From: Denitratisoma sp. DHT3
GTDB lineage: Bacteria > Pseudomonadota > Gammaproteobacteria > Burkholderiales > Rhodocyclaceae
DNA: 64,000 bases
Reading direction: 5' to 3'
NCBI RefSeq assembly: GCF_007833355.1
Contig: NZ_CP020914.1
Span: forward strand, 2,528,047 to 2,592,046
Shown here: positions 1-64,000 of the stretch, one piece after another
Numbering within the stretch: position 1 is the first letter of the stretch
Layout of the letters: every line of letters begins with the position of its first letter
The notes under the pieces: generated by a model
Databases searched by the model: none
What the model saw: the letters and a program-made list of their open reading frames with translations, nothing else
Told to the model about the DNA's origin: nothing
Made by a program: the position numbers and the translations under genes

Positions 1-285
1 ATGGCCGCGGCCTTCGACACCCAGGACCGCTTCTATCTGGTGCTGGCCCCCGAAGGCACCCGCAGCCTCACGCCGGGCTGGAAGAGCGGCTTCTACCGCA
101 TCGCCCTCGAAGCCGGCGTCCCCCTGGCCCTGGCCTTCATCGACTACGCCCGGCGGGAAGCGGGCATCGCCGAGTACCTCACCCTCAGCGGCGACGAGGC
201 CGCCGACATGGCCCACATCGCCGCCAGCCTGCAGGGCCGGCGCGGCCGGCGTCCGGAACTGGCTTCGCCGGTGAGGCTGCTGTGA
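1..285 (+). CDS. 1-acyl-glycerol-3-phosphate acyltransferase-like protein (5' partial)
   Basis: This is the C-terminal part of a PlsC-type lysophospholipid acyltransferase, a membrane-associated enzyme family that moves acyl chains onto lysophosphatidate or related acceptors. The visible piece contains the EGTR substrate-binding motif (residues 18-21), followed by the usual GFYRIALEAGVPL segment. The HX4D catalytic box normally lies before EGTR and is absent, so the gene begins upstream of the window and the ATG at base 1 is probably internal. Its TGA overlaps the GTG start of the ABC-F gene, so the two are probably co-transcribed. The exact acceptor substrate cannot be inferred. Confidence 0.75.
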   Translation: MAAAFDTQDRFYLVLAPEGTRSLTPGWKSGFYRIALEAGVPLALAFIDYARREAGIAEYLTLSGDEAADMAHIAASLQGRRGRRPELASPVRLL

Positions 286-2201
286 TCCAGCTGCGCAATC
301 TCGGCTTCGGCCGCGGCGGCGAGCTCCTGGTCGAAGGCGCCTCGCTGCAGGTCCATCCGGGCTGGCGCGTCGGCCTCACCGGCGCCAACGGCTGCGGCAA
401 ATCCTCCTTCCTCGCCCTGCTGCGGGGCCAGCTCCACGCCGACCGGGGCGACCTGGAAATGCCGCGGTCCTGGGTGGTGGGGCACGTGGCCCAGGACACA
501 CCCGCGCTGCCAGATGCCGCGCTGGACTTCGTGATCGGCGGCGACGAGGAATACGCCGCCATCGCCGCCGAGCTGGCGGCGATGGATGCCGCCCACCATG
601 CCGACGGCGAGCGCATCGCCACCCTCCACGGCCGCCTGCAGGAAATCGACGGCTACGGCGCCCGCGCCCGCGCCGCGGCCCTGCTCCATGGCCTGGGCTT
701 CGCCGACGCCGATCTCGCCCGCCCGGTGGCGGAATTCTCCGGCGGCTGGCGGGTGCGCCTGAACCTGGCGCGGGCGCTGATGTGCCGTTCCGACCTGTTG
801 CTGCTGGACGAGCCCACCAACCACCTCGATCTCGACGCCGTGCTCTGGCTGGAGGACTGGCTGCGCCGCTATCCCGGCACCCTGATCCTGATCTCGCACG
901 ACCGCGACTTCCTCGACGCGGTGGTGGAGCGGGTGCTGCACGTGGAGCAGCGGCGCATGACGCTCTACGCCGGCAACTACTCCGCCTTCGAGCGCACCCG
1001 CGCCGAGCGCCTGGCGGGGCAGCAGGCCAGCTTCGACAAGCAGCAGCGCCAGATCGCCCACCTGCACAGCTACATCGACCGCTTCCGCGCCAAGGCCACC
1101 AAGGCGCGCCAGGCGCAGAGCCGCCTGAAGGCGCTGGACCGGATGGAGCTGATCGCCGCCGCCCACGTCGATGCCCCCTTCAGCTTCGGCTTCCTGGAGC
1201 CGGCCGGCATGTCCGATCCGCTGCTGCAACTGGAAGCCGCCGACATCGGCTACGCCGCCGCGCCGCTCTTGCGGCGGATCACCCTCGGGCTGCGTCCCGG
1301 CATGCGCCTGGGCCTCCTGGGCCGCAACGGCGCCGGCAAATCCACCCTGGTCAAATGCCTCGCCGGCCTCTTGCCGCCCCTGGCCGGCAAACGCCTCGAA
1401 GGCCGCCACCTGGCCATCGGCTACTTCGCCCAGCACCAGCTGGAGCAACTGCGCCCCGACGAATCGCCGCTGCAACATCTGCTGCGCCTGGAACCGCAAA
1501 GCCGCGAGCAGGACCTGCGCGACTATCTGGGCGGCTTCGATTTCCGCGGCGACATGGCCACCGAGCCCTGCGGCCGCTTCTCCGGCGGCGAAAAAACGCG
1601 GCTCGCCCTGGCGCTCCTGATCCGCCAGCGGCCCAACCTGCTGCTGCTGGACGAACCCACCAACCACCTCGATCTGGAAATGCGCGAGGCCCTGACCCTG
1701 GCGCTGCAGGAGACCGAGGCCGCCGTGGTGCTGGTCTCCCACGACCGCCATCTGCTGCGCACCACCTGCGACGAGCTGTGGCGGGTGCACGACGGCGTGG
1801 CCGAGCCCTTCGACGGCGACCTCGACGACTACGCCCGCTGGCTGGAGAAGCTGCGCAATGAAGCCGTCACGACCGCCATGGCCGGCACCGACAGCGCGGA
1901 CAGGACCGCCCGCAAGGAAGCGCGGATGGAGAGCGCCGCCCAACGCCAGGCCCTGCTCGCACAACGCCGCCCCCTGGCGAAGGAGGCGGAGAAACTGGAA
2001 AAGCAGCTGGCCGGCTGGCAAGGCGAAAAAACCCTGCTCGACGCGCGCCTGGCCGACCCCGGCCTCTACAGCGGTCCCGACCGCACCCTGATGGAATCCC
2101 TGCTCAAGCGCCAGGCGGAGCTCGCCGCCGGCATCGAGGCGGCCGAACTGCGCTGGCTGGAAGTGCAGGCTTCACTGGAAACCCTGCCGGCGGTGGATTG
2201 A
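282..2201 (+). CDS. ABC-F family ATPase (YheS-like)
   Basis: This is a soluble protein with two fused ABC ATPase domains and no membrane segment, the ABC-F arrangement that acts on ribosomes. Walker A motifs are GANGCGKSS (about residue 33) and GRNGAGKST (about 346). Signature motifs are FSGGWRVRL (about 151) and FSGGEKTRL (about 432). Both Walker B regions read LLLDEPTNHLDL. The interdomain linker (about 225-310) is rich in Arg, Lys and Gln, and the C-terminus (about 545-600) is a charged coiled coil. The length of 639 aa matches E. coli YheS (about 637 aa) better than Uup or EttA. The GTG start overlaps the upstream stop codon, indicating translational coupling. Its specific ribosomal role is not resolved by sequence. 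Confidence 0.9.
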   Translation: MIQLRNLGFGRGGELLVEGASLQVHPGWRVGLTGANGCGKSSFLALLRGQLHADRGDLEMPRSWVVGHVAQDTPALPDAALDFVIGGDEEYAAIAAELAAMDAAHHADGERIATLHGRLQEIDGYGARARAAALLHGLGFADADLARPVAEFSGGWRVRLNLARALMCRSDLLLLDEPTNHLDLDAVLWLEDWLRRYPGTLILISHDRDFLDAVVERVLHVEQRRMTLYAGNYSAFERTRAERLAGQQASFDKQQRQIAHLHSYIDRFRAKATKARQAQSRLKALDRMELIAAAHVDAPFSFGFLEPAGMSDPLLQLEAADIGYAAAPLLRRITLGLRPGMRLGLLGRNGAGKSTLVKCLAGLLPPLAGKRLEGRHLAIGYFAQHQLEQLRPDESPLQHLLRLEPQSREQDLRDYLGGFDFRGDMATEPCGRFSGGEKTRLALALLIRQRPNLLLLDEPTNHLDLEMREALTLALQETEAAVVLVSHDRHLLRTTCDELWRVHDGVAEPFDGDLDDYARWLEKLRNEAVTTAMAGTDSADRTARKEARMESAAQRQALLAQRRPLAKEAEKLEKQLAGWQGEKTLLDARLADPGLYSGPDRTLMESLLKRQAELAAGIEAAELRWLEVQASLETLPAVD

Positions 2202-2246
2202 GGGCGGTCCGCGCTGCGCATCAGGCGCTCCGGACGCTCCGGACAC

Positions 2247-2699
2247 TCAAGCGCCGTCGCTGCGCGCTTGTACCACCAGCTGGTTGATGAAGCTCACCAC
2301 GGTTTCACCCCGCTGGTTGAAGAGTTCCACGTCCAGCCCCAGTACGCCACGGTCCGGGCGTTTGCTGGAGCGCCGCCGTTCTCCCAGCGTCAATCGCACC
2401 CGCAGCCGATCGCCGAGCAGGCCCGGGCGATGAAAGCGCACCTGATCCCACCCGCCCGCCGCGATGACCGCGAATTTCGGCATCGGCGCCGTGTGGCTGA
2501 GCCGGATGGCAATGCTCAACAACTGCGCGCCGGCGGCCGACAGCCTGCCGGCGGGCGTCTTGGCCGCCGCGGCCTCGTCCAGATGGATGGGGAACGGATC
2601 CCATTGCCGGGCGAACGCCTTGATGTCCTCCGCCGTCAGCTCGAACATCTCCTGCGACAGCCAACTTCCGTCTTGGGCGATGTCTTCGAAATACACCAT
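2247..2699 (-). CDS. MaoC/NodN-like hot-dog fold dehydratase
   Basis: The predicted 150-aa protein resembles MaoC-like enoyl-CoA hydratases, which hydrate 2-enoyl-CoA thioesters. The segment around residues 14-40 (LTAEDIKAFARQWDPFPIHL) has the family's D-x-x-P-x-H-x-D-like active-site layout, followed by a G-rich helix with SIAIRL. The open frame reaches 2834, but the extra 45 codons derive from a dispersed repeat. The ATG at 2699 has a GGAGG ribosome binding site about 5 nt upstream and was chosen. It is a single gene converging on the ABC-F gene. The acyl substrate is unknown. Confidence 0.75.
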   Translation of the reverse strand: MVYFEDIAQDGSWLSQEMFELTAEDIKAFARQWDPFPIHLDEAAAAKTPAGRLSAAGAQLLSIAIRLSHTAPMPKFAVIAAGGWDQVRFHRPGLLGDRLRVRLTLGERRRSSKRPDRGVLGLDVELFNQRGETVVSFINQLVVQARSDGA

Positions 2700-2726
2700 A
2701 TATCCTCCGCTGGAATGGAAATTTAG

Positions 2727-2797
2727 GCTCGCCTCCTTCGCCCCCTCGGGGGGGCGAGTCGGCTCGCTGCGCTCGATGTTACGGGGAACTTCGTGGC
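2727..2797 (-). repeat. Dispersed repeat, partial copy (subtype 2)
   Basis: This partial copy of the dispersed family keeps only the G/C-rich end and the CTCGCTGCGCTCGATGTTAC core, followed by ACGGGGAAC. The half carrying the AAAAGC arm is missing. It lies directly upstream of the MaoC-like gene and supplies the spurious upstream codons of that frame. A nearby motif at about 2847-2866 (GTGTCGCCGTGGTT) recurs at about 13873 and 24608. Confidence 0.6.
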
Positions 2798-2941
2798 AAA
2801 AGTGTGCCGTTTGCACCTCCGGCGCGGGCCGCACTTCCTTGGGGCGGGCCGTGTCGCCGTGGTTATCTACTTTCTCAAGATTGAACGATCAGGCATGCCT
2901 CGCCTTTATCATCGCGGTTTCACCACGTCACCAAGGTCATC

Positions 2942-3388
2942 ATGAATACGTCCCCGTCTTCCTCCGCGCACGATGCCAACGCTGTCCTGGGTACCTGGAA
3001 CCTCGTCGCCTTCGAGGTCGAAGCGCAGGCCACGGGCGAGCGCAGGCCGGCGTTCCCCAGCCCGAGCCGGGGCCGGCTGATCGTGCTGCCGGAGGGGATC
3101 ATGATGGCCCTCATCACCCTGGCGCCTGGTCCGCTGCCCAAGACCGCCGCGGACCAGGCGGCGGCCTTCAACACGATGATCGCCTACTCGGGGCGCTATC
3201 GCATCGAGGGCGACCAGTTCATGACGGACGTCGATCTGGCCTGGCACGCCGGCTGGGTGGGCAGCCTGCAGTTGCGCACCTATCGCTTCGTCGGGGAACG
3301 ACTGGAACTGATCTCGGCCTGGGCGCCCAACCCGGCGCAGCCGGAGCAGATGGGCCGGGGCATCCTCCTCTGGGAACGGGAGTCCTGA
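2942..3388 (+). CDS. Lipocalin-like domain protein
   Basis: This 148-aa protein carries the short lipocalin-like domain found in many bacterial single-domain proteins. It starts with the typical G-T-W segment (NAVLGTWNLVAFEVE, residues 12-26). It continues with predicted beta strands, including GRLIVLPEGIMMALI and a YSGRYRIEGDQFMTDVDL segment, and ends with WERES. No signal peptide is visible, so it is probably cytoplasmic. The beta-barrel fold suggests binding of a small hydrophobic ligand, but no ligand or pathway can be named. It stands alone and converges on selO. Confidence 0.7.
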   Translation: MNTSPSSSAHDANAVLGTWNLVAFEVEAQATGERRPAFPSPSRGRLIVLPEGIMMALITLAPGPLPKTAADQAAAFNTMIAYSGRYRIEGDQFMTDVDLAWHAGWVGSLQLRTYRFVGERLELISAWAPNPAQPEQMGRGILLWERES

Positions 3389-3413
3389 AGTCCCGGACCG
3401 CCGCCGCGCCGGC

Positions 3414-4895
3414 TCACGTGCCGCAGAAGGTGCGATAGGCGGCCGTCACTTCGGCGGGGGCCGGCTCGGTATAGGCGGCATCCTCGATCCGGGTCGTGAA
3501 GGGTCGTTGCAACACGTCCAGCAGGCGTTCGAAGGGGCCCAGGTCGCCGGATTCCACGGCGGCGGCAAGCGCCTCTTCCACCCGATGATTACGGGGAATC
3601 ACCCAGGGATTGGCCCGGGCCATGGCCGCCAATAGCTCGGAGCCGCGCCGGGGTTGGCGCTGCCGCCAGCGTTCGTGCCATGCAGCGAATGCCGCATCGT
3701 CGGCGTCGTGGAGGTGGCGCTCCGTCTCGGCGACGCCGACGGCAAGGTCGTGAAGCGCACGAAAGGCATTGGTGAAATCCCGCTGCCGGGCGTGCAGCAG
3801 GGCGAGGAAATCCTCGGCCAGGGCACGGTCGTCCTCGGGCCGACCCGTGTCGTCCAGACCCAGCTTGGCGCGCATGATTTTCAGATGATGCGCCTCGAAG
3901 CGTTCGCTGAAGGCGCTCACCGCGGCCGACGCCTGTTCGACGGCGCGGTCGCTGTCGGCGTCGATCAGCGGCAACAGGGTTTCGGCCAGCCGCGCCAGGT
4001 TCCATTGGGCGATCGCGGGCTGGTTGCCATAGGCGTAGCGACCGTGGTGGTCGATGGAACTGAAGACGGCGGCGGGATCGTAGGCCTCCATGAAGGCGCA
4101 GGGACCGTAGTCGATGGTCTCGCCGGAGAGGGTCATGTTGTCGGTGTTCATCACGCCATGGATGAAACCGACACCGAGCCAGCGCGCCACCAGATGGGCC
4201 TGCCGCTCCACGGCGCCTTCGAGCAGGGCCAGGTAGGGCGCGGGATGTCCGGCGAGTTCCGGGTAATGGCGGGCGATGACGTAGTCGGCCAGGCGCTTCA
4301 CGGCCTCCGGACCATGGTGGGCGGCGAAGTATTCGAAGGTGCCGACGCGCACGTGGCTCGCGGCCACGCGAGTCAGCACGGCGCCGGGCAGCGGCCGCTC
4401 CCGGCGCACCACGCCGCCGCTGGCCACCACGGCCAGGGCGCGGGTGGTGGGAATGCCCAGCGCGGACATGGCCTCGCCGATCAGGTATTCGCGCAGCGCC
4501 GGGCCCAGGGCGCACATGCCGTCGCCGTTGCGGGAAAAGGGGGTGCGGCCCGAGCCCTTGAAGGCGATGTCGCGGCGCCGGCCATGGCGGTCGATCACTT
4601 CGCCCAGCAGCAGGGCGCGGCCGTCGCCCAGTTGCGGCGAGAAACCGCCGAACTGATGGCCGGCGTAGGCCTGGGCCAGAGGTTCGGCGCCGCAGGGCAC
4701 CGTGTTGCCGGCCAGCACGGCCAGGCCATCCGGCCCGGCCAGCGCCGCCGGGTCGGCCCCAAGTTCTTCCGCCAGGGGACGGTTCAGGCAGATCAAGGCG
4801 GGCCGAGGGGCGGGTGTCGGCTGCCAGCGCACGTAGAACCCTGCCAGATCGCGGGCATAGCTGTTGTCGAAAGTGAAGAATGCGGGAGAAGTCAT
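3414..4895 (-). CDS. selO: Protein adenylyltransferase SelO (YdiU family)
   Basis: SelO is a pseudokinase-fold enzyme that transfers AMP from ATP to Ser, Thr or Tyr of target proteins, linked to oxidative stress. The 493-aa length fits the family (E. coli YdiU is 478 aa). Diagnostic segments are QLGDGRALLLGE (about 88-99), KGSGRTPFSRNGDG (about 113-126), the catalytic-loop-like GVMNTDNMTLSGE (about 246-258) and the metal-binding DYGPCAF. The protein ends FCGT, keeping the C-terminal Cys position that is selenocysteine in some eukaryotic homologues. The encoded residue is an ordinary TGC cysteine. It is monocistronic here. Confidence 0.93.
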   Translation of the reverse strand: MTSPAFFTFDNSYARDLAGFYVRWQPTPAPRPALICLNRPLAEELGADPAALAGPDGLAVLAGNTVPCGAEPLAQAYAGHQFGGFSPQLGDGRALLLGEVIDRHGRRRDIAFKGSGRTPFSRNGDGMCALGPALREYLIGEAMSALGIPTTRALAVVASGGVVRRERPLPGAVLTRVAASHVRVGTFEYFAAHHGPEAVKRLADYVIARHYPELAGHPAPYLALLEGAVERQAHLVARWLGVGFIHGVMNTDNMTLSGETIDYGPCAFMEAYDPAAVFSSIDHHGRYAYGNQPAIAQWNLARLAETLLPLIDADSDRAVEQASAAVSAFSERFEAHHLKIMRAKLGLDDTGRPEDDRALAEDFLALLHARQRDFTNAFRALHDLAVGVAETERHLHDADDAAFAAWHERWRQRQPRRGSELLAAMARANPWVIPRNHRVEEALAAAVESGDLGPFERLLDVLQRPFTTRIEDAAYTEPAPAEVTAAYRTFCGT

Positions 4896-5079
4896 CGGTG
4901 GTCGACGCGGGTTCGGACAGGTTCAGGCCATTTGGCCCATTTGACCCGAAGCTTATCGGGAAAGTGCCAACCCCATTGCGGCCAGGGGCAAAGGGTCCTT
5001 CTTTCCGCCCCTGAGATTCGATGAGGCGCGCTCGCGCGGTCGATCTCCTCTGGCGGGATGTTCAGGAGGCAGGGAATGA
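4896..5079. other. Intergenic flank between selO and the IS block
   Basis: This stretch carries the divergent upstream region of selO. I see no open frame with coding character, no tRNA and no clear terminator. The bases at its right edge (ACTAG, 5080-5084) are repeated at 6169-6173 and are the insertion target of the adjacent element. Confidence 0.5.
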
Positions 5080-5080
5080 A

Positions 5081-6064
5081 CTAGATGTCTAGTCCCGCCT
5101 GGTTATAAACACGTTTTTTGAACAATTCTGGTTTTTTCTGCTGCCATTCCTTGAGCGCCTGAATGGGAGAACGATGGTTGAGTGCGCGCTGCGGAATCTG
5201 CTGGTTGTAGGTTTTTACATAGCGCGCAAGCGTCGTCTCCAACTCAGCGGCTGAAGCAAATCGGGTCTGGCTCACCACCTCACTGATTCGGCCATTGAAA
5301 CGCTCGACCATCCCGTTGGTCTGCGGGTGGCGTGGCGGGCACAGGCGGTGCTCGATGTTCAGCGCCGCGCAGCGTACATCAAAGACGTGGCGTCCTGTGG
5401 GCTCACGCTTTTTGCTTGTGAAGCGGTCGGTAAACTGGCTGCCGTTGTCCGTGAGCAGTTTGACGATCTTCATCGGTGCGGCGCGTTCCAGGCGGTTCAA
5501 AAAATCCACGCTGCTACGCTCGCTTTGATCGGCATAGATATGCATGAACACCCAGCGTGTGGCGCGATCGATAGCCACAAACAGGTAGCGCCGCTCTTTT
5601 TCGTCGGGCATCTGCGGTAAGTACTTGATATCCATGTGCAGGAAGCCTGGCTCGTAATCCTTGAAGGTTTTGACAGAGGGCTGGATTTCGCCTGCATCGG
5701 CCAGTGCCTCGGCTTGTTGTTGGCGCAGGTTGGCCACGCCATGGCGGCGCAAGCAGCGATCCAGTCCCGAGCGCGAGACTTCCGGATTGATGAATTCGCG
5801 CACCACAGCCACCAGGTCATCTAACGGCAGCAGCGTCAGGCGCCGTAACGCCACGACAATCGCCTCTTGCGCAGGCGTCAGCGTGGTACAGAGCTTGTGC
5901 GGGCGGTGCGATAAATCCTCCGGACTATCGCGCCGCTTCCACTTACGCGCGGTCGCTACGCTGATGTTGTAGCGTTCTGCCAACTCAGCCAGCGATGCGG
6001 ATGACTGCTTGATCTCTGTTCGCGTTCGAGGGGTCGTTCGGGCTTGGGCGTGGACTTCACTCAT
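5081..6064 (-). CDS. IS481-family transposase
   Basis: The 327-aa transposase has an N-terminal helix-turn-helix (about residues 20-50, LAELAERYNISVATARKWKR) and an integrase-core domain. The DDE residues fall in HMDIKYLP (about 143), LLTDNGSQFT (about 206) and MVERFNGRISE (about 255). The frame is intact and seems functional. The last codons are GAC-ATC-TAG: the element end lies at TGT/ACA, so the TAG stop comes from the CTAG target duplication outside the element. Confidence 0.9.
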   Translation of the reverse strand: MSEVHAQARTTPRTRTEIKQSSASLAELAERYNISVATARKWKRRDSPEDLSHRPHKLCTTLTPAQEAIVVALRRLTLLPLDDLVAVVREFINPEVSRSGLDRCLRRHGVANLRQQQAEALADAGEIQPSVKTFKDYEPGFLHMDIKYLPQMPDEKERRYLFVAIDRATRWVFMHIYADQSERSSVDFLNRLERAAPMKIVKLLTDNGSQFTDRFTSKKREPTGRHVFDVRCAALNIEHRLCPPRHPQTNGMVERFNGRISEVVSQTRFASAAELETTLARYVKTYNQQIPQRALNHRSPIQALKEWQQKKPELFKKRVYNQAGLDI

Positions 6065-6169
6065 GTCGCTTGCTTCGCTTTCAAGGTTTCAATCAGACCA
6101 CGCATCACTTCTCTTGCTCGAAAGAGTGGCCAGCTACGAAGCGGGATATGATCACACGGGATGCAACAA
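5085..6169 (-). mobile_element. IS481-family insertion sequence
   Basis: The element carries one DDE transposase gene and imperfect terminal repeats that begin with TGT. The left end reads TGTCTAGTCCCGCC from 5086, and the right end (minus strand from 6168) reads TGTTGCATCCCGTG. About 14 of 22 positions match. It is flanked by ACTAG at 5080-5084 and 6169-6173. IS481 elements are known to target CTAG-containing sites, which fits. The size of about 1.08 kb is normal for the family. Edge positions are uncertain by one base. Confidence 0.8.
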
Positions 6170-6173
6170 CTAG

Positions 6174-7742
6174 CCCGGATATTTCACCAGCCCTATGATT
6201 TGGGCGCGTAGATATGCTGGACGGGTTGATCGTGATGCGTGTGGAGGCATTTGATCAAATCTTGATCAAATAAGCGAATTTCAGACGGACTTCCCCCAAC
6301 CCCCGAAGCTCACCATGTCGGGGACGCACTCGGTTGCGGCTATGGAGACGCCAAGGCGTTGGCGGCGATGAAGTAGATATCGCGCAGCGGATGGTGCGAC
6401 GCCAGCAGGATGCGAATGCGCCGCGTATTGCGAATCACCGCCGCCCCGATCTTGAGCAGTTTTACGCGAATCGTCGCCGCCGTGGCCTTCGCCAGATCGG
6501 TGTGCCGGAGCGCGATCTCGCGCAGGCGTTGCATCAGCGTGTAAGCCAATGCCGAGAACAAGATGCGCAGCCAGTTGGCCAGGAACTTGTGGCAACTGGC
6601 GCGCGTACCGAACAGATCCAACTGGGTTTCCTTGATCCGGTTCTCGGCCTCGCCCCGCTGGCAGTAGAGGTCGTCATACAGCTCCTCGGCAGGACGGTCG
6701 AGGTTGGTCACGATGAAACGCGGATTGGTGCCCTGGACGCCAAACTCCAGGCGGGTGATCAGGCGTCGTTCCCGATCCCAGCTCTTGGCGGCGTAGGAGA
6801 ATTGCCGGATCAGTCGCTGCTTGACCCCGGTGTCGTGGAAAGCCTGCGCCATCGTCTGCTCCCAGTCAGCTACGTGGCGATGCAGACGGGCATTCCTCGC
6901 CATCCCGATGATGTAGCCGACGCCGTGGCGTTCGCACCAGCGGATCAGGCGCTGGCGGCAGAATCCCGAATCCCCGCGCACAATGATCCGCAGGGCCGGC
7001 CAGGTCTGGCGTAGCCGGGTCACGATCAGCTTGATTACGGCGGCCGCATGCTTGGCACCGTCGATCCGGCTGCGGCGCAGGACGCAGGCGAGCATGGCCT
7101 TGCCAGCGAACACATACAGGGGCAGGTAGCAGTAGTGGTCGTAGTAGGCGTGGAACTCGGTCTGTTCCTGTTCCCCGTGCAGCGGGATGTCGGAGGCGTC
7201 GATGTCCAGCACCAGTTCCTCCGGACAGGTCGCCTGGCTAGCAATGAACTGGTCGACCAGTACCCGGTTCAAGGCCACGATGTCCGATCGCGTGGCCCGC
7301 TGCTCCAGCCGACACAGGGTCGGGCTGCTGCCCAATTCATCACCCGTGCCGACGGCGGTTTGCATCAGCGGGTCGTTGCGCAGGGCGGCATGGTCGTTCA
7401 GATCCTCGTACCCGCAGCACAGGGCATACAGGCGCTGGGCGACCAGGTCGCGCATCCCATGCGTGATGCGATCCTGATCCCGTGGGTCGTGCAGTGCTTC
7501 CGCTACCGCACGTGACAATCCAATGCGCCGGTCGACTTGCCGCAGCAGCATCAGGCCGCCATCGGAACTGAGCGCGCCACCCTCAAAATTCGCCTCAATC
7601 GTGCAACGACCCAGGCGCCCAAACTCCATGTCCCCACGCGTACAATTTGGCATCGGCGGAATACTCCGTTAACCCTGTCTCGACACCAGTATTAACGCGC
7701 CTCACGGCGATTCCGCCGACCTACTTTCGTGAAATATTCGGG
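6174..7742 (-). mobile_element. IS1380-family insertion sequence
   Basis: The ends are inverted repeats. CCCGGATATTTCAC at 6174-6187 matches the minus strand of 7729-7742 (CCCGAATATTTCAC) at 13 of 14 bases. CTAG flanks both sides (6170-6173 and 7743-7746) and is a likely 4-bp target duplication. The only gene inside is a full-length IS1380-type transposase. The left 150 bp (6188-6339) are non-coding. The right end lies 39 bp before the MarR start codon, so the insertion probably altered that gene's promoter. Confidence 0.85.
6340..7653 (-). CDS. IS1380-family transposase
   Basis: The 437-aa protein matches the DDE_Tnp_1 type transposases of the IS1380 family. It has the N-terminal FEGGALSSDGGLMLLRQVD signature (about residues 24-42). 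Catalytic acidic residues fall in LVLDIDASDIPLHG (about 148-160) and IIVRGDSGFC (about 225-234). The Y-x-x-R-G-x-x-E-N-R-I-K-E box is present at about 333-345. The frame is complete, so the element could be active. Confidence 0.9.
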   Translation of the reverse strand: MPNCTRGDMEFGRLGRCTIEANFEGGALSSDGGLMLLRQVDRRIGLSRAVAEALHDPRDQDRITHGMRDLVAQRLYALCCGYEDLNDHAALRNDPLMQTAVGTGDELGSSPTLCRLEQRATRSDIVALNRVLVDQFIASQATCPEELVLDIDASDIPLHGEQEQTEFHAYYDHYCYLPLYVFAGKAMLACVLRRSRIDGAKHAAAVIKLIVTRLRQTWPALRIIVRGDSGFCRQRLIRWCERHGVGYIIGMARNARLHRHVADWEQTMAQAFHDTGVKQRLIRQFSYAAKSWDRERRLITRLEFGVQGTNPRFIVTNLDRPAEELYDDLYCQRGEAENRIKETQLDLFGTRASCHKFLANWLRILFSALAYTLMQRLREIALRHTDLAKATAATIRVKLLKIGAAVIRNTRRIRILLASHHPLRDIYFIAANALASP

Positions 7743-7781
7743 CTAGACTCGCCGGCCTGCCCGGATCGCCAGGAAGCCGCC

Positions 7782-8285
7782 ATGTCCGTCAAAAAGAACC
7801 CGACCGTGCCGCCCGCTGGAATGGATATCGAGTCCTATCAGACCCAACACAAGATGCCGCTTGGGTTTCTGATGGGCATGGTGAACAACGCGCTGATCCA
7901 TCGCGTGGACATGGCGCTGGCTCCGTGGAGCATCACCGGCTCGCAGTGGGGCGTCTGCCGCATGATTCAGAAAGGCCTGGGCAGCACGGCGGCCGACCTC
8001 TGCCGCATCTACGGCTACGATTCCGGCGCGATCGCCCGGATTCTGCAAGCCCTGGAGAAGAAGGGCCTGATCCGGCGCGAACGCAGCCCCGACGACCAGC
8101 GCCGGATGGATATCAAGGTCACCGATCAGGGGCATGCACTGATCGCTGAATCGCTGCCCAGCGTGCGACGGGTCGGCACCCGCACCATCAAGGGCTTCAC
8201 CGAGGAAGAGGTGAGCCTGTTCAAGGACTTCGTGCTGCGGGCCTACGTGCAGTTGATCGGCGAGGACGCCGACGAGGAGGAGTAG
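7782..8285 (+). CDS. MarR-family transcriptional regulator
   Basis: This is a winged helix-turn-helix regulator of 167 aa. The DNA-binding region spans about residues 65-115 (LCRIYGYDSGAIARILQALEKKGLIRR, then the wing ERSPDDQRRMDIKVTDQG). The ATG at 7782 has an AGGAAG ribosome binding site. The frame is open to 7647, but those codons fall in the IS1380 element and its flank. The gene stands alone beside a convergent lipoprotein gene, so its target is unclear. The IS insertion just upstream probably separates it from its original promoter and operator. Confidence 0.88.
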   Translation: MSVKKNPTVPPAGMDIESYQTQHKMPLGFLMGMVNNALIHRVDMALAPWSITGSQWGVCRMIQKGLGSTAADLCRIYGYDSGAIARILQALEKKGLIRRERSPDDQRRMDIKVTDQGHALIAESLPSVRRVGTRTIKGFTEEEVSLFKDFVLRAYVQLIGEDADEEE

Positions 8286-8311
8286 CCTCAGCGGGTCCCG
8301 CCGGACCGCCG

Positions 8312-8731
8312 CTACTGGCCCTTGAAGACCAGATCGTAGCTGCGGGACTGGTCGTCCACGCACACCCCGCCGCCTTGGCCGCCGCCGCCGCTGCTCAGGT
8401 CGCAGCGCAGACCCTTGCCGTCGGGGGACGTCAGCAAGGCCTTGTAGGCGGTGCTGTCGCCATAGGACTGGATGGCGCCGAACTGGGAATGACGCCTGCC
8501 GTAGGAGTAGGTTTCGATGAAACCGTAGCTGTCGGACGACGCCGTCCGTATCATCGGCCCGCTGTAGCCGACGCCTTCGATGGTCACCGACAGGATCGAT
8601 GCCCCGTAGCCGTCGCTTTGCACCAGGCCGCCGTAGATCTTGCCGCTGTCGCGGCCCATCAACTGCACCTGGGACTGGCTGGCGCAACCCGCCAGCAGCG
8701 CGGCCAGGGCGAGCGGTATCAGTCTGTTCAT
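8312..8731 (-). CDS. Hypothetical lipoprotein
   Basis: The 139-aa product begins with a short hydrophobic signal and a lipobox, LLAGC, with the lipidated Cys at about residue 16, so it should be anchored in the envelope. The mature part is rich in Gly, Ser and Tyr. It includes a [13 protein letters not shown] stretch (about 116-128) and two further Cys residues after the lipobox. I recognise no family. It converges on the MarR gene with a gap of 26 bp. Confidence 0.75.
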
Positions 8732-8799
8732 GGCAATCTCCTCGTCGCGGAAAACGATGTCAGGCTTTTCCAGATACTTTCAAGTCTAGCGTGAAAAAC

Positions 8800-8949
8800 G
8801 AGCTTTTCCGCCGCGCCACCTTTCCCACGATGGGGAAAAGCGGCACGCGGCGCCAGCCGCATCCTATCGGTGCCATTACAACGTTCCCCCAAACATCCGA
8901 GCGCAGCGAGCCGTATCGAACCCCCCGGAGGGGGGCGAAGGGGGGCGAG
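8800..8949 (+). repeat. Dispersed repeat, full copy (subtype 1)
   Basis: Full copy, about 150 bp. The order is GAGCTTTTCCGCC, then a GGGGAAAAGCGGCACG segment, CCTATCGGTGCC, CCCCCAAACATCCGAG, CGCAGCGAGCCGTATCGAAC and a G/C-rich tail containing CCCCCCGGAGGGGGG. The tail abuts a TATAAT hexamer just before uppP. Confidence 0.85.
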
Positions 8950-8951
8950 GG

Positions 8952-8957
8952 TATAAT
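8952..8957 (+). promoter_or_regulatory. Possible -10 box for a leaderless uppP transcript
   Basis: A perfect TATAAT lies 7 nt before the uppP ATG, and no Shine-Dalgarno sequence sits at a usable distance. Standard spacing would place the transcript start at or near the ATG. The -35 region is G-rich repeat sequence and unconvincing, so this is tentative. Confidence 0.35.
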
Positions 8958-8964
8958 TCCCACC

Positions 8965-9789
8965 ATGGACCCCATCCTCCTGCTGCATGCCCTGATCCTC
9001 GGCGTCGTCGAGGGCCTCACCGAATTCCTGCCCATCTCCAGCACCGGCCACCTGATCCTGGCCGGCGACCTGCTCGAGTTCAACGACGAGCGCGGCAAGT
9101 TGTTCGAGATCGTGATCCAGTCCGGCGCCATCCTCGCCGTCTGCTGGGAGTACCGATCCCGGATCGGCCGGGTGCTGGCCGGCCTGCCACGAGACCGGGA
9201 AGCCCAGCGCTTCGTCCTCAACCTGTTCATCGCCTTCCTGCCGCTGGCGCTGCTGGGCCTGGCCTTCCAGAAAGCGATCAAGGCCCACCTGTTCAAGCCC
9301 GTTCCCGTGGCGCTGGCCTTCATCGTCGGCGGCCTGGTGATTCTCTGGGCCGAGCGGCGCAAACACCGCATCCGGGTCGAGACGGTGGAGGAACTGGACA
9401 TCATCGACGCCTTCAAGCTCGGACTGGCCCAGGCCCTGGCGCTGATTCCCGGTACCTCCCGTTCCGGCGCCACCATCGTCGGCGGCCTGCTGTTCGGCCT
9501 GTCGCGCAAGGCCGCCACCGAGTTCTCCTTCTTCCTCGCCATTCCCACGCTGCTGGTGGCCACCGCCTACCAGCTCTACAAGGAGCGGGCACTGCTCAAC
9601 GCCGACGACATCGGCATGTGGGCGGTGGGTTTCGTCGCCGCCTTCATCTCCGCCTTCCTCTGCGTGCGCTGGCTGCTGCGCTACATCGCCAGCCACGACT
9701 TCACCCCGTTCGCCTGGTACCGCATCGCCTTCGGCCTGGTGGTGCTGGCCACCGCGCATTACGGCCTGGTGGACTGGACCGCCGCATGA
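8965..9789 (+). CDS. uppP: Undecaprenyl-diphosphatase UppP (BacA)
   Basis: UppP is an inner-membrane phosphatase that converts undecaprenyl diphosphate to the monophosphate and so recycles the carrier for peptidoglycan and other envelope polymers. The 274-aa protein has the family's two motifs: [15 protein letters not shown] (about residues 16-30) and [10 protein letters not shown] (about 169-178), containing the catalytic Glu, Ser and Arg residues. Multiple hydrophobic segments are evident. The ATG at 8965 gives the conserved N-terminus [17 protein letters not shown]. It is followed after 132 bp by the exoribonuclease gene. Confidence 0.95.
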
Positions 9790-9921
9790 TCCTTTCCCCG
9801 CGCGGCGCTTCTTCCTCCTTTGGGGAGGCAGGAAACAATCCCATCTCCACCCCAACCCTCCCCTCGAAGGCGAGGGCGTCATACATCCGGACGAAGTGAT
9901 CGACTTCGCCGCACTCGACTC

Positions 9922-11910
9922 ATGAATATCCTGTTCGAAGAAGAAGGCGGCTTCAAGGCCGGCAGCGTGCTCGCCGACAACACCACCTCGCTGCAAGTGG
10001 AGCTGCCCTCGGGCAAGCGCAGCAAGGTGAAGGCCGCCAACGTACTGCTGCGTTTCGCCGCCCCGAGCGCCGCCGAACTGCTGGCCCGGGCCGAGAGCGA
10101 GGCGGCGGCGATGGACGCCGACTTCCTCTGGGAAGCCTGTCCGGACGGCGAATTCGGCTTCGAGGAGATGGCCGCCGACTACTACGGCCACAGCCCGGCG
10201 CCGGCCGAGGCGGCGGCACTGCTGTTGCGGCTGCACGCGGCGCCGATGTATTTCCACCGCAAGGGCAAGGGGCGTTTCCGCAAGGCGCCGCCGGAGATCC
10301 TGCAGGCCGCCAAGGCCGGCCTGGAAAAAAAACGCCTCCAGGCCGAAGCCCAGGAACGCATGGCCGAGGAACTCAAGGCCGGCCGCCTGCCCGCCGAATT
10401 TCCGCCCCTGCTGCGGGAGATGCTCTACAAACCGGACCGCAACCGGATCGAGACCAAGGCCCTGGAAGCCGCCTGCGCCGAGACCGGTCTGTCGGCGCCG
10501 CGCCTGCTGGAAAAGTGCGGCGCGATCACCGACACCCACAAGTACCACCTGGGCCGCTTCCTGTTCGAATTCTTTCCCAAGGGAACGGAATTCCCTGCCC
10601 TGCCGGGGAAAACCGAAACGGCCCCCCCCAGCCTTCCCCGCCAAGCGGGGGAGGCTGGGGGGGAAGGTGCTGCCGATTTCGCGGGACTTCCGCTTGCGGC
10701 AGTCCAAGCCTTTTCCATCGACGACGCCCACACCACGGAGATCGACGACGCCCTCTCGGTCGTGTTCCAGCCCGACGGCGGCCTGCGCGTCGGCATCCAC
10801 ATCGCCGCGCCGGGCCTGGGCTTCGGTCTCGACTCCGAGCTTGGCGGGATCGCCCGGGAACGGCTGTCGACGGTCTATATGCCCGGCCGCAAGATCACCA
10901 TGCTGCCCGATCCGGTGGTGGAGCGCTTCACGCTGTCGGCGGGCCGCGATGTGCCGGCCGTCTCGATGTATCTGGAAGTGGCGCCCGATCTGCGCATCCT
11001 CGGCCATGAGAGCCGCATCGAGCGGGTGCCGGTGGTGGCCAACCTGCGCCACCACGATATCGAGCCGCTGTTCAACGAGCAGACCCTGCAGGCGGGGCTG
11101 GGCGAGTTCCCCTTCCGCGACGAGCTGAAGCGCCTCTGGGAGCTGGCCGCGGTGCTCGAAGCCGGCCGCGGCAAGGCCGGCAAGCAGAACCAGCGCAAGG
11201 ACTACAACTTCCACGTGGACTGGGCTCGCACCTCGCCGCAGGGACCGGGCTGGATCGAGATCGAGGAACGCCCGCGCGGCAGCCCGCTCGACACGCTGGT
11301 GGCGGAATTGATGATCGTCGCCAACGCCACCTGGGGCAGCCAGCTGGCGGCCGCCAAGGTCGGCGCCCTGTACCGCGCCCAGACCACCGGCAAGGTGCGG
11401 ATGACCACCGTGCCCGCGCCCCACGAGGGCCTGGGCGTGGACTGCTATACCTGGACCACTTCGCCGCTGCGGCGCTACGCCGACCTGGTGAACCAGTGGC
11501 AATTGATCGCCCTGCTGCGCCAGGAGACCCCGCCCTTCCCGCTCAAGTCGGCGGAACTGCTGGCGGCGATGCGGGATTTCGACGCCACCTATTCCGCCTA
11601 CGCCGATTTCCAGCGCGGCATGGAGCGTTACTGGTGCCTGCGCTGGCTGTTGCAGCAGGGCCGCACCACGCTGACCGGCCAGGTGATCCGGGAAAACCTG
11701 GTGCGCTGCGACGACCTGCCCCTGGTATTGAGGGTACCGTCCCTGCCGGCCTGCGATCCGGGACAGGCGGTGGCGCTGGCGGTGGAAGGCATCGACCTGC
11801 TGGACGCCGAGATCCGCCCGCGATTCGTTGAGATGCTGACATCACCCGCACCTGACGGGGTTTTTGACGAAGAGCGCGGCGAAGAGGGCGACGAAGAAGC
11901 CCCAGAGTAA
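9922..11910 (+). CDS. RNase II/RNase R-family exoribonuclease (RNB domain)
   Basis: This is a 662-aa protein of the 3'-5' hydrolytic exoribonuclease family. The RNB catalytic segment SIDDAHTTEIDDALSV lies at about residues 264-279. Downstream are VYMPGRKITMLP (about 319), the NATWG region, and YTWTTSPLRRYADLVNQ near residue 512. It is shorter than RNase R and lacks recognisable cold-shock domains at the N-terminus, as in the compact RNB proteins of Betaproteobacteria. Residues about 228-252 are a Pro/Gly-rich insert encoded by a near-perfect palindrome (10623-10663), apparently an in-frame repeat insertion. No good ribosome binding site precedes the ATG. Confidence 0.85.
   Translation: MNILFEEEGGFKAGSVLADNTTSLQVELPSGKRSKVKAANVLLRFAAPSAAELLARAESEAAAMDADFLWEACPDGEFGFEEMAADYYGHSPAPAEAAALLLRLHAAPMYFHRKGKGRFRKAPPEILQAAKAGLEKKRLQAEAQERMAEELKAGRLPAEFPPLLREMLYKPDRNRIETKALEAACAETGLSAPRLLEKCGAITDTHKYHLGRFLFEFFPKGTEFPALPGKTETAPPSLPRQAGEAGGEGAADFAGLPLAAVQAFSIDDAHTTEIDDALSVVFQPDGGLRVGIHIAAPGLGFGLDSELGGIARERLSTVYMPGRKITMLPDPVVERFTLSAGRDVPAVSMYLEVAPDLRILGHESRIERVPVVANLRHHDIEPLFNEQTLQAGLGEFPFRDELKRLWELAAVLEAGRGKAGKQNQRKDYNFHVDWARTSPQGPGWIEIEERPRGSPLDTLVAELMIVANATWGSQLAAAKVGALYRAQTTGKVRMTTVPAPHEGLGVDCYTWTTSPLRRYADLVNQWQLIALLRQETPPFPLKSAELLAAMRDFDATYSAYADFQRGMERYWCLRWLLQQGRTTLTGQVIRENLVRCDDLPLVLRVPSLPACDPGQAVALAVEGIDLLDAEIRPRFVEMLTSPAPDGVFDEERGEEGDEEAPE
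10623..10663. repeat. Palindromic repeat inside the RNB gene
   Basis: Two 19-nt arms (10623-10641 and 10645-10663) pair at 18 of 19 positions around a 3-nt CAA loop. The arms are C7-AGCC-TTCCCCGC and its complement. The reading frame runs straight through and adds the peptide PPSLPRQAGEAGGEG. A related C/G-rich segment occurs at about 9851-9872, in the gap before this gene. Confidence 0.85.
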
Positions 11911-11920
11911 AATCCAGGCC

Positions 11921-12802
11921 ATGGGGAAGCGCTCGACCTGGCCTGTTTTCATCACAGCCCTGTTGCACCTACCGACAATGGCGTTGGCCATTGCGGTTTC
12001 GGTCGCCTTGCACGCCGGCTTGCTGACCATCCACTTCACCTTCCCCGGCACCCTGGAACGGGTGACGACGCGGGCGCTGGACGTGGTGCTGGTCAATAGC
12101 AAGCACGCCGCCCGCCCCACCCACGCCCAGGCCAAGGCCCAGGCCAATCTCGACGGTGGCGGCAATACCGACCAGGAGCGGCGCGCCGCGACGCCGCTGC
12201 CGCCCTCGGCGCAGACCCGCGAAGGCGACGATCTGGCGCAGACCCGGCGCCGCGTGGCGCAGCTGGAAAGCCAGACCCGCCAGCTGCTCAGCCAAATGCG
12301 CAGCAAGCGGGCCTTCAATGCCGGCGCCGCGCCGGCCCAGCCGCTGCCGCCGGACACCGCGCCGGGCCAGGACCTGTACAGCCGCTCAATGGCCATCGCG
12401 CGCCTGGAAGCCCAGATCGAAAAACAGATGGACGACTACAACAAGCGTCCGCGCAAGAAATTCATCGGCGCCCGCACCGAGGAATACCTGCCGGCCCAGT
12501 ACCTGGAGGACTGGCGGCAGAAGGTGGAGCGGGTAGGCAACCTCAACTATCCGGAAGAGGCGCGCGGCAAGCTCTACGGCAGCCTGGTGGTGTATCTGGA
12601 AATCAATGCCGAGGGCCAGTTGGAGCGCGCCGAGATCCAGCGCTCCTCGGGCAACAAGATCCTGGACCAGGCGGCGCTGCGCATCCTGCGCCTGGCCGCG
12701 CCCTTCGCCCGCTTCCCCGACAACCTCAAATCCCAGTTCGACATCCTCGCCTTCGCCCGCACCTGGAGCTTCACCCAGGCCGATATGCTGAAAGCGCAAT
12801 GA
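11921..12802 (+). CDS. TonB-family C-terminal domain protein
   Basis: The protein (293 aa) has one N-terminal membrane anchor (about residues 10-40, [16 protein letters not shown]), a Pro/Ala/Gln-rich periplasmic linker with a coiled-coil section ([20 protein letters not shown]) and a C-terminal TonB-like fold. The last is marked by [20 protein letters not shown] and [25 protein letters not shown]. Such proteins link the inner membrane to outer-membrane receptors. An upstream TTG at 11864 would overlap the RNB gene; the ATG 10 bp after the RNB stop was preferred. It sits between the RNB gene and aroE in the same direction. Confidence 0.8.
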
Positions 12803-12821
12803 CCCGCGCCATGACCACTCC

Positions 12822-13637
12822 ATGACAGATCGTTACGCCGTGGTGGGCAACCCGATCGCCCACTCCAAATCCCCCCGCATCCATGCCCTGTTCGCCGCCG
12901 CAAGCGGCCAGGACATGCGCTACGAGGCGCTGCTGGCGCCGCTGGACGGCTTTGCCGCCACCGTGCGCGGATTCATCGCCGACGGCGGACGCGGCATGAA
13001 CGTCACCGTGCCCTTCAAGGAGGAGGCCTTTCGCCTGGCCGATACCCTGACGCCGCGCGCGCGGGCGGCGGGAGCGGTCAACACCCTGGCGTTCGAGCAG
13101 GGCCGCATCCTCGGCGACAACACCGACGGCGCCGGCCTGGTGGCGGACATCACCGGCAATCTGGACCGCGCGCTGGCGGAACGACGGGTGCTGCTGCTCG
13201 GCGCCGGTGGCGCGGCGCGCGGCTGCATCCTGCCGCTCCTGGGCGAGCGGCCGGCGCGGCTGTTGATCGCCAACCGCACGGCGGAAAAGGCCCGCGGCCT
13301 GGCCCGCGAGTTCAGTGCCAACGGGGCCAACGTGGACGGCTGCGGCTTCGACGAATTGTCGGGACAAAGCTTCGACGTGGTGATCAACGCCACGTCGGCG
13401 GGCCTCGCCGACACCGGCCTGCCGCTGCCGCCCGGCTTGTTCGCGCCGGGCGCGCTGGCCTACGACATGGTCTATGGCAAGGCAACGCCGTTCCTGACGC
13501 TGGCCGCCACGGCCGGCGCGCGCTGCGCCGACGGCCTGGGAATGCTGGTGGAGCAGGCGGCGGAAGCCTTCCTGCTGTGGCGCGGCCTGCGCCCGGCGAC
13601 GGCGCCGGTGCTGGCCGCACTGCGCAAAAATGAGTGA
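12822..13637 (+). CDS. aroE: Shikimate dehydrogenase
   Basis: AroE reduces 3-dehydroshikimate to shikimate with NADPH in aromatic amino acid synthesis. The 271-aa sequence shows [13 protein letters not shown] (about residues 9-21, substrate-binding serines), NVTVPFKE with the catalytic Lys (about 60-67), NTDGAG with the catalytic Asp (about 101-106) and the dinucleotide-binding GAGGAARG (about 127-134). The C-terminal [13 protein letters not shown] is also typical. It follows the TonB-like gene by 19 bp and is probably in the same transcription unit. Confidence 0.95.
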
Positions 13638-13638
13638 C

Positions 13639-13778
13639 GCTCCCCCCTTCGCCCCCCGTGGGGGGTTCGATACGGCTCGCTGCGCTCGGGTGTTTGGGGG
13701 AACGTTGTAGCTGGCACCGATAGGATGCGGCTGGCGCCGCATGCCGCTTTTCCTTGCGGCGGCGCGGCGGAAAAGCTC
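13639..13778 (-). repeat. Dispersed repeat, full copy (subtype 1)
   Basis: Full copy in minus orientation, starting 2 bp after the aroE stop codon. It shows GGGTGTTTGGGGGAACG, CACCGATAGGATGCGGCTGG and GGCGCGGCGGAAAAGCTC. The remaining 130 bp up to rpoH carry no convincing gene. Confidence 0.85.
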
Positions 13779-13908
13779 TGTTGGGGCAGCGCTGACCAAT
13801 CACCACCCGTTCGGGCTGAGCTGGTCGAAGCCCGCTCCTACGCGACGCGGAGGGTTTTCGCCGTGCCCGTCGCGTCGCCGTGGTTTTGAGGGTGCTTCGT
13901 GGTGGCAA

Positions 13909-14781
13909 TCAAACCTGATCGGCCAGCAGCGCCTTCATTTTCTGCAGCGCCTTGGCTTCGATCTGGCGGATGCGCTCCGCCGAGACGCCGAATTCGGCGG
14001 CCAGTTCGTGCAGGGTGGCCGCTTCGCAGCCTTCATCGACCAGCCAGCGCCGCGCCACGATGGCGCGGCTGCGCTCGTCCAGCCCGGCCAGGGCGCTGCG
14101 CAGGCCCTCGCCCTGCAGCCGGTCGTATTGCTTCCGCTCCAGCTGCATCGAGGGATCAACGCTGTTGTCCGCCGCCAGATAGGCGATCGGCGCGAAGTGC
14201 TCCTCGTCCTCCGCGCCGACCGGCTCCAGGGCCACGTCGCCGCCGGCGAAGCGGGTTTCCATCTCGATCACTTCCTCGGGCTTGACACCCAGCTGCGCGG
14301 CCACCGCGCGCACCTGCTCCTGGCCCAGGGCGGCGAGGTTCTGCTTGAGGCTGCGCAGGTTGAAAAACAGCTTGCGCTGCGCCTTGGTCGTGGCGATCTT
14401 CACCAGGCGCCAGTTCTTCAGGATGTATTCGTGGATCTCGGCCTTGATCCAGTGCATCGCAAAAGAGACCAGGCGCACGCCGCGCTCCGGGTCGAAGCGC
14501 TTCACCGCCTTCATCAGGCCCACGCTGCCTTCCTGGATCAGGTCCGCCTGCGGCAAACCGTAGCCCGCGTAGCCGCGTGCGATGGCGATCACCAGCCGCA
14601 GATGGGAAAGCACCAGCCGGCGCGCGGCTTCCAGATCATTCTCATCATGGAAGCGCAAGGCCAGTTCATGCTCCTCCTGCTCGGACAGCATCGGCACCCG
14701 GTTCGCCGCCTGGATATAGGCCTCCAGGCTGCCGGTCGCGGCGGGAAGGGAGAAATTCGCGGCGGTCAGGGCATGGCTCAT
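13909..14781 (-). CDS. rpoH: RNA polymerase heat-shock sigma factor (sigma-32)
   Basis: RpoH directs RNA polymerase to heat-shock promoters. The 290-aa protein has region 2 (about residues 58-100, with GYGLPQADLIQEGSVGLMKA and the FDPERG segment), the RpoH box QRKLFFNLR (about 134-142), which separates RpoH from other sigma-70 proteins, and a region 4 helix-turn-helix at the C-terminus (FGVSAERIRQIEAKALQKMK). The ATG has an AAAGGAGG ribosome binding site 9 nt upstream. A perfect CIRCE operator lies 29 bp upstream, pointing to HrcA control, a second layer above the sigma factor's own regulon. Confidence 0.96.
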   Translation of the reverse strand: MSHALTAANFSLPAATGSLEAYIQAANRVPMLSEQEEHELALRFHDENDLEAARRLVLSHLRLVIAIARGYAGYGLPQADLIQEGSVGLMKAVKRFDPERGVRLVSFAMHWIKAEIHEYILKNWRLVKIATTKAQRKLFFNLRSLKQNLAALGQEQVRAVAAQLGVKPEEVIEMETRFAGGDVALEPVGAEDEEHFAPIAYLAADNSVDPSMQLERKQYDRLQGEGLRSALAGLDERSRAIVARRWLVDEGCEAATLHELAAEFGVSAERIRQIEAKALQKMKALLADQV

Positions 14782-14810
14782 AAGACATCACCTCCTTTAT
14801 GAGATCAATC

Positions 14811-14837
14811 TTAGCACTCTCCGCAAGAGAGTGCTAA
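14811..14837. promoter_or_regulatory. CIRCE operator (HrcA-binding site)
   Basis: TTAGCACTC (14811-14819) and GAGTGCTAA (14829-14837) form a perfect 9-bp inverted repeat with the canonical 9-nt spacer. This equals the CIRCE consensus bound by the heat-shock repressor HrcA. It lies between rpoH and the tonB gene, both of which are on the minus strand, 30-56 bp upstream of the rpoH ATG, so rpoH is the obvious target. Confidence 0.93.
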
Positions 14838-14864
14838 AGCCTGCCGAAGTTCCCGACCGGGCGG

Positions 14865-15572
14865 CTAACTGGCCAGGGAAAACTCCACGGGGACTTCCAC
14901 CCAGGCCTCGACCGGTTCCGCGCCCAGCCGCGCCGGCACGAAGCGCCAGCGCGCGACCGCTTCCCGCGCCGCTTCGTCGAGACGCCGATAGCCGCTGCCC
15001 TGCCTGACCTCCACCCGCAGCGGACTGCCGCCGGCGCTGACGAGGACGCGCAGCAGCACGCTGCCCTCCTCGTTGAAGCGCCGCGAGGCAGGGGGGTAGG
15101 CCGGTGTGGGATTGCGCAGGTAGTCGGCATCAAAGCGTGCGGCTGTGACGATCGGCGCCGACGCCGCGTCCGCCTGCCTCGCCACGGACGTTGCGGCAAC
15201 GGGCGGCTGAGGGGCATGGTGGATGGCCATGGGTTCCGAAGGTGCTGGCACCAGCGGGGCCATCACGTCGGACCGGGGAATCTTGGCGGACTCGCGCGCC
15301 TGGGCCTTGGCCGGAGCCGGCTCGGGCGCCGACGCCGCGACCGTGGCAAGCACCTGGACCGGTACGACCTGTGCGGCCGGCTCGTCGGGTTGTGGCCCCC
15401 GCCCCTGGAGCAGCGCCGCCACCACCGCCGCGTGCAGCAGGAGCACCGCCCCAAAGCACGGGCGGCGCCAGAATGGCCTGGGCCTGACCAGCAACGCACG
15501 ATGGTGGCAGACCGCGCCGGCAAGTGGAAATGCGACTGCATGGCTCACCGGTCTCTCCCTTTTCCCCTTCAA
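14865..15572 (-). CDS. Energy transducer TonB
   Basis: This 235-aa TonB has a transmembrane anchor (about residues 38-58, FGAVLLLHAAVVAALL), a long Pro/Ala-rich periplasmic spacer (about 60-140) and the C-terminal domain. In that domain NPTPAYPPASRRFNEEGSVLLRVLV and GSGYRRLDEAAREAVARWRFVP are typical. TonB carries proton-motive-force energy to outer-membrane receptors. It is transcribed divergently from the TonB-dependent receptor at 15738, so it probably serves that receptor and the second one at 22257-24446. The frame upstream of the anchor has several possible starts. Confidence 0.88.
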   Translation of the reverse strand: MKGKRERPVSHAVAFPLAGAVCHHRALLVRPRPFWRRPCFGAVLLLHAAVVAALLQGRGPQPDEPAAQVVPVQVLATVAASAPEPAPAKAQARESAKIPRSDVMAPLVPAPSEPMAIHHAPQPPVAATSVARQADAASAPIVTAARFDADYLRNPTPAYPPASRRFNEEGSVLLRVLVSAGGSPLRVEVRQGSGYRRLDEAAREAVARWRFVPARLGAEPVEAWVEVPVEFSLAS

Positions 15573-15737
15573 ATCCCGCTGCGGATTCTAGGTTCCCGCC
15601 CCAATCCAATGGAATGCGGCGGAATGTCCCATGCGGCGTTTTGACTCAGGACGGTGACATATGCCGGCCATAGCATTCCCCCCCTCCGCCCCGGCACCGT
15701 ACCCGGGCGCGGCGTTCGTTGAAAGGGAGAGTTCTAA

Positions 15738-17846
15738 ATGCAATCCGCAAACATGCGCCCTCTGTTCCTGCTTACGGTCGTGGCGCTCGGGCCGGCGACG
15801 GCAGCCGCTCAGGAGGTTCGACTGGACAAGATCAGCGTCACCGCCACGCGTGAGGCGAGATCCACCGCCGACGTGCCGCAGGCGATCGCCGTGGTCGGAC
15901 AGGAGACGCTGGACGAGAAGAAGATGTTCAACATCAAGGATGCGCTGCAGGGCATTCCGGGCGTGCTGATCGACAGCAAGAACGGCGGCTTCGACGCTCG
16001 CCTGATCATCCGCGGCGCCGGCCTCAAGGCACCCTACGGCATCCGCGAAATCATGGTGCTGCGCGACGGCGTCCCCCTCAGCGATCCCGACAGCTTCACC
16101 CGCCTGGACTTCGTGGACACGCTCGACATCGAGCGCATCGAAGTGGCCAAGGGACCGGGCAACCTGTTCGCCAGCGGCAGCAGCGGTGGCGCGATCCAGA
16201 TCTTTTCCAAGTCGGTGTTCGAGCAGCGCGCCAACAGCCTGCGCGTGGGCTACGGCAACGACGGCACCGAGAACTACCATCTGCGCTACGGCTGGAAGCT
16301 GGGCGACGACCAGGCCCTGGCGGTGACCCTGACCCACCGCAAAATGGACAACGACTGGCGCTACCGGAACAGGTTCGACACCACCCAGAGCTCGCTGAAG
16401 CACGGCCTGGCGCTGAGCGGCGGCGACGTGCTGGAGAGCGAGATATCCTATTCCGAGGCGAACATGCAATTGCCCGGCGCGATGGACAACGGCGCCGCCA
16501 ATGGTTACATGTTCGACCGCTTCCGCGACAGCGGCAAACAGACGGGCACCTCGGAGGCATGGAAGCATTCGGGGCGCTATTCCAAGGTCTGGTTCCTGAA
16601 TTCCAAGCTTGAAATGCAGCGCGGCGCCTTCACCTTCAAGCCGCGGGTGTATTTCAACACCTGGTACCACTACCACCCGGTGACCGGCATCATCAACGAA
16701 ACCGCCTCCTGGGTCTGGAACCTGGGCACCGACCTGGAAGCCCAGTACAAACATGACCAGGGCAGCCTGGTCGGCGGCCTGACCCTGCGCCAGGAGCGGC
16801 AGCCGGATTCGCGCAAATACCAGTACGGCGACGTCGCGCGGATCGTCGGCGGCCCCCAGGCGGGACGCATCACCGCCACGCTGTCGGACCGCAAGGGCGT
16901 CCTGGCCGAAGTCGACGACAGCAAGACGCTGCTCACCGGCGTCTATGTCCAGGAATCCTGGCGCCCCGACGCGCGCTGGATCGTCGACCTGGGCATGCGC
17001 TACGACACGGTGCGCTTCGAGGATCGCAATCAGCAGTTCTGGAAATTCGACTACGCCAGCGGCCGCTATGTGACCGGAGCGGGACGGAGTTCGCTGACCA
17101 AGACCTTCGACCTGCCGGCGCCCAAGCTGGCGGTCAGCTACAAGCTGAACGAATCCTTCAACGCCTTTGCGATGGTCACCCAGGCCGGCCAGATCCCCTC
17201 GACCAGCGAGATTTCCAACAATCCACGCCTGGAAGCGCCCATCGCCCGCAACCATGAACTGGGACTGAAGGGGCGGGGGTCGGACTGGCAACTGGACGCC
17301 AGTCTGTATTCCAACCCGGTGCGGAAGGAGATCGTGCAGCAGTACAACGGCGGTGTCACCAGCTATCTGAACGCCGGGCGCACCGCCAAGAAGGGCTTCG
17401 AACTCGCCGCGACCCTGGGACTGGGCGGCGGTTGGGAAGGCGGGGGTCACTATGCCTATGCCGACTACAAGTACCAGGACTTCACCGAACTGGTCGGCGG
17501 CGCCAACCTGGACCGCGCCGGCAAGTACCTGCCCTTTGTTCCCAAGCGTCAATACGGTGTCTTCATGGGCTGGAAAGGCGGCTCCTGGCGCGCTCGCCTG
17601 AGCGCCAACTCATGGGGCGAATACTGGCTGGACAACGCCAACACCGAGAAGTACCAGGGCTGGGAATGGGTGACCAACCTTTCCCTGGCGTATGAGCGGA
17701 ACGGCCACTCCCTGAGCCTGAACGTGGACAACCTGGCCGACAAGCACTACGCCTTCGAAACCAAGAAGGACACCAGCGGCCGGGTGACCTATACCGCTGG
17801 CGCACCACGCTCGGTGAACCTGACCTACCGCTACGACTTCCAGTGA
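15738..17846 (+). CDS. TonB-dependent outer-membrane receptor
   Basis: The 702-aa protein starts with a cleavable signal (cut near residue 25, AAAQE), then a TonB box-like DKISVTATRE. A plug domain follows (PGVLIDSKNGGFDARLIIRG, IERIEVAKGPGNLFASGSSGGAI), then a 22-strand beta-barrel ending in aromatic RYDFQ. It imports a ligand across the outer membrane. It leads an operon with a His-rich secreted protein, an Fe-S membrane protein and a DsbD-like membrane protein, which suggests a metal or metal complex. The ligand is not deducible from the receptor alone. Confidence 0.9.
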   Translation: MQSANMRPLFLLTVVALGPATAAAQEVRLDKISVTATREARSTADVPQAIAVVGQETLDEKKMFNIKDALQGIPGVLIDSKNGGFDARLIIRGAGLKAPYGIREIMVLRDGVPLSDPDSFTRLDFVDTLDIERIEVAKGPGNLFASGSSGGAIQIFSKSVFEQRANSLRVGYGNDGTENYHLRYGWKLGDDQALAVTLTHRKMDNDWRYRNRFDTTQSSLKHGLALSGGDVLESEISYSEANMQLPGAMDNGAANGYMFDRFRDSGKQTGTSEAWKHSGRYSKVWFLNSKLEMQRGAFTFKPRVYFNTWYHYHPVTGIINETASWVWNLGTDLEAQYKHDQGSLVGGLTLRQERQPDSRKYQYGDVARIVGGPQAGRITATLSDRKGVLAEVDDSKTLLTGVYVQESWRPDARWIVDLGMRYDTVRFEDRNQQFWKFDYASGRYVTGAGRSSLTKTFDLPAPKLAVSYKLNESFNAFAMVTQAGQIPSTSEISNNPRLEAPIARNHELGLKGRGSDWQLDASLYSNPVRKEIVQQYNGGVTSYLNAGRTAKKGFELAATLGLGGGWEGGGHYAYADYKYQDFTELVGGANLDRAGKYLPFVPKRQYGVFMGWKGGSWRARLSANSWGEYWLDNANTEKYQGWEWVTNLSLAYERNGHSLSLNVDNLADKHYAFETKKDTSGRVTYTAGAPRSVNLTYRYDFQ

Positions 17847-17854
17847 GCGAGGCC

Positions 17855-18766
17855 ATGGCGCATCGACCGATCCTCATCCTGCTGGGCGCGCTCGCCCTGT
17901 CGTCCCCACTTGTCGCGGCCCAGGATGCCGGCCACGCCGGCCATCACACGCATGGCGCCGCCGCGGACGGCGACCGCCCCGCCCAGTCCGCGACAGTGCA
18001 ATGGACCCGTTTCCCCCTGCTGCTGCCGGCCATGGCCGGGCGCGGCGAGCGGAACACGGCCCGGCTGCGGATGGTAAACCTGGCGTCGGCCGGAGTCCGG
18101 GTCTACGCCCCCGACGGTCCGCCGCAGCGTCGCGAGGCGGACTTTCCGGTGGAAGCCGGCCGCGCCAGCATCCGGCCCACCACGGCCGCCACCGGCAACT
18201 ACCACTGGCTGGTGGCGCGCCAGGAGGTGGGCAACGCGGTCAACATCGCCTCCAGCGCCTGGTATTTCAGTAATCCCGGCACCGCGCCGAAATTGCTGCT
18301 GCAACAGGTGAAGCATGAACTGGAGATCGTGCCCCTGCGGCTGCCGAGGGAGCACGGCAGCTATCGGGAAAGCGAGAAATGGCCGTTCCAGGTGCGCTAT
18401 CAGGGTGCCCCGCTGGCCGGCCAGCGCGTCACGCTGGAGACGGAATTCGGCAGCCGCAGCACGCTGACGACCGATGCCCAGGGACAGCTGCTGGTGCTCT
18501 TCCCGCGCGATTTCCCGCCGCCGGAGGCCGCCTCCCGCAGCCGCGGCCAAGGGGAGAGCCATGGGCGGCGGCGCGCCCAGTTCGTCCTGTCCACGGACAA
18601 AAACGATCAGGACAAGCACTACCTGACCGCCTTCAACTACCACTACACCGAGGAACCCGGGCGGCGCCAGAGCCTGGCCTGGGGCGCCGTATTCGGCCTG
18701 ATCGGCATGGCGGCGGCCACGCCCCTGCTGCTGCGCAGGTCCGGCGGCATGCGCAAGGAGACGTAA
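17855..18766 (+). CDS. His-rich secreted protein with C-terminal membrane anchor
   Basis: The 303-aa product has a signal peptide (LILLGALALSSPLVAAQ), then a His-rich stretch HAGHHTHG just after the predicted cleavage site. A beta-rich domain follows with GAPLAGQRVTLETEFG and TTDAQGQLLVLFP, as in DUF4198-like metal-uptake accessory proteins; that resemblance is weak. One membrane helix near the C-terminus (AVFGLIGMAAATPLLL) would anchor it. A GTG at 17843 overlapping the receptor stop is an alternative start. Its stop abuts the ATG of the Fe-S protein. A periplasmic metal-binding role is inferred. Confidence 0.65.
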   Translation: MAHRPILILLGALALSSPLVAAQDAGHAGHHTHGAAADGDRPAQSATVQWTRFPLLLPAMAGRGERNTARLRMVNLASAGVRVYAPDGPPQRREADFPVEAGRASIRPTTAATGNYHWLVARQEVGNAVNIASSAWYFSNPGTAPKLLLQQVKHELEIVPLRLPREHGSYRESEKWPFQVRYQGAPLAGQRVTLETEFGSRSTLTTDAQGQLLVLFPRDFPPPEAASRSRGQGESHGRRRAQFVLSTDKNDQDKHYLTAFNYHYTEEPGRRQSLAWGAVFGLIGMAAATPLLLRRSGGMRKET

Positions 18767-19819
18767 ATGCTTAAGTCCTGGTTTCCGACCCTGGGGCGCC
18801 TGCGCCTGACGGTCCAACTGCTGATGCTGGTGGTGACCGTGTATGGCGGCAATCTGTTCGGCTATTACGCCGCGGAGAAGATCAGCAACGCTCTGCCCGC
18901 CCTGTCCTGCGCCTACGACCAGCAGGACGCGGCGTATTGCATCCTGATCCCGACCCAACATCAAATTCATCACCGCATCGGCGAGGCGATGGTGCGTGCC
19001 CAGCAGCTGACGGTTCAGATGGTGCTGCCCCTGCTCATGACCTTCCTCAGTTTTTTCGCCTTCTTCTTCGTGCTCGGCAAGGCCTTCTGCGGTTGGGTCT
19101 GCCCGCTCGGCACCTTGCAGGAATTGGTCGGGCGCGTGGGCCGACGCTTCAACGTCGGCCTGCGCCGCGTCGAGCCGGGCGACCTGGCGCCGGTGCACCG
19201 CCTGCGACCGGTGAAATGGCTGCTGCTGCTCGGCCTGGTGTTCGTGCTGCCACTGCTCGCGGGCCTCGGCGTAGCGCCGCACAGCCTGGGCAATCCCTAT
19301 TGCGATGTCTGTCCCTCCCGTATCGCCACCACGCTGCTCACCGGCAGCACCGAGCAATTGGCACTCAACATCGGCGACAACGTCAGCTTTGCGCTGGGCG
19401 CCGCCGCCAACACCCTGTTCGGTTTCATCGTCGTCGGCGCGCTGGCGATCCGCCAGCCCTTCTGCCGCATCTGTCCGCTGCTCGCCCTCAATGCCCTGTT
19501 CCAGCGCCTGTCGCCGCTGCGACTGGTGAAGAAGCGGCATGAAAACTGCGGCAAGTGCCGGGTCTGCAGCGAGGCGTGCCCGATGGACATCCCGGAGATC
19601 GCGACCGAGGAGGGCCGCCGCGCCTTTCACGAAGACTGCACACTGTGCGGACGCTGCGCCGAATATTGCCCCCAGGACGGCATCATCAAGTTGCAGTGGG
19701 GACCGCTGGCGCTGTTCTCTTCGCGCCGCGAGTACTACAAGCAGCGGGTCCAGGCCGAACTGCCGGATGGCACCGTGAAGCCGATCAAATTCGTCAACAA
19801 GGTCAAGACCGATGCCTGA
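18767..19819 (+). CDS. NosR/NapH/CcoG-like 4Fe-4S membrane protein
   Basis: This 350-aa inner-membrane protein has several hydrophobic helices and three Cys-rich membrane motifs: FCGWVCPLGTLQE (about residues 104-116), NPYCDVCPSR (about 176-185) and FCRICPLLALN (about 232-242). Two classical [4Fe-4S] motifs follow (CGKCRVCSEACPMD and CTLCGRCAEYCPQD, about 263-300). The layout matches the C-terminal half of NosR and the NapH/CcoG proteins, which pass electrons across the membrane; CcoG is known to reduce Cu(II). The N-terminal FMN domain of NosR is missing. The stop overlaps the next gene by 8 bp. Metal reduction is inferred from the neighbours. Confidence 0.85.
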   Translation: MLKSWFPTLGRLRLTVQLLMLVVTVYGGNLFGYYAAEKISNALPALSCAYDQQDAAYCILIPTQHQIHHRIGEAMVRAQQLTVQMVLPLLMTFLSFFAFFFVLGKAFCGWVCPLGTLQELVGRVGRRFNVGLRRVEPGDLAPVHRLRPVKWLLLLGLVFVLPLLAGLGVAPHSLGNPYCDVCPSRIATTLLTGSTEQLALNIGDNVSFALGAAANTLFGFIVVGALAIRQPFCRICPLLALNALFQRLSPLRLVKKRHENCGKCRVCSEACPMDIPEIATEEGRRAFHEDCTLCGRCAEYCPQDGIIKLQWGPLALFSSRREYYKQRVQAELPDGTVKPIKFVNKVKTDA

Positions 19820-20495
19820 GAGCGCGGCACCCGTCGGCCTGCTGTCGATCTGGCTGCTCGGCGTGTCGATGGGCATGACGGCCTGCACCGTCACCTGCCT
19901 GCCCTTCATCGGCACCTGGACCCTGGGACGGATCAGCGGCAGTGCGGAGGCGTTCACCCACACCAGCGCCTTTCTCGCCGGACGGATCGCCACCTACGCC
20001 CTGCTCGGCGCCCTGGCCGGCCTCGCGGGGCAGGGACTGGCGCGCGCCCTGGGCGGCAACCTGGGCAATGCGGCAATCGGCGCGGCCAGCATCCTGGCGG
20101 GCCTGTGGCTGCTGTGGCAGCCACCACAGCGCGATCGGCGCCGCATCCCGCCTCGCGACGCGCCGGTCCGGTTCCATCCTCGCGGCGCCCGCGGATTCGA
20201 TGCGCTGCCGCCCCTGCTGCTCGGCGGCGCACTCAGCCTCACGCCCTGCGCGCCGCTGGCCTCGCTGCTGGCGCTGGCGGCACAGAGCGGTACCGCGGCT
20301 CAGGGCGCGACGTATGGGCTGACTTTCGGCCTGGGTGCGGCCGTGACGCCGATTCTGGTGCTGGTGCCGCTGGCCGGACGCCTGGGGCGCGAATTGCGCG
20401 CCGGCCGCTTCTGGATCACCCGCTGGCTCAACCTGGGCGCGGCGGGGGTGCTGATCATGCTGGGATTGCGACGCCTCTGGCCGCTACTGGGTTGA
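19812..20495 (+). CDS. DsbD/TauE-SafE-like membrane protein
   Basis: The 227-aa protein has about six membrane helices. Two Cys-Pro motifs in helices, TACTVTCLPFIG (about residues 23-34) and SLTPCAPL (about 141-148), are characteristic of the DsbD transmembrane (DsbD_2) and related heavy-metal transport families. Such proteins move electrons to periplasmic thiols or move metal ions. It is translationally coupled to the Fe-S protein. Substrate cannot be decided between reductant and metal. Confidence 0.75.
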   Translation: MPESAAPVGLLSIWLLGVSMGMTACTVTCLPFIGTWTLGRISGSAEAFTHTSAFLAGRIATYALLGALAGLAGQGLARALGGNLGNAAIGAASILAGLWLLWQPPQRDRRRIPPRDAPVRFHPRGARGFDALPPLLLGGALSLTPCAPLASLLALAAQSGTAAQGATYGLTFGLGAAVTPILVLVPLAGRLGRELRAGRFWITRWLNLGAAGVLIMLGLRRLWPLLG

Positions 20496-20518
20496 ACGGG
20501 GCGGGTCGTGACGAGCCG

Positions 20519-20995
20519 CTACCTTGTCTGCTCCGTCGCCCAGCGCGCCAGGCGTTCGCCGGACACGATGCCGGAAGTCGCCTCGACGCGGTGGGCGGCA
20601 TCGTAGAAATAGGTGCGCGGCAGTTCGCCCCACCAGCGCGGGTCCACCTCGAAGCGCAGCCGCTGCGGCTGGGGCGCGGCGAACACCCACTGCTCGCTCG
20701 CGGCGAGCCCCTGGCGCGCGGCGAAGTCGGCCAGGGCATCGGCATCGGCCGGGGTGTCGGTGGAGACGAGGACGATCTCGACCTTGGGGTGGCGCCTCTT
20801 CAATTCGCCCAGGGCCTTGAGTTCCTTGGGGCAGTGGACGCAGTCGAGCGACCAGAAACTGAGGATGAAGGGGCGCCCCTCGTGCTGGGCGCGAATCCTC
20901 GCCACGCTGCCGCTCTCGAAGGGACGGACTTCGGCGTGGAGCGGGGCGGCGGCGAGCAGGAAGGCGCAGGCGGCGAGCAGGCTGAAACGTTTCAT
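20519..20995 (-). CDS. Secreted thioredoxin-like (TlpA/ResA-type) protein
   Basis: The 158-aa protein has an N-terminal signal (cut near AAAPLHA-E) and a thioredoxin fold with the active site LDCVHCPKEL (about residues 50-59), so it is a periplasmic thiol-disulfide protein. The C-V-H-C pair resembles redox chaperones used in cytochrome c or Cu-site assembly. The cis-Pro region is at LPRTYFY. It is the last gene of the operon beginning with the receptor at 24446 and follows the propeller gene by 9 bp. It could reduce cysteines of the propeller or deliver reductant to a metal site. Confidence 0.82.
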   Translation of the reverse strand: MKRFSLLAACAFLLAAAPLHAEVRPFESGSVARIRAQHEGRPFILSFWSLDCVHCPKELKALGELKRRHPKVEIVLVSTDTPADADALADFAARQGLAASEQWVFAAPQPQRLRFEVDPRWWGELPRTYFYDAAHRVEATSGIVSGERLARWATEQTR

Positions 20996-21004
20996 CCGGA
21001 TTTC

Positions 21005-22225
21005 CTACAGTTCGAACAGACGCAGACCCTCGTCCGCCGTGTTCCAGGCCAGCCAGGCCTTGCCCCGGCCCTCCAGCAGCAAGGGGTAGTCGGCGGCGCC
21101 GGCCGTGGCGGCGCGGGAGACCGGGGCGGTCCAGTGCTGGCCGCGGTCCGCGGAGGCCATGAGCTGGATGCGGGTCTGCCGGCCGTCGAATTCCTGCCAG
21201 GCGAGGAACACGCTGTCGCCATGGACCAGCACGGTCGGATGCCCGGGCTGGGCGTCCAGGTTGCCGAAGGCGAGCGGGGCGCGCGGCGACGCCGATTCGC
21301 CATCCCCGTCGATACGCCGGTAGTAGAGGCCGGCCTTGCCGGCGGCGCCGGTGAACCAGACGAGATGCCGGGCGCCGCGGTCGTCGATCGCCAGCGCGCC
21401 GCCATGATGCGGGCAGCCGTCGATGCGCCAGCCGTCGTCGGTGGCGCGCCGCAACGGCGCGTCGAAGCGGGCGAGGGCGAAATCGCGGATGCCGCCGGCG
21501 AACACGTGCCGCCAGAAGGCCACCGGCATGCCGTCGCGGTCGGCGGCGAGTGCCACCCGGCAGCACTCGCAGGAGTGGTCGGCAAGCTTGCGGTTGGGCA
21601 GGAAGCTCTTGCCGCCGTCGGTGGAGCGGGCGACATACACCGCCGCACCCGCATAGGGCTTGCCGGCGCGGCGGGCGGCCTCGAGGTCGCGCTTGTCCAG
21701 CCAGGCCAGGGACACCTGGCCCCGGGTGTCGACCACCAGATCATCGAAACGATGGCTGATCACCTCCCGATTGTCATTTACCGTTATCGGCACCGAAAAG
21801 GTTTTCCCGCCATCCAGGGAACGGCTGAAGCGAATGTCTCCTGTCGTGGGTTTGTCCAGACCTCGGGTATAGGAAACGAACAGACGTTCGCCACGCACCA
21901 CCAGCTTGGGGCGGTTTTCCCCGTCGCCAAGCACGGCCTCGGGCTCGGGGTTGATCCGCACCGGCGTGCTCTGGGTGGCGCCCAGGTCGTCCGAGTAACG
22001 GGCGTAGAGATGCTGCTCCCGGTACGACACGGTCCACAGCCGTCCCTGATCGTCGAAGGCCGCGGCGATGGCCAGGGAAGGTTTGGCCAGGGTCCTGCGC
22101 CAGAGCGCCTCCCGGTCGGGAGAAGACGCCACCGGTTGGAGTGCGTCAACAGAACGGGCAGCGGGCTCTGCCCTGGCGGAGGTAATCGCGGCAATCAGGA
22201 GCAGGGCAAGAACAAGGTTCTTCAT
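21005..22225 (-). CDS. Secreted BNR-type beta-propeller with Cys motifs
   Basis: The 406-aa protein has a signal peptide (AAITSARA) and repeats resembling sialidase Asp-boxes: RSLDGGKTF (about 132-140), RSTDGGKSF (about 199-207) and SADRGQHW (about 365-372). Automated tools will call it exo-alpha-sialidase. However, I see no Arg triad, and two unusual motifs occur, HSCECCRVAL (about 216-225) and GCPHHGG (about 247-253), which could bind metal. It lies between a TonB-dependent receptor and a thioredoxin-like protein in one operon. A metal-handling role is inferred. Confidence 0.75.
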   Translation of the reverse strand: MKNLVLALLLIAAITSARAEPAARSVDALQPVASSPDREALWRRTLAKPSLAIAAAFDDQGRLWTVSYREQHLYARYSDDLGATQSTPVRINPEPEAVLGDGENRPKLVVRGERLFVSYTRGLDKPTTGDIRFSRSLDGGKTFSVPITVNDNREVISHRFDDLVVDTRGQVSLAWLDKRDLEAARRAGKPYAGAAVYVARSTDGGKSFLPNRKLADHSCECCRVALAADRDGMPVAFWRHVFAGGIRDFALARFDAPLRRATDDGWRIDGCPHHGGALAIDDRGARHLVWFTGAAGKAGLYYRRIDGDGESASPRAPLAFGNLDAQPGHPTVLVHGDSVFLAWQEFDGRQTRIQLMASADRGQHWTAPVSRAATAGAADYPLLLEGRGKAWLAWNTADEGLRLFEL

Positions 22226-22256
22226 TGTCGTGGCAAGGTTGTTTATCCGGCATTGA

Positions 22257-24446
22257 TCAGAATGACGCCCTGACCCCCATGGTCATGTTGAACGGCATGC
22301 CCAGCGCAGGAATAGTCCCTGTCGAAAGGATGGTTCCTTCCTTGGTGGTCACCGCCAGACCCTGGTCGTAATAGCGCTTGTTGCCCAGATTCTGGACTGC
22401 GCCGTAAACCTCCAGTGCTTCGCTGACCTTGTAGCTCACCCCGAGATCAGCCAGCGTGGCGGAACTGTTGCGCTGCGTATGGGCCGTGTTGTTCCAGTAG
22501 GAAGGAAAAGCCTTGAATTGCAGTGACAGGGTCAGGCCAGGAGAGGTCTGCCAGCTTGAGCCCAGGGTTGCCATCCATTGGGGAACTTGACCGAGCTGGG
22601 CATTGACCGGTGCCGCCGGTGCTGCCAAGGACGGCTTTTGCGCGTAATCGGAACTGGTGAGGTACGCAATGGTGCGGGTGACGCCGCCCGTGAATTTCAC
22701 GGTCTTGCTGGCTTCCCAATTCACCAGGAGTTCGGCGCCCTTGAGAATCGCATCACCGGCATTGACGTACTGGTTCACGTTGGTGATGAAATTGGCGGGA
22801 AGGCCGGCGCCGGTCACCAGATAGTCACAGTCCCCGGCGGCGCCTCGGCATACGGGCACATAGTCGATGTAATTCTTCAGCTTGTTGCGGAACATGGTGA
22901 AGGCGACGTCAAGGCCGGGACGAACGTAATCGAAGCCGATTTCCTGTCCCAGATTGGCCTGGGGCGTGAGCGCCTCATTCGTTGCCAGATAGTTGGTACC
23001 GCTTTGTGTGCTGCGGTACATCTGATTCATGCCGGGGGCGGCGAAGTTGCGGTACACCGCGGCACGCACGTCCAACCCGTTGGCGAAGTAATACTTGGCA
23101 CCGAGACGGGGATCGAATTGGCTGTAGGACTTGTTTTCCAGTCTGCTCGTCGCCGCGAAATTTCCGATTTCGTTGCTCACGTTGCCATTCAGCGTGCGGA
23201 AATGATCCTGGCGCAACCCCAGGGTGATATCCAGCGGCATGCCGACCGGGCGATAGGTTCCCTGGGCAAAGACACCTGAAAACCCGTGTTCGGCGCGAGC
23301 GATGATGTGAGCGCTGATGCCGCTGACCTTATAGAAATTATTGTTGTCATGCGCTTTGATGTTGCGGAAGTCGAAACCGACCTTCACATCCTTGAGACTG
23401 CCAAAATCCTTCTGGTAGAACAGCGAGCCGCCAAGGCTGTCGTATTTTGCCTGTTCGATCTGAGAGTAGTAAGGCACCACGACCGCGTTGGGCGACAAAA
23501 TGCTGAATGCCGGCGTGGTATTGGCGTTGGCCGTGGTCATCTCGCCCTCGTTGTACCAGCCGTGCATGTTGATGCTGCCCCCGTCGGCAAACCGGGTGGA
23601 CCCGCCGCCACTGATCTGGATTTTTTCCCAGGAATTTTTGGCGATATCCCAAACTTGGCCGGACTGCTTTGTCGTGTGGCCATTCAGCTTCACGTAATAC
23701 GTTGAATCCCGGGATGGACGGTAATAGGCTGACAATGCCGCATAACCCGTCTCCGATGCCGTCGCCGACATCTTCGAGTTGCGGTACTGACCGGGGGTGA
23801 GCTGATAGCCATCGCTGTTGGCGCCACCGACGCCGATACCGACCGTCAGCGTCTCCGAAGAAAACAGGGTTGCCGCCACATCCCAGATTTTCGTATTGAA
23901 ACTTCCATAGCTCGCATGGACGCGGTTTTCATTGGGCGCGGGCTCCCGGGTCACGATATTCACGATCCCGCCCATGGCGAGGTTGCCCCACATGCTGGTG
24001 GCGCCACCGCCGCGAATCACCTCGATCCGCTCAACGGCATCCTTCGGCACCTGGGCCCAGTCCAGGGTGCGGAAATAGGGGTCATTGATCGGAATGCCAT
24101 CGACCATCACGAGCGTATTCACGTTCGTAGTCGTACCGAATCCGCGAATGCTGAACACTTGGCCCGTGGGATGAATCTGGCCCGCAGGACGCTGGGATGC
24201 AAACACGCCGGGGATCTTGTTAACAATCTGATCCACACTGGTCTCCGGAAAAAGGCGGACTTCCTCTCTGGAGATGATCGTCGTACTCATGTCCATCTCT
24301 TGCAGATTGGATCCCCGCCCCGCCGTGACGGTGATGGCACCGAAATCGGCAATTTTGACTTTGGTACCTTCCGTCAACTCCTTTTCGGCCGAGTGGGCCG
24401 GAAAAGCGCAGGCGAGGGCGAGGACCATGGTGGTGGGGCGCAGCAT
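22257..24446 (-). CDS. TonB-dependent outer-membrane receptor
   Basis: The 729-aa receptor has a signal peptide (LALACAFPAHSAE), a TonB box-like FGAITVTAGRG, a plug with VFSIRGFGTTTNVNTLVMVDG and VERIEVIRGGGATSMWGNLAMGG, and a barrel ending MGVRASF. An ATG at 24455 is in frame but has AAGG directly against it. The ATG at 24446 has AAGGA 8 nt upstream and was preferred. It leads the operon with the Cys-motif propeller and the thioredoxin-like gene, and faces the first receptor operon convergently. A run of ten T on its coding strand lies just before the ribosome binding site. Confidence 0.88.
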   Translation of the reverse strand: MLRPTTMVLALACAFPAHSAEKELTEGTKVKIADFGAITVTAGRGSNLQEMDMSTTIISREEVRLFPETSVDQIVNKIPGVFASQRPAGQIHPTGQVFSIRGFGTTTNVNTLVMVDGIPINDPYFRTLDWAQVPKDAVERIEVIRGGGATSMWGNLAMGGIVNIVTREPAPNENRVHASYGSFNTKIWDVAATLFSSETLTVGIGVGGANSDGYQLTPGQYRNSKMSATASETGYAALSAYYRPSRDSTYYVKLNGHTTKQSGQVWDIAKNSWEKIQISGGGSTRFADGGSINMHGWYNEGEMTTANANTTPAFSILSPNAVVVPYYSQIEQAKYDSLGGSLFYQKDFGSLKDVKVGFDFRNIKAHDNNNFYKVSGISAHIIARAEHGFSGVFAQGTYRPVGMPLDITLGLRQDHFRTLNGNVSNEIGNFAATSRLENKSYSQFDPRLGAKYYFANGLDVRAAVYRNFAAPGMNQMYRSTQSGTNYLATNEALTPQANLGQEIGFDYVRPGLDVAFTMFRNKLKNYIDYVPVCRGAAGDCDYLVTGAGLPANFITNVNQYVNAGDAILKGAELLVNWEASKTVKFTGGVTRTIAYLTSSDYAQKPSLAAPAAPVNAQLGQVPQWMATLGSSWQTSPGLTLSLQFKAFPSYWNNTAHTQRNSSATLADLGVSYKVSEALEVYGAVQNLGNKRYYDQGLAVTTKEGTILSTGTIPALGMPFNMTMGVRASF

Positions 24447-24460
24447 TGTGTTCATCCTTG

Positions 24461-24470
24461 AAAAAAAAAA
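24461..24470 (-). promoter_or_regulatory. Homopolymer tract upstream of the second receptor
   Basis: Ten consecutive A on the plus strand (T10 on the coding strand) lie about 5 nt before the AAGGA ribosome binding site of the receptor gene. A tract of this length in a leader can change by slippage, so expression could vary between cells. No length variation can be seen in one sequence. Confidence 0.4.
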
Positions 24471-24476
24471 GTAGTT

Positions 24477-24628
24477 AACCACGGCGAACACGACGACACG
24501 GCCAGCGAGCACGGCGAAACCACGAAGACTTCCATCGTTTTGATGAATCACCCAATGGGTGAAATGGGATGAAGCGAGAAAGCCAGGAAATCGAGGGGCT
24601 CCGCCGCGTCGCCGTGTTCGCCGTGGTT
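24477..24628. repeat. Long inverted repeat (MITE-like)
   Basis: Arms of 26 nt, 24477-24502 (starting AACCACGGCGAACACG) and 24603-24628 (its complement), match at 24 of 26 positions and enclose 100 bp without a gene. Shorter pieces of the same arm occur at about 2847-2866 and 13873-13887. The rest of the 300-bp gap to ftsX (24629-24747) shows no gene. Confidence 0.75.
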
Positions 24629-24747
24629 CGAGCCGAGGTTTTAAGGGCAAAAAAATCCCGACAAAACATGCAATTACGGGGCGATGCGAATTTTACGAGG
24701 GGGTACCCGCCCGTTCCCTGCGACGTATCGCCGCAGCCTTGGGCGAG

Positions 24748-25656
24748 TCAGTTCGACGTCGCCCGGTTCAGGAACTGGCCCAGGGACAGGGCCGCGCCCA
24801 GCCAGCCGAGCGCGGCGGCCAGGACCAGCAGGGCCAGGGATTCCCAGCCATTGAGCAGGCGCAGCGTGAAATTCAGGCTGTAGAGCTGGGCCAGCTCCGC
24901 GATCGGGCCGCGCAGCGCCAGGGCGGCGCCCTGCACCATGGCCCAGGCCAGCAGCCCGCCGGCCAGGCCCTGGAGTACGCCGAACCAGTGGAAGGGACGG
25001 CGGATGAAGGCGTCGGTCGCCCCCAGGAGGCGGCTCACCTCGATCTCGGCGCGCTGGGTCAGCACCTGCAAGCGGATGGTGTTGAAGGTGATCGCCACCA
25101 GCCCCACCCCCAGCAGCAGCGTCAGCAGGGCCAGGCTGCCGCGGCCCAGGCGCAGCAGCGCGTCCAGCCGCCGCACCCAGGCCGAATCCAGCTGCACGTG
25201 CTCCACCCGCGGCAGCCTGGCCAGTTCACCGGCCAGGGTCTCCATCGCCGCCGGGCTGTCGTCGCGGGGCAGCACGGCGAACGCGTCGGGGAAGGGATTC
25301 TCGGGCAGCGCGTCGATCACGTCGCCCAGTCCCTCGGCCGAGCGCATCCGCTGGCGCGTCTGTTCCCGGGGCAGGTAGCGATACGAGCGCAGCGCGGGAT
25401 GCGCCTTCAGCGCCGCCTCCACCGCGCCGACCGCGCGGGCGTCGGCGTCCAGCGCCAGGAACAGGGAGATCTGCGGCTGCGCGGCGGCGTTCCTCGCCAG
25501 CTGCGCCGCGTTGCCCAGCAGCATCTGGCCGCCGGCCGGCAGCGCCAGGGCGACGCCGATCGCCAGCATCGAAAGCAGGGTATTGAGCGGTGCCTGGGCC
25601 AGGCGCCGCAAGGCCAGGGCCAGGGCGTGGCGATGGTGGGCGAGCCAGGTTTTCAT
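24748..25656 (-). CDS. ftsX: Cell division protein FtsX
   Basis: FtsX is the membrane partner of FtsE and couples septal ring assembly to peptidoglycan hydrolase activation. The 302-aa sequence has one N-terminal membrane helix (about residues 25-48), a periplasmic domain (about 50-165) and three C-terminal helices (about 172-200, 225-250, 270-292). The conserved EIEVSRLLGATDAFIRRPF segment lies before the third helix. Its ATG overlaps the ftsE stop (ATGA), so the two are coupled. Confidence 0.93.
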   Translation of the reverse strand: MKTWLAHHRHALALALRRLAQAPLNTLLSMLAIGVALALPAGGQMLLGNAAQLARNAAAQPQISLFLALDADARAVGAVEAALKAHPALRSYRYLPREQTRQRMRSAEGLGDVIDALPENPFPDAFAVLPRDDSPAAMETLAGELARLPRVEHVQLDSAWVRRLDALLRLGRGSLALLTLLLGVGLVAITFNTIRLQVLTQRAEIEVSRLLGATDAFIRRPFHWFGVLQGLAGGLLAWAMVQGAALALRGPIAELAQLYSLNFTLRLLNGWESLALLVLAAALGWLGAALSLGQFLNRATSN

Positions 25657-26306
25657 GCCGTCATCCTGCCGTGATCGAGCGCCAGGCGCCGGGCGCCGTG
25701 AGGCAGGAACAGGGCCTCGTCGTAGGTGGCCAGCAGCACGGTGACGCCGACCCGGTGGAATTCGAGGAAGATGTCGGCCACGGCGCGGGCGTTCTCCGGG
25801 TCCAGGTAGGCGGTGGGTTCGTCGGCCAGCAGCAGGCCGGGGCGCCCCACCACCGCGCGGGCGATCGCCAGGCGCTGCTGCTCGCCGCCGGACAGCGCGA
25901 TGGGCAGCGCCTTTTCGCGCGCCAGCAACCCCACCTTGTCGAGCGCGGCGCGCACGCGCTTTTCCGCCTCGCGGCGGGGAAAGCCGGCGATGGTCAGGGG
26001 CAGCATCACGTTCTCGAAGGCGTTGCGGTCGAACAGCAGCTTCTGGTCCTGGAACACCAGGCCCAGGTTGCGCCGCAGATAGGGGATCGCGCTGCGACGC
26101 AGGGCGCCGACGTTCTGGCCATTGACCAGCACCGTGCCCGAGGTGGGCGCCTCGATCGCGGCGATCAGCTTCAGCAGGGTGCTCTTGCCCGCGCCGGAGT
26201 GGCCGCTGACGATCGCCAGCTCCCCCGGCTCGACCTGGAAACTGATCCCGGTCAGCGCGTCGATGCCGGGCGGGTAGCGCTTGCCGACCTGATCGAAGCG
26301 GATCAT
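25653..26306 (-). CDS. ftsE: Cell division ATP-binding protein FtsE
   Basis: FtsE is the ATPase of the FtsEX complex at the division site. The 217-aa protein has Walker A GHSGAGKST (about residues 35-43), a Q-loop VFQDQKLL, signature LSGGEQQRL and Walker B LLLADEPTAYLD. The N-terminus MIRFDQVGKRYPPG is typical, and the ATG at 26306 overlaps the stop of the upstream methyltransferase gene. The open frame continues further upstream, but that extension is antisense-like noise through the methyltransferase gene. Confidence 0.95.
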   Translation of the reverse strand: MIRFDQVGKRYPPGIDALTGISFQVEPGELAIVSGHSGAGKSTLLKLIAAIEAPTSGTVLVNGQNVGALRRSAIPYLRRNLGLVFQDQKLLFDRNAFENVMLPLTIAGFPRREAEKRVRAALDKVGLLAREKALPIALSGGEQQRLAIARAVVGRPGLLLADEPTAYLDPENARAVADIFLEFHRVGVTVLLATYDEALFLPHGARRLALDHGRMTA

Positions 26307-27610
26307 GCGCGCTCCTTCATGCGCTCCTCCATGCGCCCCTGGACCATCGGGATGCCGAACAGCCGGCACTCCAGCGGGCCGTTGAACAGCGGGATGCGGC
26401 GCGTCACCTTGAGCCGCACCAGCTTCGCCAGTTGCGGGTCGGCGGAGAGGAACCAGCAGTGCCAGCCGACGAAGTGCTGCTTCAGAGCGTTGCCCAGCAG
26501 GGGGTAGAACGCGGCCAGTTCGTCGTTGTCGCCCAGGCGCTCGCCGTAGGGCGGGTTGGTCACCAGCAGGCCGCTCGGTGCCGGCGCCGGGCGCTGGAGC
26601 AGATCGGCCTGCTCGACCGTGACCAGGTCGTCGAGCCCGGCATGCGCCAGGTTCTGGCAGGTGCGGGCCACCGCGTCGCGGGAAATGTCCGAACCCCAGA
26701 TCGGCAGTCCGCCCGTCGACGTGGGCGCCGCCACGCGGCGCGCGGCCGCCTCGCCGCGCAGGCGGCGCCAGAGTTCGGCGTCGAAATCGAGGAAATGCTC
26801 GAAGCCGAACTCTCCCGGCCCGCGCGACAGGCCTGGCGCGTCGCCCAGGCTCATCTGGGCGGCTTCGATCAGGAACGTACCGCTGCCGCACATCGGGTCC
26901 AGCAGCGGGATGCCGGGCTTCCAGCCGGCCAGGCGCAGGATGCCGGCGGCGAGATTCTCCTTCAGCGGCGCGCCCACCTTGGCGATCTTGTGGCCGCGCA
27001 GGTAGAGCGGCTCGCCCGAGGTGTCGAGGTAGAGCGTGGCCTCGCGGTCGGTGAGGAACAGATGGATGCGGATCTCCGGCGCCCTGGTGTCGACGTTGGG
27101 GCGCTGCCCGGTCTCGGCGCGGAAGCGGTCGCAGACCGCGTCCTTGACCTTGAGGGTGATGTACTCCAGGCTGCGCAGCGGCGAGCGCTGCGCCGTGACG
27201 TAGACGCGGATGGTGCGCTCCGCCGCGAACAGCTGATGCCAGGGCACGCCGTGGGCGAGGCGATAGACGTCCTCCTCGTCCTGGTAGCCGCCCTGTGCCA
27301 CCCGCCACAGCACCCGGGTGGCGATGCGGGACTCCAGGTTGGCGCGGTAGCAGGCCTCCCGGTCGCCGCGAAAGTGCACCCCGCCGGGCGCGGATACGAT
27401 CTGTTTGCCGCCGGCGGCGGCCAGGTCCTCCGCCAACAGCGACTCCAGGCCGCGCGGACAGGGGGCGAAGAAATGCCAACCGCGCAGGAAGTCGCCGACG
27501 TCGCCAGTACCGGTATTGCCGCCGGCGCGCGGCGCCGCGTCGGCCCCGCGCACATGCCGGACCTTGGCGCCCGCCGCGGAGGGTGCGTGGGGTTTGCGGG
27601 AAGAGTTCAA
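26303..27610 (-). CDS. THUMP-domain class I RNA methyltransferase (RlmL N-domain/YpsC-like)
   Basis: The protein has an N-terminal ferredoxin-like/THUMP region (about residues 44-190, from WHFFAPCPRGLESLL) and a Rossmann methyltransferase domain. The latter contains DPMCGSGTFLIEAA (about 239-252) and the catalytic NPPYGERL (about 352-359), the N6/N2 guanine or adenine methylase motif. It matches the RlmL half of E. coli RlmKL, which makes m2G2445 in 23S rRNA; the RlmK half is absent. The first 43 residues are low-complexity and the start is a TTG overlapping the hemJ stop, so the true start may be further downstream. Confidence 0.85.
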   Translation of the reverse strand: MNSSRKPHAPSAAGAKVRHVRGADAAPRAGGNTGTGDVGDFLRGWHFFAPCPRGLESLLAEDLAAAGGKQIVSAPGGVHFRGDREACYRANLESRIATRVLWRVAQGGYQDEEDVYRLAHGVPWHQLFAAERTIRVYVTAQRSPLRSLEYITLKVKDAVCDRFRAETGQRPNVDTRAPEIRIHLFLTDREATLYLDTSGEPLYLRGHKIAKVGAPLKENLAAGILRLAGWKPGIPLLDPMCGSGTFLIEAAQMSLGDAPGLSRGPGEFGFEHFLDFDAELWRRLRGEAAARRVAAPTSTGGLPIWGSDISRDAVARTCQNLAHAGLDDLVTVEQADLLQRPAPAPSGLLVTNPPYGERLGDNDELAAFYPLLGNALKQHFVGWHCWFLSADPQLAKLVRLKVTRRIPLFNGPLECRLFGIPMVQGRMEERMKERA

Positions 27611-28023
27611 AACGGTTTCACCACGGCCAGGATCACCACGGCGATCAGGGCCAGAACAGGGATTTCATTGAACACGCGGAACCAGACGTGGCTGCGGGCG
27701 CAGGCGCCGGCGCGGAACTCGGCGAGCAGCCGGCCGCACCAGAAATGGTAGGCCACCAGGCCCGCCACCAGCAGGGTCTTGAGGTGCAGCCAGGCGCCGG
27801 AGAAACCGAAGCCGAACCACAGCCACAAGCCCAGGCCCACCGCCAGCACGCCGATGGGCGTGACGAAGCGGTACAGCTTGCCCGCCATCAGCAGCAGCCG
27901 CTCCCGTTCCGCGCGGCTGTCGGCCGGCACCATGGCGAGGTTGACGAAGATTCGCGGCAGATAGAACAGGCCGGCGAACCAGCTCACCACGAAGACGATA
28001 TGGAAGGATTTGAGCCAGAGCAT
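27607..28023 (-). CDS. hemJ: Protoporphyrinogen oxidase HemJ (CopD-like family)
   Basis: HemJ is a small membrane protein that oxidises protoporphyrinogen IX to protoporphyrin IX in heme synthesis in bacteria lacking HemG/HemY. The 138-aa product has four membrane helices, the N-terminal KSFHIVFVVSWFAGLFYLPR with its conserved His, the LHLKTLLVAGLVAYHFWCG segment and the C-terminal RVFNEIPVLALIAVVILAVVKPF. These regions are characteristic. It lies between the epimerase gene (stop 1 bp before its ATG) and the methyltransferase gene, all on one strand, forming one transcription unit through ftsX. Confidence 0.9.
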   Translation of the reverse strand: MLWLKSFHIVFVVSWFAGLFYLPRIFVNLAMVPADSRAERERLLLMAGKLYRFVTPIGVLAVGLGLWLWFGFGFSGAWLHLKTLLVAGLVAYHFWCGRLLAEFRAGACARSHVWFRVFNEIPVLALIAVVILAVVKPF

Positions 28024-28024
28024 G

Positions 28025-28918
28025 TCAGCGATTTTCCTTTGTCGTGATTTCCGCCAGCCCGGCCTCGACGGTGGGGTAGGCCAGGCGCAGGCCCAGTTCC
28101 CGCTTCATGCGCCGGTTGTCGAGGCGGCGCGACTCGGCCATGAAGGACAACTGCACCGCCGGCAGGCGCGCCTGCGCCTCCGCCCAGGAGACGCGCGGCA
28201 GGCGCGGCTGGCCGAAGGCGTCGCAGAGCCGGTCGTACCACTCGCCCATCGCCAGTTCGCTGTCGTCGGTGACGTTGTAGGCCCGCCCCGGCCGGCCGCG
28301 CCGCAACGCCGCCAGGCAGGCGCGGGCCAGGTCCTCGGCGTGGATGTGGTTGGTATGCACGTCGTCCTCGGGCCGCAAGAGGGGCAGGCGCCCGCCCAGG
28401 CGCTCGGTGGGCAGGCGGTCGGCGGCGTAGATGCCCGGCGCCCGCAGCAGGCTCACCGCGCAGCCGGAGTCGCGGCCGAAGCCGCGCAGCAGCCTTTCCG
28501 CCGCCTGCCGCCGCTGGCCGCGGGCGCTGGCCGCCCCCGCCGCGGCGAGCGGCCGGGTCTCCGCCACCCACGCGCCGCGGCAGTCGCCATACACGCCGCT
28601 GGTGCTGATGTAGACCAGGCGCCGTGGTAGACTCCGGCCCCGCCGCAGGGCCGCAATCAGCCTCCTGGTGCGGGGATCGCCGGCACTGGCGGCACCGGTA
28701 GCGGAGGGCGGCGCGCTGTGCAGCACCGCGTCGGCCAGCCCGGCCAGACGACGCAGCGTGGCGGGTCGATCGAGATCGCCCTGCAACTGGGTCACCCCCT
28801 GGGCGGCCAGGGCCGGGTCCCATTCCCGCACCAGCGCATACAGGCGCCACTGTCCGCGCAGGCGGGGCAATGCCCGGCGCACCACGTCGCCACAACCGAC
28901 GATCAACAATCTTCTCAT
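28025..28918 (-). CDS. NAD-dependent epimerase/dehydratase (YeeZ-like SDR)
   Basis: This is a 297-aa extended short-chain dehydrogenase/reductase. It begins with the nucleotide-binding sequence LLIVGCGDVVRRAL (residues 4-17), has YISTSGVYGDC (about 104-114), an active-site-like Ser/Tyr arrangement, and a C-terminal NVTDDSELAMGEWYD region (about 215-229). It resembles E. coli YeeZ, whose substrate is not established. It leads the operon hemJ-methyltransferase-ftsE-ftsX. Its ATG is only 14 bp from the divergent reductase ATG. Confidence 0.8.
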   Translation of the reverse strand: MRRLLIVGCGDVVRRALPRLRGQWRLYALVREWDPALAAQGVTQLQGDLDRPATLRRLAGLADAVLHSAPPSATGAASAGDPRTRRLIAALRRGRSLPRRLVYISTSGVYGDCRGAWVAETRPLAAAGAASARGQRRQAAERLLRGFGRDSGCAVSLLRAPGIYAADRLPTERLGGRLPLLRPEDDVHTNHIHAEDLARACLAALRRGRPGRAYNVTDDSELAMGEWYDRLCDAFGQPRLPRVSWAEAQARLPAVQLSFMAESRRLDNRRMKRELGLRLAYPTVEAGLAEITTKENR

Positions 28919-28932
28919 GACGGAATTATCTC

Positions 28933-29946
28933 ATGGCCTACAAGATCACCCTCACGCCCAGCGGCCATAGCTTCGACGCGCCGGCCGACGAGACCCTGCT
29001 GAACGCGGCGGACCAGGCCGGCTTCAAGCTGCCCTACGGTTGCAGCGCCGGCGCCTGCGGCGCCTGCAAGGCCAAGGTGGTCGCGGGCGAGGTGGATCAC
29101 GGCAGCTCTCAGGAGCACGCCCTCCCGGCCGACGAACGCGCCGCCGGCATGGCCCTGATGTGCTGCGCCAAGCCGCTGTCCGACCTGACCGTGGAAGTGC
29201 GCGAGGTGGGCGCCCTCTCCGGCATTCCGGTGAAGAAGCTGCCCTGCCGGGTGCAGAAGATGGAACGCGTCGCCCCCGACGTGATGCTGCTGCAATTGAA
29301 GCTGCCCGCGAGCGAGCCCTTGCAGTTCCTCGCCGGGCAGTATCTCGAATTCATCCGCCCCGACGGCTCCCGGCGCGCCTTCTCGATCGCCAACGCGCCG
29401 CACCGGAACGAATTCGTCGAACTCCATGTCCGCCTCGTCGCCGGCGGCGAATTCACCACCCAGGTGTTCGAGACCATGAAGGAAAAGGACATCCTGCGCA
29501 TCGAGGCGCCGCTGGGCTCCTTCTTCCTGCGCGAGGACTCGGCCAGGCCCATCATCCTGCTGGCCGGCGGCACCGGCTTCGCCCCGATCAAGGGCCTGGT
29601 CGAACACAGCCTGCACAAGGGCTACACCCGCCCCATCCACCTCTACTGGGGCGCGCGCGACAAGGCCGGCCTTTACATGGACGCGCTGGCCCGGCGCTGG
29701 GCCGACGAGCATCCCCACATCCAATACGTCCCGGTGCTCTCCGACGCGACGGCCGACGACGCCTGGGACGGCCGCACGGGGCTGGTGCACCAGGCCGTGC
29801 TGGAGGATTTCGCCGACCTCTCCGGCCACGAGGTGTATGCCTGCGGCGCGCCGGCGATGATCGACGCCGCCCGCCAGGACTTCGCCGCCCGGGGCCTGCC
29901 CGAGGACGCATTCTTCGCCGACTCGTTCACTTTCGCCACGCACTGA
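28933..29946 (+). CDS. 2Fe-2S ferredoxin-type NAD(P)H flavin reductase (AscD/CDP-6-deoxy-glucoseen reductase-like)
   Basis: The 337-aa protein fuses a plant-type [2Fe-2S] ferredoxin domain (about residues 1-95; CSAGACGACK at 37-46 and a distal Cys in LMCCAK) to an FAD-binding domain (RRAFSIANAP, about 141-150) and an NAD(P) domain (LLAGGTGFAPIKGL, about 206-219; ACGAPAMID). It passes electrons from NAD(P)H to the iron-sulfur cluster for an oxygenase or dehydratase partner. No partner is adjacent, so the substrate is unknown. A second imperfect copy of its 3' end lies at about 30079. Confidence 0.88.
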   Translation: MAYKITLTPSGHSFDAPADETLLNAADQAGFKLPYGCSAGACGACKAKVVAGEVDHGSSQEHALPADERAAGMALMCCAKPLSDLTVEVREVGALSGIPVKKLPCRVQKMERVAPDVMLLQLKLPASEPLQFLAGQYLEFIRPDGSRRAFSIANAPHRNEFVELHVRLVAGGEFTTQVFETMKEKDILRIEAPLGSFFLREDSARPIILLAGGTGFAPIKGLVEHSLHKGYTRPIHLYWGARDKAGLYMDALARRWADEHPHIQYVPVLSDATADDAWDGRTGLVHQAVLEDFADLSGHEVYACGAPAMIDAARQDFAARGLPEDAFFADSFTFATH

Positions 29947-29988
29947 TACGCTCACTCCCCTTCGCCCCAAGGGGTGAGGGGTGAGCCC

Positions 29989-30075
29989 GTAGGTCGGGTT
30001 AGCCCACAGGGCGTAACCCGACAGACAGCCGTTGCAGACATCGATGTCGGGTTACGCTTCGCTAACCCGACCTAC
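29989..30075. repeat. Imperfect inverted repeat with GTAGGTCGGGTTAG arms
   Basis: The left arm (29989-30024, beginning GTAGGTCGGGTTAG) is complementary to the right arm (30045-30075, ending CTAACCCGACCTAC), with further pairing of GCGTAACCCGACA to TGTCGGGTTACGC. This resembles a palindromic repeat type seen in many proteobacterial genomes. It is followed at 30079-30105 by an imperfect duplicate of the end of the preceding gene. Confidence 0.8.
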
Positions 30076-30143
30076 GTGACTCGTTCACCTTCGCGGCACA
30101 CTGAGAACAGCGGACGGGGCCCCGCGTCGGCGCGGGCCGCACG

Positions 30144-30788
30144 CTACGCGAGCGCCTGCAGGCGCTCGATTTCGTCCCGGTACCAGCGCCGGGCGCGGGC
30201 CTCGGCGGTCTCGGCGCGGCTCCGCCGGCGCTCGCCGAGCCGCTTCTCGGCGGCATCCGCCCAGCGCAGCCGGGCTTCGATGTTTTCCCGGATGAAACCG
30301 ATGACCAGGCCGTTGTGCTCGGCGGTTTCCGGGATGCGCCAGCCCTCTTCGAGGATCTGCTCGCAGGCGGCCATCACCTGGCGCGCCTCCTCCCGCGCCT
30401 GGCGGCGCACTTCCTCGATCAGGGCGAGCAGCGTGGCGTCGTCGCAGTGGTCGCCATTGAGCAGCTTGACCAGGGTTTCGTACTCGTAGACCAGCTCCGC
30501 GCCGGGCTCCGCGAACCAGGCGGCCAGCGCTCGGCGGCCGGCGGCGGTGATGCGATAGACGCTGCGCTTGCGCGCGCCCTGGTATTCCTCGGCCAGGGAA
30601 GCCAGGCCCAGCGCCGCGAGCTTCTTCGGCTCTTCGTAGATGCGGCTCTCGGCGCGCGGCCAGATGCGGCGCAGGGCCGAGAGCTGCATGTACTTGTTCA
30701 GCTCGTAGGCGGACCAGGGGCGCCGCGCCAGCAGGCCCAGCAGGGTGTAGGAGGTCGGAGTCAGGCGGGTTCGGTCGGCGGTCTTCAT
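30144..30788 (-). CDS. PadR-family transcriptional regulator
   Basis: This is a 214-aa PadR-like regulator. The N-terminal winged helix covers about residues 8-80 (TSYTLLGLLARRPWSAYELNKYM and RAESRIYEEPKKLAALGL, then YRITAAGRRAL). A long C-terminal helical dimerisation region follows (VRRQAREEARQVMAACEQILEE). The ATG at 30788 gives MKTADRTRLTPT; a TTG three codons upstream is possible. It is divergent from the amidohydrolase gene, and a perfect palindrome lies between them. It is therefore expected to repress that gene and itself. Confidence 0.88.
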   Translation of the reverse strand: MKTADRTRLTPTSYTLLGLLARRPWSAYELNKYMQLSALRRIWPRAESRIYEEPKKLAALGLASLAEEYQGARKRSVYRITAAGRRALAAWFAEPGAELVYEYETLVKLLNGDHCDDATLLALIEEVRRQAREEARQVMAACEQILEEGWRIPETAEHNGLVIGFIRENIEARLRWADAAEKRLGERRRSRAETAEARARRWYRDEIERLQALA

Positions 30789-30808
30789 GGCTTGCAAAAT
30801 AATCCTGT

Positions 30809-30830
30809 CAGGAGTATCTGTATACTCCTG
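30809..30830. promoter_or_regulatory. Palindromic operator, probable PadR site
   Basis: CAGGAGTAT (30809-30817) and ATACTCCTG (30822-30830) form a perfect 9-bp inverted repeat around CTGT. A further half-site, GGAGTAT, follows at 30834-30840. It sits in the 77-bp gap between the divergent PadR and amidohydrolase genes, matching PadR-type operators with ATAC/GTAT arms. Confidence 0.75.
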
Positions 30831-30865
30831 TTCGGAGTATTAGTGACCTACCGGGACCACCAGCC

Positions 30866-32581
30866 ATGAAACGCTTCCTGAAACTCGCCGCCCTGATCCT
30901 CGCGCTCATATTCACGGTCGTCGCGGCCTTCTTGTGGTGGCGGACGCTGCCGCCGCAGCCACCCAAGCACCAGCTTTTCATCAACGGCGTGGTGCTGACC
31001 ATGGACGCGGCGGACCGCGTCGCCAGCGCCCTGGCGCTGGAAGGCGAGCGCATCGTCGCGGTGGGCGACAGCGCCGACCTCAAGACCCGCTACGGCAGGG
31101 ACGCGGTGATCCACGATCTGGCCGGCAAGGCCCTGCTGCCGGGCTTCGTCGATGCCCACAGCCACTTCCCCGCATCCGGCCTGTCGGTGTTCGGCGTGGA
31201 CCTCAACAGCCCGCCGATCGGCGACCTGACCTCCATCGCCCAGCTCCAGCAGCGGTTGCGCGCCAAGGCGGCGACGACGAAAAAAGGAGCGTGGATCTTC
31301 GGCTTCGGCTACGACGACACGCTGCTGGCGGAGAAGCGCCATCCCACTCGCCAGGAGCTGGACGCGGTCTCCACCGAGCAGCCGATCTACGTCTGGCACG
31401 TCTCCGGCCACATGGGCGTGGCCAACAGCCGGGCGCTGGCCCTGGCCGGCATCGGCCCGAACACGCCCAATCCGCCCGGCGGCGTGATCGTGCGCGACGC
31501 GCGGGGCGAGGCCACGGGCCTGGTCCAGGAAAATTCGGCGATCGAGATGCAGAAGCTGGCGATGAAGATCGGCCCGCTGGACTTCCTGCGCATGGTGCGC
31601 GCGGCATCGGCCGAATATGCGGCGCAGGGCGTCACCACGGCCCAGAGCGGGGCCGCCGCCGCCGAGACGGCGAAGGGCCTGGGCCTGGCCAGCCGCTTCG
31701 GCCTGGTACCGATGCGTCTCGAACTCTGGCCGATGTGGGATTCCCTCGGCCCCGAGCTGCGCGACGGCAAGGCCAAGGTCGCCGACTACGACACCGACCG
31801 GCTGCGCCTGGGACCGGTGAAGTTCTTCAGCGACGGCAGCATCCAGGGCTACACCGGTTTCCTCGGCCATCCCTATCACGTGCCTTACCACGGCGATGCC
31901 GAGTACCGGGGCTTCCCGACCATGGAGCAGAAGCAACTGGTGGCGGAGATCGGGCGCTATCACCGCGCCGGCATCCAGTTGGCGATCCACGCCAACGGCG
32001 ACGCCGCGATCGACAACGTGCTCGACGCAATCGAGATCGCGCAGCAGGAGACGCCGCGCCCCGACATCCGCCACATCCTGGTCCATGCCCAGATGGCGCG
32101 CGCCGACCAGCTCGACCGCATGGCGCGGCTCTCGGTGACGCCGAGCTTCTTCTCCGCCCACACCTACTACTGGGGCGACCGTCACCGCGACATTTTCATC
32201 GGTCCCGAGCGCGCCGCCGACATCAGCCCCACGCGCTGGGCGAAGGATCGCGGGCTGCGCTTCAGCGTGCATCTGGACACGCCGGTGGTGCCGATGAATC
32301 CGCGCCTGCTGCTGTGGAGCACGGTCAATCGCCTGTCCAGCAGCGGCCGGGTGATCGGCCCGGCGCAGCGTCTGACGGTGATGGAGGCGCTGCGCGCGAT
32401 GACCATCGACGCCGCCTGGCAGATCCATCAGGAGGACCGCATCGGCTCCCTGGAACCCGGCAAGCTGGCCGACCTGGTGGTGCTGAGCGACGACCCGCGC
32501 AAGCATCCGCAGACGATCCGCGACCTCGCGGTCGAGACGACCCTGGTCGGGGGCGTGCCGATCTACTCCCGGCAGCCCTGA
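30866..32581 (+). CDS. Membrane-anchored amidohydrolase (YtcJ-like, amidohydrolase family 3)
   Basis: The 571-aa protein has an N-terminal hydrophobic anchor (about residues 5-25), then a metal-dependent amidohydrolase fold. Features are LPGFVDAHSHF (about 92-102, the H-x-H metal site), KFFSDGSIQGYTGFL (about 319-333), a later His in AIHANGDAAIDN (about 374-385), HILVHAQMARADQ (about 405-417) and the C-terminal GSLEPGKLADLVVLSDDP. Family members hydrolyse N-acyl or cyclic amides, and the substrate is unknown. It is controlled presumably by the divergent PadR protein. Confidence 0.82.
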   Translation: MKRFLKLAALILALIFTVVAAFLWWRTLPPQPPKHQLFINGVVLTMDAADRVASALALEGERIVAVGDSADLKTRYGRDAVIHDLAGKALLPGFVDAHSHFPASGLSVFGVDLNSPPIGDLTSIAQLQQRLRAKAATTKKGAWIFGFGYDDTLLAEKRHPTRQELDAVSTEQPIYVWHVSGHMGVANSRALALAGIGPNTPNPPGGVIVRDARGEATGLVQENSAIEMQKLAMKIGPLDFLRMVRAASAEYAAQGVTTAQSGAAAAETAKGLGLASRFGLVPMRLELWPMWDSLGPELRDGKAKVADYDTDRLRLGPVKFFSDGSIQGYTGFLGHPYHVPYHGDAEYRGFPTMEQKQLVAEIGRYHRAGIQLAIHANGDAAIDNVLDAIEIAQQETPRPDIRHILVHAQMARADQLDRMARLSVTPSFFSAHTYYWGDRHRDIFIGPERAADISPTRWAKDRGLRFSVHLDTPVVPMNPRLLLWSTVNRLSSSGRVIGPAQRLTVMEALRAMTIDAAWQIHQEDRIGSLEPGKLADLVVLSDDPRKHPQTIRDLAVETTLVGGVPIYSRQP

Positions 32582-32651
32582 GGACCGCCCTCTCGGCGCG
32601 CATCGAGCGGGAACAGGTTGGCCGCGCCAGGTCGCCGGTACAGCGTCGGCG

Positions 32652-33713
32652 TCATTGACCGGCGCTGCGCGGGATGACCTTGGTCGTCGGTTGGCTCACC
32701 TCGCCTTGCGGCAGGAACCAGCGGAACCACAGCAACCCGCGCCGGTGGCCCTGGGTGCTGATCCAGTTGGGATGGCCCGGGTCCTGGGCGCCGACGTAGA
32801 GTTTCCAGGAGCCGTCGGGCTCGTAGACCACCTGGGCGCCGTTGATGGTGACCCGGTCATAGGCGGCATCGTAGATGTGGAGGAAGGGGTTCCACAGGCA
32901 AAGGTTCCAGAACGCGCACTCGGGCGAACGGCCCTCGATGACCAGTACCTGATCCTCTTCCAGTTCGAAGCCCCCCATGGCGTAGGCCGCGTCGCCAGCC
33001 GCCCAGCCGACGGTCTTCCGGGGCACCGGGTAGGGCGGCTGGATCGTGTTGGGCGGCATGCGCACCGGGCAGATCATGCTTTGTTCGCGCAGCCAGGTCC
33101 TGGCGGCGCGAAAGCGCCTGGCCAGGGTGGCGGCATCGTCCTTGGCCTTGGGCGGCGGATTGATGGCCTCGATGGACCAGACGGCCCGGCGGCCCCGCAC
33201 CGGATCGTTCAGATAGTCCCGGGTCAGCCCCACGACCGCGTCGGGCTCCAGCTTCAGCCAGTTGCCCGGCTGCGGATCGGGGCTCAGCCACAGTTCGAAG
33301 CCGCCGTCCGCCGCGCGCGTCATGGTGCGGTCGTTGGCGGTGCCGACGATGCGGTCGGAGTTGCGGCCGTCGTCGGGGCCGCCATAGACGGTGAACGACA
33401 GGTAGGCCGCGTCCCCCGGCCATACCTTGACCCGGTAGGTAAGGCTCGGGTCCAGCGCGACGTATTGATAGAAGGCGTCGGCATTGTCGCCGCCCCATTT
33501 GCGATAGGGGCCCACCGCGTCGACGAAGCGAGGGCGGGCGCTGTCGGCCCAGACCTGGGCATCCAGGGCCATGCCGAGCAGACTGAAGATCCAGCGGTGC
33601 CCCTCCACCAGCTCGGACTCGTCCAGGGGCGGGTCGGCCTTGAGAAGACGCGACTCGATGTTCTGCGCCTCCGCCAGCAGCTCCGCGAAGGCCTGTTGCA
33701 GTTGCTCGGACAT
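32652..33713 (-). CDS. DUF1214-family protein
   Basis: The 353-aa protein matches the DUF1214/DUF1254-related families. Typical segments are NADAFYQYVALDPSLTYRV (about residues 77-95), GFELWLSPDPQPGNWLKLEPDA and GHPNWISTQGHRRGLLWFRW (about 311-330). There is no signal peptide. The ATG has a GGAGGAA ribosome binding site. It is divergent from a TetR regulator with a perfect palindrome between, so it is likely that regulator's target. Such genes often lie in aromatic or steroid catabolism regions, but no reaction can be assigned here. Confidence 0.75.
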   Translation of the reverse strand: MSEQLQQAFAELLAEAQNIESRLLKADPPLDESELVEGHRWIFSLLGMALDAQVWADSARPRFVDAVGPYRKWGGDNADAFYQYVALDPSLTYRVKVWPGDAAYLSFTVYGGPDDGRNSDRIVGTANDRTMTRAADGGFELWLSPDPQPGNWLKLEPDAVVGLTRDYLNDPVRGRRAVWSIEAINPPPKAKDDAATLARRFRAARTWLREQSMICPVRMPPNTIQPPYPVPRKTVGWAAGDAAYAMGGFELEEDQVLVIEGRSPECAFWNLCLWNPFLHIYDAAYDRVTINGAQVVYEPDGSWKLYVGAQDPGHPNWISTQGHRRGLLWFRWFLPQGEVSQPTTKVIPRSAGQ

Positions 33714-33752
33714 GGGGTTCCTCCTTTTGTGGCGGTCGTTCGTGAAAACGGT

Positions 33753-33775
33753 CGTAGTAGAATAACAATACTACG
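33753..33775. promoter_or_regulatory. Palindromic operator, probable TetR site
   Basis: CGTAGTA (33753-33759) and TACTACG (33769-33775) are a perfect 7-bp inverted repeat with a 9-bp AT-rich spacer. They are placed 40 bp upstream of the DUF1214 gene and before the divergent TetR gene. Position and symmetry fit autoregulation by the TetR protein. Confidence 0.65.
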
Positions 33776-33858
33776 TATCAATTCAAGACTGAGTATCAAA
33801 AATTGAGCGACAGCCCGCCGCCCCCCCGCCTTCCCTGCGGGAGAGAAACCGTCAGCGC

Positions 33859-34449
33859 GTGCGCGAGCAGCTGATCGAAGCCGCCGTGGCCCTGGTCAGC
33901 GCGCAAGGTTTCGCCGCCACGACCGTGGATGCCATCGCTGCCGCCGCGGGCGTCGGGCGGGCCACCTTTTTCCGCTATTTCGAATCCAAGGATGCCGCCG
34001 TGGTGGTGGGTTTCTACGAGTACCGGCTGAGCCGGCTGGTGGAAATCCTGCACGCCGCCCCCGCCAAGCTGGCGCCCTTCGATGCCGTGACGTGGGCCAT
34101 CGAGCAGCTCGGCGCCGAAGCCGAACGGCAACTGCCGTTCATCGAACTCCAGGCCCGTTTGTTGGCCGCCTCTCCCAGCCTGCACGCCAAGGCCCTCGAA
34201 TTCCAGGCCAGCTACGAAAACGCGATCGCCGACGCCATCACCGGCCGCTACCGCGAACTGGCCCCCAATGACCTGCGCCCCCGGTTGCTGGCCGCCGCCG
34301 TCCTGGCCATGATGCGCATCATCACCGACTACTGGAACGACGATCACCGCGACCAGAACCTCGCCCAACTGTCCCGCGCCGCATTGGAGCATCTGGGTCA
34401 GGGGTTCGGGAAGGTTCGCCCTCCTTCCCTCCCCTCCGGGGGGAGTTGA
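33859..34449 (+). CDS. TetR-family transcriptional regulator
   Basis: The 196-aa protein has the TetR helix-turn-helix (FAATTVDAIAAAAGVGRATFFRYFESKDA, about residues 16-44) and a helical ligand-binding domain. The only conventional start is GTG 33859, which cuts into helix 1. The in-frame sequence upstream, back to an ATT at 33802, reads ERQPAAPPPSLRERNRQR, a normal TetR N-terminus, so translation may begin at a rare ATT codon. The last ten or so residues (RPPSLPSGGS) come from a dispersed repeat that overruns the gene end. Confidence 0.85.
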   Translation: MREQLIEAAVALVSAQGFAATTVDAIAAAAGVGRATFFRYFESKDAAVVVGFYEYRLSRLVEILHAAPAKLAPFDAVTWAIEQLGAEAERQLPFIELQARLLAASPSLHAKALEFQASYENAIADAITGRYRELAPNDLRPRLLAAAVLAMMRIITDYWNDDHRDQNLAQLSRAALEHLGQGFGKVRPPSLPSGGS

Positions 34450-34565
34450 TACGGTTCGCGACGCTCGGGTGTTTGGGGGAGCCTCGTAGCGGCACCGATA
34501 GGTTGCGGCTGGCGCCGCATGCCGCTTTTCCCCATCGTGGGAAATGCGGCGCGGCGGAAAAGCTC
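34418..34565 (-). repeat. Dispersed repeat, full copy (subtype 1) invading a gene end
   Basis: Full copy in minus orientation with CTCGGGTGTTTGGGGGAGC, GGCACCGATAGGTTGCGG and GCGGCGGAAAAGCTC. It starts inside the TetR frame and supplies that gene's final codons and stop. Confidence 0.85.
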
Positions 34566-34613
34566 CGTCAAGGAAACACGGACTTTCTGGAGCCACCGCA
34601 TTCAAAGGTTTTT

Positions 34614-34640
34614 TGACTGAGCGTGCAGCACGCTCAGTCA
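34614..34640. repeat. Perfect 13-bp palindrome upstream of the MddA-like gene
   Basis: TGACTGAGCGTGC (34614-34626) and GCACGCTCAGTCA (34628-34640) are perfectly complementary around a single A. T6 precedes the structure and no T run follows, so it is not an ordinary plus-strand terminator. It lies 84 bp before the MddA-like ATG. It could be an operator or a cruciform repeat. Confidence 0.6.
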
Positions 34641-34724
34641 TGAGCGATGGTTTCCGGTTTCCTAGAATGCGGCGACGGCGCGCGGCATTGGCGGCGTTTC
34701 CATTCACAACCCCTGGAGAGCCGC

Positions 34725-35495
34725 ATGCCACCATCCCCCACTCCATCCGCAAGCGCATCACTGCGCCTGGCCGGCCTGCTTTACGGCATCATGGCCTACG
34801 CCGCCTTCAACATTACCGTCATGTATTGCGTCGGCTTTCTCGGCAACTTTCTGGTTCCTCTTTCCATCGACGCCGGACGCGTGCCCGATGCGCCCGGCGC
34901 GGCGCTGATCGATCTGGCCCTGCTCGCCCTGTTCGGTATTCAACATAGCGTCATGGCGCGTCCGGCATTCAAGTCCTGGATCACGCGCCATGTGGCCGCG
35001 GAGCTCGAGCGCCCCACCTACGTGATCCTGTCGAGCATGGTGCTCGCTCTGGTGATGTGGCAGTGGCGCCCGCTGCCGGCCAGCGTCTGGCAGGTCGATG
35101 CCGACTGGGCGCGGGCGGCGTTGTGGACCCTGTTCGCCGCGGGATGGGCGCTGGCGCTGGCGGCCACCTTTTTCACCAGCCATTTCGAACTGCTGGGGCT
35201 CAAGCAGTCATTCGCCTATTTCCGCGGCCGTCCGCACGCACCGGGCGCGTTCCGCGAGCAAGCGGTCTACCGTTGGGTGCGCCACCCCATCATGGTCGGT
35301 CAGATCGTGGCCTTCTGGGCGACGCCGGCGATGAGCCTCGGCCATCTGCTGTTTGCCACCGCCATGTTGGGCTACACCCTGGTCGGGCTGTATTTCGAGG
35401 AGCGCGACCTCGTCGCCGCGCATGGCAATGCCTACCGCGACTATCGACGACGCACGCCGATGTTGGTCCCCCGCAAACCGCGCAGCCGTCATTGA
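34725..35495 (+). CDS. NnrU/MddA-like membrane methyltransferase
   Basis: The 256-aa integral membrane protein resembles the isoprenylcysteine methyltransferase-like NnrU family, especially MddA, which methylates methanethiol to dimethyl sulfide. Matching features are the N-terminal YCVGFLGNFLVPLSIDAG (about residues 34-51), FGIQHSVMARPAFK (about 72-85), RPTYVILSSMVLAL and the C-terminal SAM-binding-like RWVRHPIMVGQIVAFWATP and FEERDL. About five to six helices are present. The ATG at 34725 has a GGAGAG ribosome binding site. The 3' end overlaps the integrase stop by 7 bp. Methanethiol as substrate is inferred from similarity only. Confidence 0.75.
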   Translation: MPPSPTPSASASLRLAGLLYGIMAYAAFNITVMYCVGFLGNFLVPLSIDAGRVPDAPGAALIDLALLALFGIQHSVMARPAFKSWITRHVAAELERPTYVILSSMVLALVMWQWRPLPASVWQVDADWARAALWTLFAAGWALALAATFFTSHFELLGLKQSFAYFRGRPHAPGAFREQAVYRWVRHPIMVGQIVAFWATPAMSLGHLLFATAMLGYTLVGLYFEERDLVAAHGNAYRDYRRRTPMLVPRKPRSRH

Positions 35496-36700
35496 TTTTC
35501 GACACACCCGCGCCCCACGTCGCGGTGCGGATTCACCGGGCAGAATCCGGCCCCGAGGGAATCGACGACGGCATCGCAGGCGTCGAGCAGGGTTTCCTGG
35601 GCCAGATGCGCGTAGCGCTGCGTCGTCCGCACCTGGGTGTGGCCGAGGATCTTCTGCACCTCGTACAGGCTGCGCCCGGCATTGACCAGAAAGCTGGCGA
35701 AGCTGTGGCGCAGGTCGTGTATCCGCACGTCGGCCAGCCCCGCCTTGCGGCGCGCGCTGTCCCACGAATAGAACACGGAGACGAAGGGCCGGCCGGTTTT
35801 CGGACTCGGGAACACCCAGGGACAGTCCTCCAGGCGCGGCACCGCCGCCAGAACCTGCAAGACGCCGCTCGACAGTGGCACGTGCCGGGGCTTGCCCGCC
35901 TTGGTCAGCGGAATGCGCCACTGGCGGCGCTCCAGGTCGAGATCCTCCCAGCGCAGATCGAGCACCTCGCGCCGCCGCGCCCCGGTCAGGATCAGCATCG
36001 GGACGATGAAACGCAGCATCGGATTCGGACTGCCCTCCACCGCCGCGCACAGGCGCCGCGCCTCTTCGGGCGTCAGGAAGCGTTCCTTCATCGGCGGGTC
36101 CTCGAAGAGCGCCACGCCGGCGGTCGGATTCACCGCGATGCCGGGGGTTTCCCAGCGCAGCGCCAGATTGAAGACGTAGCGCAGCATCACCAGCAGGCGG
36201 TTGGCCGAACCCTTGGCCGCGCCGACCGCGCGCCGGCCATGGTGGAGCACGGCGATGTCCGTCTTGGTGATCTCGTCCAGGTGGCGCCGGCCGAGCCGGA
36301 GCGCGACGTGGTTGCGGAACAGCGACTCGTCGCAGCCCCAGGTCTTCTTGTAGCTCTTGGCGAAGGGCAGGTAGCGCTCGTAGAAAAAGTCCCCGAGCGT
36401 CGGCGTCTGGCGCAGGTGGTCTTTTTGTTCGGAAGGGTCGTCGCCGAGCATCACCCGCCCGCGCAATTCGCTGACGCGGTACCGGGCTTGTGCCAGCGTC
36501 ATCGCGCTTGCGTCCCCGATACGATACTGACGCTGTCGACCGCGATCGTTCGTATAGCGTAGATAATAGGTACGACCGCCGGACTGGCGAATTTCGAGAA
36601 CCAGGCCTTTACAACCACGATCCGTGACCTCTACTTTCCCTTTGTCCGCCGGACATAACGCCCCCCTGATGAAAGCCGGGGTGAGTTGCACGATTGCCAT
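35489..36700 (-). CDS. Tyrosine recombinase/integrase (phage/island type)
   Basis: The 403-aa integrase has an N-terminal arm-binding DUF4102-like domain (GLVLEIRQSGGRTYYLRYTN, about residues 31-50), a core-binding region and the catalytic domain. The catalytic residues are Arg in LTGARRREVLDL, His-x-x-Arg in HDLRHSF, His in LGHTQVRTT and the nucleophile Tyr in QRYAHL. It starts at ATG 36700 after a GAGG ribosome binding site. It belongs to a small accessory element with the divergent XRE gene. Its 3' end overlaps the MddA-like gene, which may mark the element boundary. Confidence 0.92.
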   Translation of the reverse strand: MAIVQLTPAFIRGALCPADKGKVEVTDRGCKGLVLEIRQSGGRTYYLRYTNDRGRQRQYRIGDASAMTLAQARYRVSELRGRVMLGDDPSEQKDHLRQTPTLGDFFYERYLPFAKSYKKTWGCDESLFRNHVALRLGRRHLDEITKTDIAVLHHGRRAVGAAKGSANRLLVMLRYVFNLALRWETPGIAVNPTAGVALFEDPPMKERFLTPEEARRLCAAVEGSPNPMLRFIVPMLILTGARRREVLDLRWEDLDLERRQWRIPLTKAGKPRHVPLSSGVLQVLAAVPRLEDCPWVFPSPKTGRPFVSVFYSWDSARRKAGLADVRIHDLRHSFASFLVNAGRSLYEVQKILGHTQVRTTQRYAHLAQETLLDACDAVVDSLGAGFCPVNPHRDVGRGCVENQ

Positions 36701-36725
36701 AATAACCTCATTTGGTAACATAAAT

Positions 36726-36740
36726 GATACATAGTGTATC
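36726..36740. promoter_or_regulatory. Palindrome between integrase and XRE regulator
   Basis: GATACA (36726-36731) and TGTATC (36735-36740) are perfect arms around TAG, inside the 43-bp gap between the divergent start codons and 3 bp before the regulator's ATG. This is the expected place for the XRE protein to repress itself and the integrase. Confidence 0.7.
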
Positions 36741-36743
36741 TTA

Positions 36744-37130
36744 ATGGAATCAATTGTGCATAAAGAGGTCTTTTCATTCGCCATCCAGTTGAAAGCGGCG
36801 AGATCGCTCGTCGGCTGGAGTCAGGCAGAACTGGCGGCACGCACCGGGGTCGCGCGGCCGACGATTGCGCGCATTGAGGCGCTGACCATGCAACCGCGCC
36901 TCGACACCGTGGGCAAGCTCAAGCGCGCCTTTCTCGATGCGGGACTGCAAATGCTGGACGGAGAACCTGTCGGGGGTTTTTCCCTGGTGATGACGTCGGA
37001 GGCGCTGCAGTCGATCATGGAGATGCATCGGACACGGCAGGACACCACATCCGACGGGACGACGAAAACCGGAAGAGTACCGGAAGGTTTTGGCAGTGGG
37101 GCTCGCCGTCAAAACCAAGGGAAATCATAG
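36744..37130 (+). CDS. XRE-family helix-turn-helix regulator
   Basis: This 128-aa protein carries a Cro/CI-type helix-turn-helix at about residues 15-70 (AARSLVGWSQAELAARTGVARPTIARIEA). The remaining C-terminal part has no recognised domain. The last about 25 residues are low-complexity and include a copy of an 18-bp direct repeat. It is divergent from the integrase with a palindromic operator between, so it is probably the element's regulator. No good Shine-Dalgarno sequence precedes the ATG. Confidence 0.8.
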   Translation: MESIVHKEVFSFAIQLKAARSLVGWSQAELAARTGVARPTIARIEALTMQPRLDTVGKLKRAFLDAGLQMLDGEPVGGFSLVMTSEALQSIMEMHRTRQDTTSDGTTKTGRVPEGFGSGARRQNQGKS

Positions 37131-37210
37131 GGTTGATGGTGTTTTACGCCATCCAGTAGTCATATTTCGGGGCTTTTTTCCGGAACGGATTACCGGAAGA
37201 GTACCGGAAG
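37069..37210. repeat. 18-bp direct repeat pair flanking 106 bp
   Basis: CCGGAAGAGTACCGGAAG occurs at 37069-37086 and again at 37193-37210. The first copy is inside the end of the XRE frame, the second in the AT-rich stretch before the S-layer-like gene. It may be an attachment-site remnant or a local duplication. The rest of 37131-37282 shows no gene. Confidence 0.6.
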
Positions 37211-37282
37211 CATCTGGAAAGCTGGTTGTTTTACCTGGAAAATATCTTATTAATCAGTTGGTTGTGATTTTGACAGATTAGT

Positions 37283-40114
37283 TTGCTCACTGCGGATATC
37301 GACAGCGGCACAGCTTTCACTGGCGGCTCTGGTAACGATACCTTCATCGCTGATGAAACCACGACTGCCAAGGTTAGCTTGGCTGACGTTCTGGCCGGTG
37401 GTCTTGGTACTGACTCCCTGACCATCTACAACTCCAAGGGTGTTGCTCCTCAGATGTCCGCCATCGAGAGCGTGACGCTGAATACCATCGCTGGTGACTA
37501 CAATGCTTCCACGGCTACTGGCTTGACCACCTTGAACGTGATCAGCGCCGATGGAACCAACACGTTTACCGTCGGTTCTGGCGTGAGCGTTTCTTTGGCA
37601 AACACTGCTATTGCCAACACTGCCGGCACTAAAGACGATGTGGTTGTTGTCTACGATGCTAACGCCACGTCTGCAACTTTGACGCTGAATAACGTTTCCT
37701 CGGGTGGCACTAACTCCGACCTCGCTATCAAGGGCGCAAAGATTGCAACCCTGAACATCGCGACGACCGGTGCTGCCAGCACGATTGATGCGCTGCTTAC
37801 GGCAACTGACACCGTGGTGGACTCCTACGTCATTACTGGTGACAAAGGTCTGACCATTACCGATGCTTTGACCCTTGCCACCAATGCAACGACCAAGGCT
37901 AATGCCATTACCTCTACTGGCTTGACGGGCGACCTGAGCTACAGTCTTGGCACTATCGCTGCAAACCAGAACGTCACGATTGCTGCTGGTAATGGTGTTA
38001 ACACCGTGACCATCGCTGATGTAAATGTTGATGGTTCTGTGACTGCTACTTTCGGTTCTGGTAAAGATGTCATTACCCTGTCCGATGCGACCGGTTCTGT
38101 TTCAATCAATACCGGTGATGGCGCTGACAAAGTGACGATTTCGAAACTCGACAACAAGTACAACAGCACCGATAAGGAAACGGCTTCTGTCAACTTGGGC
38201 GCTGGCGATGACACTCTGGTAGTTGCCAGTACCGTGACCGAGGCAAACCTTGCTAGCGGTGTAACACTGGCGGGTGGTGATGGTATCGATACCCTGAACA
38301 TCGATAACGATGAGTACCTTAAGTTGTTCGACAACGCAACGGCCGATGTGACCGTTACTGGCTTCGAGAAGCTGGCCCTGCAGAATGGCGACTCTGGTAC
38401 TTTCGACCTGTCCAAGGTTTCGAGCGGCACGATGACCACCGTGGTTCTGGCTGATGGCGTGAATACCGGTGGTGGTCTAGTGGTTTCCAACGGCGCTGCT
38501 GGCTTGACCATTGATTGGGCAGACAAGGATGGTTCTGGCGTAACTGCCGGTGGTGCTGTCGACGTTAGCCTGAAGGACGCCTCTGGCTCCGCAGATGCGG
38601 TGACCCTGAATGTCACCTTGACCGACTCCGACGACACCGTTGATAGCTTGGTTATCGGCGACTTCGAAGTGAAAGCCGACTCGAACAGCAAGACGGTTGA
38701 GACCTTGAACATCGCTGTTGATGGTGCTCTGTCCGCGACGACGGCTTCCAACGTCAAGACCGCTGCTAGCCAGTATCTGCAAATCACCTCGCTGGACCTG
38801 TCCGGCGGCGTGACCACCGTCAACATCTCTGGCGACGGATCCACCAAGATCAACGGCTATGCCAATGCCAGCACCCTGGTGACAGTGAATGCAGCTAACT
38901 CCTCCGGTGCGAACAACCTGAGCGTTGCTGCTGGCACGACCTTCATTGGTGGTACGGGTAATGACACTTTCACCGGCACCCAAGCTCAGTTTGCGGCAAT
39001 CACTTCCCTGACTGGCGGTACGGGCACTGACACGGTTGCGATCACAGACACCGTTTTGACGACCGCTACCCTGACCATTGACGACAAGGCATTCAAGAAT
39101 GTGGCCGCTGCCGAAGCGATTTCCTTCACGGGAGCTAACGCTGGTGACTTCAGCTGGACGCTGGGTGGTTACGCCAACACCTTCGCAACCAACAACAGTG
39201 GTGTTATTACCGCTACTGCCACCGCCCTGGTTGCAGCAGCTGACGGTGACACCATCACCGTGGATGCCTCCGGCCTGTCTGGCACTAATGCTATTAGTCT
39301 GACCCTGACGGACACCGCTGCTCAGGCTGGCAAGACCAACGACATCACCATTACTGGTTCTGCTGGTGGTGATACCCTGAAAATTACCGAAGCCAAGGCT
39401 GGTGCAGGCGGCGACGTGTCTGTAGATGGCGGTGCGGGCAATGACACCATCACCGTGACCGTTACGGCTACTCACGCAGGTACCGTAGCCATTGCTGGTG
39501 GTGCTGGTGATGACACCATTACCGGCTCTGCGATTGGTGACACCATCACCGGTGGGGCGGGTGCTGACAAGATCACCGGCGGTGAAGGCGGCGACAGCAT
39601 TACTGGTGGTACGGGTGCTGATCAGATCATCCTGACCGAAGCTGTTGCAGCTCAGGATACCGTTGTGATTGCTGCTGGCGACTCCAACGTGGATGCTCGC
39701 GATACGGTGACCGGCTTCGCAGCGATTGCTGGTGGTACGGCCGACAAACTGGATCTGGTTGGCGCAGCCACCATCCAGGCTGATGGTGTGACCGACGGCT
39801 CTAACTTCAACACTATCAAGTCGCATACTGTGGCAAGCGGCGTTATCACTTTTGATGATGCGGAGACGTTTGCTGCTGCTGTGACCGTAAACTCCAGCAA
39901 CCTGTCTGATGTTCTTGGTTATTTGGCTGCGAACATCACCGGCGCTGGCGCTACCGTCGGTTTCGCCTACGATTCCAACAGCGATGGTACTAACGATGCC
40001 ACCTTGATCTTCCAGAACAACGCCGGTGGCGACATTCTGGTTGAGTTGGTTGGTGTTACGGGTATCACTGCTGTGGCGGGTGCTGCTGGCGCTAACACCG
40101 TGCTGGTTGGCTAA
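37283..40114 (+). pseudogene. S-layer/RTX-like giant beta-repeat protein, 5' truncated
   Basis: The 943-codon frame encodes a low-complexity Ala/Thr/Gly/Asp/Val-rich protein with repeated G-N-D-T and GGAGADKI-like nonapeptides (for example GGSGNDTF at the very start, GGAGDDTITGSAIGDTITGGAGADKITGGEGGDSITGGTGADQI near residues 741-783). It fits type I-secreted S-layer or surface proteins. No signal or N-terminal DUF4214-like domain is present. An in-frame TGA lies at 37271 and the only start is TTG 37283, mid-repeat. The gene therefore seems to have lost its 5' part where the integrase element abuts. Codon choice (GGT, GCT, ACC, CTG) differs from neighbours and suggests high ancestral expression. 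Confidence 0.8.
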
Positions 40115-40165
40115 TCTTCTTCGGAGGATGCTCCTGGGTATCAGCTCGGGAGTAATGCTTGATCT

Positions 40166-40202
40166 AAAACCCCGCCCCTTGAGAAGGGGGTGGGGTTTTT
40201 TC
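40166..40202 (+). terminator. Rho-independent terminator after the S-layer-like gene
   Basis: AAAACCCCGCCCC and GGGGGTGGGGTTTT form a G/C-rich stem around TTGAGAA, followed by a run of T. It lies 52 bp after the stop codon and separates the giant gene from the downstream methyltransferase. Confidence 0.85.
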
Positions 40203-41702
40203 TTAGGGCACCTTGATGGTGTTTTGAGAAAAGACCCCAATAACGAGAGGAAATGCAATGAGCGACTGGACCGCTGGTTATGTAGCCGACATTGGCTATA
40301 CGTTTGGTTACTATCAGGAACTAAATCCTCTGCGGGTGAAGCTGGCCTTCCTGAATGCCGGTCTCGTTGCACCCGAGTTTGGCATTGCGTGTGAGTTGGG
40401 CTTTGGGCAGGGATTGAGTACCAACATTCACGCGGCAGCCTCGGTGACGCAGTGGCATGGCACGGACTTCAATCCAAGTCAGGCCAGCTTTGCTCAGGAA
40501 TTGGCCACAGCGTCTGGCGCGAGTGCGAAACTCTATGATGAGGCATTTGCTGATTTTGCGGACCGGGCCGATCTACCCGCTTTCGATTACATCGGCCTGC
40601 ATGGCATCTGGAGTTGGATTTCCGATGACAACAGGGCTGTCATCGCCGAATTCATCCGCCAAAAATTAAAAGTCGGTGGGGTGCTCTATATCAGCTACAA
40701 CACCTTGCCCGGATGGTCGTCCTTTGCACCGATGCGCCACTTGATGACTCAGCACGCAGAAATCATCGGCGCAGAAGGACATGGGATTGTCAGTCGAATT
40801 AACGGCGCCATTGAGTTCTCCGAACGACTGCTGTCGACTAACCCAATTTATGCACGCGCTAATCCATTGGCGGCGGAGCGAGTAAAAAAGATTAAAGATC
40901 AAAATCGTCACTATCTGGCTCACGAGTACTTCAATCGTGACTGGCACCCAATGCACTTCGCCACGATGGTCGAATGGTTGGAAAGTGCGAAGGTTCAGTA
41001 CGCCTGCTCGGCCCACTACCTTGACCACATTGATGCCGTGAACCTCACAGGTAATCAACAAACCTTTTTGAAGGAAATCACCGACCCGATGTTCCGAGAG
41101 AGTGTGCGTGACTTCATGGTTAACCAACAGTTCCGCCGCGATTATTGGGTCAAAGGTACCCGTAAGCTAAGTGCGCTGGAGCAGGCCGAGGGGCTTCGAT
41201 CCACCTCGGTAATGCTTGTAGCACATCGAAGTGATGTTTCCCTAAAGGTCAACGGAGCACTTGGTGAGGCCTCAATGAATGCGTCCGTGTACGAACCCAT
41301 TCTCGATGTCCTAGCAGACCACAAGCCACGAACAATTGCACAAATCGAACACGCTGTGACTGATAAAGGAATTACATTTGCGCAGGTCATGCAGGCCATG
41401 ATGGTACTCACAGGGGCGGGATATATTGCGGCGGTTCAACAAGCTGAAGCGATCACTAAGGCGAAGAAAACAACCGAGCGCCTGAATGCACACCTGATAC
41501 ACAAAGCCCGCAGCAGCGGAGATATTGCGTACCTGGCAAGCCCGGTAACAGGTGGTGGCGTAGCGATTGGACGCTTCTCTCAACTATTCCTGTTGGCTAC
41601 TATGCAGGGGAAAAAGCAGCCCACCGATTGGGCACAAGCGGTAATCCCCCCTGAAATTGAAGGTGGTCGGAAGTAGAATTTTCTCGAAAGGGGAAGTTCT
41701 GC

Positions 41703-41969
41703 ATGAAGAAGTCGAAATTCACGGACAGCCAGATCATGGAGGCGCTCAAGAGGGCGGAATCTGGGCTGGCGGTGCCGGAGATATGCCGGGACCTGGGAAT
41801 CAGCTCGGCGACGTTTTACAAGTGGCGGGCGAAGTACGGCGGCATGGATACGTCGATGATCGCGCGCATGAAGGAGTTGGAGCAGGAGAACGCCCGGCTC
41901 AAGAAGATGTACGCCGAGGAGCGCCTCAAGGCCGAGATTCTCAAGGAGGCGATGGCAAAAAAGTGGTGA
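41703..41969 (+). CDS. IS3-family transposase OrfA
   Basis: This 88-aa protein has the N-terminal helix-turn-helix ([36 protein letters not shown]) and a leucine-zipper-like coiled coil ([25 protein letters not shown]) usual for OrfA proteins of this group. It ends in KKW at TGA 41967, just after the A6G slippery stretch. It binds the element ends and regulates transposition. Confidence 0.92.
41957..41963 (+). other. Programmed -1 frameshift site (A6G)
   Basis: AAAAAAG at 41957-41963 lies 4 codons' distance or less before the OrfA stop, with AAGGAGG at 41943-41949 as a Shine-Dalgarno-like stimulator. OrfB lies in the -1 frame. This is the standard IS3 arrangement for making the OrfAB transposase. 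Confidence 0.8.
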
Positions 41970-42790
41970 GGCCATCCCGCCGGCGCGAGATGGCCAAGGA
42001 AGTCGTGCAGGCCAGGCAGGCATCGATTCGACTGGTCTGCGAAATCTTCAGCATCAGCGAGACGTGCTACCGGTACGAGGCCAAGCATCGCGCCGAGAAC
42101 GCCGAGATTGCGGACTGGCTGGTGCGGCTGACGAGCAATCAACGCAACTGGGGGTTTGGCCTGTGCTATCTGTACCTGCGCAACGTCAAGGGCTACCGCT
42201 GGAATCACAAACGGGTCTATCGCATTTACCGGGAGTTGGAACTGAACCTGCGGATCAAGCCCAAGAAGCGTCTGCAGCGGGAAAAGCCGGAACCGCTCGT
42301 GGTGCCTGCGGCCATCAATGCTGTCTGGTCGATGGATTTCATGCATGATCAGTTGGCGGATGGTCGGAACTTCCGTCTGTTCAATGTCATTGACGACTTC
42401 AACCGGGAAGCACTGGGCATGGAGATCGACTTCTCCCTGCCGTCGGCCCGTGTCATCCGGGCGCTGGACCAGATCATCGAATGGCGCGGACACCCTGCTG
42501 TCATTCGGTGTGATAACGGTCCGGAGAATATCAGTGGGCTGATCCAGGCCTGGGCTGGTAGACACGCGATTCGATTGGATTACATCCAACCTGGCAAGCC
42601 GCAACAGAACGCCTACGTCGAACGCTTCAATCGCACCGTGCGCTACGAATGGCTGTCGCAGTACTACTGGGAAGACCTTGATGAGGTCAGGTTGTTCGCT
42701 ACCCAGTGGATGGACCACTACAATCACCATCGCCCACACATGGCATTGGGCGGATTCACACCAAAGCAGCGGTTGGCCATGGCCGCGTGA
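41963..42790 (+). CDS. IS3-family transposase OrfB (integrase core)
   Basis: OrfB is in the -1 frame relative to OrfA and is normally expressed as the OrfAB fusion; GTG 41963 or ATG 41990 could start it alone. It shows the rve integrase core with the catalytic triad in [19 protein letters not shown] and [14 protein letters not shown], and the C-terminal [20 protein letters not shown]. The frame is intact, so the element may be active. Confidence 0.92.
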
Positions 42791-43092
42791 CTCTACTTCC
42801 GGGCGCCCTTAGAAATGGGGGGATTACCAAGCCGTCTGGCAGATCATTTCAGCGCAAGGACAAAAGTTCGTGAAAGATGGTAAGACTTTGGAGACCGCCG
42901 AAGAGAACCTCGCCGAGCTGACGGCCCAGGCCCAGATCTTTGCAGAGAAGCAGCTGCCTATCCTGAAAGCCCTACAGATTGCTTGAGGTAAAAGCTTTTG
43001 AAATCCCCGTCTCGTGAGAGCCGGGGAAGATGAGCTTAATACAAATAATAGGGGACAGACTGTGCTGACCCGGGGAGGACGGACGAGTCTTG

Positions 43093-43124
43093 AACCCCTG
43101 TAACTTCGGTTACAGGGGTTTTTT
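43093..43124 (+). terminator. Strong rho-independent terminator with TTCG loop
   Basis: AACCCCTGTAAC (43093-43104), loop TTCG and GTTACAGGGGTT (43109-43120) give a perfect 12-bp stem followed by T4. It ends the methyltransferase unit. It may also act on the minus strand, where AA precedes the stem, but it is placed beyond the protease stop at 43236. Confidence 0.9.
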
Positions 43125-43235
43125 ATGGCTTGAAGATAATGGGGACCCTAATTCCAGTTCCGCATTCTTACGTCGGATGCGGCGCTGGCGGAACTGGATG
43201 GCGCGGTGGTGGCTTAGACAGGGTCGCCGGTCCGC

Positions 43236-45035
43236 TCAGACCAGGTTGCCGGCGACATCCAGGTTGGTGACGTGGATGCCGACGCTGGTGAGCTGGGTGG
43301 CGAAGCCGATGTAGTCGGCGGGCGTCAGGCTCTCGAACATGTTCACCGGCCAGTTGCTGGGTTGGCTCAAGGAACCGTCCAGGCGCGGCATGATGGCGAG
43401 GTCGTTGAGCATGGCGTTGGCCAGGCCCTTTACCTTGATGGTGCCGGCGCCGAGTTTGACGGCGTAGTAGTCGTGGACGCTCTGCTCCGGCAGCACGCCG
43501 GTGAGGCGCTGGAACATCTGGTCGATGATCTGGTCGGTGTTCCTGCCCTGGAGGAGAGCGGCGAACTCGCTGCTGGCGTTGAGGGTGCCGACCAGGCTGC
43601 CGGTGGTACCGTAGGCGCCGCCGGCATCCTCCCAGACGCTGCCGCTGCGGGCGGCCAGCAGGGTGGCGAATTGGTTCAATTCGGCCGCGCTGGCGGCGCG
43701 TCCCGCCATGGCGAGAAAATAGGCTTCGATCTTGGCCTGATAGGCGGGCGCATCGAGGTGGACCATGGGTAGGAAATTCATCAGCGGTGCGTCGGTGCCG
43801 TCGTCGAAGCGCAGCCGCTCGATACCGTCCAGGGTGTCGCTGCCGTCCGGTCCGGAAACGCGGACGCTGCCGCTGGCGAGGACCGTATAGGTGCAGGTCG
43901 CGGGACTGCCCGAGTAGAGCGCGGTATCGCTGCCCATGCCGCCGTTCAGCGTGTCGTTGCCACCGTTGCCGCGCAGCAGATTGTTGGCATTGTTGCCGAT
44001 GAGCCGATCGTCGCCACTGCCGCCGGTCGCGTTCTCGATGATGACGCCATAGGCGATGGCCAGGTTGTCGGTGCCGTCGTAGGTGGGCGTGGTGCCGCCG
44101 GTGTAGCCCGGCGGCAGCGGGTCGGAAGCGATAGCGATGCTGGAATAGGCACCTGGGTTGAGGTTGATCACGCAACTCTTGCTGAAGGTGGCCACGGAGA
44201 TGGTGTCGCTGCCGCCGGCGTCCCAAAGGGTACGGAAGAAGGGGGTGGCAGGGTCGAAGGTATAGGTGTCGTTGCCGGTGTGGTAAGTGGTGTTGGCGCC
44301 GTACAGGTATTGAACGGCGGCGATGTCGTAGAGCATCGGAGTGTCCGGCTCGACGTAGTAGGTGAGGAAGGTATAGCTGCCGTCGCCATTGGCCGTGACC
44401 TTGCGGAAGATGGCGTGCGGATGCTCGGTATAGGACATGACGGTGTATTGCTCGCTGTCCTTCTGGCCGCTCAATCGCGGGTTGCCCTCGAAGGGGTGCT
44501 TGAGCCCCAGGGCGTGGCCGATTTCATGCAGCAGGGCGCTGAAGCCGGCATTACCCGCCTGCCAGTGGCTGTCCGGCTTCTGCCCGATGGCGGGCGCGGA
44601 GAGCCAGACATCGCCGCCCGAGGCCCAGTAGCTGGAGGGGCCGTAAGCCCAGGCGGAACTGTTGCCCTGGGAGGTGGCGGTCCAGGTGAAGCGCAGGTCG
44701 CCGACATTGGTCTGGCCGTCGACGACCTGGGTGAAGCCGATATTCGCCACGTTGCTCCAGGCCGCCAAGGCGCCTGTCACGGCCTGGCGCTGGGCGGCGT
44801 TCAGGCCGTAGCTGCCGGCAGGCTCGTCGAGGGCTGAATAGCCACCGCTGTCCTTGTTGTCCCAGGAGGCCTGGGCGATGGCGACGTAGGGAAAGCTGTA
44901 GGTCAGCGCGACGCCGCTGCCGACGCTGCCGCCCCACTTGAGACCGTCGGCGAGGGCATCGATGTAGGTCAGGCCGGCGACGGGCACCGGGCTGGTCGGG
45001 TACTGGCTCGACGGGGCGCTGATGGGATTGGGCAT
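43236..45035 (-). CDS. Serralysin-like (M10) RTX metalloprotease with DUF4214-like domain
   Basis: The 599-aa protein has no N-terminal signal, as for type I secretion. The zinc site HEIGHALGLKHP (about residues 170-181) and the Met-turn VMSYTEH (about 200-206) define the M10 protease domain. Next come RTX-type Ca-binding repeats (GGSGDDRLIGNNANNLLRGNGGNDTL, about 337-362) and a C-terminal DUF4214-like helical domain (YFLAMAGRAASAAELNQFATLLAA, about 438-461). It should be exported and degrade extracellular protein. It lies in the same surface-protein region as the S-layer-like gene, but on the opposite strand. No secretion ABC genes are in the window. Confidence 0.9.
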   Translation of the reverse strand: MPNPISAPSSQYPTSPVPVAGLTYIDALADGLKWGGSVGSGVALTYSFPYVAIAQASWDNKDSGGYSALDEPAGSYGLNAAQRQAVTGALAAWSNVANIGFTQVVDGQTNVGDLRFTWTATSQGNSSAWAYGPSSYWASGGDVWLSAPAIGQKPDSHWQAGNAGFSALLHEIGHALGLKHPFEGNPRLSGQKDSEQYTVMSYTEHPHAIFRKVTANGDGSYTFLTYYVEPDTPMLYDIAAVQYLYGANTTYHTGNDTYTFDPATPFFRTLWDAGGSDTISVATFSKSCVINLNPGAYSSIAIASDPLPPGYTGGTTPTYDGTDNLAIAYGVIIENATGGSGDDRLIGNNANNLLRGNGGNDTLNGGMGSDTALYSGSPATCTYTVLASGSVRVSGPDGSDTLDGIERLRFDDGTDAPLMNFLPMVHLDAPAYQAKIEAYFLAMAGRAASAAELNQFATLLAARSGSVWEDAGGAYGTTGSLVGTLNASSEFAALLQGRNTDQIIDQMFQRLTGVLPEQSVHDYYAVKLGAGTIKVKGLANAMLNDLAIMPRLDGSLSQPSNWPVNMFESLTPADYIGFATQLTSVGIHVTNLDVAGNLV

Positions 45036-45132
45036 GGTTCAATATACTTGCATCGTTCGAGACGAATGATGCCAGCGATAATTTGATTTCGATGCAGACA
45101 ATTATCTCCGTACTTCCATACTTGCAGACACG

Positions 45133-46053
45133 ATGAAACTACGTCCTCTCGGTTCGACCGGAATTCTGGTGTCGGAAATCGGCCTGGGCTGCGCGAGCTA
45201 CTGGGGCAAGGAAATCTTCAGCGAATCGCGTGCGATCCGTATCGTCCGCCGGGCCAGCGACGCCGGGGTGTGCTATTTCGATACCGGCCACAGTTATTCC
45301 GACGGCAACGCAGAACCGCGCCTGGGCAAGGCGCTGCGCGAGATGGGCGGACGACGCCATGAGCTGTGCATTTCGAGCAAGGCCGGTACCCGCTTCGACT
45401 CCCGGCGCAAGTTGGTCAAGGATTTCTCCCCGGCCTGGATACGGCAAAGCTGTCACGAGAGCCTGCGCCGTCTCGGGCTGGAGCGCCTGCCAGTGCTGTT
45501 CCTGCATGGCCCGCGGATCGCTGACCTGAGCGATGAGTTGATGGGTACCCTGGCCGATCTCAAATCCCAGGGGACTATTGGCGCGATCGGCATCAACACC
45601 TTCGACGCGCCGGTCCTCGACCATGTCGAGCGTGGCGGAGGCTTCGACGTGGTGATGCTCGATTACAACATCCTGCGGCAGGACCACGAGCCATTGATCG
45701 GGAGGCTCCAGGCGCAGGGCGTCGGCGTGATCGCCGGCGCCGCGCTGGGCAACGCCTTGTTCTCGAACCGGGTGTTCCGGGTGCGCGGTGTCCGGGATCT
45801 GTGGTATTTGGCCCGGGCGCTGAAGAATTTCCGCGAGGGCATCCGCCGCGGGCGCATGTTCCGTTTTCTGGAGCGGACTCCCGGCGCGACCGGCGCCCAG
45901 GCGGCGCTTGCCTATGTGCTCGGCAATTCCGGTGTCGCTGCCGCCGTCTTCGGCACGACGGACGAGAAGCATCTCGTCGAGAATCTCGCCGCGTCCGGCA
46001 TCGCGCTGCCCGCGGAAGTGCTGGGCCGGATTCGCGCCGCGGCATGCCCTTGA
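45133..46053 (+). CDS. Aldo/keto reductase
   Basis: The 306-aa TIM-barrel oxidoreductase has the GLGCASYWGKE N-terminus and FDTGHSYSDGNAE with catalytic Asp and Tyr (about residues 50-62). Catalytic Lys follows in SSKAG, then VLFLHGP with the His, and a C-terminal NADPH-binding-like GTTDEKHLVENLA. It reduces carbonyl groups with NADPH, and the substrate is unknown. The last codons and the stop overlap the remnant of a cytochrome oxidase gene on the other strand, so the original C-terminus may have been changed. Confidence 0.85.
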   Translation: MKLRPLGSTGILVSEIGLGCASYWGKEIFSESRAIRIVRRASDAGVCYFDTGHSYSDGNAEPRLGKALREMGGRRHELCISSKAGTRFDSRRKLVKDFSPAWIRQSCHESLRRLGLERLPVLFLHGPRIADLSDELMGTLADLKSQGTIGAIGINTFDAPVLDHVERGGGFDVVMLDYNILRQDHEPLIGRLQAQGVGVIAGAALGNALFSNRVFRVRGVRDLWYLARALKNFREGIRRGRMFRFLERTPGATGAQAALAYVLGNSGVAAAVFGTTDEKHLVENLAASGIALPAEVLGRIRAAACP

Positions 46054-46141
46054 CGCCGATGCCCATCATGGTCCAGAAACCCAGTTTGTCCCAGAACTCG
46101 TTGTACATGCACCCGGTGATCTTGGGGAACCAGGAAACAAA
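46034..46141 (-). pseudogene. Remnant of cytochrome c oxidase subunit I
   Basis: Minus-strand translation gives WFPKITGCMYNEFWDKLGFW followed by TMMGIGVKGMPRR. This looks like the subunit I segment between two late helices (W-F-P-K-I-T-G-R-M-Y-N-E ... K-G-M-P-R-R), with the FFPQHFLG-type helix between TMM and G-I-V-K-G deleted. There is no longer gene around it. It is a decayed fragment, identified by motif memory only. Confidence 0.5.
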
Positions 46142-46206
46142 AAAGGGCTGGTTCAGTTTGGCCCATTTTCATGCTGCATGGGCATTCACTCATGAAGGAG
46201 GACACA

Positions 46207-47493
46207 ATGGACATGAACGCCGCGGGGCCGGTCTCCTTGCCCGGCATCTCCCTTGAAACCTGGCTCGTCCGCTTCGACAGGCATGGCGAGTACACATCGC
46301 CGGAAACCCCGCAGGCGCTGCTCGACCGCCTTGCCACGACGCCGGAGTCTCCCGTCATCATCTTTTCGCACGGCTGGAACAACAACGACAAGTATGCGAC
46401 GGAGCGCTACGCCAACTTTCTCGAAAATCTTCAGAAGCATTTCGCCGCCCACGGCGGGCCGGCGCAATCGCCGATCTTCGTCGGCCTGCGTTGGCCCAGC
46501 ATGTGGTTTCCCTTCGACGAGACGCCGGCCGCCGGCATGGCCGATGTCGATGCCGACGGGCTTGCGCAACTGAAGGAGGAACTGGCCGAGGAGTTGCCCG
46601 AAGCCGATCGCCAGCGCTTCCGCGCGCTCGTCGACCTGCCGCGGCTTTCCGAAAGCGAGGTCGGCGAATTGGCCGACCTGTTCGGCCCGCTGCTGCAAGG
46701 CTGGGAGGTGGCCGACATCGAGGGGGCCGAGGCATCCCGCATCGACCGGGAAAGCCTGATGGCCACCCTACAGACGCTGCAGGCGGACCGTGACGCCCCC
46801 GCCGACGGCGAGGCCGTGGGGGGCAAGGACTGGTACGTCAAGGCACTCTTTCCGCTGCGCGTGTTTTCGGTCTTCGTGATGAAGAACCGTGCCGGCACGG
46901 TCGGCCGACACGGCGTCTCGCGCCTCGTCCGGGACATCCTCGGGACGTCGCGGGGGCCGCTCCATCTGGTCGGCCATTCCTACGGCGCGAAGGTCGTTCT
47001 TGCCGCCGTCACCGCCCAGCCGCTACCGCGCAAGGTCGACAGCCTGCTGCTCCTGCAGTCGGCCATCTCGTATCTTTGCTTTGCCGAAAAGGTACCGGAA
47101 AGGAAACTGCCCGGCGCCTATCGCATCGCCCTCTCGCGCACCGCCGGGTCGGTCGCCGCCACCTTCAGCCGGTGGGACAGCTCCCTTCATGAGTTCTATC
47201 ACCACATCATGTGGATGAAGAACGATCCCGGCGAACTGGATGTCGCCGCCAAAGCCCCCGATGCCGCCGGCGACCCGCCGAACCGATTTGCCGCACTCGG
47301 CGGCTACGGCCCACGCGATGCCGGCGAGATCCTGATTTCCGAACTGCCCGTGCCGGGCACGGAGACCCCCGCGTTGCGCGAGGAATGCCTCATTGCCTTC
47401 GACGGTAGCCTGGACAAGCGCATATCGGGACACGGTGACGTTTCCAACGCCTGTACCGCCTGGCTGCTTCACCAGCAGATGAAGAGAACCTGA
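46207..47493 (+). CDS. Alpha/beta-hydrolase-like protein
   Basis: The 428-aa protein has an alpha/beta-hydrolase pattern: a strand and oxyanion-like turn in VIIFSHGWNNND (about residues 48-59) and a nucleophile elbow GHSYGAK (about 255-261, Ser the likely nucleophile). I do not recognise a specific family. The middle part (about 115-215) is acidic and helical. Several Met codons precede; ATG 46207 was chosen because GGAGG lies 6 nt upstream. No signal peptide is seen. It stands alone between gene debris. Confidence 0.7.
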   Translation: MDMNAAGPVSLPGISLETWLVRFDRHGEYTSPETPQALLDRLATTPESPVIIFSHGWNNNDKYATERYANFLENLQKHFAAHGGPAQSPIFVGLRWPSMWFPFDETPAAGMADVDADGLAQLKEELAEELPEADRQRFRALVDLPRLSESEVGELADLFGPLLQGWEVADIEGAEASRIDRESLMATLQTLQADRDAPADGEAVGGKDWYVKALFPLRVFSVFVMKNRAGTVGRHGVSRLVRDILGTSRGPLHLVGHSYGAKVVLAAVTAQPLPRKVDSLLLLQSAISYLCFAEKVPERKLPGAYRIALSRTAGSVAATFSRWDSSLHEFYHHIMWMKNDPGELDVAAKAPDAAGDPPNRFAALGGYGPRDAGEILISELPVPGTETPALREECLIAFDGSLDKRISGHGDVSNACTAWLLHQQMKRT

Positions 47494-47584
47494 GGCGGGT
47501 TCGGCGCGGGCCGGCCGGTCTGGATGTGGAAGGGCAGGCGGTCGCGGCAGATCTCCTGGGTCGAAGGGCTGGCCTGATTTTGGG

Positions 47585-47702
47585 GCTCGCCTCCTTCGCC
47601 CCCGGAGGGGGGGCTCTCTGGCTTGCTGAGCTCGGATGTTTGGGGGAACTTCGTAGCGGCATCGATGGCGTTGCGCGCTGGCGGCCCGGCGGAAAAGCTC
47701 GT
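47585..47702 (-). repeat. Dispersed repeat, degraded copy (subtype 1)
   Basis: Shortened, diverged copy: CTCGCCTCCTTCGCCCC, GGATGTTTGGGGGAACTTCG, TAGCGGCATCGATGGC and GCGGCGGAAAAGCTC-like (CCCGGCGGAAAAGCTC). It is about 90 bp after the hydrolase gene. Confidence 0.75.
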
Positions 47703-47777
47703 TTCCCATGCTGAATCATTCGCCTACTTTCCGAGGTTGACGCCTTTTGATTCCGGAATTCACGATACCGTGAGTGC

Positions 47778-48017
47778 ATGAACATGACACTTCCTTACCC
47801 ACGCCGGATCGAGCCGCGCATTGTGCGCGCCTTGCAGGACACACCGGTCGTGTTGCTTGCAGGCCCACGCCAGGCGGGCAAGAAAACTCTGGTGAGGCAG
47901 ATCGCGGCCCAGTTCGCGGCCTTTGGGGCGCACCGCTTCCCGACCCAGGCAGGCAAGCCAGATGGAGCGCGGGATGGGTTTTTCACCATCGCGATAGTAG
48001 ATTTTGCTCATCGTTGA
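47778..48017 (+). pseudogene. Truncated AAA/DUF4143-type ATPase fragment
   Basis: The first 45 codons read like the start of the AAA_14/DUF4143 ATPase family: RRIEPRIVRAL, VVLLAGPRQAGKKTLVRQIA. The Walker A has GKKT where GKTT is expected. After about 47912 the frame is the antisense of another gene start and has no ATPase similarity. The rest of the gene is missing. Confidence 0.7.
47940..48011 (-). pseudogene. Truncated start of an unidentified gene
   Basis: Minus-strand ATG 48011 has a good AGGAG ribosome binding site 8 nt upstream and encodes MSKIYYRDGEKPIPRSIWLA, then continues into antisense of the ATPase fragment. It lies 86 bp after the LLM gene in the same direction, as if it were once the next gene of that operon. 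It faces the ATPase fragment head-on, so this is a rearrangement junction. I do not recognise the family. Confidence 0.45.
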
Positions 48018-48096
48018 ACTCCTCGCAGGTTTCAAGCAGCCAGGAGGCGCCCCATGGCCAACCCAGGGCCGCCCTCCCGAGGACGGCCCGGAACGG

Positions 48097-48975
48097 TCAA
48101 CCCCTGACCTTGTGGATCACGTTCTCGGCGTAGCCGTTCAGTTCGCCGAGCATCTGCGCCAGGGTGCGGTTGTCGGGACCGCCGGCGTAGCTGTCGCGGA
48201 AGGCGACCACCGTTTCGGTGACGCCGAGTTCCTCCAGGCGCCGCACGCCGTCGGTGCTGTAGGCGTCGAGCCCGCCGGCCTGGATGAGGAAGGGCAGGTG
48301 ACTGCGGCCGAATTCCGCGCGCCAGGTCTTCAGCTTGCCGATCATGTCGGTCAGCGTTTCCAGGGAACTGCCGGCGCTGATCCAGCCGTCGCCCAGTTGC
48401 GCCGCCCGCTTCAGGGCGGGGTCGGCGTGGCCGCCGATCAGGATGGGGATCGGTTCGCTCGGCGCCGGGCACATTTTCACCGGCGGGAACTGGTAGAACT
48501 CGCCCTCGTAGCCGAAATACTCGCCGCCGCTCAAGCCGCGGATGATCGCGATCATCTCGTCCATGCGCTTGCCGCGCCCTTCCCAGGGCTGGTCGCAGAT
48601 TTCGAAGTCCTCGCGCCAGGGGCTGAGGCCGACGCCGAACTGGAAACGGTTGCCGGTCATCACGGCGATGCTGGTGAGCGACTTGGCCACCAGCACGGGG
48701 TGGCGGATCGGCAGCTTCATCACCGAGGTGACGAATTTCAGCTTGGTGGTCACCGCCGCCATCCAGGGCACGGCGCTGAAGGGTTCGAGGAAGGGCACGC
48801 CGTCGAGGAACTCGCGCGAGCCGTCGGCGTTGTAGGGATAGGTGCTGTCGGCCTGCTGCGGATAGAAAATGCTGTCGGGCAGGGTGAAGGAATCGTAGCC
48901 GGCGGCTTCGGCGGCCTTGGCCAGTTCCAGGTAGAACGCCGGGTTGCACATGCCGGCGTGATAGGAAAACTTCAC
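48097..48975 (-). CDS. LLM-class flavin-dependent oxidoreductase
   Basis: The 292-aa protein is a luciferase-like monooxygenase. It has the family's N-terminal ELAKAAEAAGYDSFTLPDS (about residues 17-35), VTSVMKLPIRHPVLVAKSLTSIAVMTGNRFQFGVGLSP (about 82-120) and PILIGGHADPALKRAAQLGDGW (about 175-196). These enzymes use reduced FMN or F420. In Betaproteobacteria FMN is more likely, although the nearest annotated types are often called F420-dependent. The ATG follows a GGAGGAGAAA ribosome binding site. The substrate is unknown. Confidence 0.88.
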   Translation of the reverse strand: MKFSYHAGMCNPAFYLELAKAAEAAGYDSFTLPDSIFYPQQADSTYPYNADGSREFLDGVPFLEPFSAVPWMAAVTTKLKFVTSVMKLPIRHPVLVAKSLTSIAVMTGNRFQFGVGLSPWREDFEICDQPWEGRGKRMDEMIAIIRGLSGGEYFGYEGEFYQFPPVKMCPAPSEPIPILIGGHADPALKRAAQLGDGWISAGSSLETLTDMIGKLKTWRAEFGRSHLPFLIQAGGLDAYSTDGVRRLEELGVTETVVAFRDSYAGGPDNRTLAQMLGELNGYAENVIHKVRG

Positions 48976-49208
48976 GGTTTCTCCTCCTTTGGTTTATCGT
49001 CGCGGGACCGCCGCGTGACCGAAATGGTTGCGGCGGTGGTTGTTTTCGGCGCTATCTTAGAGCCTGTCCGGAAAAATCGAAACGTGCCGCGAATCGTGAG
49101 TCGTACGCTCTCGCCACCGGCGCGAAGAGGGGGCGGTCGGCCGATTCAGGATGTCACCGCCAGGGTTCGTGCTATGTTGAAAAACTCCGGCTCAGAAGAG
49201 GTTACAGG
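48976..49208. other. Divergent intergenic region
   Basis: The gap between the LLM gene and the secreted hypothetical protein holds the upstream regions of both. A TTGAAA at 49172-49177 is the only hexamer resembling a promoter element. No gene or structured RNA is apparent. Confidence 0.4.
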
Positions 49209-50324
49209 ATGAAAGCGAAAACCAGTCGATGCGCCGTCGCCATGCTGGTCGCCGGTTGCGCAACCGCCAGCGCCGCGCCCATGCAATACGAGATGGACTT
49301 GCGCACCTACTCCGGCATGGGGGCGGGCGGCATGATGGGCATGCTCGGTTCGATGCTCGGCAAGCAGGGCGCGAGCGTCAGCAAGCTCATGGACCTGCGC
49401 CTTGCCAGCCCGACCGACATCCCCGACGGCTACAGCGCCGAGCATACGGTGCCGGACGGCATGCGCATCGGCCCCAGGCTGCCGCTGAAGGGCGAGCGCC
49501 GCGCCACGGGCGGCAGCGGCGGCGAAACCACGCGCGACGATCCCGAGGGGCGCATCCTGATCTATTGGGGTTGCGGCGAGACGGTGCCGAAGGGACAGCC
49601 GCAGGTCATCGATGTCAAGACGATGAGCAAGAGCATGTCGCCGGAGGTGATGGCGATGGTGCGTCAGGCGCAGGTGCGCAAGGGTGGTGGTGGCGGCATG
49701 CCGCCGGGCGCCGGGTCGCTGCCGCCGCGCACCGTCTGGTGGCCCGCGGGCGACGCGGACTTCAAGGGCATTCCGGCCGAGGCCTCGGCGGTGGGCGAGC
49801 ACGTGGTGAAGGCGAGCTTCATGAACGAGGACATCCGCTACACCATCGATGGCGGACTCGATTTTCTCGAACCGCTCAATCTGAAGGCGAGCGGCGACCT
49901 CAAGTCGCCCGTGTCCCTGCAATGGGACGGCCTCGCGCGCGCGAAGGGCTACAACCTCAACGCGGTCGGCGCGGCGGAAAAGGAGGTCGTGATCTGGATG
50001 GCGGAGCGCAACAAGTTCCCCATGCTCCCCGCGAGCCAGACGACCTGCGCCATCCCCGCGGGCATCTTCGAGAAGGCGCAGATGGCGATGGTGGCTGAAG
50101 AAGGGGTCGGCCCCACGGGGAGCTTCGCCTATCCGCCGCAGGAAAAAGGCAAGCCGAAGAAGCCGCTGATCTGGACGGCGCGGGTTCGCGTCTCGACCAG
50201 CGACACGGCGCTGCTGGGCTTGCAGGAAGCCGCCGCCGGCGCGGCGGGCGATGCCGCGGCGGATTCGGTGGTGCCGGGCGGCGGTACCCTGTTGAAGGAG
50301 CTCAAGGGATTCTTCGGGAGGTAG
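49209..50324 (+). CDS. Hypothetical exported protein
   Basis: The 371-aa product has a signal sequence with a possible lipobox (LVAGC, about residues 13-17), then MQYEMDLRTYSGMGAGGMMG, a Gly/Met-rich stretch. Two Gly-rich loops (RKGGGGGMPPGAG, about 156-168, and GGSGGETT) and a WWPAGD segment are present. I recognise no family. The length, good coding character and ribosome binding site-like AGAGGTTACAGG argue that it is real. It is monocistronic, followed by a dispersed repeat. Confidence 0.7.
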   Translation: MKAKTSRCAVAMLVAGCATASAAPMQYEMDLRTYSGMGAGGMMGMLGSMLGKQGASVSKLMDLRLASPTDIPDGYSAEHTVPDGMRIGPRLPLKGERRATGGSGGETTRDDPEGRILIYWGCGETVPKGQPQVIDVKTMSKSMSPEVMAMVRQAQVRKGGGGGMPPGAGSLPPRTVWWPAGDADFKGIPAEASAVGEHVVKASFMNEDIRYTIDGGLDFLEPLNLKASGDLKSPVSLQWDGLARAKGYNLNAVGAAEKEVVIWMAERNKFPMLPASQTTCAIPAGIFEKAQMAMVAEEGVGPTGSFAYPPQEKGKPKKPLIWTARVRVSTSDTALLGLQEAAAGAAGDAAADSVVPGGGTLLKELKGFFGR

Positions 50325-50329
50325 GTAGA

Positions 50330-50471
50330 CTCGCCCCCCTTCGCCCCCCTCCGGGGGGTTCGATACGGCTCGCTGCGCTCGAAGTTACGGGGAACGCTGT
50401 AGCGGCACCGATAGGATGCGGCTGGCGCCGCGTGCCGCTTTCCCTTGGGGCGACCCGGCGGGAAAGCTTTT
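50330..50471 (-). repeat. Dispersed repeat, full copy (subtype 2)
   Basis: Full copy in minus orientation with CTCGAAGTTACGGGGAACG instead of the GTTTGGGGG form. It is followed by GGCACCGATAGGATGCGGC and CCCGGCGGGAAAGC. It starts 6 bp after the preceding stop codon. A second GGTGCGGTGGAAAAG piece at about 50507 resembles its inner arm. Confidence 0.85.
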
Positions 50472-50553
50472 GCGGTATTCCATCCCTTCGCCATCCTCCG
50501 GGGGGCGGTGCGGTGGAAAAGTTCGTTTTCACGCTGAACAACAGGAGAAACTC

Positions 50554-51330
50554 ATGTCGCAGCATTCCCGGAATCCTTTTTCCATCGCGGGCAAGGTCGC
50601 CCTCGTCACCGGCGCCTCGCGCGGCATCGGGCTCGCCATCGCCGAGCTTTTCGTCGAGCAGGGCGCGGAGGTGATCATCGTCGCCAGGAAGCAGGAAACC
50701 CTCGACCAGGCCGCCGCCGAGCTGCGCGCCAAGGGAGGCAAGGTCCACGCCATCGCCTCGCACATGGGCAGGATGGAGGACATCCAGAAGCTCGTCGCCA
50801 CCCTGGACGAGCGCGGCCTGGACGTGGACATCCTGGTCAACAACGCCGGCATCAGCCCGCCCCACGTGGAATCCTTCGCCGACACCACCGAGGCGCTGTG
50901 GGACAAGGTGATGGACGTGAACCTCAAGGGCCCCTTCTTCTTGAGCGGCGCCATCGGCAAGAAAATGGCGGCGCGGGGCGGCGGCAACATCATCAACATC
51001 AGCACCACCTCGGCGCTGATGGCCCAGCCCGAGATCGGCGCCTATTGCGTCTCCAAGGCGGCGCTGAACACCGTGACCCGCTGCTACGCCCGGGAACTCG
51101 GCCCCCGTGGCGTGCGCGTGAATGCCATCTCCTGCGGCGTGATCAAGACGGTGATGGGCGACCACACGCTCAACGACCCCCAGCGCTACGCCGACATGAT
51201 GAAGATCAACCCCCTGAAGCGCGCCGGCCTGCCCGAGGAGGTCGCCAAGGCCGTGCTGTTCTTCGCTAGCGATGCCTCCAGCTATTCCACCGGCACCATC
51301 TTCCAGGTGGACGGCGGCGTGCTGAGCTGA
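50554..51330 (+). CDS. Short-chain dehydrogenase/reductase
   Basis: The 258-aa classical SDR has the NAD(P)-binding TGASRGIG (about residues 19-26), NNAGISPP (about 95-102), Ser in ISTTSALMA, the catalytic Tyr and Lys in YCVSKAALN (about 168-176) and a C-terminal TGTIFQVDGGVLS. It oxidises or reduces an alcohol/ketone substrate. The start ATG has AGGAGA upstream, and longer frames run into the dispersed repeat. An LLM gene and a pirin are nearby, but no pathway is evident. Confidence 0.92.
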   Translation: MSQHSRNPFSIAGKVALVTGASRGIGLAIAELFVEQGAEVIIVARKQETLDQAAAELRAKGGKVHAIASHMGRMEDIQKLVATLDERGLDVDILVNNAGISPPHVESFADTTEALWDKVMDVNLKGPFFLSGAIGKKMAARGGGNIINISTTSALMAQPEIGAYCVSKAALNTVTRCYARELGPRGVRVNAISCGVIKTVMGDHTLNDPQRYADMMKINPLKRAGLPEEVAKAVLFFASDASSYSTGTIFQVDGGVLS

Positions 51331-51452
51331 ATCTGAAGTCTCGTCCCCCTCCAGGGGGCGAGGCGCGTGCCGGGAGCAGCGGTTCCGCCGGTTTTCCTGC
51401 CAAGCTTCCCCAGCGTTCCCGGATTGAAAAAACGACGGCAAGGAGAAAGATC

Positions 51453-52316
51453 ATGACGACGCGCACCCTGCAAAAGATCATTCCCTCGATTCCGGTGTCG
51501 GACGGCGCCGGGGTGAAACTGCGGCGCAGCCTGGGCCAGAGCCAGGGGCTGCGGCTCGATCCCTTCCTGATGCTGGACGAGTTCGCCTCGGACGATCCGC
51601 AGGACTACATCGCCGGTTTCCCGCCTCATCCCCATCGTGGCTTCGAGACTGTGACCTACCTGCTGGAGGGCACCTTCCAGCACGAGGACCATCTCGGTCA
51701 CCGCGGTCTGCTGCGCAGCGGCGGTGCCCAGTGGATGACCGCCGGGCGGGGCATCATCCATTCGGAAATGCCGCAGCAGGAAAGCGGCCGCGTCCATGGT
51801 TTCCAGTTCTGGATCAACCTGCCGGCGCGGGAGAAGATGAAGCCGGCCGCCTACCGCGACATCCAGCCCGAGGAGATTCCGCAAGTGTCGCTGACGGCGG
51901 ATGGGGGCGGTTCGGTGCGTGTCGTCGCCGGCACCTTCACGGCGCCCGACCGGGTCGTGGCCGGGCCGATCCAGGGCCTGTCCACCGCGCCCCAGTTCCT
52001 CGACGTGCGCCTGCCCGCCGGCAACCGCTTCGTCCATGAACTGCCGGCGGCGCACACCGCCTTTCTCTATCCCTACGCCGGCAGCCTGCAGGTCGGCGCG
52101 GCGGACGACTTCCGTCCCCTGGCGGCGCATCAGGTCGGCGTCCTGTCCGCCGGAGATCGCCTGGAGGTCGCGGCGGGCCCGGACGGCGCCGGCTTCCTGC
52201 TGCTCGCCGCCCGCCCCCTGGGCGAACCCGTGGCACAGCACGGCCCCTTCGTGATGAACACCCGCGAGGAGATCGAGCAAGCCATCGCCGACTACCAGTC
52301 CGGACACCTGGTCTAG
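51453..52316 (+). CDS. Pirin-family protein
   Basis: The 287-aa bicupin has the pirin signature: LDPFLMLDEF (about residues 35-44), PHPHRGFETVTYLLEG (about 58-73, metal-binding His residues), HEDHLGHRG (about 77-85) and a WMTAGRGIIHSE motif. Bacterial pirins may act as quercetin 2,3-dioxygenases or stress proteins. The metal is probably Fe. It follows the SDR gene by 122 bp and is followed by a repeat. Confidence 0.93.
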   Translation: MTTRTLQKIIPSIPVSDGAGVKLRRSLGQSQGLRLDPFLMLDEFASDDPQDYIAGFPPHPHRGFETVTYLLEGTFQHEDHLGHRGLLRSGGAQWMTAGRGIIHSEMPQQESGRVHGFQFWINLPAREKMKPAAYRDIQPEEIPQVSLTADGGGSVRVVAGTFTAPDRVVAGPIQGLSTAPQFLDVRLPAGNRFVHELPAAHTAFLYPYAGSLQVGAADDFRPLAAHQVGVLSAGDRLEVAAGPDGAGFLLLAARPLGEPVAQHGPFVMNTREEIEQAIADYQSGHLV

Positions 52317-52366
52317 GGAACGCTGCGCTGTTCATACAAGGTCGGGGCGCCCGCGCCTCCTTGACA

Positions 52367-52519
52367 GAGCTTTCCCGCCGCGCCGCCATTTCCCACGATG
52401 GGGAAAAGCGGCACGCGGCGAAGCCGCAACGCCATCGGTGCCCCCACGAAGTCCCCCCAAACACCCGAGCGCAGCGAGCCATATCGCCCCCCCCGGAGGG
52501 GGGCGAAGGGGGGCGAGCC
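52367..52519 (+). repeat. Dispersed repeat, full copy (subtype 1)
   Basis: Full copy in plus orientation with GAGCTTTCCCGCCGCGCC, ATGGGGAAAAGCGGCACG, CATCGGTGCC, CCCCCAAACACCCGAG and a G/C tail with CCCCCCCCGGAGGGGGG. It fills half of the 357-bp gap between the pirin gene and the polysaccharide-lyase gene. The remaining 154 bp hold only the latter's leader. Confidence 0.85.
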
Positions 52520-52673
52520 TAGTTCGTTTGGCCCATGTCGCGAAAGGAGTCGATTGACTAGCGTGGAAGGGTGGCAGGACGCGCAGGGCGGTTGCGATCG
52601 AAAGTGCAGGTTGATTGCGTCCGAGGCGGCATCCTGATTTGAACGATGGAACAAGGATGAACTGGAGGCTATC

Positions 52674-55466
52674 GTGAAGCACCTATTCGACCCGCTATAT
52701 TCGGTGGCGTTGCTGGGCCTGACGTGCCTGGGTCTGACGTTGCCGCCGAGCGCCGCGGCGCAGAGCTGCACGCCCAACACCAATGAGGACTGGATGGCGA
52801 AGGCCGCCGCCAGCGATCCCGTGGCCCAGGACATCCGACCCCGGGACTGCGACACGGTGCAGCAGACGCCGCCGGATTTCCGCTGGCCCGACGTGATCAA
52901 GAGTGGCGGCTACAGCGTGACCCTGACCTATCCCGACGGCCGCGTGCGGACCCTGCCGGCCGTCCAGAACTGGATCAACTGGGACGAGGTCCTGCCGGCC
53001 GGCACCTATGCCTGGTCGGTCTCCTACAGCGGCGGCAGCGCCAGCAATGCGCGCAAGTTCATGGTCGACGGCAATTCCGTGGCGTTCCTGGTGCCGAACA
53101 TCGGCACCCTGATCAAGACGCTCGAGGCCAAGCCCCATCCACGCAGCCTGCCCGACGCGGCGACCTTGGCGACCATCAAGTCCCAGCGTGCGTCAGCCAT
53201 CTCCAGTCTGTTGCGCGACGTCGGCGGCCGCACCAGTGCGTCGGTGCCGAGCGCGGGCGGTTCCGCCAACGACGCCTTCAACTACAGCAAGTACGCGGTG
53301 TCGTCGATCATGGCCTGCGTGCTGTCCGGTCAGGGCACCTATTGCTCCGACGCGATCCGGCGGGTGATGAATCTGGCGTCCTGGAGCCCCACCGGGCCCA
53401 CCGCCTATACGGCCTCGGGCGTGGACATGGCGGCGCGCTATCTGACGTGGACCCTCGCGCTCGGCTACGACTGGCTCTATCCGCAACTGAGTGCCGCGCA
53501 GCGCAGCACGATCCTGGCCGCCCTGAGCGCGCGCAACGGCCAGATGTACAACGACATCATCGGTTCCCGCGCGCGCATTGCCAAATCTCCGCGCGACTCC
53601 CACGGAAATCAGACCTTGAGCTTCGTGGCGGTGATCTCGGCCATGGTGGCGGGCGACCTTCCCATCGCCTCCAGCACCTGGCTGCCGAAGACGATGCCTC
53701 TGGCCCTCAACGCGATCAATCCCTGGGGCGGCGAGGAAGGCGGCTTCGCCAACTCGGCCACCCAGGGCAGCTGGGACATGGGTGAGCTGGCGCCGCTGTT
53801 TTACGAGCTGCGGGTGATGACCGGCATCAATGTCGCGCTGAAGCCCTGGGTGCGCAACTGGGGGCGTTACCTCGCCTATTTCACGCCGCCGGGCATGGCG
53901 GGGGGAACCTCGGTGTTCGGCGACGGTTTCGAATTCAACGAGGCCGAGCACCAGGCGCGCTACGGCAAGGGCTATACCTATTTCGCGCCGACCCCGCTGG
54001 GCCGCTGGCACATGTCCATGCTCAAGGGCGAGGATCCGACGCGGATCGAGTACCTGATGGCGCCGCCCGCCGATTTTTCGGGAGCCCAGCCCTTCCCCGC
54101 CGGCACGCCGAATTCACTCGGCCTGCAGTCCATCGGCCAGGTGGCGATGCACAGCGACCTAGCCAACCCGGCACGGACCTCGGTGTACTTCAAGTCCAGT
54201 CCGCCGCCCTATGGCGCCTACAATCACAGCCACGCCGATCAGAACGGCTTCGTCATCAATTCGGGCGGGCAGCGGCTGGCGATCGAGACCGGCTATTACG
54301 ACGACTACAAGACGACCCACTGGTACAACTGGTATCACACCACACAGGCCAAGAACGCGATCACCTACGATGGCGGCCAGGGGCAGCTGTACTACGAAAA
54401 GAACAACAAAATGGGCTACGGCAAGATCACCAGCTTCCTCACCACCGCCGACTATGACGTGGTGATGGGGGACGCGACCGCCGCCTATGGCGGGGCGCTC
54501 AGTCTGGCCCAGCGTTCCCTGGTGTATCTGCGGCCCAACCTGGTGCTGGTGTATGACAACCTGGCCTCGGCGACGGCCCGCCAGTGGGAATGGAACATCC
54601 ACGCGGTGAACCAGATGACCTCTTCCTCCGACACCACGGCGACCCTCCAGAATGGCGGGCAGAGCCTGTGCGTGACGATGCTCGCCGGGCCGACGGTGCG
54701 CTTCACCCAGACCAACCGGTTCACCGCCAATCCCACCGGTAGCCGGGCCGCGCAATGGCATGGGCGGTTCTACAGCACCACCAGGCTGCCGAACGCGGAG
54801 TTCATCGCTTTGCTGAACGTGGGCTGCACCTCGGTGAAGGCCAGCGCCACCAAGGCCAGCGGCACCTGGACCGTGCTGGTGGGCGCCCAGACGCTGGCCA
54901 TCGGCGCCAGCGGCATCACGGTCGGCGGCTCGACCACCCCGACCACCCCGACCACCCCGCCGCCGACGTCGCCTGCGGCCCCCCAGTCGCAGCCCTTCAG
55001 CGGGACGCCCATCAACGTTCCGGCGACTTTCCAGGCCGAGAACTACGATCTGGGCGGGCAGAACCTGGCCTACCATGACACCACGACCGGCAACGCCGGC
55101 GGCCAATACCGCAAGGATGACGTGGACATCATCGCCTCCACCGATTCGACCGGCGGCGGCTATGTGGTCAACAACTTCACCAACGGCGAATGGCTGAAGT
55201 ACACGGTGAATGTGGCGACCACCGGCAACTATCAGGTGCAGTTGAGGGCGTCCAACAACTACGCGACCAACGTCGCCTTCCACGTCGAGGTCGACGACGT
55301 GAAGGTCACCGGTTCCCTGCTCGTGCCGAAAACCGGGTCCTGGGACGCCTTCCAGTGGATTGCCACGCCGAAGATCGCGCTGACCGCCGGCAGGCATGTG
55401 CTGAAGGTCGTCGCGGATCAGCAGTACTTCAATCTGAACTCGATCAACGTGATCAGCGTTCCCTAG
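52674..55466 (+). CDS. Secreted heparinase II/III-type or alginate-lyase-like enzyme with C-terminal CBM
   Basis: The 930-aa protein has a signal peptide (cut near AAAQS, residue 30) and an N-terminal beta domain. An (alpha/alpha) toroid follows (about 160-470, DUF4962-like), then a heparinase II/III-type beta region with [20 protein letters not shown] (about 518-537, conserved His and Asp/Asn). A Thr/Pro linker lies at about 762-784, and a final carbohydrate-binding module (family 6/35-like) runs from [15 protein letters not shown]. It should be an extracellular polysaccharide lyase; alginate or a glycosaminoglycan-like polymer is possible. The start is GTG 52674 after a GGAGG ribosome binding site. 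Confidence 0.82.
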
Positions 55467-55493
55467 AAAAACGGCGGCCTGACCGGGCTTCCG

Positions 55494-56684
55494 CTAGGGC
55501 TGATGAATCGGTGCCCGGCGCCGCTGGGCGATCTGCCCGGCCCGCTGGGCGGGGGTGACGCGGCGGGTCTCCGGCGGCAGATGGGCCGCCAGTTCGGCGA
55601 GATCCACCAGTTGTGCCGTCGGCGCCTCGTCCGCCGCCAGCGGCCGGGGCAGGCCCTGCCAGCGCATGAACAGGTAGCCTTCGGCAAAACCCGCGGGGTC
55701 CAGCCAGTTGGCGATGCCGGGATCGGTGAGGCTGATCACGAAACGCAGGCGGCCGTCCCGGTCCACAGCGGCTTGCGCCCGGGTCAGGCTGACCTGGTGA
55801 TCGACGTAGTTGGGCGTGACGAACCAGGGATCGCCGAGCTGGACGCCCTGGTAGCGGGCGGCGCTCTTTTTCACGGTGATCAGCAGCGCCTGGCCCGGCT
55901 CGATCCGGTAGCGGGCCATCACCGACTGCTGACCGCCGAGCCCGCCGCTGCCGCTGTCGCTGGCGCGCGGGGGCGGCAACTGATTGACCGGCAGTTTCCG
56001 GATCATCGGCAGGTAGCCGTCGTTCCAGGTACGCGCCGCCGCCAGGACGTAGTCGCCGGCGCTGGCGCCGGGCACGGTGGCGTCGATCGGCGCGGCGCCG
56101 GCATCGATGCGCTCGATGGACAGGGCGGACGGCGTTTCCCGCGTCCAATCCTCGAACGTCTGGCGCACCAGCAACGCGCGTGCGCCGGCCGGCAGCGGGA
56201 ACCAGCGGCCGGGGCGCGGCGGGCCGCCGAGGAGGATTTCGAACGTTTCGCCCGGCCGGATGCCCAGGGCATCGGGATCGACCACCGCCAGGTTGCGTCC
56301 CAGGCCGACGATGGGATAGCTGTCGAGGATCTGGAAGGTCAGCATCGCATGGCTGCCGCGCCGGCCCCGGATCCGGTACTGGCCGTTCTCCGCCAGCAGC
56401 GCCGAGGCATAGATGTTGTCCGGGTTGTAGAGGCCGGCCCGGCCGTCGATGCCGTCGGAACGGCCGATATGGGGCTTGTCCAGATGCCGCGACTGTTCGT
56501 AGGCGGCCAGCGCCCCGGCCACCAGCCCGGTGCCGTAGCGCGCGGTGGCCGCTTCCCCGGCGCTGGCGGCGATGGGATTGGCGGCCAGTTGCGCCTCCAG
56601 GGTCTGCACCGCCGCGCCCAGGGAAACCGGCTGGGCGGCGGCGAGCGCCGTCCAGCATGCAAGAATCGCGATCAATGTCTTCAT
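55494..56684 (-). CDS. Secreted DUF1214-like protein
   Basis: The 396-aa product has a signal peptide (LIAILACWTALAAAQP). It contains DSYPIVGLGRNLAVVDPDALGI, DPWFVTPNYVDHQVSLTRAQ and a C-terminal FAEGYLFMRWQGLPRPL, which resemble the DUF1214/DUF1254-type proteins. The ATG at 56684 follows GGAGGAGG with a 10-nt spacing; an ATG six codons earlier would overlap that ribosome binding site. It is a single gene; the function is unknown. It is the second such protein in the window, distantly like the one at 32652. Confidence 0.65.
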   Translation of the reverse strand: MKTLIAILACWTALAAAQPVSLGAAVQTLEAQLAANPIAASAGEAATARYGTGLVAGALAAYEQSRHLDKPHIGRSDGIDGRAGLYNPDNIYASALLAENGQYRIRGRRGSHAMLTFQILDSYPIVGLGRNLAVVDPDALGIRPGETFEILLGGPPRPGRWFPLPAGARALLVRQTFEDWTRETPSALSIERIDAGAAPIDATVPGASAGDYVLAAARTWNDGYLPMIRKLPVNQLPPPRASDSGSGGLGGQQSVMARYRIEPGQALLITVKKSAARYQGVQLGDPWFVTPNYVDHQVSLTRAQAAVDRDGRLRFVISLTDPGIANWLDPAGFAEGYLFMRWQGLPRPLAADEAPTAQLVDLAELAAHLPPETRRVTPAQRAGQIAQRRRAPIHQP

Positions 56685-56826
56685 CGGGTACCCCTCCTCC
56701 AAACGATGAGGCGCAAGCCTACCAGCAAGGCGTCAAGCAGATCGACCGGGAAGCAAAGGACGTGGAAGCGGCGGCCGTCACTGATAAAATTCAGTTTGTC
56801 AGCGCAGTGTCCCTCCGGAGATTCCC

Positions 56827-58677
56827 ATGCCCGCATATCGTTCCCGCACCTCCACCCACGGCCGCAACATGGCCGGCGCCCGCGCCCTGTGGCGCGCCAC
56901 CGGCATGAAGGACGGCGACTTCGGCAAGCCCATCATCGCCGTGGTCAACTCCTTCACCCAGTTCGTGCCCGGCCACGTGCATCTGAAGGACATGGGCCAG
57001 CTGGTGGCCCGCGAGATCGAGGCGGCCGGCGGCATCGCCAAGGAATTCAACACCATCGCGATCGACGACGGCATCGCCATGGGCCACGGCGGCATGCTCT
57101 ATTCGCTGCCGTCGCGCGAGTTGATCGCGGACAGCGTCGAATACATGGCCAACGCCCATTGCGCCGACGCCCTGGTCTGCATCTCGAACTGCGACAAGAT
57201 CACGCCGGGGATGCTGATCGCCGCGATGCGCCTGAACATTCCCGTCGTCTTCGTTTCCGGCGGCCCGATGGAGGCCGGCAAGGTGCAGTGGCACGGCCAG
57301 TTCCGCAAGGTCGACCTGATCGACGCGATGATCGAGGCCGCCGACAGCCACAACACCGACGCCGAAGTGAACGACATGGAGCGCTCGGCCTGCCCCACCT
57401 GCGGCTCCTGTTCCGGCATGTTCACCGCCAACTCGATGAACTGCCTGACCGAGGCGCTGGGCCTGTCCCTGCCCGGCAACGGTTCGCTGCTGGCCACCCA
57501 CGCCGACCGCAAGCAGTTGTTCCTGCGCGCCGGGCGGCTGGTGGTGGATCTGTGCAAGCGCTGGTACGAGCAGGACGACGCCTCGGTGCTGCCGCGCTCC
57601 ATCGCCAGCTTCGAGGCGTTCGAGAACGCGATGACGCTGGACATCGCCATGGGCGGTTCCTCCAACACCGTGCTGCACCTGCTGGCGGCGGCGCGAGAAG
57701 CCGGCGTGGATTTCACCATGCGCGACATCGACCGCCTGTCGCGGCGGGTGCCGTGCCTGTCCAAGGTGGCGCCGGCCACCCAGGAGTACCACATGGAGGA
57801 CGTGCATCGGGCCGGCGGCATCATGGCGATTCTCGGCGAACTGGATCGCGCCGGCCTGATCCACCGCAACGCCCATACCGTGCACACCCCCACGCTGGGC
57901 GGCGCCCTGGAGCAGTGGGACGTGATGCAGACCCACGACAACAGCGTGTTCGACTTCTACCGCGCCGCGCCCGGCGGGGTGCCGACCCAGGTGGCGTTCA
58001 GCCAGGAGCGCCGCTATCCGGAGCTGGACCTGGACCGCAGCCACGGCTGCATCCGCGACCGCGCCAGCGCCTATTCCCAGGACGGCGGCATCGCGGTGCT
58101 CTACGGCAACATCGCCGAGCGCGGCTGCATCGTCAAGACCGCGGGCGTGGATGAGTCGATCCTCAAATTCACCGGCCGCGCCCGCGTCTTCGAATCGCAG
58201 GAGGACGCGGTGGATGCCATCCTCACCGACCGGATCGTCGCCGGCGACGTGGTGGTGATCCGCTACGAAGGCCCCAGGGGCGGGCCGGGGATGCAGGAAA
58301 TGCTCTATCCCACCTCCTATCTCAAGTCCAAGGGCCTGGGCAAGGACTGCGCGCTGCTCACCGACGGCCGCTTCTCCGGCGGCACCTCGGGCCTGTCCAT
58401 CGGCCACGCCTCGCCCGAGGCCGCCGAGGGCGGCACGATCGGCCTGGCGCAGGAAGGCGACACCATCGAGATCGACATTCCCGACCGCCGCATCCATCTG
58501 GCGGTGAGCCCGGAGGAATTGCAGCGCCGCCGCGACGCCATGGAGGCGCGCGGCCACGCGGCATGGAAGCCGGTCGATCGCCAGCGGCCGGTGTCCGCCG
58601 CGCTGCGGGCCTACGCCGCCATGACCACCAGCGCCGACACCGGCGCGGTGCGCGACGTCGGCCAGCTCAAGCGCTGA
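56827..58677 (+). CDS. ilvD: Dihydroxy-acid dehydratase
   Basis: IlvD makes 2-keto acids from dihydroxy acids in isoleucine and valine synthesis using an Fe-S cluster. The 616-aa protein is full length and has the family segments [16 protein letters not shown] (about residues 11-26), [12 protein letters not shown] (about 118-129), [21 protein letters not shown] (about 190-210) with cluster Cys residues, and the C-terminal [20 protein letters not shown] (about 513-532). It is probably cotranscribed with the patatin gene 4 bp downstream. Confidence 0.96.
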
Positions 58678-58681
58678 GCCG

Positions 58682-60946
58682 GTGCGTGTGAACCTCGTGC
58701 CAAGCGGGGTTCGCGCCCTGCTCGCGCTGTTGTTGTTGAGCGGGACCGTTGCCGCCGGCATCGCCGGCGCGGCGGATGCGGTTGCGCCGGCCGTTCCCGC
58801 GCCCGAGGTTCATCCCGTCAAGGCCCATCCCAAGGTCTGCCTGGTGCTCTCCGGCGGCGGGGCGCGCGGCCTGGCTCATATCGGCGTGCTGAAGGCGCTG
58901 GAGGAGCAGCGCATCCCGATCGACTGCATCGCCGGCACCAGCATGGGCGCGATCGTCGGCGGCCTGTACAGCGCCGGCTATCGCGCCGAAGCGCTGGAAC
59001 AACTGGTCGGCGGCCTGGACTGGGGGCAGTTGTTCGACGATCGGCCGCCGCGGCAGGAACTCTCCCAACAGCGCAAGGAGGAGGACTTCGACTTTCCCTG
59101 GTCCTTCGAAGTGGGCTACGGCGGCGGCGAATTCCGCCTGCCGCGGGGCGCGGTGGGCGGGGTCGGTTTCGAGCGCCTGCTGGCCGACATGACGGCGCGC
59201 GTCTCGGCCGCCGAGGACTTCGCCCAGCTGCCGATCCCCTTTCGCGCCGTGGCCACCGACATGGTGCGGGGCGAGCGGGTGGTGTTCGAGCGCGGCGATC
59301 TGGCCCGCGCCCTGCGCGCCAGCATGTCGGTGCCCGGCGCCTTCGCGCCGATCGAAGTGGATGGCCGCCTGCTGGGGGACGGCGGCCTGGTGATGAATCT
59401 GCCGGTGGACGTGGCGCTGGCGATGGGCGCCGACGTGGTGGTGGCGGTGAACATCGGCACACCGCTGGCGCCACGCGAAGCCTTGTCCAGCCTGGTGGGC
59501 GTGACCCAGCAGATGATCAACATCCTCACCGAGCAGAACGTGCGCGACCAGATGGCGCATCTCTCCGAGCGCGACGTGCTGATCGCGCCGATGCTCGGCA
59601 ACCTCAGTTTTCTCGACTTCCCCACCGCCAACCAGGGCATCGCCGTCGGCTACGCCGCCGCCAGCACGCCGGAGGTGCGCCGGAAACTGGCCGCCCTGTC
59701 CCTGGACGAGACAGGCTGGCGCGATCATCTGGCGCGGCGCAATCCGCCCCGCGCCCTGGAAGGCAAGCTGGCCTTCGTGCGCATCGAGGGCGCCCGCCAC
59801 AGCGATGCCGGAACGCTGCTTGCCCAGACCGACAGCCGCGTCGGCGATGCCGTCGAACCGACCCGGCTGGAGCGGGATGCGGCGCGTCTGATGGGGCGCG
59901 GCGATTTCGAGCGGGTGGATTATCGACTGGAGCGGGAAGGCGAGAAGCTGGGCGCGGTGTTCGACGTCGAGGAGAAAACCTGGGGCCCCCATTTCTTCCG
60001 ACTCGGACTGTCCGCCTCCACCGATTTCGCCGGCGCCGCGAGCTTCGACCTGCTGCTGGGCCATCGCCGGACCTGGGTCAACAGCTGGGGCGGCGAGTGG
60101 CGCAACCAGTTCCAGTTCGGCCGTACGCGCGGCCTGCGCAGCGAATTCCTGCAGCCCCTGGGTGCGGGCGGCGATGTGTTCGTCGCACCGAAACTGGAAG
60201 TGGAGCGCCGTACCCTGGATGTCTTCCAGGGGGATCATCGGGTCGCCCAGTGGCAGGGGGGCTTCAACCGCGCCGGGGTGGATCTGGGGATGCCTTTCGG
60301 CCCCTACGGCGAAGCGCGCCTGGGCTATGCCGGCGGCCGTTTCGTCGCCGACCAGTCGATCGGCAGTCTGGCCCCGGACCACGTCGATTTCAGCGAGCGC
60401 GGCGTCACCGGCAGCCTGGTGCTGGACCAGCTCGACAATGCCGCCTTCCCGCGCAGCGGCTGGCGCCTGGCGGGGGACTTCTTCAGCGCCCGGCGCCTGC
60501 AGGCGGGGCCCAACGGCTACACGCGCTGGCAGCTCAAGGGCCTGGCCGTCGCCAGCGAGGGCCGCGACACCTGGCAGTTCGGCGCCGAGTTCGGCGGTTT
60601 CCTCGATCGCAGCCGCATCGGCTATTCCGATTTCCGCCTGGGCGGTTTCCAGCGTCTCTCGGGTTATCGCAACGATCAGATCGAGGGCAATTACCTGGCG
60701 CTGGGCAAGATCGTCTATCGCCGCCGCGAGGCCGAAATCACGCCCTTCGGCCGTGCCGCCTATCTGGGCGCGTCACTGGAGGTGGGCAATGCCTGGGCCG
60801 ATCGCGACCAGATGCGCTGGGGCGGGATGCGTCACGCCGCGAGCGTGTTCGCCGCCGCCGACACGCCATTGGGACCGGCCTACGTCGGCCTCGGGATCGC
60901 CCAGGGCGGGCACTACGCCCTGTATCTGTTCCTGGGGCGGCCCTGA
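58682..60946 (+). CDS. Patatin-like phospholipase with BamA-like barrel domain
   Basis: The 754-aa protein has an N-terminal signal, then a patatin domain with the oxyanion motif SGGGARGLAHIG (about residues 57-68), the nucleophile GTSMG (about 85-89) and the catalytic Asp in GDGGLVMN (about 236-243). A POTRA-like region and a C-terminal surface-antigen beta-barrel (about 440-754, ending YLFLGRP) follow. This is the PlpD/RssA-type fusion of type Vd secretion, where the barrel exports the lipase. The start is a GTG directly after ilvD. Confidence 0.9.
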   Translation: MRVNLVPSGVRALLALLLLSGTVAAGIAGAADAVAPAVPAPEVHPVKAHPKVCLVLSGGGARGLAHIGVLKALEEQRIPIDCIAGTSMGAIVGGLYSAGYRAEALEQLVGGLDWGQLFDDRPPRQELSQQRKEEDFDFPWSFEVGYGGGEFRLPRGAVGGVGFERLLADMTARVSAAEDFAQLPIPFRAVATDMVRGERVVFERGDLARALRASMSVPGAFAPIEVDGRLLGDGGLVMNLPVDVALAMGADVVVAVNIGTPLAPREALSSLVGVTQQMINILTEQNVRDQMAHLSERDVLIAPMLGNLSFLDFPTANQGIAVGYAAASTPEVRRKLAALSLDETGWRDHLARRNPPRALEGKLAFVRIEGARHSDAGTLLAQTDSRVGDAVEPTRLERDAARLMGRGDFERVDYRLEREGEKLGAVFDVEEKTWGPHFFRLGLSASTDFAGAASFDLLLGHRRTWVNSWGGEWRNQFQFGRTRGLRSEFLQPLGAGGDVFVAPKLEVERRTLDVFQGDHRVAQWQGGFNRAGVDLGMPFGPYGEARLGYAGGRFVADQSIGSLAPDHVDFSERGVTGSLVLDQLDNAAFPRSGWRLAGDFFSARRLQAGPNGYTRWQLKGLAVASEGRDTWQFGAEFGGFLDRSRIGYSDFRLGGFQRLSGYRNDQIEGNYLALGKIVYRRREAEITPFGRAAYLGASLEVGNAWADRDQMRWGGMRHAASVFAAADTPLGPAYVGLGIAQGGHYALYLFLGRP

Positions 60947-60956
60947 TGGTCCGGCG

Positions 60957-61517
60957 CTACAGCGGAAACACGATGACCAGGAGCAAGGCCCAGGCGATCA
61001 GGCCGACGCTGGTCACGCCATACACCATCGAGGCGGCGGTTACGTCCTCCCGTTCCCGGCACAGGGCGCGCACGCCATGGTAGGTGATCGTCATCGCCAG
61101 GCCCAGCGCGCACAGCGACACGCCCACCGCGAGCAGCGGGCTGGGGATGAACAGGATCAGCGACGACAGCCACAGCGGCACCGGCGCCAGGGTGGCGAGA
61201 ATGTAGGCGTCCCGGTAGCTGCAACGGACCCGATGGGCGGCCGCGATGGCGCGGATCACCCCGCCCATGCCGAGCACGGACAGCCATTCGGCGAGCAGGA
61301 ATATCAGGGCGATCAACCCCCAGTTCCTGCCGCCGAAGCCAGCGACGAATTCGTCGCCGTGGTGGCTGCCGGCGTAGTAGAGCATGGCGGGAGGCAGCAG
61401 CGAGAGGGGCAGGGCCAGGAGGGGCAGCATCCAGGCCGCACTGGGCGGTATCCTTGCCAGGTCATCCCATCCGGCATGATCGGATACGGCCATGCCGAAA
61501 ACATTTTGTGGGGTCAT
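60957..61517 (-). CDS. YIP1-family membrane protein
   Basis: The 186-aa integral membrane protein has about five helices and begins MTPQNVFGMAVSDHAGWDDL, typical of YIP1-like proteins in Proteobacteria. The ATG at 61517 has a GAGGAG ribosome binding site, and the longer frame was not used. The function is unknown. It is divergent from a MarR gene with a palindrome between, so it may be under that regulator. Confidence 0.75.
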   Translation of the reverse strand: MTPQNVFGMAVSDHAGWDDLARIPPSAAWMLPLLALPLSLLPPAMLYYAGSHHGDEFVAGFGGRNWGLIALIFLLAEWLSVLGMGGVIRAIAAAHRVRCSYRDAYILATLAPVPLWLSSLILFIPSPLLAVGVSLCALGLAMTITYHGVRALCREREDVTAASMVYGVTSVGLIAWALLLVIVFPL

Positions 61518-61589
61518 TTCGAGAACTCCTCTTGAAAACTCTTGCCGGGGTCGGGGGTGCTCACAGGGGGAGAGCACTTATAGTTTATG

Positions 61590-61600
61590 TCACAATGTGA
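61590..61600. promoter_or_regulatory. Palindrome between the YIP1-like and MarR genes
   Basis: TCACAATGTGA at 61590-61600 is a perfect inverted repeat with a single central base, and is AT-flanked (TATG...TATA). It lies 26 bp upstream of the MarR ATG and 73 bp from the divergent YIP1-like start, a plausible MarR operator. Confidence 0.6.
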
Positions 61601-61625
61601 TATATTTTTATTTTGAAATTTCCAA

Positions 61626-62057
61626 ATGTCAAGAAACTCCGAAATATTGACCAAGGCCGATTTCGAACGCCTGGCTCATTTCCGTTACGGCTTGCGGCGC
61701 TTTCTGCGCCGCAGTGAGGAGTTGTGCCGCAAGCAAGGGCTGACGCCCCTGCAGTACCAGGCGCTGCTCCAGATCGGCGGGATTCCGGGCAAGAACTGGG
61801 CGACCGTGGGGGAGCTGGCGGAACGCCTGCAGGCCCATCCGCATGGCGTCGTCTCACTGGTGACGCGCTGCGAGGCCCTGGGGCTGGTGGAACGCCGTGT
61901 CGGCCGCAGCGACCGCCGGCAGGTGGAAGTCCACCTCACCGCCAACGGCCTGCAGGAACTCCAGGCCCTGGCCCAGTTGCACCAGCCGGAACTGAGGATG
62001 CTGCAGGCGGAGTTTTCCTTGCCGGGCTGGCAGGAGCTGGAAGATGAAGCGGCTTAA
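61626..62057 (+). CDS. MarR-family transcriptional regulator
   Basis: The 143-aa protein is a small winged-helix regulator with the recognition region WATVGELAERLQAHPHGVVSLVTRCEALGLVER (about residues 58-90) and a wing RVGRSDRRQVEVHLT. The preceding start region is AT-rich and includes a palindrome. It likely controls itself and the divergent membrane gene. It has no other neighbours before the repeat. Confidence 0.88.
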   Translation: MSRNSEILTKADFERLAHFRYGLRRFLRRSEELCRKQGLTPLQYQALLQIGGIPGKNWATVGELAERLQAHPHGVVSLVTRCEALGLVERRVGRSDRRQVEVHLTANGLQELQALAQLHQPELRMLQAEFSLPGWQELEDEAA

Positions 62058-62143
62058 GGAGACGCCGATCAAGTCCGTTCGCACCGAGCCCTTCGACAGG
62101 TCCGAACGGATGGCGATTGGCCGCGCCGCCCCGGAGGATGGCG

Positions 62144-62286
62144 AAAAAGCTTTTCCGCCGGGCCGTCCCAAGGAAAAGCGGCACGCGGCGAAGCTGCAAC
62201 CTATCGGTGCCGCTACAGCGTTCCCCGTAACATCGAGCGCAGCGAGCCGTATCGAACCCCCCGGAGGGGGGCGAAGGGGGGCGAGC
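62144..62286 (+). repeat. Dispersed repeat, full copy (subtype 2)
   Basis: Full copy in plus orientation with AAAAGCTTTTCCGCCGGG, GGAAAAGCGGCACGCG, CTATCGGTGCCGC, CCCCGTAACATCGAG, CGCAGCGAGCCGTATCGAAC and a G/C-rich tail. It lies between MarR and cytochrome c genes. A short inverted piece, TCCGTTCG...CGAACGGA, precedes it at 62079-62109. Confidence 0.85.
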
Positions 62287-62450
62287 CCGTCAACGCCGAG
62301 GCCCGTCAGGGCGTTGTTGGTTCATTGCGTACCGCCGAATTTTCGTTTCAAGGAATCATCAGTCGTTTGATTTAAAACGAAATTCTTAAATTGAAAAACT
62401 AAAGTAGAATAGTTTGGTTTTCTGTGCTTAATCCACAAGGAGGTGTTGCT
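62287..62450 (+). promoter_or_regulatory. AT-rich leader and promoter region of the cytochrome c gene
   Basis: This stretch is much richer in A+T than its surroundings. It has TTTCGTTT and AAACGAAA arms at about 62341 and 62375, a possible -10 TAGAAT at 62405-62410 with TTCTTA at 62383-62388 at 16-bp spacing, and an AAGGAGG ribosome binding site before ATG 62451. The exact promoter is uncertain. Confidence 0.4.
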
Positions 62451-62762
62451 ATGAAATCTGTAATCGTCGCACTGATCGCTGCTTCCGGTCTCATTGCCAC
62501 GGGCGCCGCCCATGCCGACCAAAAACTCGCCAGCTCCAAGGGCTGCATGGCGTGCCACTCGGTAGACAAGAAGATGGTGGGCCCGGCCTTCAAGGAAGTC
62601 GCCAAGAAGTACACCGCCAAGGACACCGACGCGCTGGTGAAGAAGGTTCTGGACGGCGGCTCCGGCGTCTGGGGCTCCACCCCGATGCCCGCCAACAAGG
62701 CGATGGGCGTGAAGCCGGAAGACGCCAAGACCCTGGTGACCTGGGTTCTGTCCCTGAAGTAA
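62451..62762 (+). CDS. Small class I cytochrome c (c551/c552 type)
   Basis: The 103-aa product has a signal peptide (AHADQ, cleavage near residue 22) and a single heme-binding CMACH motif (about residues 32-36). A distal Met ligand lies in STPMPANKAMG (about 76-86), the usual c8-type layout of about 80 mature residues. It should act as a soluble periplasmic electron carrier, for example to cytochrome oxidase or a denitrification enzyme. The AAGGAGG ribosome binding site and the strong terminator suggest high expression as a single gene. Confidence 0.93.
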   Translation: MKSVIVALIAASGLIATGAAHADQKLASSKGCMACHSVDKKMVGPAFKEVAKKYTAKDTDALVKKVLDGGSGVWGSTPMPANKAMGVKPEDAKTLVTWVLSLK

Positions 62763-62777
62763 TTCCTTTCTTTCGCG

Positions 62778-62807
62778 ACAAGGGCGTGCCTCGCGGCACG
62801 CCCTTGT
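62778..62807 (+). terminator. Hairpin terminator after the cytochrome c gene
   Basis: ACAAGGGCGTGCC and GGCACGCCCTTGT form a perfect 13-bp stem around TCGC, 16 bp after the stop codon. The T-tract is weak (CGTCTT), so it may act with Rho or simply stabilise the 3' end. Confidence 0.75.
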
Positions 62808-62924
62808 CGTCTTGAAGTCGCTGGCAACGGGAGTACAGCTTGAACACTTCCCATCCAGAGTGTGCGCATGGCGAGCGACTCATATAAAAACCTAAAGTGC
62901 GTGCCTCTTCAATGGAGTTTTGCA

Positions 62925-63320
62925 ATGCGTAACGCCCTGATCCTGACCTCTCTTCTCGCCCTGTTCGGTACCGCCCAGGCCGCGGAAGATTGTGCCAAGT
63001 GGAAAGAAAAACTGGTCGATGCCTTCCCCGGCAGTTCCGCTCCCCGCGGTCTGACCATCGGTATCAAGGTCAACAAGAGCGGCCAGGCCGATCTGACCAT
63101 CCCCCGCACCAACTTCAGCGACGTCTGGGTGCGCGTGTCGTCCGAATCCTGCGGCATCGACGTGGCCTACGTGAAGCGCTGCCGCGTCAACTACAGCGCC
63201 AACAAGTGGACCGCCAGCTGCCAGCTGCCGGAACTGGCCTCCGAACTGGCCGCCGTGCCGGCTCCCGGCTGGAAGCTCAACAGCGAAAGCAATCGCCTGG
63301 ACTTCACCGCCGAGATGTAA
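62925..63320 (+). CDS. Hypothetical secreted protein
   Basis: The 131-aa product has a signal peptide (cut near AQA-AED, residue 20). Its mature part contains four Cys residues (EDCAKW, ESCGID, KRCRVN, ASCQLP), possibly two disulfides, and GLTIGIKVNKSGQADLTIPRT. I recognise no family. A TGGAGT ribosome binding site precedes ATG 62925, and a clean hairpin terminator follows. Its role next to cytochrome c is not indicated. Confidence 0.75.
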   Translation: MRNALILTSLLALFGTAQAAEDCAKWKEKLVDAFPGSSAPRGLTIGIKVNKSGQADLTIPRTNFSDVWVRVSSESCGIDVAYVKRCRVNYSANKWTASCQLPELASELAAVPAPGWKLNSESNRLDFTAEM

Positions 63321-63327
63321 TTCTCTC

Positions 63328-63358
63328 CATCTTCCGGCCGGTCCACGGCCGGAAGATG
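63328..63358 (+). terminator. Hairpin terminator after the secreted hypothetical gene
   Basis: CATCTTCCGGCCG and CGGCCGGAAGATG form a perfect 13-bp stem around GTCCA, 8 bp after the stop codon, followed by CCCGCTTTT. It separates this gene from the LivK-like gene. Confidence 0.75.
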
Positions 63359-63433
63359 CCCGCTTTTCCGCATTGACACACCCTTCGGGGCGGGCAACAA
63401 TCGGCGCGGTCCCGATCCCGAAAGACGCTCCCG

Positions 63434-64000
63434 ATGATTTCCGGCTTCCGCCTCATCCCTCTTGCGCTGGCGCTCGCCTTCGGCCTGGCTTCCTGCGGCA
63501 GGCAGGAGCAGACCGGCACTGACTCCGCCGATACCGTCCGCATCGGCATGGCCGCGCCGCTGACCGGTCCCCAGGCCGACATCGGGCTCGACATCCAGCG
63601 CGGCACCCAGCTCGGCGTGGACGACCTCAACGCCCAGGGCCTGGAGATCAACGGCCGCAAGTTGAAGTTCGAACTGCTGGCCGAGGACGACGAGGCCAAT
63701 CCCGCCAAGGCCACCACCGTCGCCCAGAAGCTGGTCGATTCCAAGGTCGCCGCCGTCGTCGGCCATTTCAATTCCGGCGCCTCCATCCCGGCCTCGAAGA
63801 TCTACGCCGACGCCGGCATTCCGCAGATTTCCCCCGGCTCCACCTCGCCCCGCTACACCCAGCAGGGCTACGCCACCACCTTCCGCGTCGTCGCCAACGA
63901 CGACCAGCAGGGGCCCGCCGTGGCCGCCTTCGTCGCCAGGAACCTGAAAGCCAGGAGGGTTGCGGTGATCGACGACAGCACCGCCTACGGCCAGGGCCTC
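63434..64000 (+). CDS. Branched-chain amino acid-type ABC substrate-binding lipoprotein (3' partial)
   Basis: The visible 189 residues have a signal and lipobox LASC (about residues 18-21). The LivK-type periplasmic-binding fold follows: VRIGMAAPLTGPQADIG (about 35-51), RGTQLGVDDLNAQG, VAAVVGHFNSGASIPASKIYADAGIPQISPGSTSP (about 116-149) and RVAVIDDSTAYGQGL. It binds amino acids or other small ligands for a Liv-type ABC importer. The window ends inside the gene. Confidence 0.9.
   Translation, partial: MISGFRLIPLALALAFGLASCGRQEQTGTDSADTVRIGMAAPLTGPQADIGLDIQRGTQLGVDDLNAQGLEINGRKLKFELLAEDDEANPAKATTVAQKLVDSKVAAVVGHFNSGASIPASKIYADAGIPQISPGSTSPRYTQQGYATTFRVVANDDQQGPAVAAFVARNLKARRVAVIDDSTAYGQGL

Follow-up and report, generated by a model that had tools for sequence, protein, structure and literature searches.

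TonB-dependent copper uptake is already known from OprC/NosA, CrtA, TccA and PcuB. In the CrtA-CrpH system of Bordetella pertussis a copper TonB receptor and a periplasm-facing membrane protein, proposed to be a copper reductase, are encoded in one operon according to the available parts of three sources (PMC12914433, PMC13038864, PMC9426467), the first of which places a PepSY_TM gene behind the receptor in over 75% of CrtA-type loci. In the accessible text of PMC9426467 the CxxC and RAPP features of CruR sense copper and stall translation, and CruR-headed operons are already listed with AhpC_TSA, PCuAC and Sco-type genes. The copper-starvation operon pcuABCDE of Bradyrhizobium japonicum is described with a receptor and PCuAC in the available portions of PMC12617631 and PMC6696091, and OprC/NosA (TIGR01778) and Caulobacter TccA, the latter for aa3 oxidase, likewise take up copper by outer-membrane TonB-dependent transport (PMC12617631, available portion).

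Other described systems resemble single components of the locus analysed here. CcoG, an Fe-S protein of the membrane, is a proposed copper reductase in oxidase assembly and is described as cytoplasm-acting in the accessible part of PMC13038864. Zcp and IsDUF4198 (PDB 9mhl and others, 9gcb) carry metal-binding histidines, some of them near the N-terminus. In the archaeon Nitrososphaera viennensis, CopC/D are among the most upregulated genes under copper limitation, and a DsbD protein and a putative sialidase are named for upregulated clusters, a likeness only of names in a figure legend in the available part of the source (PMC7785015). In our literature search, nothing linking the propeller or the NapH-like Fe-S protein described below to copper uptake was found.

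Layout and components of the locus

The locus lies in a window (the whole stretch of 64,000 nucleotides of Denitratisoma sp. DHT3 DNA that was analysed) from a 3.66 Mb genome on a single contig with 35 TonB-receptor barrel matches. A cbb3-type oxidase is apparently encoded elsewhere in this genome. All eight ORFs between 14865 and 24446 are open at the following coordinates, given with the motifs they encode:

14865..15572, minus strand: tonB (TonB_C, 73.4 bits, cut-off 24.6); start uncertain, with 15446 a possible later start
15738..17846, plus strand: TBDR-A, the module A receptor, a TonB-dependent outer-membrane transporter with Plug and beta-barrel (Pfam)
17843..18766, plus strand: His-rich exported protein, DUF4198-like below the threshold, with a predicted C-terminal membrane anchor
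18767..19819, plus strand: NapH-like membrane Fe-S protein with Fer4_5 and Fer4 (Pfam) and conserved Fe-S cysteines
18908..18973, plus strand: C48-C58-H65-H69 set in the first loop of the Fe-S protein, conserved in at least 40 of 41 aligned proteins
19812..20495, plus strand: DsbD_2 protein, a predicted thiol-electron carrier (PF13386, 79.3 bits, above the cut-off of 24.9)
20519..20995, minus strand: TlpA-like exported thioredoxin (AhpC-TSA, 30.6 bits, cut-off 26)
21005..22225, minus strand: beta-propeller with Cys/His motifs (model pLDDT 90.3; best fold matches are propellers)
21404..21415, minus strand: CPHH motif of the propeller (C271-H274; C271 in 132/132, H273 in 130/132 and H274 in 126/132)
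21560..21571, minus strand: CxCC motif of the propeller (C219, C221, C222; 132/132)
22257..24446, minus strand: TBDR-B, the module B receptor, with Plug and beta-barrel (Pfam); start may be 24455

These coordinates and the Pfam matches confirmed the arrangement claimed in the original prediction, namely tonB, two TonB receptors and two convergent operons with overlapping or abutting genes. The plus-strand operon, module A, runs from the receptor through the His-rich and NapH-like Fe-S proteins to the DsbD_2 protein; its first two genes overlap by 4 bases, the second and third abut, and the last two overlap by 8 bases. Facing it across 23 bases, the minus-strand operon, module B, runs from the receptor through the propeller to the TlpA-like protein. 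By our reading of the flanking genes, rpoH adjoins the island on the tonB side and an ftsX-ftsE pair on the other. Rfam gave no match at the gathering score, either at 13-26 kb or over the full window, and promoter and terminator scans gave signal at or below the shuffled level.

The His-rich protein of module A scored 29.3 bits with PF10670 (DUF4198), under the cut-off of 34, and the domain is present in the precomputed annotation of some of its homologues. Its profile search against solved structures returned nothing below 0.17; by fold comparison its predicted fold is Zcp-like and also matches that of solved DUF4198 members, from which it differs by an identity of 14-18% and by the extra predicted C-terminal anchor. 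The Fe-S protein had been called NosR/CcoG-like, and what stands of this is a membrane Fe-S protein, with NapH/MauN as the top score (TIGR02163, 72.9 bits, cut-off of 213 not reached), NosR as the second (40.4 bits) and the CcoG model TIGR02745 at just 19.8 bits against a cut-off of 316.7, where this genome's own CcoG scores 515. New in this analysis is the C-C-H-H set in its first loop, which is predicted to be periplasmic from helices and charges; the set is absent from an orphan NapH (L067) and from this genome's CcoG, so that an extra outward-facing set distinguishes the window protein from the cytoplasm-acting CcoG. The last gene agrees with the DsbD/TauE-like membrane protein that had been predicted, and its C25, C29 and C146 are conserved in 37/37 proteins.

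In module B the propeller carries CECC at residues 219-222 and CPHHGG at residues 271-276, and the invariance of the CxCC and CPHH cysteines across 132 aligned propellers is likewise new here. It scored 25.6 bits with PF13088 (BNR_2, sialidase), under the cut-off of 31.4, and holds three Asp-box-like motifs. A sequence search in solved structures gave a single match at 0.07, leaving only fold comparison informative; in the fold matches listed for the propeller and for the His-rich protein, no copper protein was noticed besides the Zcp match of the latter, an absence that means little. The partner of the propeller is labelled TlpA-like because AhpC-TSA is reached and its CxxC is invariant (C52 and C55 in 124/124) while the TlpA equivalog NF047696 is not reached (22.2 bits, cut-off 230). 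The predicted propeller and secreted CxxC protein beside a receptor were found as described. Some AhpC_TSA genes of CruR-headed operons may be this TlpA-like gene.

Recurrence of the modules in other genomes

Among 121 sampled genomes of the family, this one included, propeller matches were present in 41 (two of them weak) and His-rich matches in 15. The Fe-S and DsbD_2 genes followed the His-rich gene on the same strand in 14/14 other loci, and a receptor preceded it in 13 of these 14. Within 8 kb in the best 80 of at least 537 named propeller loci, where some contigs end early, the TlpA-like gene and a receptor were each found in 77, tonB in 46, exbB in 36, exbD in 35, DUF2946 in seven, module A in six, PCuAC in five and Sco in four. 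Across 398 genomes of the phylum the His-rich profile matched 35 and the propeller profile 21, several weakly. The distant regions examined were, for module A, 20 of the 34 other phylum matches and, for module B, the 14 with strong matches out of 20 genomes; the 20 module A regions held the Fe-S gene in 20/20, a receptor in 20/20 and DsbD_2 in 18/20. The modules also occur in Nitrosomonas, Nitrotoga, Gallionella, Sulfuricella and Ralstonia. As these gene orders are found again in other genera, the groupings within A and B are not due to chance, and the conserved neighbourhood in relatives, whose absence the original prediction had named as grounds for abandoning it, is present.

Both modules are present in seven sampled family genomes, within 10 kb of each other in five of the seven (including the window's), and they form a single same-strand run with tonB-exbB-exbD in Sulfuricella (L111, L113), Sulfurimicrobium (L119) and Gallionella relatives (L106, L108); tonB often adjoins one or other module in relatives. 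Module A is also present at 10 of 130 module B (propeller) loci, a set from which three named loci repeating unnamed ones were dropped and in which further repeats may be hidden. A slot adjacent to purL is occupied by module B in seven loci and by module A in three, with PCuAC in 10/10 and Sco in 5/10. Judging from these gene neighbourhoods, A and B are two separable modules that often meet, mostly apart from each other, and not the single six-family system that had been supposed.

Neighbouring genes, receptors and the nature of the cargo

For the neighbour counts we used 39 of the 44 propeller rows (dropping two half-genes of G012 and three weak rows) and all 15 module A rows, with expectations calculated from gene number and rounded genome size. 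PCuAC lay within 10 kb of 17/39 propeller genes against 0.25 expected, and of 3/15 module A genes against 0.12 expected, although these counts are inflated because many of the loci come from related genera and are not independent. Pfam confirmed one PCuAC, one SCO1/SenC and two DUF2946 proteins among the neighbour representatives. With a DUF2946 profile built from four of the ORFs later counted with it, 28 CruR-like ORFs were found in 24 module loci, with CxxC in 28/28 and an exact RAPP near the end in 21/28; in L097 and L098 they lie 137 and 176 bases ahead of the module A receptor ORF. Such a CruR-like ORF, standing in front in many relatives of both modules, is the likeness to the CrtA-CrpH/CruR system. 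The partners differ, being PepSY_TM there, in the available text, and NapH-like plus DsbD_2 or propeller plus TlpA-like proteins here; no PepSY_TM gene lies directly behind the window receptors, where the next genes are the DUF4198-like gene or the propeller.

Of the 14 strong propeller loci that other families in the phylum contributed, PCuAC was present in nine, seven of which come from two genera, and DUF2946 in four. Three distant propeller loci have DUF1775 and CopC-CopD genes behind PCuAC (confirmed by Pfam in L228), so that module B loci such as L228, with receptor, PCuAC, DUF1775 and CopC-CopD, resemble pcuABCDE; they differ in that the propeller and TlpA-like genes are not among the genes described for that operon in the accessible text, and the window operons are without PCuAC. 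A Cys-rich protein is encoded near module A in L255, L259 and L260; the one from L255 has a match to copper storage protein 1 (Csp1) at 4e-16.

Against a copper role, no PCuAC, Sco, CruR or DUF2946 gene lies beside the two modules in the window itself, and no DUF2946 ORF with CxxC and RAPP lies ahead of either window receptor, as it does in 24 related loci. This genome encodes one PCuAC and Sco genes away from the modules, and one DUF2946 gene, with CxxC and RAPP, ahead of a different receptor. It also encodes a true CcoG, whose neighbours read as ccoN, ccoO and ccoP, and therefore has a use for copper. The original prediction of metal import, of copper especially, draws support from PCuAC, Sco, CruR-like DUF2946, CopC-CopD, DUF1775 and the Csp1 relative in relatives; copper is the best-supported metal, and its import by the modules is likely. 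Because relatives carry both gene sets beside copper-handling genes, these are likely two versions of a little-studied copper route.

TonB-dependent receptors serve uptake, and their presence here, often with a tonB-exbB-exbD set of their own, speaks for import rather than a role in copper stress or envelope thiol repair. The Cys/His and thiol-redox proteins and the Csp1 relative would be compatible with storage or repair, and DsbD-family proteins are discussed in copper resistance in the available part of PMC7785015, but copper downregulates the CruR-headed operon of B. pertussis in the accessible text of PMC9426467, and we regard this explanation as very unlikely.

The link of module A to copper is thinner than that of module B, being present in 13/40 loci, in ten of the 13 through module B itself. 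Module B might then handle copper and module A merely travel with it while importing another metal such as nickel, zinc or cobalt. The predicted fold of the His-rich protein resembles both Zcp, for which structures with zinc, cobalt and copper have been solved, and a DUF4198 protein with bound nickel; in the available excerpts, DUF4198 genes elsewhere adjoin nickel and zinc genes (PMC12537917, PMC4176598), and nickel is the preferred metal of a solved DUF4198 relative that Cu(II) does not stabilise (PMC12537917), which speaks against copper. The 20 distant module A regions all lacked PCuAC, Sco and DUF2946. The purL slot, however, is common to A and B with PCuAC kept there, DUF2946 ORFs precede the module A receptor in L097 and L098, the Csp1-like neighbours are those of module A, the A and B receptors are mixed (see below), and an electron-carrying partner would make less sense for redox-inert zinc or nickel. 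We consider a different metal for module A improbable, if the least so of the alternatives.

Judging from identities, the receptors are more variable than their partner proteins. TBDR-A shares 56-64% identity with the receptor preceding the His-rich gene in five family loci and about 20-27%, where matched at all, in eight others; several module A loci combine a receptor 20-27% identical to the window receptors with an Fe-S protein at 64-78%. TBDR-B is 60% identical to the same-module receptor in L010/L054. In a FastTree phylogeny of 82 of the 119 collected receptors (31/31 A and 51/88 B), in which long branches meet, A and B receptors were intermixed in one supported clade of 26 (19 B and 7 A), and the supported branches require at least four A/B label changes. 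This mixing suggests one kind of cargo, a reading we keep as a suggestion because the receptor alignment is divergent.

Neither window receptor matched TIGR01778 (OprC/NosA, cut-off 472.45) at E 0.01, which, together with partner genes of a kind not named for OprC/NosA or TccA in the available sources, sets them apart from those systems; a third receptor near some modules scored 116.8 and 112.4 bits with this model. Among solved structures TBDR-A matched YncD at 4e-29 and, more weakly, CrtA (9rvq) at 3.1e-15, and 9rvq was absent from the TBDR-B matches at E 0.001. The receptor alignment to 9rvq covers only chain residues 30-177 and 564-729, and the essential histidine of CrtA is H358. That TBDR-A resembles PqqU/YncD more than CrtA counts against the copper reading. 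A further alternative is that the receptors import an organic cofactor such as PQQ, with the propeller as a YncE-like partner. The PqqU model gave 119.5 bits against a cut-off of 1200, and the Cys/His set of the propeller and the copper neighbours would be left unexplained, so we give this idea hardly any credence.

Iron import by both modules, with ferric chelates taken up and then reduced, has in its favour that the nearest solved structures to TBDR-B are ferric-enterobactin receptors (3.5e-18), that subfamily models for siderophore and heme receptors give scores with both of them, and that the modules occur in iron oxidisers, Gallionella among them. All of these subfamily scores are nonetheless under the curated cut-offs, no Fur box was found in the window with up to three mismatches allowed, and the neighbours found are copper genes; iron is in our view quite unlikely.

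A proposed copper route

Returning to copper, we propose that the island probably comprises two TonB-driven copper-acquisition modules that would supply periplasmic copper for enzymes such as cbb3-type oxidase. In module B, a chelated copper ion would be taken in by the receptor, and the metal would be bound by the CxCC and CPHH residues of the propeller, whose thiols the TlpA-like protein would keep reduced. The copper would then be handed on to PCuAC and Sco, for which many relatives have genes alongside the module and this genome has them at other places. In module A, the anchored Zcp-like protein would be fed by the receptor at its HxH site, the NapH-like protein would move electrons outward to its C-C-H-H loop so that Cu(II) could be reduced or freed from its chelator, and DsbD_2 would provide thiol reducing power. 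A and B would form alternative back-ends, both handling one kind of cargo. The gene content and order, their recurrence, the copper genes near the modules in relatives and the invariant Cys/His positions are observed, and the folds and membrane sides are predicted, while copper as the cargo at this locus, the uptake of a chelate, Cu(II) reduction and the hand-over are inferences.

A bolder version, on which our judgement falls just short of evenly balanced, is that the propeller, with its CxCC and CPHH site, represents a new class of periplasmic copper carrier and that the NapH-like protein is a cupric reductase of a new, outward-facing kind. The two would serve as interchangeable back-ends for swappable TonB receptors, and these back-ends would be distributed among bacteria that oxidise ammonia, nitrite, iron or sulfur. 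TonB-dependent copper uptake itself being known, it is these two components of the modules that may be new; genes of the two modules are named sialidase, lipoprotein, glycoside hydrolase, DUF4198 or hypothetical in the sources. Ammonia oxidisers additionally use copper for the oxidation of ammonia itself. Copper import and its hand-over to respiratory enzymes in Gram-negative bacteria are poorly known, and the modules would offer copper carriers and an outward-facing reductase that can be put to the test.

Low-G+C segments of the window

The TonB receptor gene of module B (the minus-strand operon; window 22257-24446) has a G+C content of 58-59%, clearly below that of its flanks at 65-71%, and this low value fits a recent acquisition of the gene. 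Further along, G+C is also low, at about 54-57%, across window 35489-42790, which is probably a mobile insertion and contains the following genes:

phage-type integrase
943-aa protein with a match to the RTX repeat
gene that is transposase-like by appearance

Receptors beyond the two modules

Elsewhere in the Denitratisoma sp. DHT3 genome, at C1:3499298-3501661 (L268:9140-11980), lies another TonB receptor with a DUF2946 ORF immediately in front. Since this ORF has a CTTC motif and, close to its end, RAPP, this site outside the window modules seems to hold a receptor operon headed by CruR, the DUF2946 protein of the copper-downregulated operon of Bordetella pertussis. An additional receptor type, cluster 9, is found close to several modules (L054:2096-4288, L113:11545-13728 and other loci), and its scores against the OprC/NosA copper-receptor model TIGR01778, 116.8 and 112.4 bits, indicate likeness below the 472.45 cut-off.

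Further genes near the modules in other genomes

In some distant genomes a small exported protein with Cys/His close to its N-terminus is encoded between the module A receptor and the His-rich gene, the L254 copy matching the LTXXQ family:

L254:7480-8004
L258:7379-7891
L259:8885-9391

The surroundings of module A can also include a gene for a heavy-metal P-type ATPase, adjoined by a further gene of the DsbD_2 type and by two conserved small genes:

L093:2890-6958
L094:445-4499
L095:14538-19262

In Nitrosomonas (L138, L148), two propeller genes of the module B kind and two receptor genes share a single run, an arrangement that may be linked to the demand for copper in ammonia oxidisers.
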